Assembly (NCBI RefSeq): GCF_016865425.1
Contig: NZ_AP023355.1
Location: forward strand, 6,508,198 to 6,572,197
Reading direction: 5' to 3'
Length of the DNA stretch: 64,000 nt
Origin: Actinocatenispora thailandica
GTDB taxonomy: Bacteria > Actinomycetota > Actinomycetes > Mycobacteriales > Micromonosporaceae
Below the pieces are notes generated by a model. The model had not been told where the DNA came from and did not search any database. It was given only the letters and a program-made list of their open reading frames with translations. This document shows, one piece after another, positions 1 through 64,000 of the stretch (its first letter is position 1; each line of letters begins with the position of its first letter). Both the position numbers and the translations under genes were made by a program.

Positions 1-1217
1 CCGGCTACCCGGGCTGGCTGGCCGGCGCGGTGGACGGGCGGCCCGCCGGCACCTGCGACGCGGTCCAGGCCGGCCTGACCAGCGCCGGCGACGACACCAC
101 CGGCGACTACAACGACTTCTGGGCGGCCCGCGACTACGTCCCGGACGCGGGCAAGGTGCGCGCCAGCGTGTTGATCGCGCACGGGCTCAACGACCAGAAC
201 GTGTTCGCGCGCAACTTCTCCCGGTGGTGGGACGCGCTCGCGGAGCACCACGTGCCGCGCAAGCTGTGGCTGCACCAGGAGGGGCACACCGACCCGTTCG
301 ACATCGACCGGGGCGCCTGGATGACGATGCTGCACCGCTGGTTCGACTACTGGTTGCAGGGCATCCACAACGGCGTGATGGGCGGACCGAAGGTCCGCGT
401 CGAGCGCGCCCCGCAGCAGTGGCAGCAGCAGGCCGACTACCCGGCACCGGGCGCCCGGCCGGTCCGGCTGTCGCTGGCGGCGGGTGGCGGCGGCGCCGGC
501 ACGATCGGTACCGGGGGCGGATCGGGCACGGTCGCGCTGACCGACAACCCCGACCTGACCGAGACGCAGGCGGTCGGCGACCCGAACGCGGCCCGCAGCG
601 ACCGGGCGACGTTCCTGTCCACCGCGCTGTCCGGCACCACCCACCTGTCCGGTACGCCGACCGTCACGCTGCGGTTCCGCTCCGACGAGCCGGACACCGA
701 GCTGACCGCGAAGCTGGTCGACTACGGCACCGCGGCCCGGGACGACTACCTGGCCAACGACCTGAGCGGGATCGAGGACCTGGACACCCGGTCCTGCTGG
801 GGCGAATCCACCGCGGACGACTCGGCCTGCTACCTGGACACCACCGAGGTCGTGCACAGCACCGACTACGGGGTGCTGTCCCGCGGCTGGACCGACGCCG
901 CGCACCGCACCGGCCTGACCCGCTACACGCCCGTCGCCCCCGGCCGGTGGTACTCGATCACCATCCGGTTGCAGCCCCAGGACCAGCTGCTCGCCGCCGG
1001 CCACCATCTCGGCCTGGTCGTCTCGCTGTCGGACACCGAGAACACCAGCCCGTCCAGTACCGGCGCGAAGGTCACCGTCGACCTGGCGCACTCGACCCTG
1101 TCGCTGCCGGTCGCCGGCGCCACCCACCTGGGTACCGTGGCGACGGCGCCGCAGCTGACCGTCACCGCCCCGGCGACGCGCGCCACCCGCTCCACCCCGG
1201 CCCGCCGGTTGCCCTGA
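1..1217 (+). CDS. CocE/NonD-family hydrolase (Xaa-Pro dipeptidyl-peptidase-like), 3' part
   Basis: The reading frame is open from the left edge, so the N-terminal half with the nucleophile serine is outside the window. Codons run from position 3 and about 404 residues remain. The visible part holds the late alpha/beta-hydrolase core: an Asp in AHGLNDQNV and a His in LHQEGHTDP sit where the acid and base of the Ser-Asp-His triad of PepX/CocE enzymes are expected. A long beta-rich region follows (about residues 130-390), typical of the C-terminal jelly-roll domain of this family, and a Thr/Ala-rich tail ends the protein. Such enzymes are secreted or cytoplasmic peptidases or esterases; the substrate cannot be told. 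The next gene lies 129 bp downstream. Confidence 0.82.
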   Translation, partial: GYPGWLAGAVDGRPAGTCDAVQAGLTSAGDDTTGDYNDFWAARDYVPDAGKVRASVLIAHGLNDQNVFARNFSRWWDALAEHHVPRKLWLHQEGHTDPFDIDRGAWMTMLHRWFDYWLQGIHNGVMGGPKVRVERAPQQWQQQADYPAPGARPVRLSLAAGGGGAGTIGTGGGSGTVALTDNPDLTETQAVGDPNAARSDRATFLSTALSGTTHLSGTPTVTLRFRSDEPDTELTAKLVDYGTAARDDYLANDLSGIEDLDTRSCWGESTADDSACYLDTTEVVHSTDYGVLSRGWTDAAHRTGLTRYTPVAPGRWYSITIRLQPQDQLLAAGHHLGLVVSLSDTENTSPSSTGAKVTVDLAHSTLSLPVAGATHLGTVATAPQLTVTAPATRATRSTPARRLP

Positions 1218-1346
1218 CCCGCCCGGCGAACGGCGACCGGCCCGTCGGTGTTGAGACGACCGTCACGGGCCACCGCGGGCCTGTTGCGGCGTCACCGGAT
1301 CCGAGTAGGTTTCGTTCGTTGAATCTGAAACTACTTGGAGGTCGTG

Positions 1347-2414
1347 GTGGGTGAGCGGGTCGAGCCGATGCTGTGGCGGCCGTACTCGCTGCGCGGCACC
1401 ACGTTCCGCAACCGCGCCTGGCTGTCCCCGATGTGCCAGTACTCGTCCCGGGACGGGTTCCCGACCGACTGGCACCGCACGCACTACCCCAGCCGCGCGA
1501 TCGGCGGTGCCGGGCTGGTGCTGTTCGAGGCCACCGCGGTGAGCCCGGCCGGCCGCATCTCGCCGCTGGACGCCGGCCTGTGGTCGGCCGAACTGGCCGA
1601 GGCGTACCGGCCGATCACCGCCGCGGTGGCGGCGGCCGGCGCCGTCCCGGGGGTGCAGCTGGCGCACGCCGGTCGCAAGGCGTCCACCCGGGCACCGTGG
1701 CACGGCCGCGGCTGGGTCCCGCCGCAGGAGGGCGGTTGGGCCACGATCGGGCCGTCGCCGGTGCCGTTCGAGGGGTCCCCGCCGCCGGTCGCGATGTCCA
1801 CCGTGGACATCGATCGGCTGGTGGCGGACTTCGCCCGCGCCACCCAGCTCGCCGTGCACGCCGGGTTCGGCGTGATCGAACTGCACGCGGCGCACGGCTA
1901 CCTGCTGCACCAGTTCCTCAGCCCGCTGTCCAACCGGCGCACCGACCACTTCGGCGGCGACCTCGCCGGCCGGATGCGGCTGCCGCTGGCCGTGGTCGAC
2001 GCGGTGCGCCGAACCTGGCCGGCGGACCGGCCGCTGTTCGTCCGGGTGTCCGCCACCGACTGGGTGGAGGGCGGCTGGACGCTCGCCGAGAGCGTCGTGT
2101 TCGCCAAGGAACTCGCCGCCCGCGGCGTGGACCTCGTCGACGTCTCCTCGGGCGGCAGCGCGGCCGACGCCACCGTACCGGTCGGGCCGAAGTACCAGGT
2201 GCCGCTCGCCGCTGAGATCCGGCGGCAGGCCGGGGTGCCGGTCGGCGCGGTCGGGCTGCTGGAGACGCCCGACGCGGCAACCGAGGTCCTGGTCGCCGGG
2301 GACGCGGACGCGGTCTTCGTCGGGCGGCCGATGTTGCGCGATCCGTACTGGGCGCTGCGGGCGCCGGACGCGCCGCGCGCCGCCTGGCCCGTCCAGTACC
2401 ACCGCGCGATCTGA
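1347..2414 (+). CDS. NADH:flavin oxidoreductase, Old Yellow Enzyme (YqjM-like) family
   Basis: About 355 residues, normal for a single-domain YqjM-type ene-reductase. FMN- and substrate-binding motifs are in family order: SPMCQYS near the N-terminus, QLAHAGRKAS, HAAHGYLLHQFLSP followed by NRRTDHFGG, and the C-terminal phosphate-binding part ending in VGRPMLRDPYW. The family reduces activated C=C bonds with NAD(P)H in the cytoplasm. I chose GTG 1347 because GGAGG (1337-1341) precedes it by five bases; TTG 1335, GTG 1344 and ATG 1368 are alternatives. It appears monocistronic and no neighbour points to a physiological substrate. Confidence 0.88.
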   Translation: MGERVEPMLWRPYSLRGTTFRNRAWLSPMCQYSSRDGFPTDWHRTHYPSRAIGGAGLVLFEATAVSPAGRISPLDAGLWSAELAEAYRPITAAVAAAGAVPGVQLAHAGRKASTRAPWHGRGWVPPQEGGWATIGPSPVPFEGSPPPVAMSTVDIDRLVADFARATQLAVHAGFGVIELHAAHGYLLHQFLSPLSNRRTDHFGGDLAGRMRLPLAVVDAVRRTWPADRPLFVRVSATDWVEGGWTLAESVVFAKELAARGVDLVDVSSGGSAADATVPVGPKYQVPLAAEIRRQAGVPVGAVGLLETPDAATEVLVAGDADAVFVGRPMLRDPYWALRAPDAPRAAWPVQYHRAI

Positions 2415-2422
2415 TCGCGGGG

Positions 2423-2444
2423 GCACCTCTTTGCGCCGAGGTGC
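2423..2444. terminator. Small stem-loop after the OYE gene
   Basis: GCACCTC (2423-2429) pairs with GAGGTGC (2438-2444) across an 8-base loop, 9 bp after the OYE stop codon. No T-tract follows, as is common for actinobacterial terminators. With only 7 bp the role is tentative. Confidence 0.4.
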
Positions 2445-2470
2445 GCCCGAGGCGCTGGTGCCGGGGTCAG

Positions 2471-2524
2471 GCCACCTCCGTGCGGCGCCGCTTCGGGGTG
2501 CAGGTGTGAAGGCCACCTCCGTGC
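2471..2524. repeat. 13-bp direct repeat pair between OYE and aldo/keto reductase genes
   Basis: GCCACCTCCGTGC occurs at 2471-2483 and again at 2512-2524, 41 bp apart, in the 222-bp gap before the aldo/keto reductase gene. A related CGCCGCTTCGGG string also recurs at about 2487 and 2582. It may be a regulatory pair or only repeat drift; the function is unknown. Confidence 0.45.
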
Positions 2525-2624
2525 ACTCGGCGCACCGAGATGGGTGCACGCCGGAGCCTCGCGCGGGCTTCGGCTGGTCGTCGCCGCTTCGGGCACAGCT
2601 CGGCGCGGTGCCGTCGGGCGGGCC

Positions 2625-2630
2625 TAAGGT
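2625..2630 (+). promoter_or_regulatory. Putative -10 box of a leaderless aldo/keto reductase mRNA
   Basis: TAAGGT (TANNNT) lies exactly 6 bases before ATG 2637 and no separate Shine-Dalgarno sequence is evident, which fits a transcript starting at the ATG. Confidence 0.5.
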
Positions 2631-2636
2631 GGTGGT

Positions 2637-3467
2637 ATGGGTGGAGTTCCGGGGTATGCGATCGGCGCTGGTGTGGAACTACCTGCGGTCGGGTTGGGCA
2701 CGTATCCGATGCGGGACGAGCAGGCGGTCACCGCGGTCCGTGGCGCGCTGCGGCTGGGGTACCGGCTGATCGACACGGCGGCGAGCTACGACAACGAGGA
2801 GGCGGTCGGCCGCGGGATCGCGGCGGCGGGTCTGGCGCGGGACGACGTGTTCGTGACGACGAAGCTGCGCGGGCGCGACCACGGCTACCAGGAGACGCTG
2901 GCGGCGTTCGAGGCGTCCCGGCTCGCGCTCGGCCTGGACTACCTCGACCTGTACCTGATCCACTGGCCGCTGCCGCGCATCGACCGGTACGTCGAGTCGT
3001 GGCGGGCGATGATGACGCTGCGCAGTGACGGCCTGGTGCGGTCGATCGGGGTCAGCAACTTCACCGTGGCACAGCTGGACCGGCTGATCGAGGAGACCGG
3101 CGAGCCGCCCGCGGTCAACCAGATCGAGCTGCACCCGTACTTCCCGCAGCAGCAGCTGCGCGCGGCACACGAGGCGCGCGGCATCCGGACCGAGTCGTGG
3201 AGCCCGCTGGCGCGCGCCGGTGAACTGTTGCGGGAGCCCGTGGTGGTGCAGGCGGCGCAGCGGCACGGGGTCGAGCCGGCGCAGGTGGTGCTGCGTTGGC
3301 ACGTCCAGCTCGGTGCGGTACCGATCCCGAAGTCGGCGTCGCGGCAGCGGCAGGCGACGAACCTGGACCTGTTCGGCTTCGAGCTGGACGAGGCGGAGCT
3401 GGCGGCGCTGAGCGGGCTGGCGCGGGGCCGGCAGGGCGGCGACCCGGAGCGGCACGAGGAGTTCTGA
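2637..3467 (+). CDS. Aldo/keto reductase (AKR5-like)
   Basis: 276 residues, the usual size for a prokaryotic AKR barrel. The catalytic tetrad is visible: Asp46 and Tyr51 in DTAASY, Lys76 in TTKLRG and His109 in LIHWPL. The NADPH-binding C-terminal strand has VPIPKSASRQRQ. Members reduce aldehydes and ketones such as 2,5-diketo-D-gluconate or methylglyoxal; the substrate here is not evident. ATG 2637 is chosen because a TANNNT box precedes it by 6 bases. It converges on the PP2C-like gene with a 54-bp gap. Confidence 0.9.
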   Translation: MGGVPGYAIGAGVELPAVGLGTYPMRDEQAVTAVRGALRLGYRLIDTAASYDNEEAVGRGIAAAGLARDDVFVTTKLRGRDHGYQETLAAFEASRLALGLDYLDLYLIHWPLPRIDRYVESWRAMMTLRSDGLVRSIGVSNFTVAQLDRLIEETGEPPAVNQIELHPYFPQQQLRAAHEARGIRTESWSPLARAGELLREPVVVQAAQRHGVEPAQVVLRWHVQLGAVPIPKSASRQRQATNLDLFGFELDEAELAALSGLARGRQGGDPERHEEF

Positions 3468-3521
3468 CCTGCCGGGCGGATGGCCGGCGCGACGGGTCGA
3501 GCGCCAGCATCGTTGCCGGCC

Positions 3522-4340
3522 TCAGACGAAGGTGCACCAGGCTGCCGTGGCGTCGTCGTACTGCTTGCCCCGCGGCCAGCGGATCGCGGTGGGGTCGGCC
3601 GTCTCGGCGGCCCGGGTCCGGCGCACCAGCTCGGCCGGGTCGGCGGCGGCGAGGTCGAGCAGGGCCGGCCAGGTCAGCTCGCCGAACTCGACGAGCCGGG
3701 TCGCGCCGTCGGTGGCGAGCAGCACCCCGTCGACGCCGGCCACCGGGGTGCTGCCGGTCAGCGCCTCCCGGGCGGCGGCCGGATCCGTTGCGGCGACCCA
3801 GAACCCGCCCGGCCGGTTCAGCTTGGCCGAGCGGGCCGCGCTGCCGGCCCGGTCGCGTTCGGCGCGCGCCGGACTGTCCAGCGGGATCGCCGGTCCGGGC
3901 AGCCGGACGGCGGCGATCCGGTCGTCGGACACCACCTGGATGCCGCGGCCCGCGCCCCGCCGGTCGAACACCACCGACGAGTCGGACAGCACCAGGTGGT
4001 CGAGCACGTCACCGCGCTGCCGCAGCATCGTCACGGTGCAGGCGGGTGTATCCACATTGGACAGATCGCACTCGTCCCGGTGCACCGCGGTGACCGCCTC
4101 GATCGCGCCGGCCAGCGCGTCCCGCAACGTCTCGCGCGCATCCGCGGCGCGGGCGAGCAGCTCGTCCGCGAGCGACCGCACGTACCACGGGACGCCGTGC
4201 CGGCAGCCACGCCGCAGCTCGCCGCCGATGCTGTCCGGCACGCCGCAACCGTCCAGGACCACCACCACTTCACCCCGGTGCGCCAGGAGGTCCTCGTTCG
4301 GCTTCCCCGGCCGCGGCTCGCTCACACCCGTCACCCGCAT
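3522..4340 (-). CDS. PP2C-like serine/threonine phosphatase domain protein
   Basis: 272 residues forming one cytoplasmic PP2C-like domain. Metal-binding features are recognisable: NED near residue 16, VVLDGCG near residue 30, LLATDGA around 208 and a C-terminal DDATA. The DGCG motif departs from the usual DG(M/V)GG, and spacing between motifs is loose, so this is a divergent member. There is no transmembrane or sensor domain. It is divergent from the MFS gene at 4437, with both starts close together and both apparently leaderless, so coordinated expression is possible. Confidence 0.72.
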   Translation of the reverse strand: MRVTGVSEPRPGKPNEDLLAHRGEVVVVLDGCGVPDSIGGELRRGCRHGVPWYVRSLADELLARAADARETLRDALAGAIEAVTAVHRDECDLSNVDTPACTVTMLRQRGDVLDHLVLSDSSVVFDRRGAGRGIQVVSDDRIAAVRLPGPAIPLDSPARAERDRAGSAARSAKLNRPGGFWVAATDPAAAREALTGSTPVAGVDGVLLATDGATRLVEFGELTWPALLDLAAADPAELVRRTRAAETADPTAIRWPRGKQYDDATAAWCTFV

Positions 4341-4346
4341 GCCCCC

Positions 4347-4352
4347 AGCCTA
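4347..4352 (-). promoter_or_regulatory. Putative -10 box of the PP2C-like gene (leaderless)
   Basis: Read on the minus strand, TAGGCT is followed by GGGGGC and then the ATG at 4340. The 6-base spacing matches the other leaderless-type starts in this window. Confidence 0.5.
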
Positions 4353-4422
4353 TGCGGTACCGCTGTCGCCGGCCGGAAGGTGGAGGTTCTCACACCGCGG
4401 CGGCGATCTGCCGCTCTCGCAC

Positions 4423-4428
4423 TAGATT
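4423..4428 (+). promoter_or_regulatory. Putative -10 box of the MFS gene
   Basis: TAGATT lies 8 bases before GTG 4437 with no Shine-Dalgarno sequence between them. It supports GTG 4437 as the start although the frame stays open far upstream. Confidence 0.45.
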
Positions 4429-4436
4429 GGGCGTTC

Positions 4437-5798
4437 GTGAAGGCTGTCCCGGTGCCCCGTCGGTACGTGGCGGTCATCGCGCTCGGCACCCTGCTGAACC
4501 CGCTGAACTCGTCGATGATCGCGGTCGCGCTCGTCTCGTTGCAGCACGCGTTCGGCGTCGGTTTCGGCACCGCGAGCTGGCTGGTGTCCGGCTTCTACCT
4601 GGCGGCCTGCGTCGGGCAGCCGCTGATGGGGCGGGTCGCCGACCGGTTCGGCCCTCGCCGGGTGTACTGCCTGGGTCTCGCGGTGGTGTGCGTGGCGAGC
4701 GCGCTCGCCCCGTTCGCGCCGGGCTTCGGCGTGGTGCTGGGCTGCCGGATCCTGCAGGCCGTCGGTACCTCGGCGGCGTTCCCGGCTGGGCTGGCGTTGA
4801 TCCGCCGGGCCACCGGTACCGGGGCACCGCCGGCGGGTGCGCTGGGCACCATCGCGGTGGCCAATTCGGCGTCGGCCGGCTTCGGCCCGGTACTCGGCGG
4901 TTTCCTGGTGGCGTTCGCCGGCTGGCCGGGCATCTTCCTGGTGAACGTGCCGCTCACGCTGGTCACCCTGGTGCTCGCGCTGAAGGTGTTGCCGCCGGAC
5001 GAGCCGGTCACCGCGGCCCGCGCCGGGCTGGTCCGGCTGCTCGACCCGCTCGGCATCCTGCTGTTCAGCGGTACCCTGGTCGGTCTGCTCGGGTTCCTGC
5101 TCGCCCTGCCGCACCATCCACTGTGGATGCTGTTGCCGCTGGTCGCGGTGTGCGCGGTCGGGCTGGTCTGGTGGGAGCTGCGCACCCCGACCCCGTTCCT
5201 GGACGTGCGCGGCTTCGCCCGCAGCCCGGCGCTGACCGGGGTGCTCGGCCAGCAGGCGGCCATCCAGCTGGTGTTCTACGGCGTGTTCTACGGACTGCCG
5301 ATGTGGTTGGAGGAGTCCCGGCACTACTCGACCGAGCAGGCCGGCCTGTTGATGCTGCCGATCGCCGCCCTCGGGGTACTCGTGACCCCGGTCGCCGCCC
5401 GCCTGGTCGGCCGGTTCGGGCCGCGGTTGCCGCTGCTGCTCGGCTCGGTCGGGCTGCTGGCCGGTTCGCTGCTGGTGTTCACCCTGCACGACGCGACCCC
5501 GGCGGTCGGCATCCTCGGTGTCGCCGCGGTGCTCGGGCTGCCGAACGGGCTGAACAACATGGGGTTGCAGGCCGCGCTCTACTCGGCCGCACCGCCGGAC
5601 GGTACCGGGATGGCGGCCGGCCTGTTCCAGACCGCGCGGTACGTGGGGGCGATCCTGTCCACCGCGCTGATCGGGTTGGTGCTGGAGCCGCCGTCGGCGA
5701 GCGGGCTGCACCGCATCGCCACGGTGATGAGCGTGTTCGCAGCGTTGCTCGTCGTCGCCGCGATCACCACCCGCCGCCGCGCCCCGGCGGCCGGATAG
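4437..5798 (+). CDS. MFS transporter (DHA2-like drug/metabolite exporter)
   Basis: 453 residues and mostly hydrophobic. The first helix carries LNPLNSSMIAVAL, the motif-D-like start of DHA2 exporters, followed by motif A as GRVADRFGPRRV between helices 2 and 3. An FVNVPL-like stretch (FLVNVPLTLV) and a second-half gate LVGRFGPR are also present. About 12-14 membrane spans are expected. The upstream open frame reads through the antisense of the PP2C-like gene and is not coding. The substrate is unknown; it faces a phosphatase-like gene rather than a recognisable repressor. Confidence 0.85.
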   Translation: MKAVPVPRRYVAVIALGTLLNPLNSSMIAVALVSLQHAFGVGFGTASWLVSGFYLAACVGQPLMGRVADRFGPRRVYCLGLAVVCVASALAPFAPGFGVVLGCRILQAVGTSAAFPAGLALIRRATGTGAPPAGALGTIAVANSASAGFGPVLGGFLVAFAGWPGIFLVNVPLTLVTLVLALKVLPPDEPVTAARAGLVRLLDPLGILLFSGTLVGLLGFLLALPHHPLWMLLPLVAVCAVGLVWWELRTPTPFLDVRGFARSPALTGVLGQQAAIQLVFYGVFYGLPMWLEESRHYSTEQAGLLMLPIAALGVLVTPVAARLVGRFGPRLPLLLGSVGLLAGSLLVFTLHDATPAVGILGVAAVLGLPNGLNNMGLQAALYSAAPPDGTGMAAGLFQTARYVGAILSTALIGLVLEPPSASGLHRIATVMSVFAALLVVAAITTRRRAPAAG

Positions 5799-5849
5799 CC
5801 GGCCGCCCGCACGCTGCGGCCGGCCGGCGGCGCGGGTGCGGTGGCATGC

Positions 5850-5855
5850 GACGAT
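5850..5855 (+). promoter_or_regulatory. Possible -10 box before the small membrane protein gene
   Basis: GACGAT lies 6 bases before GTG 5862, the spacing seen at other starts in the window. It matches the consensus only at the second and sixth positions, so it is weak. Confidence 0.3.
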
Positions 5856-5861
5856 ACGGCG

Positions 5862-6356
5862 GTGTCCTTCCGGGTCCACCTTCGTCCCAGCGTGGCCTAC
5901 CTGGCCTTCCTGCTCATCGGCGTGGTCGCGATCGCCTTCGGGGTCCTGATCGACACCCCGCTCCGGTTCGTCGTCCTGGCGAGCGGCGCGGTCATGATCA
6001 CGGTTCTGGGTTACCCGATCGTGCTGAGTACGATCTGCCGGGTGCCGGTGATCGCGATCGGCCCGGACGGTGTCCGGTTCCCCCTGATGGGGGTGCGGCT
6101 GCCGTGGACGGCGCTGAGGTCGGTGCGCCGCGGCATCCGGCTCGGTCAGCCGCAGTCTCCGGTGCTGCTGGTCTTCCCGGCCGATCCGGCCGGCACGGTT
6201 CGGGCGATGCGTCCGTGGCTGCGCCGGCAGGGCCGGGACGAGCTGGCCCGCTACGGCACGCCGATCGTGCTCGGCGCCGCGTCGCTGAACCGCCCGCTGG
6301 AAGACATCCTCGCCGCGGTCGAAACCGCCGTGGCGGCCGGCCGCCGCAGCGGTTGA
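5862..6356 (+). CDS. Small membrane protein with two N-terminal helices and a PH-like domain
   Basis: 164 residues from GTG 5862 (GTG 5841 is an alternative). Two hydrophobic helices (about residues 8-28 and 36-58) are followed by a soluble beta-rich part with IGPDGVRFPLMGVRLPWTALRSV. That pattern, a short strand pair then LPW-x2-L-x-SV, resembles the bacterial PH-like domain of small membrane proteins that anchor or sense at the membrane. The C-terminus has an amphipathic helix. I do not recognise a specific function. It follows the MFS gene by 63 bp on the same strand. Confidence 0.6.
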   Translation: MSFRVHLRPSVAYLAFLLIGVVAIAFGVLIDTPLRFVVLASGAVMITVLGYPIVLSTICRVPVIAIGPDGVRFPLMGVRLPWTALRSVRRGIRLGQPQSPVLLVFPADPAGTVRAMRPWLRRQGRDELARYGTPIVLGAASLNRPLEDILAAVETAVAAGRRSG

Positions 6357-6384
6357 CCGCCGCGACGACCGCGGGCCACGGCGG

Positions 6385-8424
6385 TCAGCCGCGCAGTACC
6401 GCGACACCCCGCGCGGCGAGCGTCACCGCCCGTACCGGGGCGTTCCGGTCGGTCAGCAGGTCGACCGCGGGCTGCGGCAGCGACACCGTGACCGGCTCGG
6501 TGCCGTGGTTGAGCAGGAACAGGTAGTCCGCGTCGGCGGAGCGCCGGCGGGTGGCCTGCACCGACGGCGGCAGCCCCGGAATCGGCGCGGTGGTCCCGGC
6601 CTCCGCCAGCACCCGGTCGAACAGCGCCCGCAGGGTGGCCGGATCGGGGCGGGTGCCGAGGTACCAGGCGGTGCCGGCGCCGTACCGGTGCCGGGTGATC
6701 GCCGGGCGGCCCGCCAGTTCGCCGTCCGCGAAGGTCGCGACGACCTCGGCGCCCTCCGGTTCGATCCACTCGGACCAGATCGTGCCGCGAGCGTCCGGCG
6801 TCGACAGTGCGGGCGCGGCGAGACCGACGGTGCCGCCGGTGGGCAGCGGCCAGAACTCGTCGACCCGGAGCCCGAGTACCTCGCGCAGCGGCGCCGGGTG
6901 GCCACCGAGGTGGGCCCGGTCGTCCGGATCCACGATGCCGGAGAAGAACGAGACCACGAGGATGCCGCCGCCCTCCACATAGGACGTCAACCGGGCCGCG
7001 TCGGCGGCGTCCAGCAGGTAGAGGTTGGGCACCACGACCAGCCGGTAACCGGACAGGTCCCCGGACGGATGCACCACGTCGCAGGTCACGTGCGCGTCGA
7101 ACAGCGGCCCGTAGTGCGCCAGGTGCGCGTCCAGCAGGTTCAGGTCAGCGGACGGGTGCGAGTCGAGTTCCAGCCCCCACCAGGAGTTCCAGTCGTGCAG
7201 CAGCGCCACCTCGGCGCGCACCGTCGACCCGGCCAGCTCCGGTACCGAGGCCAGCTCGTGGCCGAGCGCCCGCGCCTCCCGCCAGGTGCGGGTGTTCGTG
7301 CCGCCGTGCGGCACCATCGCGGAGTGGAACTTCTCCGCGCCGCCGGCGGTCTGCCGCCACTGGAAGAACACCACCGCGTCGGCGCCCTGCGCGACCGCCT
7401 GCCAACTCCACAGCCGCATCAGGCCCGGCGCCTTGGGCGCGTTGCGTTCCCGCCAGTTCACCGCGGACGGCGCCTGCTCCAGCAGCAGCCACGGCTGGCC
7501 GCCCTTGACCGACCGGATCAGGTCGTAGGAGAACGCCGCCTCGACGTGCGCCCGCGGATCGTACGGATCGGGGTACGAGTCGATCGCCGCGACGTCCTGG
7601 TGCGGCGCCCAGCGGTACCAGTCGAGCGCCTTCTGCACCAGCCCGACGTAGTTGGTGGTGACCGGTACGTCCGGGGTGAGCCGGCGCAGGATCGCCTTCT
7701 CGGCCAGGTAGCAGTCGAGCTGCGCGTCGGAGGAGAACCGGGCGAAGTCGATCTGCTGCGCCGGGTTCGGGAAGGTCGGCGCCACCCGCGGCGGCAGGAT
7801 CTCGGCGAAGTCGGCGTACCGCTGGGCCCAGAACGTGGTCGACCAGGCGGCGTTGAGCGCGTCGATGTCGCCGTACTTCTCGATCAGCCAGCGGCGGAAG
7901 TCGGCCGCCGACACGTCGCAGTAGCAGGCCCGGATGTGGCAGGCGAACTCGTTGCCGACGTGCCACAGCGCCAGCGCCGGATGGTTCGCGTACCGGGTGG
8001 CGAGCTGCTCGACCAGCCGCCCGGCGTGCTCCCGGTACACCGGGCTGGACGGGCAGAAGTGCTGCCGGCCGCCGGGCGACAGGATCGTGCCGGCCGCGGT
8101 GCGCGGCAGCGTCTCCGGGTACCGGTGGGACAGCCACGGCGGCGGTGAGGCGGTCATGGTGGCCAGGCACACCGACACCCCGGTCTCGGCCAGCCCGTCC
8201 ATCGTGGCGTCGAAGTAGCCGAAGTCGTACTCCCCCTCGCGCGGCTCGACCTCCGCCCAGGAGAAGATGCCCGCGGTGACCAGCGAGACGCCGGCGTCGG
8301 CCATCAGCGTCAGGTCCTCGTCGCGTACCGGCTGCGGCCAGTGCTCCGGGTTGTAGTCGGCGCCGTAGCCGATCCGGCCCAGCTTCGCCCGTACCGCGGC
8401 CATCCGGTCGTCGCCGCCGCTCAT
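6385..8424 (-). CDS. GH42 beta-galactosidase
   Basis: 679 residues, full length for glycoside hydrolase family 42. The barrel starts with GYGADYNPEHWP. The acid/base is Glu159 in WHVGNEF and the nucleophile is Glu316 in WLLLEQAPS. Cys124 plus the CHIRACYC cluster (Cys162, 167, 169) match the zinc site of the Thermus enzyme. A trimerisation domain (GGILVVSFFSGIVD) and a small C-terminal beta domain follow. There is no signal peptide, so it cleaves imported beta-galactosides in the cytoplasm. ATG 8424 has AAGGAGG six bases upstream; a longer frame to 8514 is not needed. It is the last gene of the sugar-importer operon. Confidence 0.93.
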   Translation of the reverse strand: MSGGDDRMAAVRAKLGRIGYGADYNPEHWPQPVRDEDLTLMADAGVSLVTAGIFSWAEVEPREGEYDFGYFDATMDGLAETGVSVCLATMTASPPPWLSHRYPETLPRTAAGTILSPGGRQHFCPSSPVYREHAGRLVEQLATRYANHPALALWHVGNEFACHIRACYCDVSAADFRRWLIEKYGDIDALNAAWSTTFWAQRYADFAEILPPRVAPTFPNPAQQIDFARFSSDAQLDCYLAEKAILRRLTPDVPVTTNYVGLVQKALDWYRWAPHQDVAAIDSYPDPYDPRAHVEAAFSYDLIRSVKGGQPWLLLEQAPSAVNWRERNAPKAPGLMRLWSWQAVAQGADAVVFFQWRQTAGGAEKFHSAMVPHGGTNTRTWREARALGHELASVPELAGSTVRAEVALLHDWNSWWGLELDSHPSADLNLLDAHLAHYGPLFDAHVTCDVVHPSGDLSGYRLVVVPNLYLLDAADAARLTSYVEGGGILVVSFFSGIVDPDDRAHLGGHPAPLREVLGLRVDEFWPLPTGGTVGLAAPALSTPDARGTIWSEWIEPEGAEVVATFADGELAGRPAITRHRYGAGTAWYLGTRPDPATLRALFDRVLAEAGTTAPIPGLPPSVQATRRRSADADYLFLLNHGTEPVTVSLPQPAVDLLTDRNAPVRAVTLAARGVAVLRG

Positions 8425-8500
8425 GCGGCTTCCTCCTTCGCCGGCACCCGCCTGAGGCACCGGGCCACCCGATGCCCATGGTTCGCTCGCTTGCACCGGC

Positions 8501-9406
8501 TCACGCCTTGACACTTCCCTCGGTCAGTCCGGACCGCCAGAACCGTTGCAGCACCACGATCAGGATCATCAGCGGGATCACCGACACCAGCGCGCCGCCG
8601 ACCTCCAGCTGGTACAGCAGCGGTTGCCGGGACGCGAAGCCCTGCCACGAGGTGAGCCCCAGCGTGATCGGGTAGAGCTTGGTGTCGGACAGCATCACCA
8701 GCGGAAGGAAGTAGTTGTTCCAGATCCCGACGAACTGGAACAGGAACACCGTCACCAGCGCCGGCGACATGATCCGCAGCACGATCCGGCGGAAGATGGC
8801 GAACTCGCTGGCGCCGTCGATCCGGGCCGCCTCCAGCAGCCCCGGCGGGACGGCCGCGTCGGCGTAGATCCGGCACAGGTACACGCCGAACGGGCTGACG
8901 AAGCTGGGCAGCAGCACCGCCCAGTACGAGTTGGCCAGGTCCGCCTGGGTGAACAGCAGGTAGAGCGGCAGCGCGAGCGCGGTCTGCGGCAGCATCACGC
9001 CGGCCAGGATGGTGTTGAACACCGCCTCCCGGCCGCGGAACGAGAACCGGGCCAGGCCGTAGCCGGCGCCCGCGGCGAGTGCGGTGGCCACCAGCGCGCC
9101 GCCACCGGCGTACACGATGCTGTTCAGCCCCCAGCGCAGGTAGATGTGGCTGTCGAAGGAGAACAGGTCGCCGAGGTTGCTGAGCAGCTGCGGGTGGGCG
9201 AACCAGAGCCCGAAGCTGCCGAACAGGTCGGTGCTGTTCTTCGTCGCGGACACGATCAGCCAGTAGACCGGGACCAGGAAGTAGATCGAGATCAGGCCGA
9301 GCACCGCGGTCAGGATGATCCGGGTGGACAGCGGGCCGTCGGCGAGCCGGCGCCGCTTCCGTCGGGTGTGGACGGTCGTGGTCGGCCGTTCCATCGTGGC
9401 GGTCAT
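8501..9406 (-). CDS. Carbohydrate ABC transporter permease (MalG type)
   Basis: 301 residues with about six membrane spans. The EAA loop that docks to the ATPase reads EAARIDGASEFAIFRRI near residue 195. The order, C-terminal GSVKA-like tail and pairing with the next gene are those of MalG-type CUT1 permeases. ATG 9406 overlaps the stop of the MalF-type gene (ATGA) and has GGAGG upstream. No ATPase is encoded in this operon, as usual in actinomycetes, where a shared MsiK-type ATPase serves many CUT1 importers. Confidence 0.92.
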   Translation of the reverse strand: MTATMERPTTTVHTRRKRRRLADGPLSTRIILTAVLGLISIYFLVPVYWLIVSATKNSTDLFGSFGLWFAHPQLLSNLGDLFSFDSHIYLRWGLNSIVYAGGGALVATALAAGAGYGLARFSFRGREAVFNTILAGVMLPQTALALPLYLLFTQADLANSYWAVLLPSFVSPFGVYLCRIYADAAVPPGLLEAARIDGASEFAIFRRIVLRIMSPALVTVFLFQFVGIWNNYFLPLVMLSDTKLYPITLGLTSWQGFASRQPLLYQLEVGGALVSVIPLMILIVVLQRFWRSGLTEGSVKA

Positions 9407-10299
9407 CCGCGCCTCCTGCCACCGACCAGCCGCAGGAACCCGAACGACAGCACCGCGGCGATCAGCGCCAGCAGTACCGCCTCGGCGGCGGCATAGTTGT
9501 AGTTGTTGTTGGAAAACGCGTCCGCGTACGCGGCGATGTTCGGCGTGTAGGTGCTCGTCACGTTGGCGGTCAACGGTTGCAGCACCAGTGGCTCGGTGAA
9601 CAGTTGCAGCGAGCCGATGATGGTGAACACGGTGGTGAGCACGATCGCCGGCCGGATCAGCGGCAGCTTGATGTGCCAGACGGCCTGCCAGGCGTTCGCC
9701 CCGTCGATCCGCGCCGCCTCCAGCAGATCCCCCGGTACCGCCTTGAGCTGGGCGATGATGACCAGCATGTTGTAGCCGGCGAACTGCCAGGTGACGATGT
9801 TCGCGATCGACCAGAGCACGGTGTTCGGCCCGAGGAAGTCGAGGGTGAGCCCGAGGTGTCCGCCTATCGACACCAGCGGGCTGATCCCCGGCGTGTACAG
9901 GAAGCCCCACAGGATCGAGGCGACGACGCCAGGCACCCCGTACGGCAGGAAGAAGGCGGAGCGGAAGAACCGCACGCCGCGGGCGGACGCCGCGTCCAGC
10001 AGCAGCGCGAGCACGGTCGCCAGCACGATCATCACCGGCACCTGGACCACCGCGTAGCCGAGCACCCGCAGCACGCTCTGCACGAACGCACCCTCGGCGA
10101 ACACCTTGGCGTAGTTGCCGAACCCGGCGAACACCTGCCTGGTGCCGAGCTCCCCGTACAGCCCGGTGCGTTCGGTGCGGAACAGGCTCTGGTAGAGCGC
10201 GTAGCCGATCGGGACGATGAAGAACAGCAGGAAGAACAGGCAGAACGGGGCGACGAACCCGATGCCCGGGGAGATCCGCCGACGCGTGCGGGTCGCCAT
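9403..10299 (-). CDS. Carbohydrate ABC transporter permease (MalF type)
   Basis: 298 residues with about six membrane spans. A basic N-terminus (MATRTRRR) precedes the first helix. The EAA loop is EAARIDGANAWQAVWHIKLP around residue 200, and the FFLPYGVPGVV periplasmic-gate region is typical of MalF-like CUT1 subunits. It overlaps by ATGA both the binding-protein gene upstream and the MalG-type gene downstream, so the three are translationally coupled. Confidence 0.92.
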   Translation of the reverse strand: MATRTRRRISPGIGFVAPFCLFFLLFFIVPIGYALYQSLFRTERTGLYGELGTRQVFAGFGNYAKVFAEGAFVQSVLRVLGYAVVQVPVMIVLATVLALLLDAASARGVRFFRSAFFLPYGVPGVVASILWGFLYTPGISPLVSIGGHLGLTLDFLGPNTVLWSIANIVTWQFAGYNMLVIIAQLKAVPGDLLEAARIDGANAWQAVWHIKLPLIRPAIVLTTVFTIIGSLQLFTEPLVLQPLTANVTSTYTPNIAAYADAFSNNNYNYAAAEAVLLALIAAVLSFGFLRLVGGRRRG

Positions 10300-11654
10300 C
10301 ACCGCTCCCTTCCCGGTCCGGACGCCTCGAGCCCCTTGGCATGCAGGTCGTCCACGGTCTGCTGCTGCGCGGTGCGCAGTGCGCCGATCAGCTTGCCGCC
10401 GCTGTTGACCGCGCCGGCGATCGAGGCGTTCAGGTGGTCCAAGGTCGAGGCCGTGGTGGGCAGCCACATCCAGCTGTCGTCGATCTGCTGGTCCGCCGCG
10501 GCGAAGATCTCGTTGTACCGCTGGCCGCCGAAGAACTTGCTCGGCCGGTCCAGGATCGTCCGGTGGTACGAGTTGGCCAGCGCCGGCCAGCCGTAGCCGC
10601 CCTTGATGAGCAGGTTGACGCTGTCCAGGTTGGTGTTGAGCCAGACCGCGAACCGCATCGCCTCCTCCGGGTACTGCGTGTTGGCCATCACCGCGGTCGA
10701 CGAGCCGCCCCAGTTCGCCGCGCTCGGATGTGTCTCGTCCCACTGCGGCATCAGCGCCACCCGCCACTTCCCGGCGGTACCGGCGGCGTTGCCCATCAGC
10801 AGCGCGTCGCCCCACTGCGGCCCGACCCAGCTGACGATCTGGCCACGTTGCAGCTGCGCGAACCAGCCGGACTGCATGTCCTGCTCGGCCAGCACGAGCT
10901 TCTCGTGCAGCATCTCGTCCCAGTAGTCGCACATCCGGGTACTGCCCGGGTCGGTCATGTCGATCCGCCAGCGCTGCCCGCTCGGGGTGAACCAGTGCGC
11001 GCCGGCCTGCCAGGCCAGGCCGGTCTGGTAGGCGGAGTTCGCCGGCGGGAACGCCATGAGGTACGCGCCCGGGTCCGCCTTGCGCACCTTCGCGGCGGCG
11101 TCCCGGTACTGCTGCCAGGTCCTCGGCACCTCGATGCCCCACTTGGCGAACAGGTCGGCGCGGTAGAACATCGCCATCGGCCCGGACGCCTCCGGCACCG
11201 TCCGCACCCGCTTGTCGAACACCCCCTGCCGCCACTGCCACGGCACGAACAGGTGCTGGTACTTCTCGACGCCGTAGTCGGTGAGGTCGAGCAGCCCGCC
11301 GTCCAGCATGAACGCCGGCAGGATGTGGTACTCGATCTGCGCCAGGTCCGGTGCGCCACCGGTGTGCACCGCGGCGTGCAGCTTCGCGTAGCCGCCGCTG
11401 CCGCCGGGGATGATGGTGTCCAGGTGCACCTGCACGTCCGGGTTGCGCTTGTTCCACAGGTCGACGGGTGCGGCGATGCCCGGCACCCAGGACCAGAAAC
11501 GGAGCGTCACCTTCTCGCCCGGCTTGCGGTCTGCCCGGCCCGGCGGTGGCGCCGCGCCGGTGCCGCACCCGGTGAGCAGCCCGGCTCCGGCCGCCGCCGC
11601 GGCGGCGCCGCCGGCCAGCACCGATCGTCGTGTCATCGCCGTTGGCGAGCCCAT
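10299..11654 (-). CDS. Extracellular sugar-binding lipoprotein of CUT1 ABC importer
   Basis: 451 residues. The N-terminus has a twin-arginine MTRRSVL, an alanine-rich h-region and a lipobox LLTGC, so it is exported (possibly by Tat) and lipid-anchored at about Cys29. The mature part is a family-1 solute-binding protein: KVTLRFWSWVPG at the start, ALMPQWDETHPSAANWGGS and WLNTNLDSVNLLIKGGYGWPA later. The coupled GH42 gene suggests a beta-galactoside or galacto-oligosaccharide ligand. ATG 11654 has AAAGGGG upstream; ATG 11636 would start directly at the RR motif but lacks a binding site. Confidence 0.9.
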   Translation of the reverse strand: MGSPTAMTRRSVLAGGAAAAAAGAGLLTGCGTGAAPPPGRADRKPGEKVTLRFWSWVPGIAAPVDLWNKRNPDVQVHLDTIIPGGSGGYAKLHAAVHTGGAPDLAQIEYHILPAFMLDGGLLDLTDYGVEKYQHLFVPWQWRQGVFDKRVRTVPEASGPMAMFYRADLFAKWGIEVPRTWQQYRDAAAKVRKADPGAYLMAFPPANSAYQTGLAWQAGAHWFTPSGQRWRIDMTDPGSTRMCDYWDEMLHEKLVLAEQDMQSGWFAQLQRGQIVSWVGPQWGDALLMGNAAGTAGKWRVALMPQWDETHPSAANWGGSSTAVMANTQYPEEAMRFAVWLNTNLDSVNLLIKGGYGWPALANSYHRTILDRPSKFFGGQRYNEIFAAADQQIDDSWMWLPTTASTLDHLNASIAGAVNSGGKLIGALRTAQQQTVDDLHAKGLEASGPGRER

Positions 11655-11694
11655 CCTGACCCCTTTCGGTGCACACCGACGCGGGATGGCTCCG

Positions 11695-11724
11695 AGCATC
11701 ACCAGGGTGTGACATGCCTGTCAA
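11695..11724 (-). promoter_or_regulatory. Putative promoter of the sugar importer-GH42 operon
   Basis: On the minus strand a perfect -35 TTGACA (11724-11719) is followed after 18 bases by GATGCT (11700-11695). Its -35 overlaps the TGACA/TGTCA inverted repeat, so the operator could block it. Confidence 0.4.
11710..11723. promoter_or_regulatory. Inverted repeat operator TGACA-N4-TGTCA
   Basis: TGACATGCCTGTCA is an inverted repeat with 5-bp arms in the short AT-rich region between the divergent sugar-binding-protein and SDR genes. The local FadR-type GntR regulator is the natural candidate to bind it and control both arms. Confidence 0.5.
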
Positions 11725-11751
11725 GATGTATTCATAAAAAAAGACTTAACC

Positions 11752-11757
11752 TAGAGT
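11752..11757 (+). promoter_or_regulatory. Putative -10 box of the SDR-gntR-dgoD operon
   Basis: TAGAGT lies 7 bases before ATG 11765, with only a weak purine stretch in between, fitting a leaderless transcript. GTG 11756 would overlap the box. Confidence 0.4.
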
Positions 11758-11764
11758 GGCGGGC

Positions 11765-12532
11765 ATGGCAGCAGAGACGACCGCGCCGGGGAGATTCGCG
11801 GGCCGGCTGGCGGTGCTGACCGGCGCGGCCCGCGGCATCGGCGCCACCACCGCCCGCCGGCTCGCCGCCGAGGGCGCCCGGGTGGTGCTCGCCGACATCG
11901 ACGACACCGGTGCGCAGGTCGCCGCGGAGATCGAGGCGGCCGGCGGGCAGGCCACCTTCGTCGCCGCGGACGTCGCCAGCGACGCCGACTGGGACCGCGT
12001 CGCCGCCGTCGCGCACCGGTACGGGCCGGTCGACGTGCTGGTCAGCAACGCGTTCTTCGACCCGGCCCGGCCGCTGCACGAGACCGGCCGGGACAGCTGG
12101 GACCGGCAGCTCGCCGTCTGCCTCACCGGCAGCTACCTCGCCGTCCGTACCTTCCTGCCGGACCTGCGCGCGCGGCGCGGCGCGGTCGTCGTCACCTCGT
12201 CGGTGCACGCCCTGATCGGCCTGCCCGGCCACCCGGCGTACGCGGCGGCGAAGGGCGGGCTGACCGCGCTGTGCCGGCAACTCGCCGTCGAGTACGGCCC
12301 GGAGGTCCGGGTCAACAGCGTGCTGCCCGGCCCGATCCTGACCGCCGCCTGGGACGGCGTGCCCGAACCCGATCGGGCCCGCAGCGTCGAGGCCACCGCC
12401 GCGAAACGGTTCGGCGACCCCGCCGAGGTCGCCGCCGTCATCGCGTTCCTCGCCTCCCCCGAGGCCTCGTACGTGACCGGCGCCGCGGTCCCGGTCGACG
12501 GCGGCTGGTCCATCACGAAGGCGTCCGCGTGA
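11765..12532 (+). CDS. Short-chain dehydrogenase/reductase, candidate galactose dehydrogenase
   Basis: 255 residues, a classical SDR. The cofactor motif TGAARGIG is at 19-26, and the catalytic Ser (TSS, about 136), Tyr149 and Lys153 are in place. The usual NNAG is changed to SNAF. A C-terminal VDGGW completes the fold. It is translationally coupled (GTGA) to the GntR gene and then to D-galactonate dehydratase, so oxidation of D-galactose to galactonolactone is a reasonable inference. Other sugar or polyol dehydrogenase activity cannot be excluded. Confidence 0.88.
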   Translation: MAAETTAPGRFAGRLAVLTGAARGIGATTARRLAAEGARVVLADIDDTGAQVAAEIEAAGGQATFVAADVASDADWDRVAAVAHRYGPVDVLVSNAFFDPARPLHETGRDSWDRQLAVCLTGSYLAVRTFLPDLRARRGAVVVTSSVHALIGLPGHPAYAAAKGGLTALCRQLAVEYGPEVRVNSVLPGPILTAAWDGVPEPDRARSVEATAAKRFGDPAEVAAVIAFLASPEASYVTGAAVPVDGGWSITKASA

Positions 12533-13242
12533 ACGAGTACCCGGGCCGCGGGCTGCACGGCCAGACCGTCGAGCTGCTCGCGCACCGCATCCTGTCCGGC
12601 CGGCTCGCCGAGGGCGCCACGCTCGACATCCCGGCGCTGGAGGCCGAACTCGACGTGTCCCGTACCGCGCTGCGCGAGGCGCTGAAGGTGCTGTCCGCCA
12701 AGGGACTGGTCGGCGCGCGGCAGAAGCGCGGCACGTTCGTCCGGCCGCGGCAGGCCTGGAACCTGCTCGACGGTGACGTGATGCGCTGGCAGTTCGCCGC
12801 GCCCGCGCCGACCTGGACGCGGTTCCTCGGCGACCTGGCCGAGGTGCGTACCCTGCTGGAGCCGCCGGCCGCCCGGCTCGCCGCGACCCGGCGCACCGAC
12901 GCCGACCTGGCCGAACTCGACGCGGCGCTGTCCGAGATGGACGGTGCCACGGACGCCGACGCCGCGGTCGCCGCCGACCTGCGGTTCCACCGGGCCCTGC
13001 TGGCCTGCACGCACAACGAGCTGCTCGGCCGGCTGGAGGTCGTGGTGGAACGCGCCCTCGCCGAGCGGGACCGGCTGGTACACGGCGGATCCGCGCCCGA
13101 CCCGGTCCCCACCCACCGGCCGGTACTCGACGCGATCCGGGCCGGCGACCCGGACGGCGCCGAGACGGCGATGTACGACCTGCTCGCCGCGGCCAACCAG
13201 CACGCCGCGGCGCTGACCCCGGACCGAGCGGAGCGCGGATGA
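12529..13242 (+). CDS. FadR/GntR-family regulator (FCD domain), DgoR-like position
   Basis: 237 residues. An N-terminal winged helix (LDVSRTALREALKVLSAKGLVGARQKRGTFV) is followed by an all-helical FCD effector domain with the metal-site Asp/His of DLRFHRALLACTHNELL and further His residues at the C-terminus. GTG 12529 overlaps the SDR stop, and its own stop overlaps the dgoD start. E. coli DgoR, which controls galactonate use, belongs to the same family, so a galactonate-responsive repressor acting at the 11710-11723 repeat is likely, though inferred. Confidence 0.88.
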   Translation: MNEYPGRGLHGQTVELLAHRILSGRLAEGATLDIPALEAELDVSRTALREALKVLSAKGLVGARQKRGTFVRPRQAWNLLDGDVMRWQFAAPAPTWTRFLGDLAEVRTLLEPPAARLAATRRTDADLAELDAALSEMDGATDADAAVAADLRFHRALLACTHNELLGRLEVVVERALAERDRLVHGGSAPDPVPTHRPVLDAIRAGDPDGAETAMYDLLAAANQHAAALTPDRAERG

Positions 13243-14381
13243 GGATCGCACGGATCGAGACGTTCCAGGTACCGCCGCGCTGGCTGTTCTGCCGGGTGGA
13301 GACCGACGACGGGCTGGTCGGCTGGGGCGAGCCGGTCGTCGAGGGCCGCGCCGAGGTGGTTCGCGCCGCCGTCGAGGTCGCCGCCGAACACCTGCTCGGC
13401 GCCGACCCGCTGCGCATCGAGGACCACTGGCAGGTGCTGACCAAGGGCGGCTTCTACCGCGGTGGGCCGGTCCTGTCCAGCGCCGTCGCCGGCCTCGACC
13501 AGGCGCTCTGGGACATCGCCGGCCAGGCGTACGGGGTCCCGGTGTACGCGCTGCTCGGCGGCCCGGTGCGGGACCGGGTGCGGATGTACACCTGGGTCGG
13601 CGGCGACGAGCCGGCTGAGATCACCGACTCGGTCGGCGCCGCCGTCGCCGCCGGCTTCACCGCCGTCAAGATGAACGGGTTCGGCCGGATCGGCCGGGCC
13701 GCCACCGCCGCCGACCTCGCCGGCCTGGTGGACCGGGTCGCCGCCGCCCGCGCCGTACTCGGGGCCGACCGGGACGTCGCCGTCGACTTCCACGGCCGGG
13801 TCGCCTGGCCCACCGCGCCCCGGGCCATCGCCGCGATCGCCGACCTGCACCCGCTGTTCGTCGAGGAACCACTCCCCCCGGAGTACGGCCACCAGCTGTC
13901 CCGGTTGACCGCTGGCCCGGTGCCGATCGCGACCGGGGAACGGCTCTACTCCCGTACCGACTTCCTGCCCGCGCTGACCGCCGGGATCGCCGTCGCCCAG
14001 CCGGACCTGTCGCATGCCGGCGGCATCTCCGAGGTACGCCGGATCGGCGCGCTCGCCGAGACCTTCGACGTGCCGCTCGCCCCGCACTGCCCGCTCGGGC
14101 CGGTGGCGCTCGCCGCGTCGCTGCAGGTCGACTTCGCCACGCCCAACGTGCTGATCCAGGAACAGTCCATGGGCATCCACTACAACACCGGCAACGACCT
14201 GCTCGACTACGTCGCCGACCCGACCCCGTTCCGGTTCGTCGACGGGTACGCGCAGCGCACCGAGACGCCCGGCCTCGGCGTGACGCTCGACGAGGCCGCC
14301 GTCCGCGCCGCCGACGGCCGCGACGCCGGCTGGCGCAACCCGCTCTGGCGCCATCCCGACGGCTCGCTCGCGGAGTGGTGA
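13239..14381 (+). CDS. dgoD: D-galactonate dehydratase (enolase superfamily)
   Basis: 380 residues, within two of the E. coli enzyme. The N-terminus (IETFQVPPRWLF, GWGEPVVEGRA) is characteristic of galactonate dehydratases. Active-site residues fall in place: Asp183 and His185 in VDFHGR, Glu209 in FVEEPL, Glu234 in TGERL, His283 in APHCPLGP and Glu308 in QEQSMGIHYN. It converts D-galactonate to 2-keto-3-deoxygalactonate in the cytoplasm. ATGA overlap couples it to the regulator. No DgoK/DgoA kinase or aldolase adjoins it; KDG kinase and KDPG aldolase genes at 34.6-36.3 kb might complete the route. Confidence 0.93.
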   Translation: MRIARIETFQVPPRWLFCRVETDDGLVGWGEPVVEGRAEVVRAAVEVAAEHLLGADPLRIEDHWQVLTKGGFYRGGPVLSSAVAGLDQALWDIAGQAYGVPVYALLGGPVRDRVRMYTWVGGDEPAEITDSVGAAVAAGFTAVKMNGFGRIGRAATAADLAGLVDRVAAARAVLGADRDVAVDFHGRVAWPTAPRAIAAIADLHPLFVEEPLPPEYGHQLSRLTAGPVPIATGERLYSRTDFLPALTAGIAVAQPDLSHAGGISEVRRIGALAETFDVPLAPHCPLGPVALAASLQVDFATPNVLIQEQSMGIHYNTGNDLLDYVADPTPFRFVDGYAQRTETPGLGVTLDEAAVRAADGRDAGWRNPLWRHPDGSLAEW

Positions 14382-14391
14382 CCAGGCAGGA

Positions 14392-15324
14392 TCAGCGCCG
14401 GGCGGCCGGTGCCCGCTGCGCATGCTCGGAGGCGACCTCGGCCGCCAGCAGCAGCACGTTCGCCGACAGGTACACGAAGAAGATGAACGCCGCCGCCGCG
14501 CCGAGCACCCCGTAGATGGCGTTGTAGTGGGCGAAGTTGGCCAGGTAGACGGCGAACCCGTCCTTCAGCGCCTCGAACAGCACCGTGCCGAACAGGGCTC
14601 CCGGCCAGACGTCGGCCACCCGGGTCCGGGTGGCCGGCACGATCCGGAACAGCAGCACGAACACGACGAAGGTGAGCGCCATCGGCGCCAGCAGCCCGAG
14701 CAGCCAGCCCGCCGCACCGACGAGCCGGCCGAGCACCTCCGGTGACTGCCCGGCCCGGCTGGTCAGCCGGTCCACCACGGTCAGCACGAACGACGCCAGC
14801 AGCACCGGGCCGGTGGCGGCGACCAGCAGCACGTCGACCAGCTTGCCGTGCAGGAACCCCCGGGGCGCCGGCGCGTCCCAGGCGAGGGTGAGCGCGGTAC
14901 GCAGCGCGCCCATCATTCCGGAGGCGGCGATCACCACGCCGAGCAGGCCGAGCAGTCCCAGCGCGGCCGACCCGCCCTGCAACTGCGCCAGCAGCGCGGC
15001 GAGGCCACGCTGCCCGTCCGCGGTCAGCGGCACGTAGGCGGTGACCGTACCGATCACCGTGTCCCGGACGTGCGCCTCGTCGGCGACCAGGCCGAACGTC
15101 GACAGCACCACGATGGCCAGCGGAAACACCGACAGCAGGACGTGGAACGCGATGGCGGCGGCCAGCTGCGGGCAGCGGTCCTCGGCGAACTCGCCCACCG
15201 CGCGCCGAACCAGCACCAGCGCTCGCCGGGTGCGCGGGCCGGACAGCCGGAGCAGTCGCCCCCACGCCTGGCGTAGCAGCAGGCCGAGCCGGGCGGACCA
15301 GGCGTCCGACAGGCGGCGGATCAC
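14392..15324 (-). CDS. YihY/BrkB-family inner-membrane protein
   Basis: 310 residues with about six membrane spans. The family hallmark is AAAIAFHVLLSVFPLAI in the first hydrophobic region and GALFGTVLFEALKDGFAVYLANFAHYNAIYGVLGAAAAFIFFVYLSA at the end. YihY proteins are widespread membrane proteins of unresolved function, once mislabelled as ribonuclease BN. GTG 15324 has GGAGG upstream. It converges on dgoD with a 10-bp gap and is probably monocistronic. Confidence 0.88.
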   Translation of the reverse strand: MIRRLSDAWSARLGLLLRQAWGRLLRLSGPRTRRALVLVRRAVGEFAEDRCPQLAAAIAFHVLLSVFPLAIVVLSTFGLVADEAHVRDTVIGTVTAYVPLTADGQRGLAALLAQLQGGSAALGLLGLLGVVIAASGMMGALRTALTLAWDAPAPRGFLHGKLVDVLLVAATGPVLLASFVLTVVDRLTSRAGQSPEVLGRLVGAAGWLLGLLAPMALTFVVFVLLFRIVPATRTRVADVWPGALFGTVLFEALKDGFAVYLANFAHYNAIYGVLGAAAAFIFFVYLSANVLLLAAEVASEHAQRAPAARR

Positions 15325-15389
15325 CGGGCACCTCCGCGAACCGTTCCGGGGACCGTCGAAGCGGTCGTCTCGATGATCCCATGAACGGC

Positions 15390-15417
15390 AGATCGCCCCG
15401 CCGTGGCGGGGCGATCT
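15390..15417 (-). terminator. Strong GC hairpin downstream of the ehu operon
   Basis: A 13-bp perfect stem (15390-15402 with 15405-15417; arms AGATCGCCCCGCC and GGCGGGGCGATCT) with a minimal loop lies 52 bp beyond the ehuA stop. No T-run follows. Confidence 0.65.
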
Positions 15418-15427
15418 CGACTCCGAC

Positions 15428-15462
15428 GGGGTTCCGCTGCCGCTGGCCGGCGGCGGAACCCC
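15428..15462 (-). terminator. First hairpin after ehuA
   Basis: GGGGTTCCGC (15428-15437) pairs with GCGGAACCCC (15453-15462). It starts 6 bp after the ehuA stop and is followed by a second hairpin, so this is a tandem terminator. Confidence 0.65.
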
Positions 15463-15468
15463 GACCGG

Positions 15469-16233
15469 TCAGCGCTCTTCGAGGACGGCGCGCAGGAACG
15501 TCTGGGTGCGCTCGTTCTCCGGGTTCGAGAAGATCTTGTCCGGCGGGCCCTCCTCCACGATCCGGCCCTTGTCGAACATCAGGATCCGGTTGGACACGTC
15601 CCGGGCGAACTGCATCTCGTGCGTGACGATCAGCATCGTGATGGTCGTCGTCTGGGCGATGTCGCGCAGCACGTTGAGCACGTCGGCGACGAGTTCCGGG
15701 TCGAGCGCCGAGGTGACCTCGTCCAGCAGCAGCACGTCGGGCTGCATGGCAAGCGCCCGGGCGATCGCCACCCGCTGCTGCTGACCGCCGGACAGCGAGG
15801 TCGGGTGCTGGTCGACCCGGTCGCCGAGGCCCACCATGTCCAGCAGCTGTTTCGCCCGCTCCACCGCTTCGTCCCTCGGCAGTCCGAGCACGTGGATCGG
15901 CGCCTCGGTGACGTTGTCCAGCACCTTCATGTTCGGGAACAGGTTGAACTGCTGGAAGACCATGCCGATCTTCTTGCGCACGGTGCCCAGGTAGCGCTCG
16001 CTTGCCGGAACGAGCTGGCCCCCGCGCATCATGTGCGACAGCGGCTCGCCCTCGACGTAGATGACACCGCCGTTGATCTTCTCCAGCGTCATCAGCAGCC
16101 GCAGGATCGTGGTCTTCCCCGACCCGGACGGCCCGATCAACGTGACCCGCTCGCCCTGGGCGACGGAGAAGTCCAGGTGATCGAGGACGACATTGGTGCC
16201 GAACTGCTTCACCACCTTGTCGAACTGCACCAT
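15469..16233 (-). CDS. ehuA: ABC transporter ATPase, ectoine/hydroxyectoine type (EhuA-like)
   Basis: 254 residues. Walker A is GPSGSGKTT, the signature LSGGQQQRVAIARAL, Walker B VLLLDEVTSALD, and the H-loop THE. The stretch LMTLEKINGGVIYVEGEPLSH is characteristic of the EhuA branch of polar amino-acid ATPases. ATG 16233 is preceded by GGAGGG at 7-base spacing; the frame is open upstream but overlaps ehuD. It powers uptake with EhuC and EhuD. The gene is last in the operon, before two hairpins. Confidence 0.86.
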   Translation of the reverse strand: MVQFDKVVKQFGTNVVLDHLDFSVAQGERVTLIGPSGSGKTTILRLLMTLEKINGGVIYVEGEPLSHMMRGGQLVPASERYLGTVRKKIGMVFQQFNLFPNMKVLDNVTEAPIHVLGLPRDEAVERAKQLLDMVGLGDRVDQHPTSLSGGQQQRVAIARALAMQPDVLLLDEVTSALDPELVADVLNVLRDIAQTTTITMLIVTHEMQFARDVSNRILMFDKGRIVEEGPPDKIFSNPENERTQTFLRAVLEER

Positions 16234-16285
16234 CGGGGTGCCCTCCGGCAGCCGGGTCACCCGGCTTTCCACAGCAGAGGTGTCG

Positions 16286-16939
16286 TCAGTGTCCAAGGCG
16301 CGTCTCCAGCTTTCGTACCAGGATCGAGGTCGGGTAGCTGGCCAGCAGGAAGAGGATCGCCGCCAGCGTGAACGTGCCGGTGTAGGCGAAGTGCTCGCCA
16401 CCGTACTCCTCGGCCACTCGCACCATTTCCGGCACCGCAATCACCGACAGGTACGGCGTGTCCTTGAACATCGAGATGGCGTAGTTACCCAGTGCCGGCA
16501 GCACGTTGCGCACCGCCTGCGGCAGGACCACCGCCTGCCAGGTGCGGCGCCGCGACATCGACAGCGCCACGGCGGCTTCCCACTGCCCCTTCGGCACACC
16601 GTCGATGCCCGCCCGGTACACCTCCGACATGTAGGTGGCGTAGTGGATGCCGAGCACGATGGAGCCGACCAGGAACGGGCCGAGTGGCCGGGCCACGAAG
16701 CCGACACCCGTCGCGAACAGCAACTGCACCATCAACGGGGTGCTGCGGACGAACTCCACGAAAGCCCGCACCGGCACCCGGACCCACCGGGTGTGCATCC
16801 GGCGCAGGATCGCCAGGACCAGGCCGAACACCACGCCGATCCCGGTACCGATCAGGGTGGCGGTCAGCGTGTAGCGGAAGAACCCCACCAGCAGCAGCGG
16901 CAGGATCTCGCCGAGATTGGAGGTATCGAACATCGTCAC
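16286..16939 (-). CDS. ehuD: ABC permease, ectoine/hydroxyectoine type (EhuD-like)
   Basis: 217 residues and about five membrane spans, a HisM-type permease. Its EAA-like loop is EAAVALSMSRRRTWQAVVLPQAVRNVLPALGN, and FVEFVRSTPLMVQLLF is the usual family motif of polar amino-acid permeases. GTG 16939 overlaps the ehuC stop (GTGA) with AGGGGG upstream; ATG 16933 is the alternative. It pairs with EhuC. Confidence 0.86.
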   Translation of the reverse strand: MTMFDTSNLGEILPLLLVGFFRYTLTATLIGTGIGVVFGLVLAILRRMHTRWVRVPVRAFVEFVRSTPLMVQLLFATGVGFVARPLGPFLVGSIVLGIHYATYMSEVYRAGIDGVPKGQWEAAVALSMSRRRTWQAVVLPQAVRNVLPALGNYAISMFKDTPYLSVIAVPEMVRVAEEYGGEHFAYTGTFTLAAILFLLASYPTSILVRKLETRLGH

Positions 16940-17703
16940 CGCACCCCCTTACCGATGTCCACTGAAGTGTCGGCCGCCCGGATCCGGAACACCGCGCGCA
17001 GCCCGCGACCGCGGCCGAGCTTGGCCGAGGCCACCGTCTCCAGGGCGTTCATCAGCAGCGTGAACACGTAGGCGATGACGAAGTAGATCAGCATCAGCAC
17101 GAAGAACGTGGCCAACGTGTTCGCCGTGTCGTCCCGGATCTGCTGGAACACCGCCGTCAGGTCGGCAACGAGCACCAGCGACAGCAGCGGGGTGGACTTC
17201 AGCAACTGGATGAGCAGGTTGTTGAACGGTGGGATCATCCCTACCCAGGCCTGCGGCAGGATGACCAGCCGCATCCGCTGGAACGGCGACATGTTCAGCG
17301 CCGTGGCGCCCTCCCACTGCGCCTTCGGCACCGCGTTGATCGCACCCCGCACCACCTCGGCGCCGTACGCACCGAAGTTCAGCCCGAAGGCGACCACTCC
17401 CGCGAACACGCCGCTCGGGATGATGAACGAGCCGATCTGGACCGGAGCGAAGCCGAAACCCAGCTCCGGCATGGCGTAGTAGAACCAGAACAACTGAACG
17501 AAGAGCGAGGTACCGCGGAAGAACTCCACCACCGCGCGCACCACGCCGCGCACCACCACGTTGCGGGCTCGGGACCCGAGTCCCAGGATGAACGCGAGGA
17601 TCAGCGCAAGCAGCGCACCGAGCACGGTGGCCAGGATCGTGTAGCCCAGACCGGAGAGGATCTGGTCCCAGGATCCGAAGACCGCGTGCAGAACCTTATC
17701 CAT
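16936..17703 (-). CDS. ehuC: ABC permease, ectoine/hydroxyectoine type (EhuC-like)
   Basis: 255 residues with about five membrane spans. Motifs: EFFRGTSLFVQLFWFYYAMPELG, then EGATALNMSPFQRMRLVILPQAWVGMIPPFNN as the ATPase-docking loop. The aromatic FYYAMPELG region resembles characterised EhuC proteins. A 35-residue basic C-terminal tail extends beyond the last helix. It starts 21 bp after ehuB and overlaps ehuD. Confidence 0.86.
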   Translation of the reverse strand: MDKVLHAVFGSWDQILSGLGYTILATVLGALLALILAFILGLGSRARNVVVRGVVRAVVEFFRGTSLFVQLFWFYYAMPELGFGFAPVQIGSFIIPSGVFAGVVAFGLNFGAYGAEVVRGAINAVPKAQWEGATALNMSPFQRMRLVILPQAWVGMIPPFNNLLIQLLKSTPLLSLVLVADLTAVFQQIRDDTANTLATFFVLMLIYFVIAYVFTLLMNALETVASAKLGRGRGLRAVFRIRAADTSVDIGKGVR

Positions 17704-17724
17704 GGGGGCGTCTCTCTCGGACCG

Positions 17725-18639
17725 TCAGCCGGCGCAGAGCTTGGACGTGGTCAGGCTCGCCGGCGGCACGTTGTTCTTGCCGAAACCGAAGGGCTTGAGC
17801 AGGCTCAGGTACTCCGACTCGTTCGAGGTGATCGCCTTCAGCTTCTTGTTGAACGCCGCCTGCAGACTGGTGTCGGACTTACGGAACACGGCACCGCCGG
17901 CACTGGTCTGCTTGGTGCCCTTGACGACCGGCACGAACGACGCCAGCACCTCGACCGGCTTGCCCGCGTTGAGGTGTGCGAGCCAGTGCAGCGAGATGTC
18001 GGTCAGTGCGATCGCGTCGATCTGGCCGTTGAGCATGGCGTCCAGCGCGTCCTGCTGGCTGCCGTACGACTTGATCTTCGAGTCGGACACCCCGTACGCC
18101 TGGGCGTAGCCTTTCTCCACCGCGGCGGTCAGCACACCCAGGGTGGCGCCAGAAGTGGCCACCGACTTGAGTGCGGACAACTTCTTGGGGTTGCCCTTCT
18201 TGACCATCAGTGCGGTGGCACCGGTGAACTCCGGCTCGGAGAACAGCACCTTCTTGCACCGCTCCGGCGTGATCGACATGCCTGCCGAGATGACGTCGAA
18301 GTGGCCGGCGGTCAGGCCGGGAATGAGCGCGTCGAAGTTCTGCACCAGCACGCCCTTGACGTTGGTGATGCCGAGCTCGCCGAAGATCTTCTTGTGCAGC
18401 GTCGGCGCTTCGCCGGTCAACTCACCGCCCTTCTTGAACCCGTACGGCTGCTCACCGGCGAAACCGATCGTCACCGTCTTGGAACTCTTGATCTTGCTGA
18501 GTGTGTCCTCCTTGCTGGCGCCCGTGCCGGTCTGGGTGCGCGAGCACGCGGCCAGCAGGCCCGGCACGGTGAGCAGCCCGCCACCGACCGCGGCGGAGCG
18601 AAGGAGCGTACGACGAGACCACTGACTGTTGTCCGTCAC
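17725..18639 (-). CDS. ehuB: Ectoine/hydroxyectoine-binding lipoprotein (EhuB-like)
   Basis: 304 residues from GTG 18639, which follows GAGGAGG. Twin-arginine SRRTLL, a hydrophobic stretch and lipobox LLAAC indicate an exported lipoprotein. The mature domain is a family-3 solute-binding protein with TIGFAGEQPYGF, GEAPTLHKKI, NFDALIPGLTAGHFDVISAGMSITPERC; the ITP-x-RC segment is typical of EhuB. The ligand is inferred as ectoine or hydroxyectoine from overall resemblance of all four genes; another compatible solute is possible because no ectoine-degrading gene adjoins it. The open frame to 18795 crosses the promoter. Confidence 0.84.
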   Translation of the reverse strand: MTDNSQWSRRTLLRSAAVGGGLLTVPGLLAACSRTQTGTGASKEDTLSKIKSSKTVTIGFAGEQPYGFKKGGELTGEAPTLHKKIFGELGITNVKGVLVQNFDALIPGLTAGHFDVISAGMSITPERCKKVLFSEPEFTGATALMVKKGNPKKLSALKSVATSGATLGVLTAAVEKGYAQAYGVSDSKIKSYGSQQDALDAMLNGQIDAIALTDISLHWLAHLNAGKPVEVLASFVPVVKGTKQTSAGGAVFRKSDTSLQAAFNKKLKAITSNESEYLSLLKPFGFGKNNVPPASLTTSKLCAG

Positions 18640-18967
18640 GGACCTCAACCTCCTCAGGCATCGGACCGCGCGACCCGCTCGGGGCCGCGTCGAGGTCCGG
18701 GCATGGCGGGCCGACTCTCGGCCCGGAGTTCGGTGCTGAACGCTAGCACCGCTCGTATGTTTGTTGACATTAGGATCGTCGATAGTCTGCAACATGTTGG
18801 CGAACTGCGTTGTACCGTCTCGCCGGGTGAGCGGTCCGGTCCGCCGTGTGAGCTACGGCCAACCGGCCGGGTCGCCTCTGGCGGAGCGTGGGTACCCCAA
18901 ATAGGGTTCCGGTAACCCCACGGCGTGTCGCCGGCCGGCCATGCCCAGACCCAGGAGGTGCGTAGCA
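18640..18967. other. Divergent regulatory region between ehuB and gntR
   Basis: 328 bp without a gene. It holds a relatively AT-rich core (about 18755-18815) with a perfect -35-like TTGACA on the plus strand (18764-18769), the CAACATGTTG palindrome and the start signals of both operons. A GTG at 18925 in frame with the GntR body has no binding site. Confidence 0.6.
18790..18799. promoter_or_regulatory. Perfect 10-bp palindrome CAACATGTTG
   Basis: It lies between the divergent ehuB and gntR genes in an AT-rich island. It is a candidate site for the adjacent GntR regulator; a one-sided TTGTTGACA string lies 27 bp away. Confidence 0.45.
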
Positions 18968-19755
18968 GTGGCGAATTCTTCGCGTCGCCCTATTCGCCCC
19001 GCAACGCCGCTTCGGTCGGGCCGCGCGCAGAAGATCACCCCTGTCCCCGCGAGTCCACTGTGGACCTGATCGCGGCCCGGCTCCGGCAGGCCATCTTCGA
19101 GGGCACCCTGCCGGCCGGCGCCCCGCTCGGCGAGGCGGAACTGGCCGAGCAGCTCGGCGTCAGCCGCGGCCCGCTGCGCGAGGCGGCCCAGCGGCTGGTG
19201 CAGGAACGGCTGCTCACCACCACCCGGCGCCGCGGGCTCGCCGTGGTCAGCATGGACGCCGCCGCGGTCGCCGACGTCTACCTCGCCCGTACCGCCGTCG
19301 AAGGCGCCGCCTGCCGGGTCGTGTTGCGAGACAACGTCGTCGACCGCACCGTGCGCACCCTGAGCAAGGTGCACCAACGGATGGCCCGGGCGAACAAGCG
19401 CCGCGACGCGCACGCCGTCGGCGACACCGACATCGAGTTCCACCAGGCGCTGGTGGACGCCGCCGGCAGCGCGCGGCTGTCCGCCACCATCGCCACCCTG
19501 CTGATCGAGACCCGGCTCTGCACCTACTCGCTGGACCGCGAGTTCCGGGTCCGCGCCGACATGCCGGACTCGCACGCCGAGATCATCGACGCCATCGCGG
19601 CGCGGGACGAACCGGGCCTCCTCACGGTCGTCGAGCGACACATGACCGAGGCGGCCGGCCGGCTCACCGCGCCCACCGCCGTCGACACCATCTCCAGCCC
19701 GGCGCCGGCCGCGCCGCGCCCGCTCGACCCGCTGGAACTCCCCCTCGACGACTGA
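18968..19755 (+). CDS. GntR-family regulator (FCD domain) of the ehu operon, 5' end out of frame
   Basis: The body, from TVDLIAARLRQAIFEG onward, is a clear FadR-type GntR protein: winged helix with LGVSRGPLREAAQRLVQ, then an FCD domain with DTDIEFHQALVDAAGSARL and a Pro/Ala-rich tail. The only good start signal is AGGAGG (18953-18958), nine bases before GTG 18968. That frame encodes 33 basic residues (VANSSRRPIRPATPLRS...) and stops at 19067-19069, one frame away from the body. Either one base is missing between 18968 and about 19064, or translation restarts at GTG 19060 inside the overlap, or a weak in-frame GTG (18925 or 18958) is used. By position it should regulate ehuBCDA. Confidence 0.75.
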
Positions 19756-19854
19756 CCCGCACCCCGTGGCGCCCCGGCTAACGGCGTGCGCTGATCGGAG
19801 CGGCGCCCTGCACGACGCACCGGCCGGGCCCGGCGCCCCGATCGGCGCGGCAGG

Positions 19855-21093
19855 TCAGCGGGCGGGTACCGGGTCGGGTCGGGTCGCGGCCGGCGCCGGC
19901 GCCGCGATGGCGCGGGCCAGTCGGCGGTGCGTGCCGGCGGCCAGCAGCAGCGCGAACACCCCGGCGGCGACCGGCACGCCGAACGCACCGGGGTAGCCGT
20001 ACCGGTCGGCGAGGGTACCGGCGAGGCCGGCGCCGAGCGCGACCCCGGCGACGATGCCGGCGGCGAGCAGGGTCAGCACCGTCGCGGTGCGGCCGGGCGG
20101 TGCGATCCGTTCGGCCAGCGCGTACACGGTGATCAGGTACGGGGCGACCAGCAGGCCGAGGACCGCCATCGCGGCGACGGCGCCGGCCGGGCCGGAGATG
20201 GCAAGCAGCGCGGTGACCGCCACCGCGAGTGCCGCGGCGAACACCAGATACCTTGCGGGGTAACGGAACCGGGCCGGCAGCCAGGCGGTCGCGAGGCCGG
20301 CGGTGGCGCTGCCGACGCCGAGCACGGCGTAGATCAGCCCGGCCGAGCCGGGGCGGCCGATCGCACCGGCGAGCGCGGTGATGCCGGTCTGGGTGCCGCC
20401 GAAGATCGCGCCGAGCGCCGCCATCGCGAGGACCAGTCCGAGCACCGGCCGGCGCGGCAACCGGCCCCGCGGTGCGGCGCCGCCGGAGGCTCCCGCCGGC
20501 GTCGGCGCGGTCGGGTGCAGCGCGAACGCCAGCCCCGCCACCACCAGCAGCGCCGCCGCGATCAGCAGCGGCACGGCCGGCGGGAACACCAGCGCGCACA
20601 GCCCGACCAGCGCGGGGCCGGCCACGAACGACGTCTCGTCGACCGCACCCTCGTACGAGAAGGCGGTCGGCACCAGCTCGCCGCGGGCACCGAGCAGGTG
20701 CACCCAGCGGACCCGCATGAACGGGCCGACCTGCGGGGTGGCCAGGCCGGCGATGGTGGCGAGGCCGGTGACCAGCGGGGTCGGACCGTGCAGCAGCGCG
20801 GCGGCGACCAGCCCGGCGTACCCGGCGGCGTCCACCAGCGCGGCGAGCAGCCCGACCCGGCGCTGCCCGTACCGGTCGGCGAGGGCACCGACCGCAGGAC
20901 CACCGAACGCGGCGCCGAGCCCGAGCGCGGCGGTCGCGATGCCCGCCGCCGAGTACGACCCGGTGGTGGCGACCAGCAGGGTGAGCACGCCGAGCGGGCC
21001 CATCGCGTTGGGCAGCCGGGCAAGGAAGGACAGCACCGGCAACCGCGGACCGGTGGCAGCGAACAGCGCACGATAGGCACCCAGGGCGGGCAC
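19855..21093 (-). CDS. MFS transporter
   Basis: 412 residues and about 12 membrane spans. Motif A appears as GALADRYGQRRVG in the first half and again as GTLADRYGYPGA in the second half. GTG 21093 has TCGGAGGAG seven bases upstream. A central loop rich in Pro/Gly separates the two six-helix bundles. The closest pattern is with sugar-efflux or drug-efflux MFS proteins, but the substrate is not identifiable. It converges with the GntR gene. Confidence 0.84.
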   Translation of the reverse strand: MPALGAYRALFAATGPRLPVLSFLARLPNAMGPLGVLTLLVATTGSYSAAGIATAALGLGAAFGGPAVGALADRYGQRRVGLLAALVDAAGYAGLVAAALLHGPTPLVTGLATIAGLATPQVGPFMRVRWVHLLGARGELVPTAFSYEGAVDETSFVAGPALVGLCALVFPPAVPLLIAAALLVVAGLAFALHPTAPTPAGASGGAAPRGRLPRRPVLGLVLAMAALGAIFGGTQTGITALAGAIGRPGSAGLIYAVLGVGSATAGLATAWLPARFRYPARYLVFAAALAVAVTALLAISGPAGAVAAMAVLGLLVAPYLITVYALAERIAPPGRTATVLTLLAAGIVAGVALGAGLAGTLADRYGYPGAFGVPVAAGVFALLLAAGTHRRLARAIAAPAPAATRPDPVPAR

Positions 21094-21480
21094 TTCGACT
21101 CCTCCGAGGACGATGCGACGACGTCGATCGACGCGCTAACCCACCCTCAGCGCGCCCGTCAGGTCGAAGCCGGCTCGGGAGCGAACGCCGGCTGGCTGTC
21201 GCTTCCCCACCCGTTGACCCGGGCCCTGTGCAGCCCCGATCATACGTCGCTACCACCCGCGTCCTTGCAGGTCAGCCGGTCGTTTTGGGCTGTGATGTGG
21301 ACCATGGGCGGGCCCTGGGCCGGGCACCGCGGGCCGGAACCGCCCCGCCACACGGGTGGCACCGCCGTGCAGCGCGGGCCGGAACCGCCGCGGCGTGGCC
21401 CGGAACCGGCGCGGCCGCAGGCACGGAGGGCCGGCCGGCACCAGCGGGATGCCGTTGCCCGGTACGGGCATAGTGAGGCC
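21094..21480. other. 387-bp gap between divergent MFS and SanA-like genes
   Basis: No credible gene. Near 21330-21420 the string GG(G/C)CCGGAACCG recurs three times in GC-rich drift. CATAGT (21469-21474), 6 bases before ATG 21481, may be the -10 box of the SanA-like gene. No tRNA or structured RNA was seen. Confidence 0.5.
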
Positions 21481-22170
21481 ATGATGTCGAGACTGCCCGC
21501 TCCGCTCCGTCGCTGGCTGCGGCCGCGGCGGCTGCTGGCGACGGGTCTCGCCGGGGTGGCGCTGGTGGCCGTGCTGCTCGGCGGCGCGGTCGGCTGGGTG
21601 CACCTCCGCGCGCACGGCCACCTCTACTACTCGGTCGCGGCGGCGCCGAGCGCGCCGGTGGCGCTGGTGTTCGGTGCCGAGGTGTACCAGGACGACACCC
21701 CGTCACCGTTCCTGACGGGCCGGCTGGAGCTGGCCCGCCGGCTGTTCGTGGCGGGCAAGGTGCGCGCCCTGCTCGTCACCGGCGACCACCGCCGGTGGGG
21801 GTACGACGAGCCGGACGTGATGCGCGCCTGGCTGGTCGATCACGGGGTGCCGATGGACCGGATCGTCACCGACTACGCCGGCTTCGACACGTACCAGTCG
21901 TGCGCGCGGGCGAAGCGGATCTTCGGCGTACACCGGGCGCTGGTCGTCTCGCAGGATTTCCACGTTCCGCGGGCGACGGCGCTGTGCCGGTCGGTCGGCA
22001 TCGACGCGGACGGCGTCGGCGACACCGGCCAGCACCGCTGGGACGCGTACCCGCGCAACTGGGTCCGCGAGCAGCTCGCCGACGTGAAGGCGATCTACAG
22101 CATGGTGATGCAGCCGGATCCGGAGTTCCTCGGCCGCCGCGAACACGGCGTCGAGCGGGCCGTGCGCTGA
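21481..22170 (+). CDS. SanA/YdcF-like membrane protein (DUF218)
   Basis: 229 residues. One N-terminal transmembrane helix (about residues 20-42) anchors an extracytoplasmic DUF218 domain with VALVFGAEVYQDDTPSPFLTGRLELA, LLVTGDHRRWGYDEPDVM and SQDFHVPRATALCRSVGID. SanA homologues support envelope integrity and vancomycin tolerance in enteric bacteria; the biochemical activity is unknown. ATG 21481 or 21484 may be used. A strong hairpin follows its stop. Confidence 0.87.
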   Translation: MMSRLPAPLRRWLRPRRLLATGLAGVALVAVLLGGAVGWVHLRAHGHLYYSVAAAPSAPVALVFGAEVYQDDTPSPFLTGRLELARRLFVAGKVRALLVTGDHRRWGYDEPDVMRAWLVDHGVPMDRIVTDYAGFDTYQSCARAKRIFGVHRALVVSQDFHVPRATALCRSVGIDADGVGDTGQHRWDAYPRNWVREQLADVKAIYSMVMQPDPEFLGRREHGVERAVR

Positions 22171-22185
22171 CCTGCCGCCGGCAGA

Positions 22186-22223
22186 GAGGCGCCCCCGGCC
22201 GCTGTCGTGACCGGGGGCGCCTC
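22186..22223 (+). terminator. Terminator hairpin after the SanA-like gene
   Basis: A perfect 13-bp stem (22186-22198 with 22211-22223; arms GAGGCGCCCCCGG and CCGGGGGCGCCTC) with a 12-base loop begins 16 bp after the stop codon. Confidence 0.75.
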
Positions 22224-22360
22224 GCGGCGGGGGAACAAGGTCTATGGTGGGGCCGACGCCGCTGTCGGCCCGTGGAGTAGAACGAACGCGGCCCGCCGAG
22301 GTGGCGCAACTGCGGCAACCGTCACACTCCGTGGCCGCACGATCCGGGGTCGGGTCCGGG

Positions 22361-22840
22361 TCAGGTGCCGCCGACCTGCTTGGTCATCTGCTGCGACACC
22401 ACCGCGTAGCCGAGGCTCTCGTACAGGCCGATGGCGGTGGTGTTGTCGCCGAACACGTTCAGCCCGACCTCACTGACACCGCGGGCGGCCAGTTCCCGTT
22501 CGCCGGCCCGCATGATCGCCCGGCCGTAGCCGCGGGACCGGGCGGTGGGCGCCACCCACAGCTCGTACACCCAGGCCTGGCGGCGGCGGGCGGACGGCAG
22601 CGCCAGCCACAGCATGCCGACCGGCTCGGACCCGTCGACCGCGGTGAACAGCAGCATCCCGTTTGTCCGCACGCCCTCCGGCAGCAGCAGCGCGAACTCG
22701 GCGCGGGCCTGCTCGTCGGCCCGTTCGGGGGCGAACTCGCCGGCCCGCACCTTCTCCTGCGCGTACCCCCGGACCGAACGGCCGAGGTACGTGTCGAACT
22801 CGGCCGGGGTCATCGGCCGCAACGTCACCCGCGCACTCAT
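22361..22840 (-). CDS. GNAT-family N-acetyltransferase
   Basis: 159 residues. The acetyl-CoA loop is VAPTARSRGYGRAIM, preceded by the beta-4 strand WVYELWV, and the C-terminal GLNVFGDNTTAIGLYESLGYAVVS is typical of the family. The N-terminus (LRPMTPAEFDTYLGRSVRGYAQEKVRAGE) resembles small GNATs of unknown substrate. ATG 22840 is chosen because the upstream part of the frame is arginine-rich shadow. It ends about 140 bp from the SanA terminator. Confidence 0.88.
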   Translation of the reverse strand: MSARVTLRPMTPAEFDTYLGRSVRGYAQEKVRAGEFAPERADEQARAEFALLLPEGVRTNGMLLFTAVDGSEPVGMLWLALPSARRRQAWVYELWVAPTARSRGYGRAIMRAGERELAARGVSEVGLNVFGDNTTAIGLYESLGYAVVSQQMTKQVGGT

Positions 22841-22895
22841 CCGCCCATCATGCGCCCCGAGCCCGCCCCGCGCTGGCCGCGCGGGCGCGGTGGGC

Positions 22896-23264
22896 TCAGT
22901 CTGGGATCTGGGTGGTGAGGCAGAACGGGTGGCCGGCCGGGTCGAGGAAGACCCGCCAGCGGTCCGGCGCCGGTTGCGCGTTCGCCTTGCGCGCACCCAG
23001 TTCCAGCGCGGCCGCCTCGGCGGCGTCCAGGTCGGTCACCGAAACCTCGAAGTGGAGTTGCTTGGGCGCCGGCCCGTCCGGCCAGGTCGGCGGGGCGTAG
23101 TCGGCCACCCGGACGGTGCTCAGCCAGCTGCCGTCGGCGTCCACGGCGCAGAACTGCGGCGACCGGAACGCCACCTTGCCGCCGGTCAGCGCCGCCCAGA
23201 ACTCCGCCAGCTCCTCGGGCTCGGCACAGTCGATCGCCACCGCCCGCAGTCGCCCCACTGCCAT
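22896..23264 (-). CDS. VOC (glyoxalase-like) family protein
   Basis: 122 residues, one vicinal-oxygen-chelate module pair. RLRAVAIDCAEPEELAEFWAALTGG opens it and WRVFLDPAGHPFCL closes it, the standard layout of actinobacterial VOC proteins; HFEVSVTDLDAAE lies in the middle. A Cys/His set around DPAGHPFCL might bind metal. The function is not predictable. ATG 23264 follows AGGGGAG. Confidence 0.85.
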   Translation of the reverse strand: MAVGRLRAVAIDCAEPEELAEFWAALTGGKVAFRSPQFCAVDADGSWLSTVRVADYAPPTWPDGPAPKQLHFEVSVTDLDAAEAAALELGARKANAQPAPDRWRVFLDPAGHPFCLTTQIPD

Positions 23265-23430
23265 GACCGCTCCCCTCGTCTGTTGCCCGCGCCGCTCGGC
23301 GCGGCTGGGTCGAGTGTCCCGCACGCACCGCACCGCGGCGCACCGCACCGCACCGCGGCGCACCTAGCGGTGCCGCACCAGGTCGGGCCGCACCGCGGCG
23401 CGCCAGGCCGGGCCGCACCTGCCGGGCCGG

Positions 23431-23510
23431 GCAGCGCCAGGCCGAGCAGCGCGGGGCAGGGCAGCGCCAGGCCGAGCAGCGCGGGGCAGGGCAGCGCCGG
23501 GCCGGGCAGC
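23431..23510. repeat. 30-bp tandem repeat, 2.7 copies
   Basis: Two identical 30-bp units (23431-23460, 23461-23490) starting GCAGCGCCAGGCCGAG are followed by a diverged partial copy. CGCACCGCGG-type short repeats precede them (23315-23400). The 275-bp stretch between the VOC and ATPase genes otherwise holds nothing. Confidence 0.8.
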
Positions 23511-23539
23511 GGCCCGTTGCCGCGCCGCGACACCGTGAA

Positions 23540-24640
23540 TCAGCGCGGCACGAGATGGCAGGCGACCGGGTGGGTACCGCGGGGCACCAGGTCCGGGACC
23601 TCGGCGGCGCACACCTCCGCGGCCTGCGCGCAGCGGGTACGGAAGCGGCAGCCGGACGGCGGGTTCGCCGGCGACGGGAGGTCGCCGGCGAGCACGACCG
23701 GTTCCGGCGCCACCTCCCGCCACGGCCGCAGCCGGGGCACCGCGGACAGCAACGCCCGGGTGTACGGGTGGGCCGGCGCGGCGAAGATCTCCGCGGTGGG
23801 CGCCTCCTCCACGACCCGGCCGAGGTAGAGCACCGCGACCCGGTCCGCGACGTGCCGCACCACGGACAGGTCGTGCGAGATGAACAGGTACGTCAGCCCG
23901 AGGTCGCGCTGCAGGTCACGGAGCAGGTTGAGCACCTGCGCCTGGATCGACACGTCCAGCGCGGACACCGGTTCGTCGCAGATCACCAGGCGGGGCCGCA
24001 GCGCCAGCGCGCGGGCGATACCGATCCGCTGGCGCTGCCCGCCGGAGAACTGGTGCGGGTACCGGTCGGCGTGGTCCGGGTCGAGCCCGACGCGTTCCAG
24101 CAGCTCGCCGAGTTCGGCCGCCCAGCGGCGGCGCGGCACCACGTCGGGGTGGACCTGCCAGGCCTCGGTGACGAGCTGGCGCACGGTGCGGCCCGGGTTG
24201 AGCGACGTGTACGGGTCCTGGAAGATCATCTGGATGTCCCGCCGCCGGCGCCGCACCTCGTCCGCCGGCGCCGCGGCCAGGTCGGTGCCGCCGAACAGCA
24301 CCGAACCGGCCGTGGCCCGGGCCAGGCCGACGATCGTCCGGGCCAGGGTCGACTTGCCGGAGCCCGACTCGCCGACGATGCCGAGGGTCTGCCCGGCCGG
24401 CAGGTCGAAGGAGACGCCGGCGACCGCCTCGATCCGGCCGGTCACCCGGCGCAGCAGCGTCGACCGGATCGGGAAGCTCGTCACCAGGTCGCGCACCGAC
24501 AACAGGGCCGGCTCGGCCGGCGTCGCGGCACCGGCCACGGCCGGGGCGACCGCGGGCGTGGCCGCGACACCATCGACGGCGGAACCGGTGCCGCCACCGC
24601 CGGGGACGGCCGGGTCGGCCGGTCCGGTTCGCCGGGTCAT
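23540..24640 (-). CDS. Oligopeptide ABC transporter ATPase (DppF/OppF type)
   Basis: 366 residues. After a 45-residue Ala/Pro/Gly-rich N-terminus, Walker A is GESGSGKST, followed by the Q-loop IFQDPYTSLNP, signature FSGGQRQRIGIARAL, Walker B LVICDEPVSALD and SHDLSVV. The C-terminal oligopeptide extension with PSGCRFRTRC and a final Cys motif marks the Opp/Dpp class, whose members can carry a [4Fe-4S] cluster. ATG overlaps the preceding stop. It is the last gene of the iclR-dpp operon. Confidence 0.92.
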   Translation of the reverse strand: MTRRTGPADPAVPGGGGTGSAVDGVAATPAVAPAVAGAATPAEPALLSVRDLVTSFPIRSTLLRRVTGRIEAVAGVSFDLPAGQTLGIVGESGSGKSTLARTIVGLARATAGSVLFGGTDLAAAPADEVRRRRRDIQMIFQDPYTSLNPGRTVRQLVTEAWQVHPDVVPRRRWAAELGELLERVGLDPDHADRYPHQFSGGQRQRIGIARALALRPRLVICDEPVSALDVSIQAQVLNLLRDLQRDLGLTYLFISHDLSVVRHVADRVAVLYLGRVVEEAPTAEIFAAPAHPYTRALLSAVPRLRPWREVAPEPVVLAGDLPSPANPPSGCRFRTRCAQAAEVCAAEVPDLVPRGTHPVACHLVPR

Positions 24641-25602
24641 CCGCCGACCTCCTCGCTGCGGTGGCAGGCGGCCGAATGGCCGTCCAGCTCGGACAGTGCC
24701 GGCGCCGTGCGGCGGCACGGCTCGATCGCGTACCGGCAGCGCGGGTGGAACGCGCAGCCGGCGGGCAGCGACGCCGGGTTCGGCGGCTGGCCCGGGATCG
24801 GTACCAGCCGGTCGGCCCCGGCGTCGTCCGGCACCGAGGCGAGCAGCCCCTCGGTGTACGGGTGGCGGCAGTGCTCGTACACCTCCCGGGTCGGGCCGGC
24901 CTCCACGACCCGCCCGGCGTACATCAGCGCCACCCGGTCGGCGGCGTCGGCGACCACGCCCAGGTCGTGCGTGATCAGCGCCAGCGCCATCCCCTCGGAC
25001 TCGCGCAACGAGGCCAGCAGCCGCATGATCTGCGCCTGCACGGTCACGTCCAGCGCGGTGGTGGGCTCGTCGGCGATCAGCAGCCGCGGCGACATCGCCA
25101 GCGCCATCGCGATCATCGCGCGCTGCCGCATCCCGCCGGAGAACTGGTGCGGGTACTCGTCGACGCGCAGTTCCGGTGCCGGGATCCCGACCCGGGTCAT
25201 CAGCTCGACGGCACGGTCCCGGGCGGCGGCCCGGGACATGCCGCGGCGGCGTACCAGCGCCTCGGTGATCTGCCGGCCGACCCGGAACACCGGGTTGAGC
25301 GACGACAGCGGGTCCTGGAAGATCATCGCCAGTTCGTCGCCACACAGCGCCCGGGTCACCGACAGCGGCCGGCCGACCAGTTCGGTGCCGCGGTAGGTGA
25401 TCGAGCCGGAGACCTGCGCGCCGCGCGGCAGCAGCCCCATGACCGCCTGCATCGTGACGCTCTTGCCGCTGCCCGACTCGCCGACGACCGCCACCGTCTC
25501 CCCGGGGTACACGTCGAAGGAGACGCCGTCCACCGCCGGCACTCCGCCGCGCCGGGTGCCGAACCGGACCCGCAGGTCGCGTACCCGCAACAACGGTTCC
25601 AT
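24637..25602 (-). CDS. Oligopeptide ABC transporter ATPase (DppD/OppD type)
   Basis: 321 residues. Walker A GESGSGKSV, Q-loop IFQDPLSSLNPVF, signature FSGGMRQRAMIAMAL, Walker B LLIADEPTTALD and ITHDLGVV are all present, with the C-terminal PAGCAFHPRC...PCRRTAP extension of Opp/Dpp ATPases. ATG 25602 has GAGG eight bases upstream and lies just after the permease stop. It forms a heterodimer with the next ATPase. Confidence 0.92.
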   Translation of the reverse strand: MEPLLRVRDLRVRFGTRRGGVPAVDGVSFDVYPGETVAVVGESGSGKSVTMQAVMGLLPRGAQVSGSITYRGTELVGRPLSVTRALCGDELAMIFQDPLSSLNPVFRVGRQITEALVRRRGMSRAAARDRAVELMTRVGIPAPELRVDEYPHQFSGGMRQRAMIAMALAMSPRLLIADEPTTALDVTVQAQIMRLLASLRESEGMALALITHDLGVVADAADRVALMYAGRVVEAGPTREVYEHCRHPYTEGLLASVPDDAGADRLVPIPGQPPNPASLPAGCAFHPRCRYAIEPCRRTAPALSELDGHSAACHRSEEVGG

Positions 25603-25607
25603 CGCGC

Positions 25608-26504
25608 TCACCTCGCCGCGAGCTTCGGGTCGTACCGGTCCCGCAGCGCGTCGCCGAGCACTCCGAACGCGACGACCAGTACGGCCAGCGCGATGCCGGG
25701 GATGGTGGAGATCCACCAGGCGGTGCTGAGCAGGTCCCGCCCGCTGGCGATGGTGGTGCCCCAGCTGGGCGTGGTGGCGGGGGTGCCGAGACCGAGGAAC
25801 GACAGCGACGCCTCGGCGAGGATCACGTCGCCGATGTGCAGCGCGGCGATCACCAGGAACGGGGCCCGGCAGGACGGCAGCACGCAGGTACGCACCAGGT
25901 GCCAGGTGCGGGCGCCGAGCACCCGGGTGGCGTCGACGTACTCGCGGTGCCTGGTGGCGAGCGTCTGGCCGCGGGTGACCCGGGCGAACGTGACCCAGCC
26001 GGAGATGGACAGCACCACGATGACGTTGCCGACGCTCGGGCCGAGTACCGCGGCGATCAGGATCGCGAGCAGGATGCCGGGGAACGCGAGCTGGATGTCG
26101 GCCAGCCGCATCAGGATCGAGTCGGGCCAGCCGCCGAACCAGCCGGCGAGGATCCCGAACACCAGCCCGATCAGCCCGGACAGCAGCAGCGCCGAGATGC
26201 CGATGGTCATCGACACCCGGGCACCCTGCATCATCTTGGCGAGCAGGTCCTGGCCGATCTGGTCGGTACCGAACAGCACCAGGTGGCCCTCGCTGGTGTG
26301 CGACATCGGTGCCAGCAGCCGGTTCCTGGTGTCGACGGCGACCGGGTCGAACCGGAACAGGATCGGCCCGAACGCCGCGCACAGCGCGTAGAAGGCGACC
26401 ACCGCGAGCGATCCGGCGATCCGTACCGTGCCGGTACGGCCCCGGCGGCGGACCGGCGGCGCGGCCGTCTCGATGGTGTCCGCGACCGCGGACGTGGTGG
26501 TCAT
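25608..26504 (-). CDS. Dipeptide-type ABC permease (DppC)
   Basis: 298 residues with about six membrane spans. FGTDQIGQDLLAKMMQGARVSM is the conserved DppC periplasmic segment, and EYVDATRVLGARTWHLVRTCVLPSC is the ATPase-docking EAA loop. ASLSFLGLGTPATTPSWG is also typical. It overlaps the DppB gene by ATGA. Confidence 0.92.
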   Translation of the reverse strand: MTTTSAVADTIETAAPPVRRRGRTGTVRIAGSLAVVAFYALCAAFGPILFRFDPVAVDTRNRLLAPMSHTSEGHLVLFGTDQIGQDLLAKMMQGARVSMTIGISALLLSGLIGLVFGILAGWFGGWPDSILMRLADIQLAFPGILLAILIAAVLGPSVGNVIVVLSISGWVTFARVTRGQTLATRHREYVDATRVLGARTWHLVRTCVLPSCRAPFLVIAALHIGDVILAEASLSFLGLGTPATTPSWGTTIASGRDLLSTAWWISTIPGIALAVLVVAFGVLGDALRDRYDPKLAAR

Positions 26505-27433
26505 CGCGACACGCTCCCTACCGACACGCGGGGGTCGATCAGCCCGTACAGCAGGTCGACGAGCAGGTTGACGACGACGAAGAGGGCGGCGATCAGGATG
26601 ACGCCGGCCTGCACCACGTTGTAGTCGCGGTACCCGATGGAGTCGGCGATCAGCCGACCGGCGCCGGGCCAGGCGAACACCGTCTCGATCACCACGGTGC
26701 CGCCGAGCACGCTGCCCAGGTACAGGCCGATGACGGTGACGACGGGGATCAGCGCGTTGCGGATGGCGTGCGGGAAGACGACCACCCGTTCGGACAACCC
26801 CTTGGCGCGCACCGTGTTCAGGTACGACTCGTGGCTGATCTCCAGCAGCCCGGACCGGGTGAGCCGGGTGACCATGGCGAGGAAGCCGAGGCCGAGCGTG
26901 ATGGCCGGCAGGATGATGTTCTGCCAGGAGTGCGCGCCCTCGCTGGGCAGCACCCGCAGCTGCCGGGCGAAGATCAGCAGCAGTACCAGCCCGGCCCAGA
27001 ACGTCGGGGTCGACTGGATGACCAGGGTGAACACCGAGATCAGCCGGTCCAGCCAGGAGTTCGGCCGGGACGCCGCGGCGACGCCGAGGCCGATCCCGAC
27101 GGTCACCGCGAACACCACGGCGGCAACGGCGAGTTCGGCGGTGGCGGGCAGCCGCAGCAGGATCTGCCCCATCGCGTCGCCGCCGAGCCGGATCGAGTCA
27201 CCGAAGTGCAGCCGCGCCACGTCTGCCAGGTAGTGCCCGTACTGCACGAGCAGCGGCTGGTCCAGTCCCATGCCGTGCCGCAGCCGGGCGACGTCGGCCG
27301 GGCTGGCGTCGGGGCCGAGGATGACCAGCGCCGGGTCGCCCGGCACCACCCGCAGCACCACGAACACGATGGTGACCGCGCCCCACAGCACGAACAGCGA
27401 GTAGGCGAGGCGACGGATCAGGTAGCCGAGCAT
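26501..27433 (-). CDS. Dipeptide-type ABC permease (DppB)
   Basis: 310 residues with about six membrane spans. It begins MLGYLIRRLAYSLFVLWGAVTIVFVVLRVVPGDP, the standard DppB start, and contains SYLNTVRAKGLSERVVVFPHAIRNALIPVVT as EAA loop and VIETVFAWPGAGRLIADSI. Its ATG overlaps the IclR stop, so regulator and importer are one operon. Confidence 0.92.
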   Translation of the reverse strand: MLGYLIRRLAYSLFVLWGAVTIVFVVLRVVPGDPALVILGPDASPADVARLRHGMGLDQPLLVQYGHYLADVARLHFGDSIRLGGDAMGQILLRLPATAELAVAAVVFAVTVGIGLGVAAASRPNSWLDRLISVFTLVIQSTPTFWAGLVLLLIFARQLRVLPSEGAHSWQNIILPAITLGLGFLAMVTRLTRSGLLEISHESYLNTVRAKGLSERVVVFPHAIRNALIPVVTVIGLYLGSVLGGTVVIETVFAWPGAGRLIADSIGYRDYNVVQAGVILIAALFVVVNLLVDLLYGLIDPRVSVGSVSR

Positions 27434-28245
27434 CAGGCGCTCGCCCCGGACGGCGCGACCAGCCCGGCCGCCGGGGTGCGGGCGGGCCGCGGGCGGCCGG
27501 CCGGTGGGGTCCGGGTGGGCCGCGGGCGGCTCGCCGGCGTCGCCGCCGGTGCCGGCCCGACCGCCGGCGTCAGGCAGCCGGCGACCCGGCGGGCGCAGCC
27601 GACCGTGGCGACGCCGATGCGTTGCCGGGCGACGCGGTCCTGTTCGTCGACCGTCACCTCGACGGCGGCGATCGCGAGCCCGTCCGGCCCGAGTACGGGT
27701 GCCGCGACGGCCGCACCGACCGCGTAGCCGCGGGCCCGGATCCGGCCCAGCGACAGCAGCAGCCGGTACCCGTCGGTACCGTGCCGGGCGGCGCAGCGTT
27801 CGGCCTCCGCCCGGGGCCGGAACGCCAGGTAGGCGGCGCCGAGTTCGGTGCCGGTCAGCGAGGCGGTGCCGCGGGCCGGCGGGACCGCGCCGCCGCGCGC
27901 GTCGACCGACAGCGACCGGACCAGCCCGCCGTAGCGGGGCAGCGCGAACCCGACCGGCCGGTGTACGGCGCGGCCGAGCGCACCGAGCGCAGCCTGGATG
28001 TGCGGCCAGCGCGCGGTGGCCGGGGCCGGGCGGGCGGACTCGGCCAGCTCGTAGAGTCCGACGCCGACCGTGTAGCGGTTGTCGTCGACCCGCTGCACCA
28101 GGCCGTGCTCGAGGAACGCGCCGAGCATCCGGTGCACGGTGCTCTTGTGCAGGCCGGCGACGGCGGTCAGTTCGGTCAGGGTCATGGGTCGCCCGTGGCG
28201 ACCGAGCTCGCCCAGCAGCGCGAGCCCGCGAGACAACGACTGCAT
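27433..28245 (-). CDS. IclR-family regulator heading the dpp operon
   Basis: 270 residues. The N-terminal winged helix reads LTELTAVAGLHKSTVHRMLGAFLEHGLVQ, then a GAF-like effector domain follows (about residues 80-220). The C-terminal 45 residues are Pro/Arg/Ala-rich and probably disordered. ATG 28245 has GGAAGG upstream. It is first in the importer operon and adjoins the 26-bp palindrome at 28304-28329, so autoregulation together with control of both divergent arms is likely. Confidence 0.85.
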   Translation of the reverse strand: MQSLSRGLALLGELGRHGRPMTLTELTAVAGLHKSTVHRMLGAFLEHGLVQRVDDNRYTVGVGLYELAESARPAPATARWPHIQAALGALGRAVHRPVGFALPRYGGLVRSLSVDARGGAVPPARGTASLTGTELGAAYLAFRPRAEAERCAARHGTDGYRLLLSLGRIRARGYAVGAAVAAPVLGPDGLAIAAVEVTVDEQDRVARQRIGVATVGCARRVAGCLTPAVGPAPAATPASRPRPTRTPPAGRPRPARTPAAGLVAPSGASA

Positions 28246-28303
28246 CTTCGGTGCCTTCCGTCCGGGGGTGACGGGTGGTGCGAGCCGATCGACAACCGTG
28301 TTT

Positions 28304-28329
28304 CGTGAACGTTACCGGTAACGTTCACG
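28304..28329. promoter_or_regulatory. Perfect 26-bp palindromic operator
   Basis: Arms CGTGAACGTTACC (28304-28316) and GGTAACGTTCACG (28317-28329) are exact reverse complements without a spacer. The site lies 59 bp upstream of the iclR start and 171 bp before the phosphatase gene, in a 254-bp divergent gap. Length and symmetry indicate a dimer- or tetramer-binding operator; IclR is the local candidate, though the ACCGGT centre would also suit a LacI-type protein. Confidence 0.8.
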
Positions 28330-28499
28330 GTGGCAAGCTAGCCAGGCCCTCGGAGGCTGTCAAGGGGCCCGTTGCACATCCCGAAACGGGCTTGTTCTCG
28401 CTGGTACCGGCGGGGTCCGCTGGTCGGCGTCAGCGACCCCGAGCGGCCCGGCGGCATCCGCGGGACCGGTCGGATCCGGCCACCTGTCGAGGAGCGCGG

Positions 28500-29207
28500 A
28501 TGACCCGTTGGGCAGTGGACGACCCCGTCGACGGCGGCGACCGCCGGCTGCACCTCACCCTGGTACGCCACGGCGAGTCGCAGTGGAACCGGCAGCGGCG
28601 GGCCCAGGGGCAACGGGGCCCCGGCCTCACCGAGTACGGCCGGCGCCAGGCGGCCCGCACCGCGGCCCGGCTGGCCACGCTGCCGGCGCCGGACCTGGTC
28701 CTCGCCAGCGACCTGCCGCGGGTGGTCGAGACCGCGCGGCCCTACCCGGCCGAACCGGTACCCGAACCGCGGCTGCGGGAACTCGACAACGGGGCGTGGG
28801 CCGGCCTGCTGCTCACCGACGTCGAACGCGAGTGGGCCGGCGACATCGCCCGGATCCGCGCCGGGGAGGACATCCCGCGCGGCGGCGGCGAGCGATTCGC
28901 CGACCTGCGCCGGCGGAGCGCCGAGCTGCTCGCCGACCTGGCCCGGCAGGTACCGGCCGGGGCCGAGCGGCGGATCCTGGCGTTCACCCACGGCGGGCCG
29001 ATCCGCGCCCTCGTCGCCGAGGTGCTCGGGCTCGGACCGGACGGCCACCGGCTGCTCGCCGGCCCCGGCAACTGCTCGCTCACCGAGGTTCTGCTGTACG
29101 TCGCCGGCGGCGCGATCACCGCCGGCCGGCTCGTCCGGTACGGCACCGACGACCACCTGGCGCAGCTGCCCAGCCGCCACGCACCGGCCGAGGAGGCGGC
29201 GAGATGA
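28500..29207 (+). CDS. Histidine phosphatase family protein
   Basis: 235 residues. The catalytic histidine motif LVRHGESQWN lies near residue 24 and the second catalytic His is in FTHGGPIR. TEYGRRQAARTAARL and RELDNGAWAGLL, with its acid-base candidate, are as in phosphoglycerate-mutase-like phosphatases. It has no signal peptide, so it acts on cytoplasmic phosphomonoesters. ATG 28500 follows GAGGAGC. Its stop overlaps the next start (ATGA), linking it to an EEP-family hydrolase and a peptide-type binding protein. Confidence 0.9.
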   Translation: MTRWAVDDPVDGGDRRLHLTLVRHGESQWNRQRRAQGQRGPGLTEYGRRQAARTAARLATLPAPDLVLASDLPRVVETARPYPAEPVPEPRLRELDNGAWAGLLLTDVEREWAGDIARIRAGEDIPRGGGERFADLRRRSAELLADLARQVPAGAERRILAFTHGGPIRALVAEVLGLGPDGHRLLAGPGNCSLTEVLLYVAGGAITAGRLVRYGTDDHLAQLPSRHAPAEEAAR

Positions 29208-29992
29208 GCCACCCGGTGACGTTCACCGCGATGACCTACAACCTGTGGGGCGGGTGGCGGTTCGCCGAGCGCCGCGACCCGCTGACCGGGCTGCTCACCC
29301 GGCGCCGGCCCGACCTGCTCGCCACCCAGGAGCTGCATCCCGACTCGCGCGCCGCCGTGGACGCCGCGCTGACCGGCCACGACCGGGTACGCGACGAGTT
29401 CCCGGGCTGGGCGACCCGCAGCAACCTGTGGTGGCACCGGGAGCTGTTCACCGAGCTGGCGCACGGCGCGGCCGACGTCGGCATCTGGTCCGACGACGCC
29501 CGGCTGTTCTGGGTACGGCTGGGCTGCCCGGCGGCCGGCACCGAGCTGCTGTTCGCCACTGCGCACCTGACCTGGCCCGGACACCCGCGCGAGATCGCCG
29601 ACGACCGGAGCCCGCGGGTCGAGCAGGCCCGCGCGATCGTCGCCGAACTCGGCCGCCTCGCCGGCGACGCCGGGCGCGGCGAGGTGGCGGTGCTGTTCTG
29701 CGCCGACACCAACGACTACGCCCGCCCGCTGTGGACCTGCTACGACGCCGGCTACCGGGAGCCGTTCGGCGAGCTCGGCACGGTCGCGCCGGCAACCCAC
29801 CCGGTGTACCCGCTGCCGCTGGACAAGCCGCGGCAGTGGCCGGACACGTACGCCGCGGCGAAGACGATCGACTGGCAGTTCTTCCGCGGCCCGCTGCGCG
29901 CGGCCGGCGCCGAGGTCGTCGAGTACTTCTCCGGCGGCATCGCGCCGTCGGACCACCGACCCGTCCAGTGCACGTACCGCTTCACGAGCTGA
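29204..29992 (+). CDS. Endonuclease/exonuclease/phosphatase (EEP) family hydrolase
   Basis: 262 residues. The N-terminal TYNLWGG, the metal-site Glu in LLATQELHP, FATAHLTWPG (catalytic His), CADTNDY and the C-terminal SDHRPVQ are the ordered motifs of the DNase I-like fold. Members cleave phosphodiesters in lipids, nucleic acids or inositol phosphates. No signal peptide is seen. Coupling to a histidine phosphatase suggests stepwise diester then monoester cleavage of an imported compound. It ends 9 bp before the binding-protein start. Confidence 0.85.
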   Translation: MSHPVTFTAMTYNLWGGWRFAERRDPLTGLLTRRRPDLLATQELHPDSRAAVDAALTGHDRVRDEFPGWATRSNLWWHRELFTELAHGAADVGIWSDDARLFWVRLGCPAAGTELLFATAHLTWPGHPREIADDRSPRVEQARAIVAELGRLAGDAGRGEVAVLFCADTNDYARPLWTCYDAGYREPFGELGTVAPATHPVYPLPLDKPRQWPDTYAAAKTIDWQFFRGPLRAAGAEVVEYFSGGIAPSDHRPVQCTYRFTS

Positions 29993-30001
29993 GGAGAAAC
30001 G

Positions 30002-31512
30002 GTGAGACGACGCACGTCGATCAGCACCCTGGGGTACTCGCCCTCGCCGGTGTGCTCGCCACGACCGGTTGCGGGGCAACCGAATCGGCCCGGAACGCCG
30101 GCGGCAAGGGCCTGCGGGTCGCGCCGGCCACGTTCCCGGTGTCGCTGAACATCTACCAGTACCCGGCGGAGGCCGCGGTGCAGGGCCCGGTGCAGCACGT
30201 GCTGGAGACCCTGGTGGCGCGCTCCGGCAACGACTACCGGCCGCTGCTCGCCACCAAGTGGAGCCAGCCGGACGACCACACCTGGACGTTCACCCTCCGG
30301 TCCGGAGTGACGTTCTCCGACGGCAAAGCGCTGACCGCCGACGACGTCAAGGCGTCCGCGGACGCGCTGATCAAGGCGGGCAGTTCGCTGGCACCGCTGT
30401 GGGAGCCGGTGAAGTCGGTGACCGCGACGGACGCGCACACCGTCACGATCACCACCACCCAGCCGCTCGGTACGATGCTCGCCACCCTCAGCCTGCTACC
30501 GATCACCGAGGCCGGCAAGGCGACCAGCGAGTCGTACTGGAAGGAACCGATCGGCACCGGGCCGTACACGGTCGAGGAGTGGTCCCCGGACAAGCAGCTG
30601 GTGCTGTCCCGCAACGCGAAGTACTGGGGAGCCAAGCCGTCGATCCCGACCATCACCTACCTGAACATCCCGGAGGAGTCGGCCCGGATCACCGCGCTGT
30701 CCACCGGTGAGGCGGACGTGACGAACGGGATCGGCGCCGACTCGGTCGGCCAGGTCGAGAAGATGCCGGGCGTGCACTACGCCACCAGGCCGGGCTACAG
30801 CTACGAGTTCATCTGGTTCAACTCGTCCCGGAAACCGTTCACCGACAAGCGGGTCCGGCAGGCCCTGTGGTACGCGGTGGACGTCAAGCAGGTCGTCGGC
30901 GACCTGTACGGCAAGCAGGCGAAGCTCGCGCAGGCGCCGATCCCGCAGCCGGTGTTCGGCGCACCGCAGCTGTCGCCGTACCCGTACGACCCGGCGAAGG
31001 CGAAGAAGCTGCTGGCCGAGGCGGGCTACCCGCACGGGTTCGCCACCACGATCCAGTGGGCCAGCTCCGACGACACCAACCAGAACTCGCTCGGCCAGGC
31101 GTTCGTCTCGTACTGGGCGAAGATCGGGGTGAAGGTCAAGCCGCTGCCGAAGGAGCGGTCGGTCTGGCTGGACGATCTGAACAAGCTCAACTGGGACATG
31201 AACCTGCAGGGCAACACGGTGGCCACCGGCGACGCCGACTACACCCTGGGCCGGCTCTACACCTGCGACGCCAAGCGGATGGGCTACTGCAACCACCAGC
31301 TGGACACGGTGCTGGCGCGGGCGAAGGCGACGCTGGACCCGGCGGAGCGCACCGCGCTGTACAAGCAGGCCAGCCAGATCATCTGGGACGACGCGGTCGG
31401 CATCTTCCCGGCCGACTTCACCGTCGACCTGGCGTACCGGACGAACGTCACCGGGCTGAGCATCGACCCGGCCGGCCGGCAGTCGTTCGTCCACGCCAAG
31501 CTCGCCCACTGA
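30002..31512 (+). CDS. Peptide-type ABC substrate-binding lipoprotein, with frameshift in the signal peptide
   Basis: About 500 residues of family-5 (DppA/OppA) binding protein: PLLATKWSQPDDHTWTFTLRSGVTFSDGKALTADDV, YWGAKPSIPTITYLNIPEE and FTDKRVRQALWYAVD. GTG 30002 has GAGGAG just upstream and gives VRRRTSISTLG; the hydrophobic part and lipobox GVLALAGVLATTGCGA lie one frame away. The two parts join seamlessly if the G run 30031-30034 gains one G. So either a base is missing or the gene is a broken copy. It is the missing binding protein of the divergent dppBCDF set; the operon layout makes this assignment strong, the ligand unknown. Confidence 0.85.
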
Positions 31513-31516
31513 GAAT

Positions 31517-31573
31517 CGTTGCGCGGCAACGGATCTGTCGTTGCGACCGATGCAACCGCCGTTGCCGCGCAAC
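31517..31573. promoter_or_regulatory. Three GTTGC-GCAAC inverted repeats (LacI-type operator cluster)
   Basis: CGTTGC-GCG-GCAACG (31517-31531), GTTGC-N7-GCAAC (31540-31556) and GTTGC-CGC-GCAAC (31561-31573) follow one another within 57 bp, upstream of the operon that ends with a lacI gene. CG-centred half sites of this kind are typical of LacI-family operators. Confidence 0.65.
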
Positions 31574-31590
31574 GCCACCGCCACCTAGCG

Positions 31591-31624
31591 TCGAGGCACG
31601 CACGCCGTCGAGGCACGCACGCCG
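31591..31624. repeat. 17-bp tandem duplication in the leader of the LacI operon
   Basis: TCGAGGCACGCACGCCG occurs twice head to tail (31591-31607, 31608-31624), just before the GGAGGAAGG binding site of the next gene. Confidence 0.8.
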
Positions 31625-31642
31625 TCGGAGGAAGGACCAACG

Positions 31643-32605
31643 TTGTCACCACACCTGGGGAGCACCGGCGAACAGGTACGGCGGGGCATGCTCGCCGCCG
31701 ACCCCGCCCTGTCCCGGTTCGATCCGCTGCCACGGATCCTCACCTACGACAACTTCGACACCGGGACGAACGGCTGGACCGAGCTGATCGGCAACTACGA
31801 CGGCAACGGCGACCTGTCCACAGTAGACGATCACATGCGCGACTTCCGGCCGCCGCAGGTGTCCAACTGCACGTTCTTCGACACCGGCACGCACGGCGCG
31901 CTCACCGGCGACTACGCGCTCAAGCTCGCCACCCGGCCGTACGTCGGGCACACCGCGGTGGCGATCCGCCGGCTCACCATGGCACGCAAGGGCCTGGTGC
32001 AGCTGGAGACGCACTTCAGCTACAAGGCGGAGGCGACGCTCGGCACGGACGCCGGCAACAACTCGTTCGGCGGCGTCACCTGGGACGGAAACCTGCATCC
32101 CAGCGAGGCGCAGTTCGGCGCGTTCACCGTGGCGACCGACATCTGCGGCGACGGCGGGCTGCGCTACCACACGGTGATGCGCTACCGGAACACCACCGTG
32201 GACAACGAGCTCGACCAGCGCTGGGTGTACCCGGTGGTGCCCGAGCCGACACCGCGGGAACACCTGGAGGGCAAGGTGAAGCTCGCCTACGGCGACGACT
32301 TCACCGCACCCGACCCGGCCGACTGGCAGCCGGCCTCGGAGCCGATGGCGATGTGCTACAACGAGGTCCCCACCAAGGTCAACTGGCACTACCTGCGCTG
32401 GCTGATCGACACCGACGCCCGGCGCAACGTCGAGCTGCAGGTCAACGACACCACCCTCGACCTGCGGGAAGTGCCGGTGCCGGCGTACTCCGACCGGTAC
32501 GACTCGCTGGAGAACCTGCTGAACTTCTACTTCAGCGTGCGGACCCACTCCGGTGTCCGGAACTTCCTCTATCTCGACTCCGTACTCGTTTCCGTGGATT
32601 GGTGA
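31643..32605 (+). CDS. Uncharacterised beta-rich protein (possibly DUF6772 family)
   Basis: 320 residues from TTG 31643, which follows a strong GGAGGAAGG; ATG 31688 is the alternative. Content is beta-strand-rich with many Trp, Tyr and Asn: YDNFDTGTNGWTELIGNYDGNG, GALTGDYALKLATRP, LVQLETHFSYKAEATLG and a C-terminal VRNFLYLDSVLVSVDW. The pattern suggests a carbohydrate-binding or lyase-like jelly roll with DNF-DTGTNGW as a concanavalin-like opening. There is no signal peptide or membrane segment. I think it belongs to DUF6772 but cannot verify that. It is first in an operon with a small beta protein and a LacI regulator. Confidence 0.75.
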   Translation: MSPHLGSTGEQVRRGMLAADPALSRFDPLPRILTYDNFDTGTNGWTELIGNYDGNGDLSTVDDHMRDFRPPQVSNCTFFDTGTHGALTGDYALKLATRPYVGHTAVAIRRLTMARKGLVQLETHFSYKAEATLGTDAGNNSFGGVTWDGNLHPSEAQFGAFTVATDICGDGGLRYHTVMRYRNTTVDNELDQRWVYPVVPEPTPREHLEGKVKLAYGDDFTAPDPADWQPASEPMAMCYNEVPTKVNWHYLRWLIDTDARRNVELQVNDTTLDLREVPVPAYSDRYDSLENLLNFYFSVRTHSGVRNFLYLDSVLVSVDW

Positions 32606-32612
32606 GGCGATC

Positions 32613-32978
32613 ATGCGTCATGCCCAGACCGCCGTGCTGGAACGCGGCGCCGAGTTCACCGGCGAGTTCGCCACCGAGCCGTACGAGGTGCCCTGGGCCG
32701 CCGAGGCCCGCTTCTTCGTGCAGGTGATCGACCCGGCGCCGGGCACCGTCACCCTGACCACCCAGCTGTCCCCGGACGGGTTGAACTGGATCGACGCCGA
32801 GCACCTGGCCGGGGTCGAACTGGACACGACCGGTGTCGGTATGGTGACCTGGCGGGTCCGCGAGTTCGGCGGCTGGCTCCGGCTGCGTGGCGCGGCCCGC
32901 CCCGCGGACGCCGACGGCGGTACCCACCCCACCGGCCGCGGCCCGCGACTGCGGATCCACCTCGTCGCCAAGGAGTAA
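32613..32978 (+). CDS. Small hypothetical beta-sandwich-like protein
   Basis: 121 residues from ATG 32613, preceded by GAGG. Alternating hydrophobic strands (ARFFVQVIDPAPGTVTLTTQLSPDGLNWIDAEHLAGVEL, then WRVREFGGWLRLRGAARP) look like a compact beta sandwich, similar in style to small subunit-like or carbohydrate-binding proteins. No known motif was recognised. It starts 7 bp after the preceding stop and ends 5 bp before lacI, so the three are co-transcribed and it may act with the 320-residue protein. Confidence 0.7.
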   Translation: MRHAQTAVLERGAEFTGEFATEPYEVPWAAEARFFVQVIDPAPGTVTLTTQLSPDGLNWIDAEHLAGVELDTTGVGMVTWRVREFGGWLRLRGAARPADADGGTHPTGRGPRLRIHLVAKE

Positions 32979-32983
32979 CCGAG

Positions 32984-34045
32984 ATGTCCGTGCACCGGCC
33001 GACCGGCACGATGCGGCGCCGGGTCCGGCTGTCCGACATCGCCGAGGCGGTCGGCTGCTCGGTCAACACCGTGTCCCGCGCGCTGACCGGCAAGGACAGC
33101 GTCAGCCCGGTGACCCGGGCGCAGGTGATGGCCGAGGCCGAGCGGCTCGGGTACGTGCCGAACAACCAGGCCCGCTCGCTGGTGCTCGGCTCCACCCGGA
33201 CCGTCGGTCTGGTCATCACCAACCCGTCCAACACGCTGTACGCCGGGTTGATCTCCAGCGTCGAGCTGCGCTGCCGGGCCCTCGGCTACACGGTGATGCT
33301 GCTCGCCACCGAGGAGAGCCCCGAGTCCGAGCGGGTCGCCGCCGAGTCGCTGCTGCACGCCGGCGTCGACTCGGCCCTCGCGGTACCGGTGCAGGCCGAG
33401 GCCGGGCACTGGGAGCGGCTCCGCCGCGCCGGCGTCGACCTGGTTTTCGTCAGCCGGGAACTGCCCGGGATGGACGTCGACTTCGTCGGCATCGACAACG
33501 AGCACGGCGCGTACCAGGCGACCGCGCACGTCCTGGACGCCGGCGCCCGGGTGGTCTGGGCCGTGGAGGAGGACCTGCCGATCAGCACGGTCCGGCAGCG
33601 GCGGGACGGCTACCTGCGCGCGATCGCCGACCACGCCGCCGATCCGGGCAGCGCCCGGGTGCTGTCCGTACCGACCCGGCGGCGCGACTCGCTGACCCTG
33701 CCGTGGCAGGCGGAGGAGGCGTACCGGCTGGCCGGCCGGCTGGTCGCCGACGGCGACCTGCCCGACGCGTTCGTCGCCGGCAACGACTACTTCGCGCTGG
33801 CGCTGATCCGGGCGCTCACCGAGCACGGGCTGCGGGTGCCGGACGACGTGCTGGTCGTCGGCTACGGCGACCACCCGTACGCGGGCTACCTCACCCCGAC
33901 CCTGTCCAGCGTCGCCCTGCCGGCCACCGAACTCGGCAGCACCGCGGTCGACGTGCTGATGCGCCGCACCGCCGAGCCGGAGGCACCGACCACCCGGCAC
34001 CTGATCGCCCCGCACCTGATCCCGCGCGAGTCCACCCGCCGCTGA
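32984..34045 (+). CDS. LacI-family transcriptional regulator
   Basis: 353 residues. The HTH and hinge are clear: LSDIAEAVGCSVNTVSRALTGKDSVSPVTRAQVMAEAERLGYVPNNQARSL. A periplasmic-binding-protein-like sensor follows, with VGLVITNPSNTLYAGL, FVGIDNEHGAYQATAHVLDAG and a C-terminal LTPTLSSVALPATELGSTAV. ATG 32984 has AAGGAG upstream. It is last in the operon downstream of three GTTGC/GCAAC operators, the usual autoregulated layout. The ligand is probably a sugar or sugar acid. Confidence 0.92.
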   Translation: MSVHRPTGTMRRRVRLSDIAEAVGCSVNTVSRALTGKDSVSPVTRAQVMAEAERLGYVPNNQARSLVLGSTRTVGLVITNPSNTLYAGLISSVELRCRALGYTVMLLATEESPESERVAAESLLHAGVDSALAVPVQAEAGHWERLRRAGVDLVFVSRELPGMDVDFVGIDNEHGAYQATAHVLDAGARVVWAVEEDLPISTVRQRRDGYLRAIADHAADPGSARVLSVPTRRRDSLTLPWQAEEAYRLAGRLVADGDLPDAFVAGNDYFALALIRALTEHGLRVPDDVLVVGYGDHPYAGYLTPTLSSVALPATELGSTAVDVLMRRTAEPEAPTTRHLIAPHLIPRESTRR

Positions 34046-34170
34046 CTTCCGGCGCCGGTCCTACCCCGCCGGCTCCCGGCCACGAGCCCACGCCGGCTCC
34101 CGGCCCCCCGGCTCCCGGCGGCGTGCCCGCCCGCCATCGACTCCCGGCGCCGGAGCCGCCCGCGGCCGGG

Positions 34171-34197
34171 GGCCGCGCCGACCCTGCCGGCGCGGCC
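34171..34197. terminator. Hairpin between convergent lacI and ridA operons
   Basis: GGCCGCGCCG (34171-34180) pairs with CGGCGCGGCC (34188-34197), 9 bp from the ridA stop. It could stop transcription from both sides. The upstream 100 bp holds diverged CCGGCTCCCGG repeats. Confidence 0.6.
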
Positions 34198-34205
34198 CGG
34201 GTTCG

Positions 34206-34589
34206 TCACTCGTGGGCGACGAAGTCGATCTCGACCAGGATGTTGTTCAGCTCCGAGCCGACCGTGGTCCGCACCGGGGCCGGATCCGCGGTGAAGAACT
34301 CCCGGTACGCCTTGTCGAACTCGGCGAAGTCGCGGTGCAGCTCCTGCAGGTGCACCGTCGCCTTCACCACGTGCTCGAAGCCCAGGCCGCGCTGCGCGAG
34401 TACGGCGCCGAGGTTCTTCAGCACCTGCCGGGTCTGGGTGGCCACGTCGTCACCGACCGCCTTGCCGGTGGCCGGGTCGATCGGCCCCATGCCGGCGGTG
34501 TACACGAACCCGGCGACCGCCACGCCCTGCGAGTAACCGCCCGCCGGTGCCGGCGCCTGGTCCGTGCGCAGCCCCTGCTTGTCCGCCAT
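34206..34589 (-). CDS. RidA-family enamine/imine deaminase
   Basis: 127 residues, the normal size for the YjgF/YER057c/UK114 fold. GGYSQGVAVAGFVYTAGMGPIDPATG opens it, and the key Arg is in APVRTTVG, followed by LVEIDFVAHE. RidA proteins hydrolyse reactive enamines and imines made by PLP dehydratases. It is the last gene of an operon that contains a PLP-dependent D-amino-acid dehydratase, which matches that role closely. ATG 34589 follows GGAG. Confidence 0.92.
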   Translation of the reverse strand: MADKQGLRTDQAPAPAGGYSQGVAVAGFVYTAGMGPIDPATGKAVGDDVATQTRQVLKNLGAVLAQRGLGFEHVVKATVHLQELHRDFAEFDKAYREFFTADPAPVRTTVGSELNNILVEIDFVAHE

Positions 34590-34633
34590 GATGTGCTCCG
34601 TTTCGTGTCGCGGATGGATGTCAGCGATGGATG

Positions 34634-35641
34634 TCAGCGTTGCACGTCGTCGTCGGAGTCCGCGCCGAGCAGGTTCAGCTCGGCCCGGCTCGGCAGGCCC
34701 TCCCAGTCACCGGGCACCGTCACCGCGAACGCGCCGGCCACGGTCGCCGCGTGCAGGCAGGCGTCCGGTGCTGCACCGCCGATCCACTCGGTCAGGTAGG
34801 CGGACGCGAACGCGTCGCCCGCACCGACCGGGTCGACCGCCCGCACCGGCTTGGCCGGCAGGTCGTACCCGGTGCCGTCGAGCAGGCCGACGACACCCCG
34901 GGAGCCGCGCTTGACCAGCACCTGCCGCGGCCCGAGCTTGGCCAACTCGGCGGCGAGGACCGTCTCGTCGCCGCCGGACACCACCAGCCTCGCCTCCGGG
35001 CCGGTCGCGAACACCAGATCCGCCCGGGTCACCAGCTCGCGCAGCGTGGCGCCGGCCGTGGCCGCGTCCCAGAGCGCGGCCCGGTAGTTGAGATCCAGCG
35101 ACACCGCGACGCCCGCGGCGCGAGCGACCTCCACCGCCGCGAGTACCGCCTCGCGCGCGGTTCCGGACAGTGCCGGGGTGATGCCCGTGACGTGCAGCAC
35201 CCGGGCCGCCCGGACCACCGACTCGTCCACATCGGACGGTGACAGCCGGGACGCCGCGCTGCCGGCCCGGTAGTACTGCACCCGGGTCGCGGTGTCGGTG
35301 CGGCGCTCCTTGACCATCAGGCCGGTCGGCGCGGTGCCGTCGACCGCCGCGTACACCGCGACGCCCTCGGCCCGGATCGTCGCGGTGACCAGCCGGCCGA
35401 ACTCGTCGTCGCCGACCCGGCTCAACCAGGCGGCCCGCCGGCCCAGCCGGGCGACGCCGATCGCCAGGTTCGACTCCGCGCCGGCCACCGACAGGTGCAG
35501 GCTGTGCATGTGCCGCAGCAGGCCGACCCGGGGCGCGGCCAGCAGCGCCATCGTCTCGCCCAGCGTCACCAGCTCCGCCGCACCGGCACCCGGCCCACCG
35601 ATCGGGCCGGGCAGGTCGGTGGCGTACTCCGGGGTACTCAC
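34634..35641 (-). CDS. 2-keto-3-deoxygluconate kinase (PfkB family)
   Basis: 335 residues. The two PfkB signatures are GAESNLAIGVARLG and DPVGAGDAFASAYL, the latter with the catalytic Asp. LVTLGETMALLAAPRVGLLRHMHSLHLSVAG is characteristic of KDG kinases. It phosphorylates 2-keto-3-deoxygluconate to KDPG, the substrate of the aldolase encoded 46 bp upstream. GTG 35641 lacks an obvious binding site; a GTG near residue 24 (LVTLGE) preceded by GGAG is possible. It could also act on 2-keto-3-deoxygalactonate. Confidence 0.86.
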   Translation of the reverse strand: MSTPEYATDLPGPIGGPGAGAAELVTLGETMALLAAPRVGLLRHMHSLHLSVAGAESNLAIGVARLGRRAAWLSRVGDDEFGRLVTATIRAEGVAVYAAVDGTAPTGLMVKERRTDTATRVQYYRAGSAASRLSPSDVDESVVRAARVLHVTGITPALSGTAREAVLAAVEVARAAGVAVSLDLNYRAALWDAATAGATLRELVTRADLVFATGPEARLVVSGGDETVLAAELAKLGPRQVLVKRGSRGVVGLLDGTGYDLPAKPVRAVDPVGAGDAFASAYLTEWIGGAAPDACLHAATVAGAFAVTVPGDWEGLPSRAELNLLGADSDDDVQR

Positions 35642-35687
35642 GCGAACACCCGGGCGGCGGAAACGCCCGGCGCCGTCGACGATCCGG

Positions 35688-36341
35688 TCACCCGCGCGCC
35701 TCCCGGATCGCGTCGAGCACCGCGCGGGCCCGGGCGCCCAGCTCGGTCAGCGACCCACCGTCCAGCGCATCGCCCAGCAGCGGCCCGCCCATGCCGACCG
35801 CGATCGCGCCGGCGGCAAGGTACTCCGGCACCAGGTCGAGGGTGACCCCGCCGGTGGGCATCAGCGGTACCCCGTCGATCGGCCCGCGCAGCTCCCGGAG
35901 GTAGCGGGGGCCGGCCACGGACGCCGGGAACACCTTGACCGCGGTCGCGCCGAGCCGCCAGGCGGTCAGCACCTCGGTGGCGGTGAACGCACCCGGGTAG
36001 TAGCCGAGCCCGCGGGCCACCGCCTCGGCGGCCAGCGCCGGATCGGTGTGCGGGGAGACGATGAACGTGGCGCCGGCCTGCTCGGCGGCGTCGAGGTGCT
36101 CGACCGTCAGCACGGTGCCGATGCCGAGATCCACCTCGGCGCCGTACCGGGCGCGGGCGGCGGCCACCGCGGCGAACCCGTCCGGCGTGTTCGTGGTGAT
36201 CTCCAGGCAGCGGATGCCGTTGTCCACCAGCGCATCGATCACCGCGGGCAGGTACTCGCCGGTGCGCTTGCCGCGCAGGATCGGGACCACGCCGGTCTCG
36301 ACCAGCGCGGCGCTCGGCGTACTGCGGGGTGAGGTTTGCAT
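35688..36341 (-). CDS. KDPG/KHG aldolase (2-dehydro-3-deoxyphosphogluconate aldolase)
   Basis: 217 residues, a class I aldolase. The Schiff-base lysine is Lys136 in TAVKVFPAS, the catalytic Glu is Glu47 in RCLEITTNT, and VPILRGKRTGEYLPAVIDAL and LMPTGGVTLD bind phosphate. It splits KDPG to pyruvate and glyceraldehyde 3-phosphate, or the galacto epimer if tolerant. ATG 36341 follows GAGG. It lies 9 bp after the PLP enzyme gene in the six-gene operon. Confidence 0.9.
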   Translation of the reverse strand: MQTSPRSTPSAALVETGVVPILRGKRTGEYLPAVIDALVDNGIRCLEITTNTPDGFAAVAAARARYGAEVDLGIGTVLTVEHLDAAEQAGATFIVSPHTDPALAAEAVARGLGYYPGAFTATEVLTAWRLGATAVKVFPASVAGPRYLRELRGPIDGVPLMPTGGVTLDLVPEYLAAGAIAVGMGGPLLGDALDGGSLTELGARARAVLDAIREARG

Positions 36342-36350
36342 GTCGTTCCT

Positions 36351-37601
36351 CTAGAAATAGGTGTGGATCAGGTCGACGACCCGGTGGTCGGCGTCGACCA
36401 TCGGGATCACCCGCCACTTGTCGAACGCGGTACAGGGGTGCGAGATACCGAACGCGATCAGGTCACCGGGGCGCGGCGTCGGGCCTCCGGAGGTGTCCAG
36501 GTAGGCATGCTGGTCGTTGAAGCGCCGCACGGTGAACCCCGCCGCCGGTTCGGTGCCGCCGTCGGCGCGCCGCAGCGTCTTCGGCACCGGCAGCCCCTCG
36601 TCGTACGGGGCATCCCGCTTGCCCATCGCGACCAGCGCCAGGCCGGGCTCCGGGGTGGAGGTCACCTGCGCCCACACGGTCAGCGCCGGGATCAGCGAGC
36701 CCTCGGCACCGATCCGGTTGAACGGCGTCTTGGCCCGGTAGAACCCGTCGTCGTGGGTGACGTACGAGCCGGACCGCAGCAGTACCAGCAGTTCCCGCCT
36801 GGCCAACCAGTCACCGGAGAGCACTTCGGTGACCGTGTCGAAGTAGGCCGAGCCGCCGGCGGAGACCACCACCGGGCCGGGCCGCACCAGGTCGAAGGCG
36901 ACCAGCGCCTCGGCCGCCTCGCGCAGCGTACCGAGGAAACCCCGCGCTTCGTCCACAGTGGACAGACCGCCCTCGTACCCGGAGACGCCGGCCACCGCGA
37001 GCCGGGGCACCTCCGCGGCCGCCCGCGCGAGAGACACCACGTCGGCGACCGAACGCACCCCGGTACGGCCGTGCGCGTGGCCCAGCTCGACGACCACCTC
37101 CAGCGGCCGGTCGCCGGTCACCTCCGCCAACGCCGCCCGGATCGCGTCGAGCCCGTCGGTCGAATCCAGGTAGAACAGCAGCTCGAACGACGGATCGCGC
37201 TCCCGTTCGGCGATCACCCAGCGCAGCGCCAGCGGGTCGAGCAGCTCGTTGGCCAGGAAGATCCGCGGCACCCCGAAGCCCCGCGCGGTGAGCACCTGGC
37301 TCGCCGCCGCCAGGGTGATCCCCCAGGCACCCGCATCCAACTGCTGCTGGAACAGCACCGGTGCCATCGTGGTCTTGCCGTGCGGCGCGAACGCCAGGCC
37401 GTGCCGGGCGGTGTAGTCGGCCATGGTGGCCACGTTGTGCGCCACCGCATCCCGGTCCAGCACCAGCAGCGGCCAGCTGAACGGCCCGGTGAAGATGTCG
37501 TACCCGGCGGCGACGAACTCCGCCGCCGGCAGCCGCGCCCCCGGCAGCCACAGCCCCTTGGTACGCCAGTCGACGTGTTCGGTGGGAATCCTCAGTGCCA
37601 C
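36351..37601 (-). CDS. PLP-dependent D-amino-acid dehydratase (D-serine dehydratase-like fold)
   Basis: 416 residues. The alanine-racemase-like N-terminal barrel carries the PLP lysine, Lys76, in FAPHGKTTMAP. The C-terminal D-serine-dehydratase domain has the metal motif HxC (HPC, about residues 388-390, in ISHPCTAFDKW). In this fold HxC is found in D-serine dehydratases and HxD in D-threonine aldolases, which favours dehydration/deamination. GTG 37601 follows AGGAGG. With a D-acyl deacylase upstream and KDG kinase plus KDPG aldolase downstream, D-glucosaminate to 2-keto-3-deoxygluconate plus ammonia is the best inferred reaction. Confidence 0.86.
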   Translation of the reverse strand: MALRIPTEHVDWRTKGLWLPGARLPAAEFVAAGYDIFTGPFSWPLLVLDRDAVAHNVATMADYTARHGLAFAPHGKTTMAPVLFQQQLDAGAWGITLAAASQVLTARGFGVPRIFLANELLDPLALRWVIAERERDPSFELLFYLDSTDGLDAIRAALAEVTGDRPLEVVVELGHAHGRTGVRSVADVVSLARAAAEVPRLAVAGVSGYEGGLSTVDEARGFLGTLREAAEALVAFDLVRPGPVVVSAGGSAYFDTVTEVLSGDWLARRELLVLLRSGSYVTHDDGFYRAKTPFNRIGAEGSLIPALTVWAQVTSTPEPGLALVAMGKRDAPYDEGLPVPKTLRRADGGTEPAAGFTVRRFNDQHAYLDTSGGPTPRPGDLIAFGISHPCTAFDKWRVIPMVDADHRVVDLIHTYF

Positions 37602-37612
37602 GCGGCCTCCTG

Positions 37613-38389
37613 TCAACGCGAACCCAGCTCCCGGGAGATCTGGCGGGCGGCACCAGCGACCTCCGGAGCCAGCCGGCGCACCTGGGCCGGCGTCATCCGG
37701 GACGCGACGCCGGACACCGACACCGCACCCACCACCCGGTCCTCGTGGTCGAACAGCGGCGCGGCGACGCACCGCACGTCCGGCTCGTTCTCCTGGTCGT
37801 CCACCGCGTAACCGCACTGCCGGATCCGGGCCAGCTCGCGGCGCAGCGCGGCCGGCTCGGTGATGGTGTACGCGGTGGTCGCGACGAGGCCGGCGTCGAG
37901 CACCGCGGCCAGCTGCGCCTCGCCGCCGAACGCGAGCATCGCCTTGCCGACGCCGGTGCGGTACAGCGGAACCCGGCGACCCACCCGGGAGGCCATCCGA
38001 ACGTTGGCCTCGCTCTCCACCTTGTCGATGTAGACCGCCTCCAGCCCGTCCGGCACGACCAGGTGGCAGGTCTGGCCGGAGGACCGCTGCAACGCCCGCA
38101 ACTGGGTCGCCGCCACGGTCCTGATGTCCAGCCGGGACAGGTACGCCTGGCCCAGTTGCAGGGCGCCGAGCCCGAGCCGGAACCGGCCGCTCGCGGCGTC
38201 CCGGGCCAGCAGCTCGGCGTCGACCAGCGGCTCGGCCAGCCGGAGCACCGTGCTCTTGTTGAGCGACAGGGCATCCGCGATCTCGGTCAGCGTCGCCCCG
38301 GCACCGCCGACCTCCCGCTCCACATAGGACAGTATGGTCAGCGCGCGGCGCAGCGAGGACGACTGGTTGCGGGCCGCCGTCTCGATCAT
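37613..38389 (-). CDS. IclR-family regulator of the deacylase-dehydratase operon
   Basis: 258 residues. The winged helix is LTEIADALSLNKSTVLRLAEPLVDAELL; the effector domain contains HLVVPDGLEAVYIDKVESEANVRMAS, VPLYRTGVGKAML and a C-terminal AVSVSGVASRMTP. That is the complete IclR layout. ATG 38389 overlaps the deacylase stop. It is embedded as the second gene of the operon; an imperfect palindrome at 40016-40032 upstream of the first gene is its likely site. Confidence 0.9.
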   Translation of the reverse strand: MIETAARNQSSSLRRALTILSYVEREVGGAGATLTEIADALSLNKSTVLRLAEPLVDAELLARDAASGRFRLGLGALQLGQAYLSRLDIRTVAATQLRALQRSSGQTCHLVVPDGLEAVYIDKVESEANVRMASRVGRRVPLYRTGVGKAMLAFGGEAQLAAVLDAGLVATTAYTITEPAALRRELARIRQCGYAVDDQENEPDVRCVAAPLFDHEDRVVGAVSVSGVASRMTPAQVRRLAPEVAGAARQISRELGSR

Positions 38390-39945
38390 CGCGGCGACCG
38401 CAACGGGACGCCGGCGAGCGCGCCGGTCAGCTCGCCGCCCGCCAGCACCGGTCGCCCGTTCACCAGCACGTCGTCCACCCCGACGGCCGGCCGGCGCGGA
38501 TCGTCGTAGGTCGCCGCATCGCGCACCCGGTCCGGATCGACCACCGCCAGGTCGGCGTGGTAGCCGACCCGCAGCTGGCCCCGGCCCGGGAACCCGAACC
38601 GGCGGGCCGGGTTCGCCGCCAGGTGCACCACCGCGTCCGGCCAGGACAGGTCGCCGAGTTCCCGCACGTGCCGGGCGAGCACCCGGGCGAACGCGCCCCA
38701 GCCGCGCGGGTGCGGATGCGATCCGACGTAGATCCCGTCCGAGCTGCCCATCTGGGCCGGGTGCCGGAGCAGCGCGCGCACCGACTCCTCGCTGTTGGTC
38801 GGCGGCTGACCGAACACGCAGCCGGCCCGCAGCTCGGTGGCCCGCAGCAGCTCCACGCAGGTCGCGGCAGGGCTCAGGCCGGCCTGGTCGGCCACCGCGA
38901 CCAGCGGCCGACCCTCGGCCCACCGCCACTGCTCGGACGGCACGTACGACAGGGTGATCCGCGGCCACACCTCGGCGCGGTGCGCGAACCACTCGGTGTC
39001 GAGCCGGCGCTGCACACCGGGATCGGCGAGCTGCTCGACGGCGCGTTCCACGTCGGCGGTGGGCAGCCACTCGGGCAGCGTCACCATCGCCAGGATGGTG
39101 CTGCCCCGCAGGTACGGGTAGCTGTCGAAGCTGAGGTCGATGCCCTCGGCGCGGACGTCGTCGACCAACCCGATCAGCTTCTCCGCCGGCCCGTGGTAGT
39201 GCGAGACGTGCGTCGCGACGCCACTGTCCCGGGCGATCTCGCGCACCTCGGCGATCCCGGTCGGCGCGTCCGCCTCGTACCCGCGCATGTGCGTCACGTA
39301 CGGCAGGCCGCGGGCGGCGACCGGGCGGCACAGCTCGGCCAGCTCGGCGGCGTTCGCGTACCGCCCCGGGCTGTACTCCAGGCCGGTGGACAGGCCGACC
39401 GCGCCCTCGTCCAGCGCGCGCTCCACCAGCCGGCGCATCCGGGTCAGTTCGGCCGCGTCGGCCGGCCGCTGCGCCGAGCCGAGCACCTCGTACCGGATCG
39501 TGCCGTGCGGTGCGAGGTAGGCGGTGTTCAGCGCGGTGCTGTCGGTGTAGCCGGCGAGCAGCGCGGCGACGCCGACCGGCCCGTCGCCCAGCCCGGCCGG
39601 CGGCCCGTTGACCGCGTCGAAGTAGCGCGCCACGTACCGCAGGGTGGCCGGCGAGGCGGGCGCGAACGACAGGCCGTCCTGGCCCAGCACGAACGTGGTG
39701 ATGCCCTGCCGCAGCGCGGCGAGTTGCACCGCCGGGTCACGCACCAGCGCGTCACCGTGCACGTGCGCGTCGATCAGCCCGGGCGTCACGTACCGCCCGG
39801 CGGCGTCGATGCTGTGCTCGGCCTCGGCGAGGTCGAGGTGGCCGAGTGCGGCGATCCGGTCGCCGGTGATGGCGACGTCCGCCCGGTACGCCGCCGCGCC
39901 GGTGCCGTCCAGCACCCATCCGCCGCGCACAATCACGTCGAACAC
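38386..39945 (-). CDS. N-acyl-D-amino-acid deacylase (D-aminoacylase family amidohydrolase)
   Basis: 519 residues. The barrel metal site begins DAHVHGD; THMRGYE and ATHVSHYHG supply further His ligands and SSDGIYVGSHPHPRGWG the catalytic Asp. Classical D-aminoacylases have GNCGIS where this protein has GQDGLS, so the bridging Cys is replaced by Asp. The family removes acyl groups from N-acyl-D-amino acids; N-acetyl-D-glucosaminate, a D-configured 2-amino acid, would fit the operon. GTG 39945 follows GGAGGTGGGG. It is the first gene of six. Confidence 0.87.
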   Translation of the reverse strand: MFDVIVRGGWVLDGTGAAAYRADVAITGDRIAALGHLDLAEAEHSIDAAGRYVTPGLIDAHVHGDALVRDPAVQLAALRQGITTFVLGQDGLSFAPASPATLRYVARYFDAVNGPPAGLGDGPVGVAALLAGYTDSTALNTAYLAPHGTIRYEVLGSAQRPADAAELTRMRRLVERALDEGAVGLSTGLEYSPGRYANAAELAELCRPVAARGLPYVTHMRGYEADAPTGIAEVREIARDSGVATHVSHYHGPAEKLIGLVDDVRAEGIDLSFDSYPYLRGSTILAMVTLPEWLPTADVERAVEQLADPGVQRRLDTEWFAHRAEVWPRITLSYVPSEQWRWAEGRPLVAVADQAGLSPAATCVELLRATELRAGCVFGQPPTNSEESVRALLRHPAQMGSSDGIYVGSHPHPRGWGAFARVLARHVRELGDLSWPDAVVHLAANPARRFGFPGRGQLRVGYHADLAVVDPDRVRDAATYDDPRRPAVGVDDVLVNGRPVLAGGELTGALAGVPLRSPR

Positions 39946-40015
39946 GCCGCACCCCACCTCCCTGTCCTGCACGCTAGGCAGTGACCCTGTGATCCGACGA
40001 CATCTTCGACACAGA

Positions 40016-40032
40016 GTTTTGCATAGCAGAAC
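40016..40032. promoter_or_regulatory. Imperfect palindrome upstream of the deacylase operon
   Basis: GTTTTGC-ATA-GCAGAAC has 6 of 7 arm positions matching and lies about 70 bp before GTG 39945 in a rare AT-rich patch. It is a plausible IclR operator. Confidence 0.45.
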
Positions 40033-40050
40033 AGGCCAGCCGGCGGCGGG

Positions 40051-40170
40051 GCGCGAGCCAGGCACACGCGGCGCGAGGCAGGACCGCCCGAGGCGAGCCA
40101 GGCACACGCGGGGCGAGGCGGGACCGCCCGAGGCGAGCCAGGCACACGCGGGGCGAGGCGGGCCCGCGCG
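40051..40170. repeat. 40-bp tandem repeat, three copies
   Basis: Units at 40051-40090, 40091-40130 and 40131-40170 share GCGAGCCAGGCACACGCG; copies two and three differ only near the end. The array lies between the deacylase promoter and the next gene and carries no gene itself. Confidence 0.85.
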
Positions 40171-40204
40171 GGGCCGGGGCGGCGCGCCGGCCCACCGGAA
40201 CGGG

Positions 40205-40651
40205 TCAGGACCGGGAAGCCTCGGCCCGTGGCGCCTCGGCGCGGGCGCCCCGGGTGCGCCGGGACCGCAGCGTCCCGACCGCGCTCACCACCCCCGCGAC
40301 GAGCGCCACGATCAACCCGCCCGCCATCACCACGTTGCCCGCGACCGTGCCGGCGTTGTGCGACGTCAGGTTCGGCTGCAGCTGGTCGGCCAGCGAACCG
40401 GCGCCGACGATCCACAGGCAGGCGATCGCCGCGAACACCGGATGCCACCACCACCGCGAGGTCAGCACCATCAGCACCGCGGCGACCAGGATGAAGATGA
40501 TGCCCGGCGGGAACGTGATGCCGAACGACTGCTCGGCGTCGCCGAACTTCGACGGATCGGCGATCCACTGCACGACCAGCCCCAGGATGCCCACCAGCAG
40601 CGCGGCGAGCGCGGCAAGGCTGGCCCGGTTCGAACGAAGACGATGGAACAT
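40205..40651 (-). CDS. Small four-helix membrane protein
   Basis: 148 residues with four predicted membrane spans: SLAALAALLVGILGLVVQWI, FPPGIIFILVAAVLMVL, HPVFAAIACLWIVGAG and AGTVAGNVVMAGGLIVALVAGVV. The first loop contains ADPSKFGDAEQSFGI and the tail is basic. No family was recognised. ATG 40651 follows GGGAG. It is 2 bp downstream of another small membrane protein gene, and the pair is divergent from a two-component system, which hints at a signal-linked membrane pair. Confidence 0.7.
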   Translation of the reverse strand: MFHRLRSNRASLAALAALLVGILGLVVQWIADPSKFGDAEQSFGITFPPGIIFILVAAVLMVLTSRWWWHPVFAAIACLWIVGAGSLADQLQPNLTSHNAGTVAGNVVMAGGLIVALVAGVVSAVGTLRSRRTRGARAEAPRAEASRS

Positions 40652-40653
40652 GA

Positions 40654-41103
40654 CTACTCCCTCGATTCCGACGACGGTTCGACCCGCCGATGTGCGACCG
40701 GCACGGCGGTGGTGGCCCGACGCGGCGACCGGGCGGGTGACAGGACGGCGGCGACCGCGAGCACCGCGGCGGCGCCGAACGCGAGCAGTTGCAGCCAGCC
40801 GGCGGCGAACTCCAGCGCCCGGCCCGGCCGGCCGAGGCGGGCGACGAACTCCGGGCTCAGCAGGCCGCCGACGCCGAACAGCACGCTCGCCGCCGCGGCG
40901 AGAAGCGGCGTGTACCGCCACCAGACCAGCGCGACCAGCACCGCGAGCCCGAGGTCGAGGAACGGCCCCGGGCCGTCGTAGCCGGGCAGCTCGTCCCCGA
41001 TCGCGGCCAGCACCAGCGCGACGCAGGTACCGGCGAGGAACAGCCGGCGCCGCCCGCCCGCGCGGCCGATCGCCGTGCTCGCCGGCCCGATTCGTACCGT
41101 CAT
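40654..41103 (-). CDS. Small membrane protein, four helices
   Basis: 149 residues. Hydrophobic spans are RLFLAGTCVALVLAAIG, FLDLGLAVLVALVWWRY, PLLAAAASVLFGVGGLL and AAGWLQLLAFGAAAVLAVAAVL. YDGPGPFLDLG lies between the first two. ATG 41103 follows GGGAGGG. No family was recognised. It ends 2 bp before the next small membrane protein gene (TAG then ATG) and starts 205 bp from the histidine kinase, on the opposite strand. Confidence 0.65.
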   Translation of the reverse strand: MTVRIGPASTAIGRAGGRRRLFLAGTCVALVLAAIGDELPGYDGPGPFLDLGLAVLVALVWWRYTPLLAAAASVLFGVGGLLSPEFVARLGRPGRALEFAAGWLQLLAFGAAAVLAVAAVLSPARSPRRATTAVPVAHRRVEPSSESRE

Positions 41104-41308
41104 GACCACCCTCCCGTACCGCTGCCGCTGCCGACCGGTCCATCGTGGGAGCCGACCCGGCCCCACCGCGTCCGGCGAAAAGCGGCTCGTCCTGGCCGCG
41201 GGTACGTCGATCGCCGTACCCGGCCGCCGCTCGGGAGCGGACGCACCGCCGCGAACCGGCGGGCAGACTGGCTGGCGATGCTCCGGCGAGATCGGAAGGG
41301 GGGCCGGG

Positions 41309-42439
41309 ATGGACACCGTGGTCGCCGCGCGGCTGCCCCGGCCGAGCCGTACCGACCTGGTGCTCGCCGCCGGGTTCACCGCCGCGGTGGTGGTCGGCGC
41401 GCTGCTCGTCGCGGGCGGCCAGGACCGGTACCGCCCGCTCGACGTGGCGGGCGTCCTGCTGATCGGGTTGGCCGCCGGCACGACGGTGGGTTGGCACCGG
41501 GCGGCCCCGCTGTGGTCGCTCGGCGCCGCCACGGTGCTGGTCAACGGCTACCTGCTGGCCGGCTTCCCGTACGGGCCGGTGCTGCTGTGCCTGGTGATCG
41601 CGGTGTTCGAGGTGGCGCGGCAGCAGCCGCTGCGACGCTCGGCGCTCGCCTGCGGCATCGCCGCGGCGATCTCGTCCGGCACCATGCTGGTCCGGCTGCT
41701 CACCGACGGCGGCGCGTCGCCGCTGCTCGCGGTCGTCTGGGCCACCTGGATCGCGCTGCCCTGGTCGCTCGGTGCGCTGGTGCACGTGGCCGACGCGGCG
41801 CGGCGGCGATCCCGGGCCGACCTGGTCGCCCGGGCCGCGCTGCAGGAGCGGGCCCGGCTGGCCGGCGAGGTGCACGACATCGCCGGGCACGCCTTCGCGC
41901 TGATCACCATGCAGGCCGGGGTGGCGATGCTGGTGTTCGACGAGCAACCCGAGCAGGCCCGCCGCTCGCTCGCCGCGGTACAGGAGACCAGCGGAACGGC
42001 GCTCGCCGAACTGCGCAGGATGCTCGACAGCCTGCACCCGCGGCCCGGCGCGGCCACCGACCCGGCCGGCGTACCGGGACTCGGTGACCTGGTGCGGCGG
42101 GTCCGGGCCGGCGGGCTGCCGGTGGAGGTCACCGTCGACGGCGACCGGCCGGTACCCGGGTCGCTGGCCGGCGGCGTCTACCGGGTCGTCCAGGAGGCGC
42201 TGACCAACGTGTTGCGGCACGCCGGGCCGACCACCGCCCGGGTCTCGGTGCGTACCACCCCGGCGGAGCTGGTCGTCGAGGTCGCGGACCAGGGTGCCGG
42301 TATCGCGGGGCCGCCGGGTCGGGGGCTGACGGTGATGCGCCGCCGGGTCGATCAGCTCGGCGGTGAACTCACGGCCGGGCCGTACGAGGACGGGTTCCGG
42401 GTCGTCGCCCGGCTGCCGATGCCCGCGGCGGAACGATGA
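41309..42439 (+). CDS. Sensor histidine kinase (NarL-class, HisKA_3)
   Basis: 376 residues. Five or six membrane spans occupy residues 15-165. The HisKA_3 dimerisation domain follows, with phosphoacceptor His189 in ERARLAGEVHDIAGHA, then a HATPase_c domain with EALTNVLRHAG (N box), ADQGAGIAG and GRGLTVMRRRVDQLGG. ATG 41309 has AAGGGGG upstream; the longer open frame is not needed. It autophosphorylates and passes phosphate to the response regulator that overlaps it by ATGA. The stimulus is unknown. Confidence 0.9.
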   Translation: MDTVVAARLPRPSRTDLVLAAGFTAAVVVGALLVAGGQDRYRPLDVAGVLLIGLAAGTTVGWHRAAPLWSLGAATVLVNGYLLAGFPYGPVLLCLVIAVFEVARQQPLRRSALACGIAAAISSGTMLVRLLTDGGASPLLAVVWATWIALPWSLGALVHVADAARRRSRADLVARAALQERARLAGEVHDIAGHAFALITMQAGVAMLVFDEQPEQARRSLAAVQETSGTALAELRRMLDSLHPRPGAATDPAGVPGLGDLVRRVRAGGLPVEVTVDGDRPVPGSLAGGVYRVVQEALTNVLRHAGPTTARVSVRTTPAELVVEVADQGAGIAGPPGRGLTVMRRRVDQLGGELTAGPYEDGFRVVARLPMPAAER

Positions 42440-43092
42440 TCCGGGTACTGCTCGCCGACGACCACCAGCTGGTCCGGATGGGTCTGCGGGTCCTGGTGGA
42501 CCGGGAGGACGACATGCGGGTCGTCGGCGAGGCCACCGACGGCCGGGAGGCGCTCGCGGCCATCCGCCGCGACCCGCCGGACGTGCTGCTGCTCGACATC
42601 CGGATGCCCGGCATGGACGGCCTGGAACTGCTTCGCACGCTCGCCGCCGACCCGGCGCTGGGTGGGGTGCGCGTCATCGTGGTCACCACGTTCGAGATCG
42701 ACCGGTACGTGTTCGAGGCGTTGCACGCGGGCGCGAGCGGCTTCGTCCTCAAGGACACCGCGCCGACCGAGCTGGTCCGGGCGATCCGGGTGGTGGCCGC
42801 CGGGGAGGCGCTGCTGTCCCCGTCGATCACCCGGATGCTGGTCGGCACGTTCGCGCGGCAGTGGGCGCCGCCGGAACCCGTCGACGGCCTCGACACGCTC
42901 ACCGAGCGGGAGCGCGAGATCGCCGCCTGGGTGGGTACCGGCCGGTCGAACGCGGACATCGCGGCCGCGCTGTTCCTGTCCCCGGCCACCGTCCGTACCC
43001 ACGTCACCCGGGTGATGACCAAGCTCGGCGCGCGGTCCCGGGCGCAGCTCGTCGTCCTCGCCACCCGCGCCGGCCTCACCCCGCCGGACTGA
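42436..43092 (+). CDS. LuxR/NarL-family response regulator
   Basis: 218 residues. Receiver domain with the acidic pair in LLADDH, phosphoacceptor Asp54 in LLLDIRMPGMDG, the Thr in VTTF and Lys in LKDTAP. The C-terminal LuxR HTH is LTEREREIAAWVGTGRSNADIAAALFLSPATVRTHVTRVMTKLG. Its ATG overlaps the kinase stop. A likely target is the divergent pair of membrane protein genes. Confidence 0.92.
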   Translation: MIRVLLADDHQLVRMGLRVLVDREDDMRVVGEATDGREALAAIRRDPPDVLLLDIRMPGMDGLELLRTLAADPALGGVRVIVVTTFEIDRYVFEALHAGASGFVLKDTAPTELVRAIRVVAAGEALLSPSITRMLVGTFARQWAPPEPVDGLDTLTEREREIAAWVGTGRSNADIAAALFLSPATVRTHVTRVMTKLGARSRAQLVVLATRAGLTPPD

Positions 43093-43111
43093 CCCGCCCC
43101 GGTCAGCCCGG

Positions 43112-43255
43112 CGCCTGCACGGCCACGAGTACGCGATCGACGCGATGCTCTGCGCGACCGCGCTGGCGGCTCCCGGCCCGGTCACGATCCTCACCTCGGA
43201 CCCGGCGGACATCGGTACCTTGTGCGGTCGGCACGCCACCGTGATCAAGGTCCGA
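43112..43255 (+). pseudogene. Remnant of a PIN-domain (VapC-like) toxin gene
   Basis: The frame reads RLHGHEYAIDAMLCATAL, then APGPVTILTSDPADIGTLCG and HATVIKV. This is the C-terminal third of a PIN-domain ribonuclease: the conserved Asp in AIDAMLCATAL and the TSDP-DI motif are intact. The first two-thirds and any antitoxin are missing and no start signal is present, so it is a decayed fragment. The frame then runs on into GC-rich noise until 43639. The rest of the 335-bp gap before the MFS gene holds only short CCACCCGGGTCGG repeats. Confidence 0.65.
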
Positions 43256-43427
43256 GCGTCTGGATCACGCCGGCGCCGACCTGGGATCGTGGCCGGCGGC
43301 TGCCGGCCACGAGCCCAGGATCGAGGTGCGCCGAGACCACCGGGCGTCGCGGCCACCCGGGTCGGCGGATCGTCCGGCAGCACAGCCACCCGGGTCGGTG
43401 GGCCGGGCGGCGGCGCACCCGGCCGGG

Positions 43428-44864
43428 TCAGCGGGTGGTACGGCGGCGCAGCAGCACGGCGATCAGCAGCGCGGCGGCGAGGGCGACGAGCGCGTCGACC
43501 AGGATGCCGCGGTGGATGCCGCCGAGCATCGCGTCCACCGGCCCGGCGCCGGCCGAGCGCAACGCCGCACTACGCGCCGCGTACAGCGCGGACAGGATCG
43601 GGATGCCGGCGGTCAGGCCGACCTGCTGCGCGGTGGTGAGCAGGCCGGTGGCGAGCCCCTGCTCGGTGTTGGACAGCCCGGACGTCGCGGTGATCCCGTA
43701 CGAGACGACCGCCGCCATGTGCCCGCCGAACGCGATGGTGCAGAACACCAGCACCAGCCAGACGCCGCCGTGCGCGCCGATCGCCAGCTGGACCGCGGTC
43801 GTGACGCCCTGCACGGTGAGGCCGGCGATCAGTACGGTGCGGCTGCCGTACCGGTCGACCAGCCGGGACGCGACCAGCCCGACGGATGCCGCACCCAGCC
43901 CGGTCACCCCGAACACCAGGCCGGACTCGAACGGCGACAGCTGCCGGATCTGCTGCAGGTACAGGGTGAGCAGGAACGTCAGCGAGCTGGCCATCGCGAA
44001 CGTGACGAGCCCGCCCAGGTTGCCCACCGCGACGGTGCGCCGGCGCAGTACGGCCAGCGACACCAGCGGCTCCACGGCCCGCGACTCGACCACGACGAAC
44101 GCGCCGAACAGCAGGACCGCGGCGACGAGCGTGACCAGTACGTCAGGGCGGGTCCAGGAGGTCTCGGCGGCCGTGGACACCGCGTAGATCAGGCCGAGCA
44201 GGCCACCGGTGACGGTCACCGCGCCGGGCAGGTCGAGCCGGGGCCGGTCGGTGCGCCGGCTCTCGGTCAGCAGCAGCGGCGCGGCCACCAGCACCGGGAG
44301 CGCCATGACCACGTTCAGCGCCATCGTGGAGCGCCAGCCGAACGCCGAGGTCAGGGTGCCGCCGAGCAGCATGCCGAGGGTGAAGCCGAGCGACAGCACC
44401 ATGCCGGACACGCCGAGCGCCCGGTTGCGCGCCGGCCCCTCGGCGAACGTCGTGGTCAGCAGCGCCATCGCGGTCGGGATGGTGACCGCGGCGCCGAGTC
44501 CCTGCACGGCGCGGGCGGCGAGGAACATCGCCGGGTCGACGGCCAGCGTCGCGGCCAGCGAGGCGACCGCGAACCCGGTCAGCCCGACCAGGAACATCCG
44601 GCGCCGCCCGACCAGGTCGCCGAGCCGGCCGGCGAGCAGCAGGAACCCGCCGGACGGCAGCGCGAACGCGGTCACCCCCCACTGCAGGTTCGCCTCGGCG
44701 AGGCCGAGGTCGCGGCCGAGGCTGGGCAGCGCGACGTTCAGGATGGAGAAGTCGATCGCGATCGCGAACTGGGCCGCGCACAGCAGGATCAGTACCAGCC
44801 GGGCGCGGGTGGACAGTCGCGGCGCCGGGGTGGTCGCGGCCGGCTGGTTCAGTGTCGTTGCCAT
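43428..44864 (-). CDS. MFS drug-resistance transporter (DHA2, 14 helices)
   Basis: 478 residues. Motif D is IDFSILNVALPSLGRDL in helix 1, motif A is GRLGDLVGRRRMF, and motif C is GMVLSLGFTLGMLLGGTL. The length and the central helices fit the EmrB/QacA 14-span class. The start is ATG 44864 (ATG 44876 is also possible); no strong binding site precedes either. It is divergent from an XRE regulator, 59 bp apart, with an inverted repeat between, so it is probably a regulated efflux pump. Confidence 0.88.
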   Translation of the reverse strand: MATTLNQPAATTPAPRLSTRARLVLILLCAAQFAIAIDFSILNVALPSLGRDLGLAEANLQWGVTAFALPSGGFLLLAGRLGDLVGRRRMFLVGLTGFAVASLAATLAVDPAMFLAARAVQGLGAAVTIPTAMALLTTTFAEGPARNRALGVSGMVLSLGFTLGMLLGGTLTSAFGWRSTMALNVVMALPVLVAAPLLLTESRRTDRPRLDLPGAVTVTGGLLGLIYAVSTAAETSWTRPDVLVTLVAAVLLFGAFVVVESRAVEPLVSLAVLRRRTVAVGNLGGLVTFAMASSLTFLLTLYLQQIRQLSPFESGLVFGVTGLGAASVGLVASRLVDRYGSRTVLIAGLTVQGVTTAVQLAIGAHGGVWLVLVFCTIAFGGHMAAVVSYGITATSGLSNTEQGLATGLLTTAQQVGLTAGIPILSALYAARSAALRSAGAGPVDAMLGGIHRGILVDALVALAAALLIAVLLRRRTTR

Positions 44865-44875
44865 GGCCAGAATCA

Positions 44876-44891
44876 TTCGACGGATTTCGAA
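44876..44891. promoter_or_regulatory. Inverted repeat TTCGA-N6-TCGAA between MFS and XRE genes
   Basis: TTCGA (44876-44880) and TCGAA (44887-44891) flank six bases, immediately upstream of the MFS start and about 20 bp from the XRE -10 box. It is a candidate binding site for the XRE regulator. Confidence 0.45.
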
Positions 44892-44910
44892 CCTGCGCCG
44901 AGAGCCTGCT

Positions 44911-44916
44911 TATGCT
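44911..44916 (+). promoter_or_regulatory. Putative -10 box of the leaderless XRE regulator gene
   Basis: TATGCT lies 6 bases before ATG 44923 with no Shine-Dalgarno sequence between. Confidence 0.5.
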
Positions 44917-44922
44917 GGTGGC

Positions 44923-45759
44923 ATGACCACCACCGTCCGGCGTACCGAGCTGACCGAGTTCCTGCGGGCGCACCGGGCCGCCGTGTCTCCGGCCGAGGCC
45001 GGGCTGCCCGCCGGCCCGCGGCGCCGCACCCCGGGGCTGCGGCGCGAGGAGGTCGCGGTGCTGGCCGGCGTGGGCGTCTCCTGGTACCAGTGGCTGGAGC
45101 AGGGCCGTGACATCACGGTGTCCGGGCAGGTGCTCGACGCGGTGGCCCGGGTGCTGCGGCTCACCGACCCGGAACGCCGGCACCTGTACGTGCTGGCCGG
45201 GCTCAACCCGCCGCTGCCGACCGAGCCGGCCGAGCAGACCGTCGGCGCGGACATCACCCGGCTGCTGGACGGCTGGCTGCCGAACCCGGCGCACGTCGTC
45301 GACCGGTACTGGAACTTCGTCGCGGCCAACGCGAGCGCCCGGTCGCTGTTCGGCTGGGAGGACACGATCGCCGGCAACTGCCTGATCGACTTCTTCACCG
45401 ACGAGCTGTACCGCGCGCGGTACCCGCACTGGGAGCAGGTGGCGCCGACGGTGGTGGCGCACTACCGGCACGAGATGACCCGGCACGGCCCGGACGACGG
45501 GTACACCGCGGTGCTGGCCGACATCGCCGAACGCAGCACCGAGTTCGCCGCGCTGTGGTCCCGGCAGGAGGTCAAGCCGCCGAACGCGACGGTCAAGACG
45601 CTGCTGCACCCGCGGGTCGGCGAGCTGGTGGTGGAGGGCCGGATGCTGCACCTGCCGGACCGCCCGGACGTCGCCCTCGTCCTGCACACGCCGCAGAACG
45701 CGGAGTCCGCCGCCCGGATCGCCGAGCTGACCGCCGCCCTCGCCGCCCAGCCGTGTTGA
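44923..45759 (+). CDS. XRE-family regulator with MmyB-like ligand domain
   Basis: 278 residues. The helix-turn-helix is PGLRREEVAVLAGVGVSWYQWLEQGRDITVSGQVLDAVARVL. A PAS-like MmyB ligand-binding domain follows, with VVDRYWNFVAANASARSLFG and DFFTDELYRARYPHWEQVAPTVVAHYRHE. Such regulators commonly repress a neighbouring dehydrogenase or pump; here the divergent MFS gene is the obvious target. Its stop codon lies inside the left arm of a 14-bp inverted repeat. Confidence 0.92.
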   Translation: MTTTVRRTELTEFLRAHRAAVSPAEAGLPAGPRRRTPGLRREEVAVLAGVGVSWYQWLEQGRDITVSGQVLDAVARVLRLTDPERRHLYVLAGLNPPLPTEPAEQTVGADITRLLDGWLPNPAHVVDRYWNFVAANASARSLFGWEDTIAGNCLIDFFTDELYRARYPHWEQVAPTVVAHYRHEMTRHGPDDGYTAVLADIAERSTEFAALWSRQEVKPPNATVKTLLHPRVGELVVEGRMLHLPDRPDVALVLHTPQNAESAARIAELTAALAAQPC

Positions 45760-45835
45760 TCATGGTGTCGTCCGCGCGGACAACGCTTGCCGCGCAAGAC
45801 AACACCATGATCAACCAGGCTGCACCATGATCAAC
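45755..45835. repeat. Palindromic repeat element between convergent XRE and FhuF-like genes
   Basis: GTTGATCATGGTGT (45755-45768) is the exact reverse complement of 45802-45815, and the core CACCATGATCAAC recurs once more at 45823-45835. The 33-base interval has further partial pairing (GTC/GAC, CGCGCGG/CCGCGC). It could act as a bidirectional terminator or be a copy of a dispersed palindromic repeat. Confidence 0.75.
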
Positions 45836-45847
45836 ACGGCGCGGTGG

Positions 45848-46696
45848 TCAACTGGTCGGGCGGCGGGTGATGCAGCAGTCCGGGCAGAGGCGGTTGCCCA
45901 GACCCGGTACGACGAAGGCCAGGCAGCAGGTGTTCCGGCGCACCCGGAGCGCGTCGCCGGTGTCGCACAGCTCGGCGAGGTCGGCCAGCCGCAGCGCGGA
46001 CAGCAACGCCTCGGCGTCGGCGGTGGCCCCGTCCAGGACCGGTTCGGCGGCGGCGAGCGCGTACCCGACCGAGGCGGCGAGCTGGCCCCACAGGGTGTGC
46101 GCGCCGATCCGTACGTGCCGGCGGGTCGCCTCGATCAGCGGCGCCACGTGCCGGTCCCGCAGCGTGCCGGCGAGCACCGCGAGCAGCTCGTCGGCGGTGT
46201 CCACCACGACGGTGCCGGGATGGCCGGCGGCCGGGTCGTCGGCGAGCACCGCGACGGCCGGCCGCCGCATCCCGAGCCGGAAATATGGCCTGTCGTCGAG
46301 GAACTGCACCGCCACGTTGTCGGCGGACAGCAGCGGCACCCGGCGCGCGGTGGCCCAGCCGATCACCGCCGGCAGGGCCAGCCAGTACGTGTACTGCTTG
46401 TACGCCAGGGCGGCGGCGGCGTGCGGCTTCGCGCCCCACTGGGTGGTCGGCACCGACAGCAGCCGGGGCAGCGCGCTGCCGTCGACGAGTGCGGCGGCCG
46501 GGACCCAGTCGGCACCGGCCGCCAGGCCGTCCGCGATGCCGAACTCGGCGCGGCCGTCACGGACCGCGTCGAGCGCGGCGAGCACCGGGGCGAGCGGCGC
46601 GGGGTGGGTGCCGGTCAGCGCGAGCGTCACCGCACCAGCCACCGATCGGACACCCGTTCCCCCCGCCTGCGCTGCGACCGTTCCTCCCCGCCGCAA
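45848..46696 (-). CDS. FhuF-like (2Fe-2S) siderophore-iron reductase
   Basis: Up to 282 residues. The C-terminus has the FhuF cysteine set: Cys-Cys in RNTCCLAFVV, then LCPDCC, giving a C-C-x10-C-x2-C cluster ligand pattern. The centre (TYWLALPAVIGWATARRVPLLSADNVAVQF) matches actinobacterial FhuF-like proteins. It would release iron from imported ferric siderophores by reduction. The longest frame starts at TTG 46696, only 3 bases from the iron box; GTG 46642 may be the real start. Gene position and the iron box tie it to the adjacent uptake operon. Confidence 0.8.
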   Translation of the reverse strand: MRRGGTVAAQAGGTGVRSVAGAVTLALTGTHPAPLAPVLAALDAVRDGRAEFGIADGLAAGADWVPAAALVDGSALPRLLSVPTTQWGAKPHAAAALAYKQYTYWLALPAVIGWATARRVPLLSADNVAVQFLDDRPYFRLGMRRPAVAVLADDPAAGHPGTVVVDTADELLAVLAGTLRDRHVAPLIEATRRHVRIGAHTLWGQLAASVGYALAAAEPVLDGATADAEALLSALRLADLAELCDTGDALRVRRNTCCLAFVVPGLGNRLCPDCCITRRPTS

Positions 46697-46698
46697 AC

Positions 46699-46717
46699 TT
46701 AGGCTAGCCTAGCCCAT
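46699..46717 (-). promoter_or_regulatory. IdeR/DtxR-type iron box before the FhuF-like gene
   Basis: TTAGGCTAGCCTAGCCCAT matches 15 of 19 positions of the IdeR consensus and contains the perfect palindrome TAGGCTAGCCTA. Iron-loaded IdeR should repress the gene. Confidence 0.75.
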
Positions 46718-46840
46718 CCATCGGCTCTCGCCGGGCGAAGCCCTGTGAGGTACGCCGCGACCATCCGGTCACCGTCCGTCGCCACCACCGAGCACCTGTC
46801 GCACGGCGCGGAGCCGCACCGAAGACCCGATCGTGGACCG

Positions 46841-46918
46841 ACACGAGCGGCGGCGCGGCGCCACGATCGACACGAGCGGCGGCGCGGCGCCACGATCGAC
46901 ACGAGCGGCGGCGCGGCG
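46841..46918. repeat. 29-bp tandem repeat, about three copies
   Basis: ACACGAGCGGCGGCGCGGCG begins at 46841, 46870 and 46899, each pair separated by CCACGATCG. The array fills the gap between the FhuF-like gene and the permease stop and codes for nothing credible. Confidence 0.85.
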
Positions 46919-46938
46919 CCACGCTCGACGCGAGCCGG

Positions 46939-49020
46939 TCAGGAAGCCCTGCGCTGGCGACGCAGCAGCCAGATCAGGTAGGGGGCGCCGGCCAGTGCGG
47001 TGACGATGCCGACCGGGATCTCGTTCGGCGCCAGCACGTACCGGCCGAGCGCGTCCGCCCCGACCACCAGCACCGCGCCGAGCAGCGCGGCGACCGGCAG
47101 CAGCCGGCGGTGCGCCGAACCGACCAGGCGGCGCGCCAGGTGCGGCGCGATCAGCCCGACGAACCCGACCGTACCGACGACCGCCGCGGTGCCGGCGGCG
47201 AGCACGGCGCCGCCCAGCAGTACCGCCAGCCGGGCCCGGCCGGTGGGCAGCCCGAGCGCGCGGGGCAGGTCGTCGCCGAGGCCGAGCAGGTCGAGCACCC
47301 GGGAGGCGGCGATCAGCGCCGCGAGGACCAGTGCCGGCAGCACGAACCAGGTCAGGTCGCTCGCCGAGCGCGCGTAGGTGGAGCCGGCGAGCCAGGTCAG
47401 CGCCGCGGCGAGCTGCAGCTGCGCGCGCAGCGACAGCACCTGGACCAGCGCCGAGGTGGCGGCGGCCAGGCCGATGCCGACCAGTACCACCCGGGTCGGG
47501 TCGGCGACCTTGGTGCGGCGGCGGGTGGCGAGCAGCATCACCAGGCCGAGCGCGAGTACCCCGCCGACCAGCGCGGCGGCCGGGATGCCCCACCGCGGCG
47601 CGGTGGGTACCAGGGTGATCAGGGCGACCGCGCCGATCGCCGAACCGCCGGTGACGCCGAGCAGGCTCGGTTCGGCGAGCGGGTTGCGCACCACCGACTG
47701 GATCGCGACGCCGGCCCCGGCCAGGCAGGCGCCGGCCAGCGCGGCGGCCACGATCCGCGGCGCCCGGAACGCGACGATCCCGTTGGACAGCGCGTCGGAC
47801 TGCCCGACCGTCGCCGCGAGCAGCTTCCCGACCGACAGGTGCACGTCACCGACGGCGAGCCCGGCCAGCACCGCCAGCGCCAGCGCCACGACGCCGCCGG
47901 CCACGATCAGCGCGTACCGGCGGCGGCTGCGCGGCGCCGACACGGTCACCGCGGCCCCGGTGTCCGCGTCCCCGGTCGGTACCCGGCGGGCCAGGTAGAC
48001 GAAGATCGGCCCGCCGACCAGGGCGGTCACCACACCGGCCGGGATCTCGTAGCTGCTGGCGCCGGACGCGGCGAGCAGCGCGCGGGCCACCACGTCGGCG
48101 CCGAGCACGAAGACCGCGCCGTACACGCCGGCGATGGGCAGCAGCGCGGCGTGCCGGCGCACCCCGAACAGCCGCACCACCACCGGCGCGACCAGCCCGA
48201 CGAACCCGATCGGGCCGGTCAGCGCCACCGAGACGGCGGAGAACAGCACCGCCAGCGCGAACGCGGACAGCCGGATCCGGCCGACCCGCAGGCCCAGCGC
48301 CTCCGCGGTGTCGTCGCCGAGCGCGAGCAGGTCCAGCGGCCGGGCCAGCAGCGGCGTCACCGCCGCGGCGAGCAGCACGATCAGGCCGAGCAGCAGCGGC
48401 CTGGTCAGGCCGGTCTCCAGCAGCGATCCGTTGCCCCAGAAGAAAAGTCCCTGGGCCCGTTGCGCGTGCAGGATCAGCAGTACGGTCGCCGCCGAGCTGC
48501 CGGCCATCGCCACCGCGGTACCGGCGAGCAGCATCCGGCCGGGCGCGACCGGGCCGCCGGCGGTGAGCAGCTGCACCAACCCGGCCGCGACCAGGCCGCC
48601 GGCGAACGCCACCGCCGCCGACGGCAGGATGCCGAGCTGCACCCCGGACAGCGTGCAGATCGAGACGGCGAGGTACCCGCCGGCGTTGACGCCGAGGGTG
48701 TCCGGGGCGGCGAGCGGGTTGCGGGTGGCGCCCTGGATCAGCGCGCCGGAGATGCCCAGCGCCAGGCCGGTGACCAGGCCGGCGGTCAGCCGCGGCAACC
48801 GGGATCCGCGCAGCACGGCCAGCGCGTCCGGGTCGGTGTGCCCGGCGGCCAGCGACAGCAGCCGGGACAGCCCGATCCCGGCGCTGCCCTGCCCGAGGTG
48901 CACGATCGCGAGCGCGACCAGCAGGACGACGCCGACCGCGGCGACGATCGCGATCCGGTACCGGCCGGCCGGCGGTACCGGTCGGCGCACTGCCGGCGGG
49001 GTCGCGATCGCCGCGGTCAC
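46939..49020 (-). CDS. Fused FecCD-type siderophore ABC permease (two modules in one chain)
   Basis: 693 residues made of two homologous FecCD permease modules, about residues 20-330 and 345-690. Each has the pattern GAxIQ-x4-NPLA-P-LGV (GALIQGATRNPLAAPDTLGV and GVAIQSVVRNPLAEPSLLGV) and an FVGL-APH/VxxRL docking loop. Together they give about 18-20 membrane spans, like E. coli FhuB, so one polypeptide forms the whole channel. GTG 49020 overlaps the binding-protein stop (GTGA). The long open frame to 49803 beyond it is antiparallel noise. Confidence 0.92.
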   Translation of the reverse strand: MTAAIATPPAVRRPVPPAGRYRIAIVAAVGVVLLVALAIVHLGQGSAGIGLSRLLSLAAGHTDPDALAVLRGSRLPRLTAGLVTGLALGISGALIQGATRNPLAAPDTLGVNAGGYLAVSICTLSGVQLGILPSAAVAFAGGLVAAGLVQLLTAGGPVAPGRMLLAGTAVAMAGSSAATVLLILHAQRAQGLFFWGNGSLLETGLTRPLLLGLIVLLAAAVTPLLARPLDLLALGDDTAEALGLRVGRIRLSAFALAVLFSAVSVALTGPIGFVGLVAPVVVRLFGVRRHAALLPIAGVYGAVFVLGADVVARALLAASGASSYEIPAGVVTALVGGPIFVYLARRVPTGDADTGAAVTVSAPRSRRRYALIVAGGVVALALAVLAGLAVGDVHLSVGKLLAATVGQSDALSNGIVAFRAPRIVAAALAGACLAGAGVAIQSVVRNPLAEPSLLGVTGGSAIGAVALITLVPTAPRWGIPAAALVGGVLALGLVMLLATRRRTKVADPTRVVLVGIGLAAATSALVQVLSLRAQLQLAAALTWLAGSTYARSASDLTWFVLPALVLAALIAASRVLDLLGLGDDLPRALGLPTGRARLAVLLGGAVLAAGTAAVVGTVGFVGLIAPHLARRLVGSAHRRLLPVAALLGAVLVVGADALGRYVLAPNEIPVGIVTALAGAPYLIWLLRRQRRAS

Positions 49021-50021
49021 GCCGCGCCGAGCGCGCTCAGCGCCTGGTCGATCAGCATCTCGTTGGACTTCGGGCCGCCCCAGACCCAGGTACCGGGGTC
49101 GATGCCGTGCAGCTTGTGCTGCTTGACGAAGCCGAGGTTCTTCCAGGTGGCGTTCTTGGCCAGGGCGCCGGTGAACGGGTCGTCGGACGGCTGGGCGATG
49201 TAGAGCACGGTCGCACCGGAGACCTGGGTGAGCCCCTCGACGCCGGTCGCGGTGAAGCCGGACGGGTCGGAGTCCTTGCCGTGCCAGGCGTTCGTCAGGC
49301 CGATCGATTCCAGCACCTGCACCGCCTGGGAGTGGTCGGTGTAGGCCCGGATGCTCGGCTGCCCGTCGACCGAGAACCCCTGCAGCAGCGCGATGTCCGT
49401 CGCCTTGCCGGCGAGCTTCTTCTTGGCCGCCGCCACCTTCTGCTGGTACCGCGCCACGACCTGCTTCGCCGCAGCGGCCTTGCCCACCGCGGTACCGAGC
49501 TGGATCATGCTGGTGTTCGCGGTCCGCACCAGCTCGTCGTTCGGGCTGTACCCGTCGAACTCGACGACCGGCGCGATGTCCTTGAGCTGCCCCAGGTTCG
49601 CGCTGACCCGGCTCTTCTCCACCACGATCAGGTCCGGGTTCAGCGCCTTGATCTTCTCCAGGCTCGGCTGCGCCCGGGTACCGACGTCGGTGACGCTCTT
49701 CGGCAGCCGCTTCCCGGCACCGACCCACTGGTCGTACGTGCCGGCGTCGCCCACGCCGACCGGCGTGACGCCGAGCGTGAGCAGGTCCTCCACGTAGTTC
49801 CACTCCAGCGCGACGACCCGCTTCGCCGGCTTGGCCAGGTGCACCGTACCGGTCACGTCGTGCACCGCGACCGAGCCGGAACCCGAGCCGGATCCGTTGC
49901 TACCGGCGGCATCCCCGGCGGTACCGCCGCCGCACGCGGCCAGCAGGCCGGCGGTGGCGAGCCCGACCGCGCCGATCAGTGCCCGGCGGCGGGTGGTACG
50001 GAACTGGGCGGTGGTCGGCAT
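49017..50021 (-). CDS. Ferric-siderophore-binding lipoprotein
   Basis: 334 residues. RTTRRRALIGAVGLATAGLLAAC gives a twin-arginine signal and lipobox, then a Gly/Ser linker (GSNGSGSGSGSV). The mature part is a FecB/FepB-type class III binding protein: KRVVALEWNYVEDLLTLGVTPVGVGD, IKALNPDLIVVEKS, AKQVVARYQQKVAAAKKKL. It captures a ferric siderophore, type unknown, for the fused permease. ATG 50021 follows GAGGAG. It is 41 bp downstream of the ATPase gene. Confidence 0.92.
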   Translation of the reverse strand: MPTTAQFRTTRRRALIGAVGLATAGLLAACGGGTAGDAAGSNGSGSGSGSVAVHDVTGTVHLAKPAKRVVALEWNYVEDLLTLGVTPVGVGDAGTYDQWVGAGKRLPKSVTDVGTRAQPSLEKIKALNPDLIVVEKSRVSANLGQLKDIAPVVEFDGYSPNDELVRTANTSMIQLGTAVGKAAAAKQVVARYQQKVAAAKKKLAGKATDIALLQGFSVDGQPSIRAYTDHSQAVQVLESIGLTNAWHGKDSDPSGFTATGVEGLTQVSGATVLYIAQPSDDPFTGALAKNATWKNLGFVKQHKLHGIDPGTWVWGGPKSNEMLIDQALSALGAA

Positions 50022-50062
50022 GGCGCTCCTCGTCGGCTGGTCGGGGGTGGGGCGGGTCGCGG

Positions 50063-50890
50063 TCAGTCGGTGGTGTCGAACGCGGTGCTGCCGGTGCGTC
50101 CGTGGTCGAGGCGCGGGAACAGCGCCAGGTGACCGGACTCGGCGTCCCGGACGACGGCGACGTCCAGTTCGAAGGCGCGGCGGATGTGCCCGGTGGTGAA
50201 CACCTCGTCCGGGGTACCGGCGGCGACCACGCCACCGTCCGCGGCGAGCACCGCGCGGTCGGCGTACCCGGCGGCCTGGCCGAGATCGTGCAGCACCAGC
50301 CCGCAGGCGATGCCGTGGTCGCGGGCCAGGCCGCGGACGACCTCCAGTACCTCCAGCTGGTGCCGCAGGTCGAGGTAGGTGGTGGGTTCGTCGAGCAGCA
50401 GCACGCCGGCCTGCTGCGCGAGCACCGTGGCCAGCCAGGCGCGCTGCCGTTCCCCGCCGGACAGCTCGTCGATGCGCCGGTCGGCCAGCTCGTCGGCGTG
50501 CGTGACCGACAGCGCCCAGTCGACCGCGGCCCGGTCGCCGGCGGTGTGCCGGCGCAGCGCGCCGCGATGCGCGTACCGGCCGTGCCGGACCAGGTCGTGC
50601 ACCGCCACCCCGGCCGGTACCAGCGGGGACTGCGGCAGGAAGGCCAACCGCCGGGCGAGGTCGCGGCGGGACAGACCGGCGAGGTCGTCGGCGCCGACCC
50701 GGACCGTACCGGCCAGCGCCGGCTGGAGTCCGGCGAGCGTGCGCAGCAGGGTCGACTTGCCGCAGCCGTTCGGGCCGACCAGCACCGTGACGGTACCGGG
50801 GGTCAGGCCGAGGCCGACGTCGGACAGCACGCGGCGCTGCGGGTACCCGACGGCGAGGCCGGCGGCGGACAGTGCCGGTGCTGCGGCCAC
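50063..50890 (-). CDS. Siderophore ABC transporter ATPase (FepC/FhuC type)
   Basis: 275 residues. Walker A GPNGCGKST, Q-loop LPQSP, signature LSGGERQRAWLATVLAQQ, Walker B VLLLDEPTTYLD and H-loop VLHDL are in order. YLDLRHQLEVLEVV is typical of iron-chelate ATPases. GTG 50890 follows GGGAGG. It is the first gene of the uptake operon, 46 bp after an iron box. Confidence 0.93.
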   Translation of the reverse strand: MAAAPALSAAGLAVGYPQRRVLSDVGLGLTPGTVTVLVGPNGCGKSTLLRTLAGLQPALAGTVRVGADDLAGLSRRDLARRLAFLPQSPLVPAGVAVHDLVRHGRYAHRGALRRHTAGDRAAVDWALSVTHADELADRRIDELSGGERQRAWLATVLAQQAGVLLLDEPTTYLDLRHQLEVLEVVRGLARDHGIACGLVLHDLGQAAGYADRAVLAADGGVVAAGTPDEVFTTGHIRRAFELDVAVVRDAESGHLALFPRLDHGRTGSTAFDTTD

Positions 50891-50936
50891 GTCGTCCTCC
50901 CGAGCGCACGAATCCGACCCGGCCGGGCCGAATGAA

Positions 50937-50955
50937 TAAGGTGAGCCTAACCAAG
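50937..50955 (-). promoter_or_regulatory. IdeR/DtxR-type iron box of the siderophore uptake operon
   Basis: TAAGGTGAGCCTAACCAAG matches 15 of 19 positions of the IdeR consensus and lies 46 bp before GTG 50890, in an AT-rich spot. Confidence 0.8.
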
Positions 50956-51085
50956 CTGGCCGGTCCTGTCATGCCCGCGTGGGCCACACCACCCGGCCCG
51001 GCGCGCGGCCGGGCCGGGCGCGCCAGCGGGGGCCGGCGAGCCGGCGCAACCGGACCAGCGCGAGCCGGCCGGCGCCCAGCCGGGG

Positions 51086-51209
51086 CCGTTCGGGCCGGGC
51101 TGTGGCCAGCCGGGGCCGTTTCGGCCGGCCGGCGCCCCGCCGGAGCCGTTCGGGCCGGCCGGCACCCAGCAGGGACCGTTTCGGCCGGCCGGCGCCCAGC
51201 CGGACCGTT
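51086..51209. repeat. About five copies of a 30-bp imperfect tandem repeat
   Basis: CCGTT(T/C)(C/G)GG motifs start at 51086, 51116, 51146, 51176 and 51205, with CCGGCGCCCAGCCGG-like bases between. The array occupies much of the 375-bp gap between the ATPase gene and the gene at 51266; apart from the iron box nothing else is seen there. Confidence 0.75.
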
Positions 51210-51253
51210 CGGGCCGGCCGGTGGCGCCTCGCCGCCCGATTGGCGGCGGCGCC

Positions 51254-51259
51254 TACGCT
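51254..51259 (+). promoter_or_regulatory. Putative -10 box before the hypothetical gene at 51266
   Basis: TACGCT lies 6 bases before GTG 51266 and no Shine-Dalgarno sequence is present, so the transcript may be leaderless. Confidence 0.45.
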
Positions 51260-51265
51260 GGCGGC

Positions 51266-51763
51266 GTGCGAGGGCGGTTGCCGCGCGGCGGCGGATGGCG
51301 GGTGTGGTGCCGGCGGGCGCCGTGGCGCGGTTGCCGCACCGGTCGGCCGCTGGCCCGGCTGCTCGACGTGCTGGATCTGGACATCGACCCGATCTCGGTG
51401 CTGTGCGTGCTGATCGCGCTGCCGCTGCTGCTGGTGATGGCCGCCGAGCAGGCGCTCCGGCTGGTTCTGACGCCGGTCGCGATGCTGGCCCGGGCGCTGT
51501 TCGGGCTGCCCTGGCCGGTCGAGATCACCTTCGGCCGGTTCGGTCGCCGCGAGTCGAGCCTGGTGCTGGTCGACGGGTACGCAGGCGCGGCCCGGGTGCG
51601 CACCGCCGTCGGCGGCCGGCTGGCCGCCGGCGCACCGCTCGACGACCCGGCGTTCCAACAGTGGCTGTCCGAGATCGGCGCGATGTACCTGCCGACCCGG
51701 CCGCGCGGCACGCTGCGCCGGCTGTACCGCGCCGGCCGCCAGCTCGCCGGCGCCCGCCGCTGA
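51266..51763 (+). CDS. Hypothetical single-pass membrane protein
   Basis: 165 residues from GTG 51266; an open frame from GTG 51221 exists but the -10-like TACGCT favours the former. An Arg-rich N-terminus (RGRLPRGGGWRVWCRRAPWRGC) precedes a long hydrophobic region (ISVLCVLIALPLLLVMAAEQALRLVLTPVAMLARALFGLPW) that may form one or two spans. The C-terminal soluble part has SLVLVDGYAGAARVRTAVGGRLAAG. I do not recognise a family. It converges on the Lrp-type regulator gene, 10 bp away. Confidence 0.6.
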   Translation: MRGRLPRGGGWRVWCRRAPWRGCRTGRPLARLLDVLDLDIDPISVLCVLIALPLLLVMAAEQALRLVLTPVAMLARALFGLPWPVEITFGRFGRRESSLVLVDGYAGAARVRTAVGGRLAAGAPLDDPAFQQWLSEIGAMYLPTRPRGTLRRLYRAGRQLAGARR

Positions 51764-51773
51764 GCGCGGCCGG

Positions 51774-52814
51774 TCAGGGTAGGGCGCCGGCCGGCCGGCG
51801 CGCGGACGGTGGGCGCCAGATGTCCATGTCGACGGAGCGGACGGCGCGGCCGGCCTCGTCGAGTACCCGGCCCATCAACTTCTGGTGCCGCAGCACGATG
51901 GCCCGCTCCGCGATCGACAGCCCGGGGAACCGGGCGGCCAGGCTGATCTCCAGCCGTTGCAGGTCGGCGAGCGCCGACAACCACGCCGTGACGATCAGGT
52001 TCTGGGTGCCGGCGACCGCCGCGCACAGCCGTACCTCGGGGCGGGACGCGATCGCCGCGGCGGTCGCGGCCAGCTCGCCCGGCGGGACGTTCGCCCACAG
52101 GGTCACCGACACCGGCCGGTGCGAGGCGTACCGGGCGAGTTCGCACCGGATCGTCAGCACGCCGTCGTCGAGCATCCGGGCCACCCGGCGCCGGGCGGTC
52201 GCCGCGGTGATCCCGGCCGCGGCGGCCAGTTCCGGGTACGGCAACCGGCCGTCCCGGCCCAGCGCGAGCGCGAGCGGCCGGTCCGCGGTACGCAGCTCGC
52301 CGGTACCGGTGGCCCGGCTCAGCGCCGCCCGGCGCAGCCGATCCCGGGCGGCGGCGTCCAGCACGCCGACCCGCCAGCTGGAACCCTCCGCGTACACCTC
52401 GGTGACCATCGTGGTGCGGGTCGCGGTGACACCGGGCAGCCGGGACAGCCGGCCGACCAGGTAGTCGGACAGGTCGGCGAGGCCGGTCGTCCACACCGTG
52501 ACGAGCAGGTCGCAGTTGCCGGTGGTGTGTTCCACGGTGACCGCGTGCGGGTCGTCCAGGATCCGCGCGGTGATCTCGGGCAGCCGGCCGGGCAGGCAGG
52601 ACACCGCGACCAGCGCCATGCTGGTGCGGCGCATCAGCGCGGCCGACCCGTACCCGGTGATCCACGCGTCACCGGCCGCGGACAGCCGCTGCCAGCGGCG
52701 GGCGACCGTCACCGGGTCGACGCCGAGCACCGCCCCGAGCAGCGCCCAGGACGCCCGGGGCGCGATCTGCAGCGCGTGGATCAGCGCCAGGTCGGCGTCG
52801 TCGAAATCCTGCAT
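51774..52814 (-). CDS. Tandem Lrp/AsnC-family regulator (two HTH-RAM units)
   Basis: 346 residues, twice the usual length. Unit 1: LIHALQIAPRASWALLGAVLGVDPVTVARRWQRL as HTH, then the ligand-binding part with HTTGNCDLLVTVW. Unit 2: RLPYPELAAAAGITAATARRRVARMLDDGVL as HTH and VAGTQNLIVTAWLSALADL as RAM-like part. Such double proteins occur in actinomycetes. ATG 52814 lacks a binding site, but TAGCCT (52829-52824 on the minus strand) lies 9 bases upstream. It is divergent from an organic-acid transporter and an M20 amidohydrolase, its likely targets. Confidence 0.88.
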   Translation of the reverse strand: MQDFDDADLALIHALQIAPRASWALLGAVLGVDPVTVARRWQRLSAAGDAWITGYGSAALMRRTSMALVAVSCLPGRLPEITARILDDPHAVTVEHTTGNCDLLVTVWTTGLADLSDYLVGRLSRLPGVTATRTTMVTEVYAEGSSWRVGVLDAAARDRLRRAALSRATGTGELRTADRPLALALGRDGRLPYPELAAAAGITAATARRRVARMLDDGVLTIRCELARYASHRPVSVTLWANVPPGELAATAAAIASRPEVRLCAAVAGTQNLIVTAWLSALADLQRLEISLAARFPGLSIAERAIVLRHQKLMGRVLDEAGRAVRSVDMDIWRPPSARRPAGALP

Positions 52815-52823
52815 CAGGAGGCG

Positions 52824-52829
52824 AGGCTA
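52824..52829 (-). promoter_or_regulatory. Putative -10 box of the tandem-Lrp gene
   Basis: TAGCCT on the minus strand, 9 bases before ATG 52814. The intervening CGCCTCCTG is pyrimidine-rich and is not a ribosome-binding site. Confidence 0.4.
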
Positions 52830-52912
52830 GCGTCCGATCCTGCGTTTCGGCGACCGACTTCGGGTACCCGGGGCAATGATCGGGCCATCCCCCACGAAGT
52901 GAGGCACCCCAG

Positions 52913-52981
52913 ATGAGCGAGCACAGCACGGTGCGTAGCTGCCGGCCGGCCGTTCCGGCGAAGGAGACCGGCGATGAGTGA
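52913..52981 (+). CDS. Short leader ORF overlapping the transporter start
   Basis: ATG 52913, preceded by GAGG at about nine bases, encodes 22 residues (MSEHSTVRSCRPAVPAKETG then DE) and its TGA lies at 52979-52981, past ATG 52974 of the transporter gene in another frame. The AAGGAG used by the transporter lies inside it. Overlap of this kind suggests translational coupling or a leader peptide, with a single Cys. It may also be chance. Confidence 0.35.
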   Translation: MSEHSTVRSCRPAVPAKETGDE

Positions 52982-54248
52982 GACGGCGACGTCGACGCCG
53001 CTCGGGTTGGCCGGCCGGCTGCGGCAGGTGGCCGCCGCGTCCGTCGGCAACGCGATCGAGTGGTACGACTGGTACACCTACACGTTCCTGGCGACCACGT
53101 TCGGGCCGCTGATCTTCCCCAGCCACAGCCCGGTCGCCTCGGCGCTCAGCACGTTCGCGGTATTCGCCGTCGGGTTCTTCATGCGCCCGATCGGCGGCCT
53201 GCTGCTGGGTAGCGTGGCCGACCGGTTCGGCCGGCGGACCGCGCTGACCGTGACGATCCTGCTGATGGGGTTCGGCAGCCTGCTGGTCGGCATCGTGCCG
53301 ACCTACACCGCGGTCGGCGTGCTGGCACCGATCATCCTGGTCCTGGCGCGGCTGATCTCCGGGTTGTCGATCGGCGGCGAGTTCGCGGCGTCCACCACGT
53401 TCCTGGTCGAGTCGGCCGGGCCGCGCCGCCGCGGCCTGTTCGCCAGCTTCCAGTACGTGTCGACCACGATCGGCCAGCTGATCGCGTCCGGCCTGTCCGC
53501 GCTGCTGGTCGGGGTGCTGTCGGAGCACGCCATGACCGGGTGGGGCTGGCGGATCCCGTTCCTGCTCGGCGCGGTACTCGCGCTGTTCGGGCTGTGGCTG
53601 CGCCGCGGCGTCCGGGAGACCAAGCAGGTCGCCGCCACCGAACGGCCGCGCTTCTACGAGGCGCTGGTCCGGTTCCCGAAGCAGTCGCTGCTGATCGTCG
53701 GGATCACCGTCGGCGGCACCATCGCGTACTACTCGTGGACCGCGTACCTGCCGACCTACGCGCAGCAGAACCACGGGTTCGACAAGGGCGAGTCGCTGAT
53801 CGTGTCCACGATCGCGCTGGCGTTCTTCGCGATCATCCAGCCGCTCGGCGGGATGCTGTCGGACCGGATCGGCCGCAAGCCGATGCTGCTGGTGTTCTCC
53901 GGCGGGTTCACCGTCCTGACCGTGCCGCTGCTGATGCTGCTGACCGACTCGTTCGGGGTGATGCTGGCGATCACCCTGGTCGGCATGATCCTGCTGACCG
54001 GGTACACCTCGATCGCGGCGGCGATCAACGCGGAGATCTTCCCGGCGCGGGTGCGGGCCAGCGGCATCGGCTTCCCGTACTCGCTGGCGGTGGCGCTGTT
54101 CGGCGGGACCGCGCCCTACATGGGCACGCTGTTCAAGTCGCTGGGCCACGCCGGACTCTTCCCGTACTACATCGCGGGGCTGTGCGCGGTGTCGTTCGTG
54201 GTGTACCTGTTCCTGACGGAAACCGCGAAGAAGCCGCTGGAAGTATGA
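52974..54248 (+). CDS. MFS metabolite:H+ symporter (MHS family, alpha-ketoglutarate permease-like)
   Basis: 424 residues with 12 membrane spans. ASVGNAIEWYDWYTYTFLATTFGPLIFP in helix 1 and MRPIGGLLLGSVADRFGRRTAL (motif A) are diagnostic of the KgtP/ShiA/ProP group; GLSIGGEFAASTTFLVE and the second-half LSDRIGRKPMLL also fit. It imports an organic acid or zwitterion with protons. ATG 52974 follows AAGGAG. It is translationally coupled (ATGA) to an M20 amidohydrolase, so an acylated or amidated amino acid is a likely cargo. Confidence 0.9.
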   Translation: MSETATSTPLGLAGRLRQVAAASVGNAIEWYDWYTYTFLATTFGPLIFPSHSPVASALSTFAVFAVGFFMRPIGGLLLGSVADRFGRRTALTVTILLMGFGSLLVGIVPTYTAVGVLAPIILVLARLISGLSIGGEFAASTTFLVESAGPRRRGLFASFQYVSTTIGQLIASGLSALLVGVLSEHAMTGWGWRIPFLLGAVLALFGLWLRRGVRETKQVAATERPRFYEALVRFPKQSLLIVGITVGGTIAYYSWTAYLPTYAQQNHGFDKGESLIVSTIALAFFAIIQPLGGMLSDRIGRKPMLLVFSGGFTVLTVPLLMLLTDSFGVMLAITLVGMILLTGYTSIAAAINAEIFPARVRASGIGFPYSLAVALFGGTAPYMGTLFKSLGHAGLFPYYIAGLCAVSFVVYLFLTETAKKPLEV

Positions 54249-55411
54249 ACCTGACGCGACTCCGGCACGACCTGCACCGGCAGCCCGAGATCGGGCTGCA
54301 CCTGCCCCGGACCCAGCGCGCCGTGCTCGATGCGCTGGCCGGGCTGCCGTTGGAGGTCACGACCGGGGACGCGCTCACCTCGGTCGTCGCGGTGCTGCGG
54401 GGCGGCGCCCGCACCGGCGGCCCGGTGGTACTGCTGCGCGCCGACCTGGATGCGCTGCCGGTCACCGAAACCGCCGACGTGCCGTACCGGTCCACCGTGG
54501 ACGGTGCGATGCACGCCTGCGGGCACGACCTGCACACCGCGATGCTGGTCGGCGCCGCGCACCGGCTCGCCGCGCGGGTCGACGAACTCGCCGGCGACGT
54601 ACTGTTCTGCTTCCAGCCCGGCGAGGAGGGGCACGGCGGCGCCCGCGCCATGCTCGCCGAGGGGCTGCTGGCCGCGGCCGGCCGCCGGCCGGTCGCCGGC
54701 TACGCGCTGCACGTGTTCGGCGACGTGGTGCCGCCCGGCGTGGTCGCCACCCGGCCCGGACCGGTGATGGCCGCCTCCGATGGCCTGCGGGTCACCGTGC
54801 GCGGCCGAGGCGGGCACGCCTCCACCCCGCAGCGCAGCCGCGACCCGATCCCGCCCGCGTGCGAGATGGTCACCGCGACGCAGGCGCTGGTGGCGCGCGG
54901 CTTCGACGTGTTCGACCCGGTCGTCGTCACCGTCGGTACGATCCACGCCGGTACCCGGCGCAACGTGATCCCGGCGACCGCCGAACTGGAGCTGTCGATC
55001 CGCTCGTTCTCCGCCGCGTCGCGGCGCGCCGTGCTCGACCGGCTGGCCCGGCTGTACCAGGGGATCGCGGCGGCACACGACCTGTCGGTCACCGTCGAAC
55101 CGATCCCGGTGCATCCGGCGACCGTGAACGACGAGGCGGCGGCCCGACTGGTACTCGACACGGCGACGGACCTGTTCGGCCCGGAGCGCGCGTACCCGAT
55201 GCCGCACCCGCTCGCCGCCTCCGAGGACTTCTCGTACCTGCTGGCCGAGGTACCGGGAGCGTTCGTGGTGCTGGGCGCCGCACCGGCCGGCACGGCACCG
55301 GCCGACTCACCCAGCAACCACGCCGGCGACGTGGTGTTCGCCGACGACGTCCTCGACGACGGCGCCGACCTGCTCACCGAACTCGCGCTGCGCCGCCTCG
55401 CCCGGCCCTGA
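54245..55411 (+). CDS. M20-family amidohydrolase (hippurate hydrolase/N-acyl-amino-acid deacylase type)
   Basis: 388 residues. Metal ligands sit in MHACGHDLHTAML, the catalytic Glu pair in FQPGEEGHGGA, a later His in GYALHVFGD, and the C-terminal His region in SNHAGDVVF. The dimerisation domain contains VRGRGGHASTPQRSRDPI. These are the ordered motifs of the AmhX/HipO/IAA-amino-acid hydrolase group, which cleave N-acyl amino acids in the cytoplasm. It overlaps the MHS transporter gene, forming an import-and-hydrolyse pair. Confidence 0.92.
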   Translation: MNLTRLRHDLHRQPEIGLHLPRTQRAVLDALAGLPLEVTTGDALTSVVAVLRGGARTGGPVVLLRADLDALPVTETADVPYRSTVDGAMHACGHDLHTAMLVGAAHRLAARVDELAGDVLFCFQPGEEGHGGARAMLAEGLLAAAGRRPVAGYALHVFGDVVPPGVVATRPGPVMAASDGLRVTVRGRGGHASTPQRSRDPIPPACEMVTATQALVARGFDVFDPVVVTVGTIHAGTRRNVIPATAELELSIRSFSAASRRAVLDRLARLYQGIAAAHDLSVTVEPIPVHPATVNDEAAARLVLDTATDLFGPERAYPMPHPLAASEDFSYLLAEVPGAFVVLGAAPAGTAPADSPSNHAGDVVFADDVLDDGADLLTELALRRLARP

Positions 55412-55431
55412 CCCGGGCCAGCAGCGTCCAA

Positions 55432-55534
55432 CCCTGAACGGAACCAGCGGCGCCCGGCCAGGAAGAGAGCCGGCGGCGCCCGCCCCTGAACGGGGCCAGC
55501 GGCGTCCAGCCTGGAAGGGAGCCGGCGGCGTCCG
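55432..55534. repeat. Two copies of a ~52-bp imperfect repeat
   Basis: CTGAACGG starts matching segments at 55434 and 55486. Both continue (A/G)(A/G)CCAGCGGCG, then a GGAAG(A/G)GAGCCGGCGGCG block. The second copy runs into the terminator stem. Confidence 0.65.
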
Positions 55535-55563
55535 GCCTCCCCCACGGAAGCGGACGCCGCCGG
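55522..55563. terminator. Terminator between convergent M20 gene and membrane protein operon
   Basis: A perfect 13-bp stem, CCGGCGGCGTCCG (55522-55534) with CGGACGCCGCCGG (55551-55563), lies 5 bp from the stop of the minus-strand operon and about 110 bp after the M20 gene. It may serve both directions. Confidence 0.7.
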
Positions 55564-55567
55564 AGTC

Positions 55568-55825
55568 TCAGTCCCGGCGCTCGTGCCGGCCGGGTGGCGC
55601 GTTACGCACCACGACCTCGCGCAGCGCGGCGGTCACGTATCCGGTCAGGCTGAGCAGCCCGAGGCCCAGCAGCCCGACGCCGCACCACAGGCTCAGCCTG
55701 GTCGCCGCGGTCCAGCGCGCCCCGGTCGGCTGGTAGCGCAGCACGAACGGCGCGGCGACCAGCCAGCCACCGGCCGCCGCCAGCAGCACCAGCGCGGCGA
55801 CCGCGATGCCGTCACGCGCCCGCAC
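55568..55825 (-). CDS. Small two-helix membrane protein (SPW-like module)
   Basis: 85 residues with two membrane spans: IAVAALVLLAAAGGWLVAAPFVL and LSLWCGVGLLGLGLLSLTGYV, joined by RYQPTGARWTAATR. The connector (W-L-V-x-A-P-F-x-L-x2-Q-P-x-G-x2-W-T) recurs in the N-terminus of the preceding gene product, so the two are paralogous modules resembling SPW-type repeats. GTG 55825 follows GAGG and overlaps the previous stop by 14 bp. The function is unknown. Confidence 0.7.
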   Translation of the reverse strand: MRARDGIAVAALVLLAAAGGWLVAAPFVLRYQPTGARWTAATRLSLWCGVGLLGLGLLSLTGYVTAALREVVVRNAPPGRHERRD

Positions 55826-56825
55826 GACGCACCTCGGACCGGCACTGCACGGCCCGGTCGCGGCCGTGCACCGCGTCCGCGACGGTACCTCCGGCATGCT
55901 CGTGGCCCGGGTGCAGGAAACCCGACCACGCCGGCCCGGGGTAGCCGTTGACTCCGACGACCGGCCGCCGCGGGAACCGGCCGATCGTCGCGTCCTCGGC
56001 ACCGGCCGGACCGACAGCGGCGCGACCGGCCTCGATCGGCGTCTTCCCGGCTTCGGCGCTCGGCCCGGCCGCGGCCCGGGTCCGGCCTGTGGCACCGGCC
56101 GGGACGGCACGGCCAGGCACCGTACCGCCGACGGTGCCACCGGTCGCGGTGCGGTCGAGGGGCCCGCGGTCGACCGGGTTGCGGTCGGGGGCGGTGAGAT
56201 CGGCGACCAGGGCCGGCAGTACCGCCGACAGCAGGTCGGCCGGTGACACCGCGCCCGGCTCCGGCATCTCGGCGGGCGGCGGTGCGGCAGCGACGCTCGT
56301 CTCCCGTTCGACCGGCCCGCCGACTGCCGGATCCGGTACGCCCGGCGCCGGGTCTGCCGACCCCTCGGCGGACCGGTACCGGCCCGAGCCGGGCGTCTCC
56401 GCCGAGCCGTCCCGGATCGGGCCGGACTCCTCCGGCAAGCCGTCCTGGATCGAGCCGGGCTCCTCCGCCGAGCCTTCCCGGATCGAGCCGACCGGCTCGA
56501 CCAAGCCATCCCGGATCGGGCCGGACTCCTCCGCCGAGCCGTCCCGGATCGAGTCGCGCGCCCCGGGCGAGCCGTGCCGGGTCGGGCCGGCCGCTGCGGC
56601 CGTGCCGTACCGGCGGGTGACGCCGAACAGTGCCGCGGTCGCCGCGACGAAGCCGGCCAGCCCGACCAGCGCCACCGCACCGCCGGTGGCCACGGTGACC
56701 GTGGTCGGCCTGGTCCAGTCCCGGCCGGCCGGCTGGTTGCCCAGCGCGAACGGAGCGAGCACCAGCCACAGCCCGGCGAGCAGGCCCAGCACGCCGGCTA
56801 CGGCCGCGACGAAGCGCCGGATCAT
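55812..56825 (-). CDS. Membrane protein with SPW-like module and 11-residue tandem repeats
   Basis: 337 residues. Two N-terminal helices (AGVLGLLAGLWLVLAPFALG, then VTVATGGAVALVGLAGFVAATAALFG) with NQPAGRDWTRPT between them match the next gene's protein. A low-complexity tail follows. It includes five 11-residue repeats around residues 88-145 (IRDGSAEESGP, IRDGLVEPVGS, IREGSAEEPGS and relatives), then Ala/Pro/Gly-rich sequence and a final WSGFLHPGHEHAGGT. The tail is probably disordered. It overlaps the MFS stop by ATGA. No function was recognised. Confidence 0.65.
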   Translation of the reverse strand: MIRRFVAAVAGVLGLLAGLWLVLAPFALGNQPAGRDWTRPTTVTVATGGAVALVGLAGFVAATAALFGVTRRYGTAAAAGPTRHGSPGARDSIRDGSAEESGPIRDGLVEPVGSIREGSAEEPGSIQDGLPEESGPIRDGSAETPGSGRYRSAEGSADPAPGVPDPAVGGPVERETSVAAAPPPAEMPEPGAVSPADLLSAVLPALVADLTAPDRNPVDRGPLDRTATGGTVGGTVPGRAVPAGATGRTRAAAGPSAEAGKTPIEAGRAAVGPAGAEDATIGRFPRRPVVGVNGYPGPAWSGFLHPGHEHAGGTVADAVHGRDRAVQCRSEVRRAGA

Positions 56826-59254
56826 CGCGCCGCACCGCCGTAGGCCGAGCCGGACCGACCGTCGACGCTCCCCCGCGCGCCGCCGGCCGGCCCGGCCGTA
56901 CCGTGGCCGCCCGCCGAACCGGCGCGAGGCCCTGCCGCCCCGGTACCAGCCCCAGCGTCGCCGCCCGCCGAACCGGCACCGTGACCGCCAGCCGACCAGG
57001 CGCCAGCGACGCCGTCACCGCCCGCCGACCAGGCGCTGGCAACGCCGTCACCGGTCGCCGAACCGGCGGCGGGCACATCGTCGACTGCCGGGTCGGCTGG
57101 GCACGTCGCCGGTCGGTGCGCCCGCTGCATCAGGGCCAGCGCCGAGGGCCGGATCACCTGGTCGACAGCGAGCCGGGCCCGCTCCGCCGCGGTACCGGTC
57201 GCCGTCGGCAGCAGCTCGGCCAGCGCGGGCACCAGCGGCGAGCCGGCGCTGTCCGGCCGGTCCATCCGTTGCGCCACCATGGCCAGCAGCAGCCCGCTGA
57301 CCAGCGCGTCGTCCCGGCCGATCCGGTCGAGCTCGACGCGTACCGGCGGAGACGCCGTGCCGCCGGCCGCAACGCCCGGCGACCTGCCGCCCGAGGCCAC
57401 TTCGCCCGGCCCGGCCCCGGCCGAGAGCGCTTCGCCCCGCCCGGCCCCGGCCGAGGGCGGTTCGCCGGGCGCCGCCCCGAGCACCGCGGTACCGCCACCA
57501 GCGGGTCCGGTGCGGTCGTCCGGGCCGGACGCCGGGATCGCGGTGCGGTCGGCCGGGCCGGACGCCGGGGTCGCGGTGCGGTCGTCCGGGCCGGACGCCG
57601 GGATCGCGGTGCGGTCGGCCGGGCCGGACGCCGGGGTCGCGCCGGAGGCCGCCGACGACGGCGCGTCCCCGGCGGGTGGGGTCTCGACCGGGTGCCGGGA
57701 CGAGCGGAGCGGCAACTCCTTGAGGAACAGCACGGCGAGCCAGCCGGCCAGCGCCACCGGTACCGCGGTCAGGAACACGGCGTGCAGCGAACCGGTGAAC
57801 GCCTCCCGCACCACGTGCCGCACGATCGGTTTGAGGTGCTTGATGGCCTCCGGTGAACCGATGCTGGACGCGTCGAACCCGCCGCCGGCGAGGTTCAGGT
57901 GCGCCTTGACCGCCTGGGTGACGATCTCGTCGGCCAAGCGGTTGGTCAGGATCGCACCGAACGCGGCGACCCCGATCGCGCCGCCGAGCGACCGGAAGTA
58001 CGAGACGCCCGAGGTGGTGGCGGCCATGTCCGCGCGCTGCACCGCGTTCTGCGCGGCCAGGATCAGCGTCTGCATCGTCATGCCGAGCCCGGCGCCGAGC
58101 ACCGCCACGTACAGCCCGATCGTGCCGTGCGACGAGTCGACGTGCAGCCGGGACAGCAGGAACATGCCGAGCGAGACGACCAGCATGCCGATCACCGGGA
58201 AGATCTTCCACCGCCCCGTGCGGGTGATGACCTGCCCGATCCCGATGGAGAACAGGAACATCGCGACCACCATCGGCAGCGTCATCAGGCCGGACGCGGT
58301 GGGCGACATGCCCTGCACGATCTGCAGGTACTGCGGCAGGTAGATGATCCCGCCGAACATCGCGACGCCGACCAGCAGCGACGCCGTCGCGGTGAGCACG
58401 AACGTACGGTTGCGGAACAGCCGCGGCGGCAGGATCGGGTCGTGCGCCCGCCGTTCGGCGAAGACCGCACCGAGCAGGCACAGCAGCGCCGCGCCGGCCA
58501 GCCCGTACGTCCAGGGCGAGTTCCAGTCGAACTCCTGCCCGGCGAACGACAGCATGCCCACCAGCAGCGCCGACCCGGCGGTCAGGAACGTCGCGCCGAG
58601 CCAGTCGACCTTCGCGTCACGCGCCACGTGCGGCAGCTTGAGGATCTTCTGGATCATGATGAACGCGACGACGGCGAGCGGGATGGAGATGAAGAAGCAG
58701 TACCGCCAGCCGGGGCCGTCGACGAGGAACCCGCCGAGCAGCGGGCCGGCCACGGTGGACACCCCGAACGCCGCACCGAGGTAGCCGGAGTACCGGCCGC
58801 GTTCCCGCGGTTCGACGATGTCGCCGAGGATCACCTGGGTCAGCGCGGAGAGCCCGCCGGCGCCGATGCCCTGGAACGCGCGGGCGACGATCATCTCGGT
58901 CATGTTCTGCGAGAACCCGGCCGCGGCGCAGGACACCACGAAGATGACCAGGGACAGCTGGAACAGCACCTTGCGGCCGAACAGGTCGGACAGCTTGCCC
59001 CACAGCGGGGTGGACGCCGTCATCGTCAGCAGGGTCGCGCTCGCGATCCAGGACAGCCGGTTCTGCGCGTGGAACTCGCCGACGATCGTCGGCAGCGCGG
59101 TGCTCACCACCGACGTGGAGATCATCGAGGTGAGCAGCGCCATCAGCAGCGCCGCCAGCACCTCCAGGACCTGCCGGTGGGTGTACCGCGGCCGGACGGC
59201 CGGTGCTGCCGGTCCGGCCGGCGCCGCATCGGGCTGCGTCGCCATCGCCGTCAT
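56822..59254 (-). CDS. MFS multidrug exporter (EmrB/QacA, DHA2) with long repetitive C-terminal tail
   Basis: 810 residues. Residues 25-535 form a 14-span DHA2 exporter: STSVVSTALPTIVGEF (motif D), GKLSDLFGRKVLF (motif A), GAAFGVSTVAGPLLGGFLVD (motif C). The rest is an unusual 270-residue tail: four 11-residue repeats (PASGPADRTAI / PASGPDDRTAT), Gly/Ala-rich stretches, a short helical part (RDDALVSGLLLAMVAQRMDRP) and SAGG repeats. ATG 59254 follows AAGG; GTG 59260 is less likely. It is downstream of, and probably repressed by, the MarR gene 33 bp away. Confidence 0.88.
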   Translation of the reverse strand: MTAMATQPDAAPAGPAAPAVRPRYTHRQVLEVLAALLMALLTSMISTSVVSTALPTIVGEFHAQNRLSWIASATLLTMTASTPLWGKLSDLFGRKVLFQLSLVIFVVSCAAAGFSQNMTEMIVARAFQGIGAGGLSALTQVILGDIVEPRERGRYSGYLGAAFGVSTVAGPLLGGFLVDGPGWRYCFFISIPLAVVAFIMIQKILKLPHVARDAKVDWLGATFLTAGSALLVGMLSFAGQEFDWNSPWTYGLAGAALLCLLGAVFAERRAHDPILPPRLFRNRTFVLTATASLLVGVAMFGGIIYLPQYLQIVQGMSPTASGLMTLPMVVAMFLFSIGIGQVITRTGRWKIFPVIGMLVVSLGMFLLSRLHVDSSHGTIGLYVAVLGAGLGMTMQTLILAAQNAVQRADMAATTSGVSYFRSLGGAIGVAAFGAILTNRLADEIVTQAVKAHLNLAGGGFDASSIGSPEAIKHLKPIVRHVVREAFTGSLHAVFLTAVPVALAGWLAVLFLKELPLRSSRHPVETPPAGDAPSSAASGATPASGPADRTAIPASGPDDRTATPASGPADRTAIPASGPDDRTGPAGGGTAVLGAAPGEPPSAGAGRGEALSAGAGPGEVASGGRSPGVAAGGTASPPVRVELDRIGRDDALVSGLLLAMVAQRMDRPDSAGSPLVPALAELLPTATGTAAERARLAVDQVIRPSALALMQRAHRPATCPADPAVDDVPAAGSATGDGVASAWSAGGDGVAGAWSAGGHGAGSAGGDAGAGTGAAGPRAGSAGGHGTAGPAGGARGSVDGRSGSAYGGAAR
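57511..57642. repeat. In-frame 33-bp tandem repeat, four copies
   Basis: Units at 57511, 57544, 57577 and 57610 each carry TGCGGTCG(T/G)CCGGGCCGGAC and encode 11 residues of the MFS tail. Alternate units are more alike, giving a 66-bp higher-order period. Confidence 0.9.
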
Positions 59255-59287
59255 GGTCACCTTCTTCTCGCGTGGTTCGGTATCTGG

Positions 59288-60055
59288 TCAGGCGGTCAGC
59301 TGCGGCCGCACCGCCGCGGCCGGTGCCGGGGCCGCGGCCGGTGCCGGCGCCGGGGCCGCGTCCGGCGCTTCGTCGCCCGGCGTTCCGGCGCCCGGCGTCC
59401 CGGAGCCCGGCGTCCCGGAGCCCGGCGCTTCGGCGTCCGACGCTTCGGCGTCCGGTACTTCGGCGTCCGGCGCTTCGGAGCCCGGCGCTTCGGAGCCCGG
59501 CGCTTCGGAGCCCGGCGCTTCGGAGCCCGGCGCTTCGGCGCCCGGTACTTCGGGGGCCGGTGCGTCGGCCAGCGGCGTCTCGGCGGTACGGAACGGGCAG
59601 GTCGGCTGGTCGGACAGGTCGGCGAGCGCGTCGACCGCGTCCCGCAGCGCGTTGGCGGCATCGATGAGGCGGGCCGCGCGTTCGGCGCCGAGCCGGCGCT
59701 CGCAGAGCCCGGCGATGTCCTGTCGGGCGGTGGCGAGGCGGGACATCGCCTCGGCGGTCAGGTAGAGCCGGTGCGCGCGCTGGTCGTCGGGGTCGGGCTC
59801 GATCCGCACCCAGCCCTGCTGGACGAGCTGGTCGACCTGCCGGCTCACGGTGGACATCGAGACCCCGCGGCCGCGGGCGAGGTCGCTGGTACGCACCCCG
59901 GGCAGCCGTTCCAGCAGCGGGATCAGGTGGTGCGCGGCCATCACGTCGGACATCACGGTCCGGTACACGGCACGCATCAGGGGGCCGAGCCGCCAGGTGG
60001 CCTCCCGGATGTCGGACAGCGCGTCAGCGATTCGAGCCTCGGGGGCAGAGGTCAC
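59288..60055 (-). CDS. MarR-family regulator with long (APGSE)n tail
   Basis: 255 residues from GTG 60055, chosen because GAGG lies 8 bases upstream; GTG 60064 is the alternative. Residues 5-150 are a MarR winged helix: LERLPGVRTSDLARGRGVSMSTVSRQVDQLVQQGWVRIEPDPDDQRAHRLYLT. The last 90 residues are five-residue repeats (EAPGS repeated, then DAEVP, SGTPG and AAPAP types), rare for MarR proteins. It heads the operon with the DHA2 exporter and lies next to the divergent TetR gene. An imperfect inverted repeat at 60113-60135 may be its operator. Confidence 0.88.
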   Translation of the reverse strand: MTSAPEARIADALSDIREATWRLGPLMRAVYRTVMSDVMAAHHLIPLLERLPGVRTSDLARGRGVSMSTVSRQVDQLVQQGWVRIEPDPDDQRAHRLYLTAEAMSRLATARQDIAGLCERRLGAERAARLIDAANALRDAVDALADLSDQPTCPFRTAETPLADAPAPEVPGAEAPGSEAPGSEAPGSEAPGSEAPDAEVPDAEASDAEAPGSGTPGSGTPGAGTPGDEAPDAAPAPAPAAAPAPAAAVRPQLTA

Positions 60056-60112
60056 CGAACTCACCTCGGTCGGGGTTCAGGGCCGCGGCGACGGGGATCA
60101 GCGCGGGCTCCA

Positions 60113-60135
60113 GTTGTTTGCGCGATACAAGCAAC
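60113..60135. promoter_or_regulatory. Imperfect palindrome GTTGTTTG-N7-CAAGCAAC (MarR-type operator)
   Basis: Arms match at 7 of 8 positions and lie 58 bp upstream of the MarR start in an AT-rich island. A second inverted repeat, AGTAA-N8-TTACT (60139-60156), follows towards the TetR gene. Confidence 0.55.
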
Positions 60136-60172
60136 TCTAGTAAGCACACGTTTACTTCGTCAACCGGGCCCG

Positions 60173-60178
60173 TACCAT
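60173..60178 (+). promoter_or_regulatory. Putative -10 box of the TetR gene
   Basis: TACCAT lies 7 bases before GTG 60186. If it is the -10 box, ATG 60177 inside it cannot be the start. Confidence 0.45.
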
Positions 60179-60185
60179 GGCAGCC

Positions 60186-60773
60186 GTGACGACCGGCACA
60201 ACCGACCGAGACGGGCAGCCGCCCCGCACCCGGGACCGCGAGGCCACCGAGGCGCGCATCCTCGACTGCGCCGCCCGGCTCTTCGCCGAACAGGGGTACC
60301 GGACGGTCACGGTGCGGGCCATCGCCACCGGCGCGGGCGTCAACGTCGCGCTGATCAACCGGTACTTCGGGTCCAAGCTCGGCCTGTTCGACGCGGTACT
60401 CGGCGCCGGCGCGACGCTGCCGCAGCTCAGCGCGGTACCGCTGGACGAGCTGCCGCGCTACCTCGCCGAGTACGCGATGCGCCGACGGCAACGGTCCGCC
60501 GACAGCAGCCGGGCGCTGTCCGCCGCGACCCGGTCGGTCGAGTCACCGGAGATCCGCGAACTGCTCCGGGAGCGGCTGGAGAACCAGCTGATCGGGCCGC
60601 TCGCGGCCCGGCTGCCGGCCACCGAGGCGCGCCGCCGCGCCGCGCTGTGCGTCGCGGTACTGATCGGGACCGGGTACGTGCGCGGCCTGCTCGCCGACGA
60701 CACCCCGCCGGACCCGGCGTTCCTCGACCACCTCACCGACGTCTTCCGTACCTGCCTCCGCCAACTCCCCTGA
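60186..60773 (+). CDS. TetR-family regulator
   Basis: 195 residues from GTG 60186 (ATG 60177 is an alternative). The HTH is EARILDCAARLFAEQGYRTVTVRAIATGAGVNVALINRYFGSKLGLFDAVL, the textbook TetR N-terminus, with a helical effector domain behind it. It is divergent from the marR-MFS operon with 130 bp between, so the two regulators may share control of the exporter. It converges with the flavohaemoprotein gene. Confidence 0.92.
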   Translation: MTTGTTDRDGQPPRTRDREATEARILDCAARLFAEQGYRTVTVRAIATGAGVNVALINRYFGSKLGLFDAVLGAGATLPQLSAVPLDELPRYLAEYAMRRRQRSADSSRALSAATRSVESPEIRELLRERLENQLIGPLAARLPATEARRRAALCVAVLIGTGYVRGLLADDTPPDPAFLDHLTDVFRTCLRQLP

Positions 60774-60837
60774 CCCCCACAGCAGCCCGCCCCAGCCCAA
60801 CAGCGCGACGAGGCGCGGCGCGGCGACGGTGCGACTG

Positions 60838-61932
60838 TCAGTCGTACGGGTCGTGCTGGATGCGGGCGGCGGGCACGCCGAGGGCGCGCAGGGCGGCGAC
60901 GGTCGACCGCAGCATCGCCGGCGAGCCGGACAGGACGAAGTCGTGGTCGGCCCAGCTGCCCCGGCGGGCGAGGACGTCGGCGAGCAGCCCGCGTTCGCCG
61001 CGGTACCCGGTGTCGTGGCTGACCACCGGCACCAGCCGCAGCCACGGCCGGCACGCCGCGAGCTCGGACAGCGCGGGCAGGTCGTACAGCCCGGCTTCGG
61101 TGCGGGCGCCGACGAACAGGTGCACCCAGCGTTCCCAGCCGGCCGGCGCCGCCTCGACCAGCGCGCGCACCGGCGCCACCCCGGTACCGCCGCACAGGCA
61201 CACCACGTCCCGCCCGGTCGGCAGCGACAGGTCGCCGGCCGGCCGGCCGAGCCGGATCACCTCACCCGGCCGCAGTTTCCACACCAGCGCCGGCGAGACG
61301 ACACCGGCACCGACCGCCCGGACGTGGAATTCCAGCACGCCGTCGGGGCGCGGCGCGGTCGCCATCGAGTACCGGCGCCACACCCGCGGCTCGTGCCCGG
61401 TCTCGACCGGCACGTACTGCCCGGGCCGGTAGCGCACCGGCTCCGCCGGCCGGCAGGTGAACACCGCCACCTCCGCCGATCGTCGGTCGTGCGTGAGCAC
61501 CTCGGCGAACCGGTACGGCGGGGACGGTTCCGCCGCCGCGCCGGCGTTCATCCGCGCCGCGATCAGGTCGTACCCGGTGCGCCAGGCGCGCTCCGTCGCG
61601 TCGTTCCAGTCGGTACCGGAGTGCACCCGGACCGCCTCGATCAGGCACTCCCGGAAGACGTCGTGGTACGCCGGCTCGACGTCGAACCGGCGGTGCGCCC
61701 GCCCCAACGCCCGCAGCGGCTCGTCGAACTCGGCCGGCCGGTCCAGCGCCGCGATCGCCTGCCCCACGGCCGCCACGAGCTTGATCCGCTGCGGCCGCAG
61801 CTGGATCGGGAACAGGTCGCGCAGCTGCGGCGCCGCCAGGAACAGCCGGGCGTAGAAGTAGGCCGAGACCCGGTCCTGCCGGTCGGCGATCCGCGCCCAG
61901 CTGCGCGCCACCGTCTGCGCCACGCCGCTCAC
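60838..61932 (-). CDS. Flavohaemoprotein-like globin-reductase fusion
   Basis: 364 residues. Residues 1-130 form a globin domain, with the proximal His probably in RALGRAHRRFDV. The C-terminal FNR-like reductase has the FAD motif RRYSMA, the NAD-binding GGTGVAPVRALVE and FVLSGSPAMLRST. This matches flavohaemoglobins, which oxidise nitric oxide to nitrate, though the proteins are usually near 400 residues and the final FAD-contact motif is less clear. GTG 61932 follows GGGAGG; the longer frame to 62322 is arginine-rich noise. Confidence 0.85.
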   Translation of the reverse strand: MSGVAQTVARSWARIADRQDRVSAYFYARLFLAAPQLRDLFPIQLRPQRIKLVAAVGQAIAALDRPAEFDEPLRALGRAHRRFDVEPAYHDVFRECLIEAVRVHSGTDWNDATERAWRTGYDLIAARMNAGAAAEPSPPYRFAEVLTHDRRSAEVAVFTCRPAEPVRYRPGQYVPVETGHEPRVWRRYSMATAPRPDGVLEFHVRAVGAGVVSPALVWKLRPGEVIRLGRPAGDLSLPTGRDVVCLCGGTGVAPVRALVEAAPAGWERWVHLFVGARTEAGLYDLPALSELAACRPWLRLVPVVSHDTGYRGERGLLADVLARRGSWADHDFVLSGSPAMLRSTVAALRALGVPAARIQHDPYD

Positions 61933-62303
61933 CGGCCCGCCTCCCCGGCGGGGGGCGCGACGGGGCACCAGGGCCGGCACCCGTGATCCGCTCGCATCGG
62001 CCTTCCTCGTTCGGCGGAAGCCCGATGCGGCGCCGCGCGCGGCAGCCACGATTCGCTCATCGGCCCGGCACCTCGCCCGTACGGCAAGACCGCCGCGCGG
62101 GCACCGGCGGCGGTCAGGCGATCCGGACCGGACGGATCGGCGTCGACCCCCGGACCGGCAAACCACGGATCGTCCGCGGCTCACCTCATACCGTAGGCGT
62201 GCCGTCACAAGGTCACCACCCCCAGCGGCCCGCAACCCGGCCCTGCCGACGCGCGGCGGGAATTCGGCTGAACCCGGTGCACCGGCCCGGCTAGCCTGCC
62301 GCC
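61933..62303. other. 371-bp gap between divergent flavohaemoprotein and GNAT genes
   Basis: No credible gene. Short frames on both strands are arginine- and proline-rich without start signals. The 3' end holds TAGCCT (62292-62297), a -10-like box 6 bases before ATG 62304. No palindromic NO-responsive site was recognised. Confidence 0.5.
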
Positions 62304-62779
62304 ATGACCGCAGCCGAGGCACTGGTACCGCGCGACTTCGCCATCCCGCAGCCCCCGGCCACCGACCGGTACCGGCTGGAACCGCTCGGCCCGCAGCACA
62401 ACGAGTCCGACCACGCCGCGTGGACGGCGAGCATCGAACACATCCGCGCCACCCCCGGCTTCGAGGGCAGCTCCTGGCCGCCCGTCGACGGCATGACGCT
62501 GCAGGCGAACCTCGCCGACCTGCGGCGGCACGCCGACGACTTCGAGCGGCGGGTCGGTTTCACCTACACGGTCCGGTCGGTACCGGGCGGCGACGTGATC
62601 GGCTGCGTCTACATCTACGGTTCCCGTACCGAGCCCGCCCCCGGCGAGCCGCGGGCCGTCGACGTCCGGTCCTGGGTACGGGCCGACCGAGCCGACCTGG
62701 ACGCCGACCTGTACCGCGTGGTCCGCGACTGGCTCGCCGCCGCCTGGCCGTTCCCCCGCCTCGCCTACGCCCCCGCTGA
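62304..62779 (+). CDS. GNAT-family acetyltransferase, stop displaced by a frameshift in a C run
   Basis: Codes for about 158 residues of a GNAT-like protein (DYRLEPLGPQHNESDHAAW-type N-terminus, FTYTVRSVPGGDVIGCVYIYGS, VRSWVRADRADLDADLYRVVRDWLAAAWPF). It should end ...AYAPR then TGA (62777-62779), but the C run 62770-62774 leaves the frame open and it runs on for 120 residues across the antisense of the next gene. Adding one C restores the stop. ATG 62304 has TAGCCT 6 bases upstream, so it is probably leaderless. The acetyl-CoA loop is atypical. Confidence 0.82.
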
Positions 62780-63459
62780 CCGCCCGCGGGAGCCGGCAGG
62801 TACCACCAACCGTCACCGAGGTCGAGTCCGTCGTCGACCGCCAACGGCTCGCCGAACAGGTCGACGAGCAGGTCCGGGGCCGGCCGTGCCTGGACGTACA
62901 CGTAGCCGCCGGCGTCGTCGGGCATACCGAGCCACTGCGGCAGGAACACCACCGGGCGGCCGTGCTGCTGCCCGACCACCGCCGCCCGGCCGGTGGCCGA
63001 GAGCCCGTGCAGGTACCACGGAAGGAAGTCGCCGTAGTACTCGGTCGACGCCCCGATGGAGCCGTCCCGGACGTCGGCCGCGACCATCGCGAACGCGTAC
63101 CGGTGTGCCGCGTAGTAGGAGCGTGGCTCGAACACGGACCAGCTGACCGAGTGGAAGCACGCGGCCACCAGCACCGCGACCGTAACGGGTAGCACCCAGC
63201 GCCGCCCGCGGATCCGTCGCAGCAACGCCACCGTGAGACCGCCGGCGAGCAGCCACCCGGCCAGCTGCATCGGGAGGTCGAGGAACACGAACGGGACGGT
63301 CGAGACGCGCACGGTCCCGACGCAGGCCAGCACCAACCAGGCCAGCCCGGCACAGACCCACAACGCCACCGGCGAACCGCCGGGTCGACGGGGCTCGGCC
63401 GCGGCGAGTTCGCGTTCCCACATCGCTTCATGGTGACCTTCGGCCCGCTCGCCGCGCAT
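62765..63459 (-). CDS. Membrane protein with three N-terminal helices, stop displaced by the same C run
   Basis: About 230 residues. Three membrane spans (ALWVCAGLAWLVLACVGTV, VFLDLPMQLAGWLLAGGLTVALL and WVLPVTVAVLVAACFHSVSW) are followed by an outer soluble part with YYAAHRYAFAMVAADVRDGS, YYGDFLPWYLHGLSATGRAAVV and VFLPQWLGMPDDAGGYVY. It should end ...PAGGQRGA then TAG (62767-62765), reached only if the run at 62770-62774 has one more base; otherwise it reads on to 62560. The start is uncertain: ATG 63459 or 63423. No family was recognised. Confidence 0.68.
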
Positions 63460-63522
63460 CGTCCGACAAGCCACAGGAGCGGCTCTGTTGCGCGGGTCGC
63501 GCCTCCCGGTACCGCCGGAGCC

Positions 63523-64000
63523 CTACCGGGGGGCGTCCTCGCCGACGAGGCCGTCGACGGACTCCCGGATCAGGTCGGCGTGGCCGGTGTGCCGGGCGTA
63601 CTCCTCGATCAGGTCGACGAGCACCCGGCGCAGGTTGAGCGTCTCCGGACCGTCGGCGAGCGCGAGTTCGCGGTCCAGGTCGGCGTCGGCGAGTACCCGG
63701 TCGACGGCGGCCTCCGAGCGCGCCACCGCCGCCAGCCACAGCGTCCGCAGCTCCGCCGGCGAGTCGTCGGCGGCCGAGGTCCAGGGCCAGTCCTCGTCCT
63801 GGGCCATCGGCGCCCACACCGCGGGATAGTCGTCGCCCAGCAGCAGGTGGGTGAAGTAGTGGTCCTCCACCAGCGCGAGGTGCTTGACCAGGCCGCCGAG
63901 CGTGAGGGTGGACGGCCCGAGGGTGCGCCGCATCCCGTCGGCGTCCAGCCCGCCGGTCTTCCAGGCGAACGTCCGCCGGTTCCGGTACAGCGCGCCGAGC
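63523..64000 (-). CDS. DinB/DUF664-family protein, 5' end outside the window
   Basis: The frame is open to the right edge, giving at least 158 residues. Visible are RTFAWKTGGLDADGMRRTLGPSTLTLGGLVKHLALVEDHYFTHLLLG and LRRVLVDLIEEYARHTGHADLIRESVDG. These hold the conserved His of HLALVE and the HTGHADLIRE metal site of the DinB four-helix bundle. Members are often thiol-dependent enzymes (bacillithiol- or mycothiol-linked). An internal ATG at 63933 is not the likely start, because family sequence continues upstream of it. Confidence 0.88.
   Translation of the reverse strand, partial: LGALYRNRRTFAWKTGGLDADGMRRTLGPSTLTLGGLVKHLALVEDHYFTHLLLGDDYPAVWAPMAQDEDWPWTSAADDSPAELRTLWLAAVARSEAAVDRVLADADLDRELALADGPETLNLRRVLVDLIEEYARHTGHADLIRESVDGLVGEDAPR

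Follow-up and report, generated by a model that had tools for sequence, protein, structure and literature searches.

A six-gene operon of Actinocatenispora thailandica with a probable role in the catabolism of N-acetyl-D-glucosaminate or a close stereoisomer

Gene content and layout of the operon

Six tightly packed open reading frames were called on the minus strand (39945–34206) of the window, by which we mean the whole stretch of 64,000 nucleotides analysed. Their start codons are the chosen codons and are predicted. The features, with a candidate operator listed last, are as follows:

38386..39945, minus strand: deacylase (DAC), GTG start, 519 aa; Pfam Amidohydro_3 (3e-26)
37613..38389, minus strand: IclR-family regulator, ATG start, 258 aa; Pfam IclR_C (4.5e-56) and HTH_IclR
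36351..37601, minus strand: PLP dehydratase, GTG start, 416 aa; Pfam D-ser_dehydrat (1.8e-18) and Ala_racemase_N
35688..36341, minus strand: KDPG/KHG (Eda-type) aldolase, ATG start, 217 aa; Pfam PF01081 Aldolase (1.8e-36)
34634..35641, minus strand: PfkB-family kinase, GTG start, 335 aa; Pfam PfkB (6.5e-46)
34206..34589, minus strand: RidA-family protein, ATG start, 127 aa; Pfam Ribonuc_L-PSP (2.1e-30); recurrent in the cassette
40016..40032, no strand: 17 bp palindrome GTTTTGCATAGCAGAAC, candidate IclR operator, 70 bp 5' of the DAC start

The intergenic gaps were −4, 11, 9, 46 and 44 bp in transcription order, the first being the overlap of the IclR gene with the DAC stop. ORF coordinates, gap measurement and Pfam matches bear out the original prediction, which had described this gene order with gaps of at most 46 bp and one overlap. 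The six-gene operon contains no transporter gene. SBP_5, permease and ATPase genes are located near it in the window (23540–31512). They might serve as its importer, but this idea was set aside because they are organised separately, with an IclR gene of their own and LacI in between.

None of the six proteins reached an NCBIfam equivalog cut-off among the matches listed (25 of 55 for the deacylase), so we infer all gene names finer than the superfamily. The aldolase was the only operon protein above a subfamily cut-off among the matches listed: its 167.3 bits against TIGR01182 (cut-off 156.05) place it with the KDPG aldolases (Eda). The top NCBIfam model of the kinase was NF040938 (KDG/KDGal kinase; 212 bits, below the equivalog cut-off of 400). 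Its first PDB match was the PfkB protein 4du5, followed by the 2-keto-3-deoxygluconate (KDG) kinase 1v19 (E 9.7e-53), and a KDG kinase is predicted.

The dehydratase is a D-serine-dehydratase-like fold-type III PLP enzyme (PF14031) and carries the motifs of that family. The lysine and zinc motif named beforehand are both present: Lys76 (PHGKT) and H388-P-C390 were conserved across 46 aligned sequences, including that of the window. We take Lys76 to be the Schiff-base lysine and H-x-C to be the zinc motif of D-serine dehydratase-like enzymes. The best PDB match was 3gwq (E 3.8e-79), which is also the best match of the OngC counterpart in P. piscicida. The enzyme is predicted to be a glucosaminate dehydratase (deaminase).

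The deacylase is an amidohydrolase of the D-aminoacylase/OngB fold, based on Pfam and on a Foldseek search with its AlphaFold model (pLDDT 94.3, pTM 0.94). The top structures were 3gip and 1m7j, with 9kb3 in fifth place (TMq 0.81–0.82). The alignment gave D90, H219 and H249 as zinc ligands, D403 as the catalytic residue, and H61/H63 and R414. This is not the metal site of subtype V amidohydrolases (Cys/His/His plus catalytic Asp): Asp90 occupies the position of the zinc ligand Cys97 (OngB numbering), and GQDG stands where subtype V has GNCG. The predicted function is de-N-acetylation of an N-acetyl-hexosaminate.

Conservation and related loci

Three further genomes of the genus share all six genes in identical order (68–96% identity per gene). 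Because of this recurrence, the arrangement is not due to chance. Counting the genome of the window, gene content and order were kept in four of the four sampled genomes of the genus. A genome of another genus (G021) kept the order minus RidA. Moreover, a rearranged cassette recurs in actinobacteria, with RidA-IclR-kinase divergent from dehydratase-deacylase and ending on one side in a GntP permease of the gluconate type.

A tree of 81 deacylase homologues contained clade A (n=15) and clade B (n=35), both mostly actinobacterial, and 31 others. A dehydratase gene was located within 9 kb of the deacylase gene in 9 of 15 clade A and 30 of 35 clade B loci. A kinase gene was nearby in 6/15 and 23/35, respectively, and in 2 of the 31 homologues outside both clades, which are the two ong clusters (see the following section). 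Of the 39 loci of both clades with a dehydratase, 27 also had a kinase or an aldolase, and 12 had neither nearby (among them L002, L009, L010 and L132 of clade A). One locus (L134) showed deacylase-aldolase-kinase with no dehydratase nearby. The dehydratase tree split into the same two groups, with L010 apart. L002 and L009 carry an extra fourth gene of ~400 aa that has no counterpart in the window operon; it gave no Pfam match at 0.001 and no PDB match.

A GntP (gluconate-family) permease was present in 18 of 35 clade B loci. It adjoined the deacylase or aldolase gene in nine and was at the opposite end in nine Streptomyces. A GH20 hexosaminidase was close to three related clusters. In Cellulosimicrobium (L010) it is immediately upstream in the same orientation, in L015 it follows the aldolase gene convergently after 28 bp, and in G027/L132 it is 2.9 kb away on the opposite strand. 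These three were 50–54% identical. A glucosamine-6-phosphate-isomerase-family gene adjoined the deacylase in L019, and L034 carried genes for a ROK regulator and for a binding protein of sugar type.

The best NCBIfam model of the regulator was BhcR (199 bits, below the cut-off of 350). The pattern GTTYTGCNNNGCARAAC of the candidate operator occurred only once in the 7.43-Mb genome. The palindrome was recognisable in L130 (below the threshold of six of seven arm positions), L131 and L133, and was missing from L129, which has a TnpB-like gene upstream. Clade B had another spacing, GTTGCA-N5-TGCAAC, in 7 of 20 promoter regions, among the palindromes listed. Promoter and terminator scans found nothing, and the shuffle expectation was similarly low (means of 0.1 and 0.8).

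Comparison with ong and the link to chitin

In the excerpts cited here, Jiang et al. (2022, PMC9537276) support the oxidative chitin utilisation pathway (ong) of Pseudoalteromonas prydzensis ACAM 620 with knockouts of its genes and with mass spectrometry. According to the same excerpts, deamination by OngC was shown, D-Ser and D-Thr are also its substrates, and the RidA protein is required for growth. The window operon is similar at the family level: a D-aminoacylase-like deacetylase, a fold-type III PLP deaminase, RidA and a KDG kinase are linked in both. Vibrio, Klebsiella and Serratia versions include a KDPG aldolase, and GH20 linkage and the predicted intermediates are likewise shared. The differences are in the regulator (MurR/RpiR, OngR, versus IclR), in transport (SSS, OngIT, and TonB receptors versus GntP in clade B or no transporter) and in the deacylase, which is on a separate branch of the tree. 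Neither the window nor clades A and B contained a match to the RPIR and SSS queries from Klebsiella.

Local alignments to the Vibrio (L089) and P. piscicida (L090) clusters gave identities of 35/34% for the dehydratase, 31/30% for the deacylase, 28/27% for RidA and 23/23% for the kinase, and 34% for the aldolase (L089 only). Fewer than four genes thus exceeded 30%; Jiang et al. ask for four or more linked genes with >30% identity, measured against ACAM 620 itself. Screening in this way, they obtained complete pathways in Gammaproteobacteria and one betaproteobacterium, as far as the excerpts report (PMC9537276).

The GlcNAc1A deacetylase PpOngB (PDB 9kb1/9kb3) shares the fold of the window deacylase, and its catalytic Asp, two zinc-site His, HxH, Tyr194, Tyr285, Ser291 and Arg379 have counterparts there. 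The residues conferring specificity for GlcNAc1A include Ser292 and Gln298, according to excerpts of PMC12017989. In the window deacylase, Glu226 is replaced by Tyr223, Ser290 by Gly281 and Ser292 by Thr283, the last being the D-aminoacylase state. Lys254 corresponds to His251 in an ungapped pairing. Gln298 aligns with Thr289 if ungapped and is probably lost, a pairing that is uncertain because the loop carries indels. Orthology with OngB was ruled out by the tree and these residues. The D-aminoacylases AfDam (1m7j) and BbDam (3gip) share the fold at 32–34% identity, but they differ in the zinc-ligand Cys, in the carboxylate-binding Lys (lost here) and in genomic setting.

A further known system reportedly uses the phosphorylated acid as its substrate, with a PLP enzyme different from that of the window. 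Like the proposed route, it converts glucosaminate carbon to a phosphorylated 2-keto-3-deoxy acid and ammonia (PMC9529869, excerpts).

Chitin-active LPMOs generate C1-oxidised ends (PMC12017989, excerpts), and oxidised chitin ends had been put forward as the substrate. This part of the reading has weaker support than the chemistry: OngB specificity residues are not kept in the window deacylase, and no linked LPMO was found in the loci searched. The suggested synteny with LPMO genes was not found by tblastn with the carrier's own LPMO in the window and most of the fetched loci. The only match (55 residues) was in the unrelated locus L080, that of a distant amidohydrolase. The genome has a single LPMO_10, which falls beyond the window and is separated from the operon by 72 kb. 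LPMO_10 was present in 140 of 150 sampled genomes of the family (Micromonosporaceae): 4 of 7 carriers of the window-type deacylase and 136 of 143 others. The difference in absence (3/7 versus 7/143) gave a Fisher p of 0.0066, for a post hoc comparison of related genomes.

Proposed pathway and alternative readings

The operon probably encodes IclR-controlled catabolism of N-acetyl-D-glucosaminate (GlcNAc1A, or 2-acetamido-2-deoxy-D-gluconate) or of a closely related stereoisomer. In the first step, the amidohydrolase would remove the acetyl group from the N-acetyl-hexosaminate, and the zinc/PLP enzyme would remove the beta-hydroxyl and ammonia from the hexosaminate to give KDG. RidA may hydrolyse the enamine or imine. 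By family-level assignment, the PfkB kinase would convert KDG to KDPG and the aldolase would split KDPG into pyruvate and glyceraldehyde 3-phosphate. In the sister clade B, uptake would probably occur via the GntP permease. The same chain from N-acetyl-glucosaminate through glucosaminate to pyruvate had been predicted, and conserved gene content, GntP and the GH20 neighbours support it. The best reading of the sequences is a route that would function like ong, built from another deacylase branch, with IclR replacing RpiR and GntP replacing SSS. It is weakened by the OngB residues that are not kept, Asp90, loci lacking kinase and aldolase, the lower frequency of LPMO in carriers of the window-type deacylase and the lack of a transporter in the operon.

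The same logic might serve another substrate, namely N-acetyl-D-galactosaminate or -mannosaminate (via KDGal/KDPGal), a lactone or an N-acyl variant, for example an aldonate derived from muramate. We regard this as unlikely. The deacylase pocket is unlike that of OngB, the best kinase model is bifunctional, and a Klebsiella ong-type cluster has an annotated KDGal kinase and KDPGal aldolase. The window aldolase also scored on the NCBIfam KDPGal aldolase model (148 bits, below the cut-off of 207), but it matched the solved KDPG aldolase 1wa3 (6e-33) better than the KDPGal aldolase 2v81 (2.3e-26). A linked GH20 does not discriminate between GlcNAc and GalNAc.

Catabolism of N-acyl-D-amino acids (D-Ser, D-Thr type), with the kinase and aldolase merely co-located and serving another route, is more improbable still. 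Deacylase and dehydratase are D-amino-acid enzymes by family, Thr283 is as in D-aminoacylases, and OngC accepts D-Ser and D-Thr. In L006 and in L007/L008 of Pantoea, a dehydratase gene is accompanied by genes for RidA and an ABC transporter, the latter of amino-acid type in the Pantoea loci, but by neither kinase nor aldolase. Amino-acid permease genes are near L015 and L133, and the 12 of 39 loci point the same way. However, co-location of kinase and aldolase recurs in two deacylase clades and several gene orders, and the GntP and GH20 neighbours suit a sugar acid rather than amino acids. A broad salvage operon for both N-acyl-D-amino acids and N-acetyl-hexosaminates is hardly credible: OngC is broad and this deacylase branch has a pocket that resembles neither OngB nor AfDam/BbDam, but of the characterised OngB, AfDam and BbDam none accepts substrates of both classes.

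Returning to the hexosaminate pathway, we lean towards a wider view, held with somewhat less confidence. Actinobacteria may have their own widespread route for oxidised N-acetyl-amino-sugar acids, parallel to gammaproteobacterial ong. A D-aminoacylase-fold branch with an Asp metal ligand would have become a de-N-acetylase for hexosaminates, linked to IclR and GntP. This carbon flow would then not be a speciality of marine Gammaproteobacteria and need not start from an own LPMO. An actinomycete version had been called noteworthy, and this stands: the open-licence literature, in the excerpts among the matches listed, contains no description of one. The catabolic route for the C1-oxidised acid is described there only for Gammaproteobacteria and one betaproteobacterium (PMC9537276). 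LPMO_10 is common in the family, and an actinobacterial route, if true, would fill this gap. It would also be a natural test case for how a single fold may have arrived at one substrate on two occasions, using another metal ligand and another pocket.

Operon structure and conservation

The original prediction placed a six-gene operon that looks like an N-acetyl-D-glucosaminate breakdown pathway in the window (positions 6508198–6572197 of a one-contig 7.43-Mb genome; GC about 73%). The six genes were found on the minus strand as described, with gaps of −4, 11, 9, 46 and 44 bp, and all predicted family names hold at superfamily level. The PLP enzyme has both Lys76 and the H-x-C motif, and its relatives retain them. 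The encoded enzymes would convert an N-acetyl-hexosaminate via hexosaminate, KDG and KDPG to pyruvate and GAP. The analysis established which genes are present, their order, conservation and linkage, the residue changes and a predicted fold; all enzyme activities, the identity of the substrate, the IclR operator and the uptake route are inferred.

Features of the window
39945–34206, minus strand: deacylase, IclR, PLP dehydratase, KDPG aldolase, PfkB kinase, RidA
29905–34045, convergent to the operon: SBP_5 binding protein, DUF6772 protein, small protein (114–141 aa depending on the start; without a Pfam match), LacI regulator
6385–14381, resembling a second sugar or sugar-acid locus: GH42 beta-galactosidase, sugar-binding protein, two permease-like genes, SDR, GntR-like gene, enolase-superfamily gene (permeases, SDR and GntR assigned by eye)

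With the deacylase as query, 137 of 150 same-family genomes gave a match at E 0.001, in many cases weak and partial. Apart from the genome of the window itself, three genomes of its genus encode the deacylase at 81–95% identity and three genomes of other genera at 59–61%. Gene order was inspected in twenty regions, one from each of twenty family genomes.

Gene order around the closest deacylases
G070, G050, G012 (L129–L131, same genus): complete six-gene order
G021 (L133): deacylase-IclR-dehydratase-aldolase-kinase; no RidA detected
G043 (L134): deacylase-aldolase-kinase
G027 (L132): deacylase-dehydratase

The set therefore stays together in the genus and partly beyond it. L129 and L131 also have the SBP_5/DUF6772/LacI block next to the operon; DUF6772 itself is present in just 12 of the 150 genomes.

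Deacylase relatives and residues

The wider set came from one scan of 84,980 species genomes (best 80 loci) and from plasmid records. Its loci were compared by Blast with the six window proteins, a Tsukamurella GntP permease and Klebsiella SSS, DgoK, DgoA and RpiR proteins. This revealed a second arrangement, in which RidA-IclR-kinase and dehydratase-deacylase-(aldolase) form the two sides and GntP lies at either end, in Tsukamurella, Nocardia, Mycolicibacterium, Lentzea, Actinomadura, Arthrobacter and Streptomyces. GntP was present in nine of the 11 Streptomyces loci; contig ends truncate the remaining two. In a tree, 81 deacylases included two mostly actinobacterial clades, A (including the window) and B.

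Deacylases with each gene within 9 kb (missed genes include those on short contigs and diverged genes under the E cut-off)
Clade A (n=15): dehydratase 9, kinase 6, aldolase 6, RidA 7, IclR 5, GntP 0
Clade B (n=35): dehydratase 30, kinase 23, aldolase 8, RidA 22, IclR 21, GntP 18
Others (n=31): dehydratase 6, kinase 2, aldolase 1, RidA 6

A dehydratase together with a kinase or aldolase was found in 5/15 clade A, 22/35 clade B and 2/31 other loci, so that neither was found in 12 of the 39 A and B loci that have a dehydratase; as loci were sampled by deacylase similarity, these counts are not population frequencies. Clade A includes members without the other genes, such as L011 (Isosphaeraceae). 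Among the others, the two loci with a kinase are the Vibrio and P. piscicida ong clusters. Jiang et al. 2022 (PMC9537276) used knockouts and mass spectrometry to demonstrate the ong pathway, which they report from Gammaproteobacteria and one betaproteobacterium; a haloarchaeal glucosaminate route is a prediction only (PMC12343721). No account of the actinobacterial cassette was found among the matches listed in the open-licence PMC literature.

The nearest named relatives of the window deacylase are in Nonomuraea and Planotetraspora, which together with the GC content points to an actinobacterial host. There, a protein of ~400 aa follows deacylase-dehydratase-RidA (L002, 15035–16225; L009, 3794–5008). 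It matched nothing in Pfam at 0.001 or in the PDB, and 37 of the 150 family genomes have matches to it, mostly at about 30% identity. In two records (Klebsiella CP125156, L091 8001–9357; Microbacterium plasmid, L004 11170–12728) the deacylase match is split over two frames, by either sequencing error or decay.

The structure model of the window deacylase (pLDDT 94.3) matched D-aminoacylases and PpOngB about equally (TMq 0.79–0.82). With PpOngB positions counted from the printed alignment, H68, H70, H222, H252, Y194, Y285, S291, D368 and R379 are retained, whereas C97 is D90, E226 is Y223, K254 is H251, S290 is G281, S292 is T283 and, if ungapped, Q298 is T289. According to Wang et al. 2025 (PMC12017989), who defined the OngB family, D-aminoacylases carry Thr at the 292 position and S292T lowers the kcat/Km of PpOngB to 1.3%. 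By the OngB membership test, the window deacylase lies outside the family; its genomic setting suggests that it may nevertheless work like OngB. The GQDG motif was found in 50/50 members of clades A and B, but it is not diagnostic of the proposed function on its own because other branches share it, e.g. L093 and L094, whose homologues adjoin diaminopropionate-lyase and YgeY genes.

Substrate and its source

The predicted sugar-acid substrate is supported by neighbouring genes; the distribution and position of LPMO genes speak against the predicted link to chitin and LPMOs. GntP-family permeases occur in 18/35 clade B loci (L016: PF02447, 1e-121), and the Tsukamurella one is annotated as a gluconate:H+ symporter, pointing to probable sugar-acid uptake. 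The sole GntP-family gene of the window genome lies near 3.16 Mb, far from the operon. Two GH20 queries matched six loci: L010, L015, L132, L089 and L090 (both ong clusters) and, at 26%, L092 from a haloarchaeon. In L010 (Cellulosimicrobium funkei) a same-strand GH20 hexosaminidase (PF00728, 4e-104) precedes the deacylase; in L015 it follows the aldolase gene convergently, 28 bp away; in L132 it lies 2.9 kb away on the opposite strand, with unrelated genes in between. The chance of at least three GH20 matches among 40–60 loci was 0.002–0.007 in a rough, post hoc Poisson estimate (three GH20 genes per 7.5 Mb, 16-kb neighbourhoods). GH18 and GH20 matches were present in all seven genomes with a window-type deacylase (59% identity or more).

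LPMO_10 was found in 140/150 family genomes. It was absent in three of the seven genomes with a window-type deacylase (G050, G027 and G043, the latter two with an incomplete operon around the deacylase) vs 7/143 others (Fisher p 0.0066, overstated because the genomes are related). The one AA10 of the window genome, with CBM5/12, is 72 kb from the operon. Given this distribution and distance, the acid may often arise elsewhere, from oxidation by other organisms or from another source.

In a Microbacteriaceae MAG (L019, 1048–8357), the genes beside the deacylase encode a glucosamine-6-phosphate-isomerase-family protein, a regulator that looks LacI-like by eye, an enolase-superfamily protein and a small kinase (gluconokinase by eye only).

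Candidate IclR operator

The palindrome GTTTTGCATAGCAGAAC (40016–40032), 70 bp before the start codon of the operon, is a candidate IclR operator. The pattern occurs once in the whole genome, which is supportive but not proof, as it was derived from the site itself. L130 and L131 retain a recognisable form of the block, and L133 has the version ATTGTGCAATGCACAAT. No palindrome site was found upstream of the operon in L129. A TnpB-like gene (OrfB_IS605; L129 10195–11301, G070) lies directly upstream there, at the expected place of the palindrome. In the window, a 40-bp GC-rich tandem repeat in three copies (40053–40174) separates the candidate operator from the next upstream gene.
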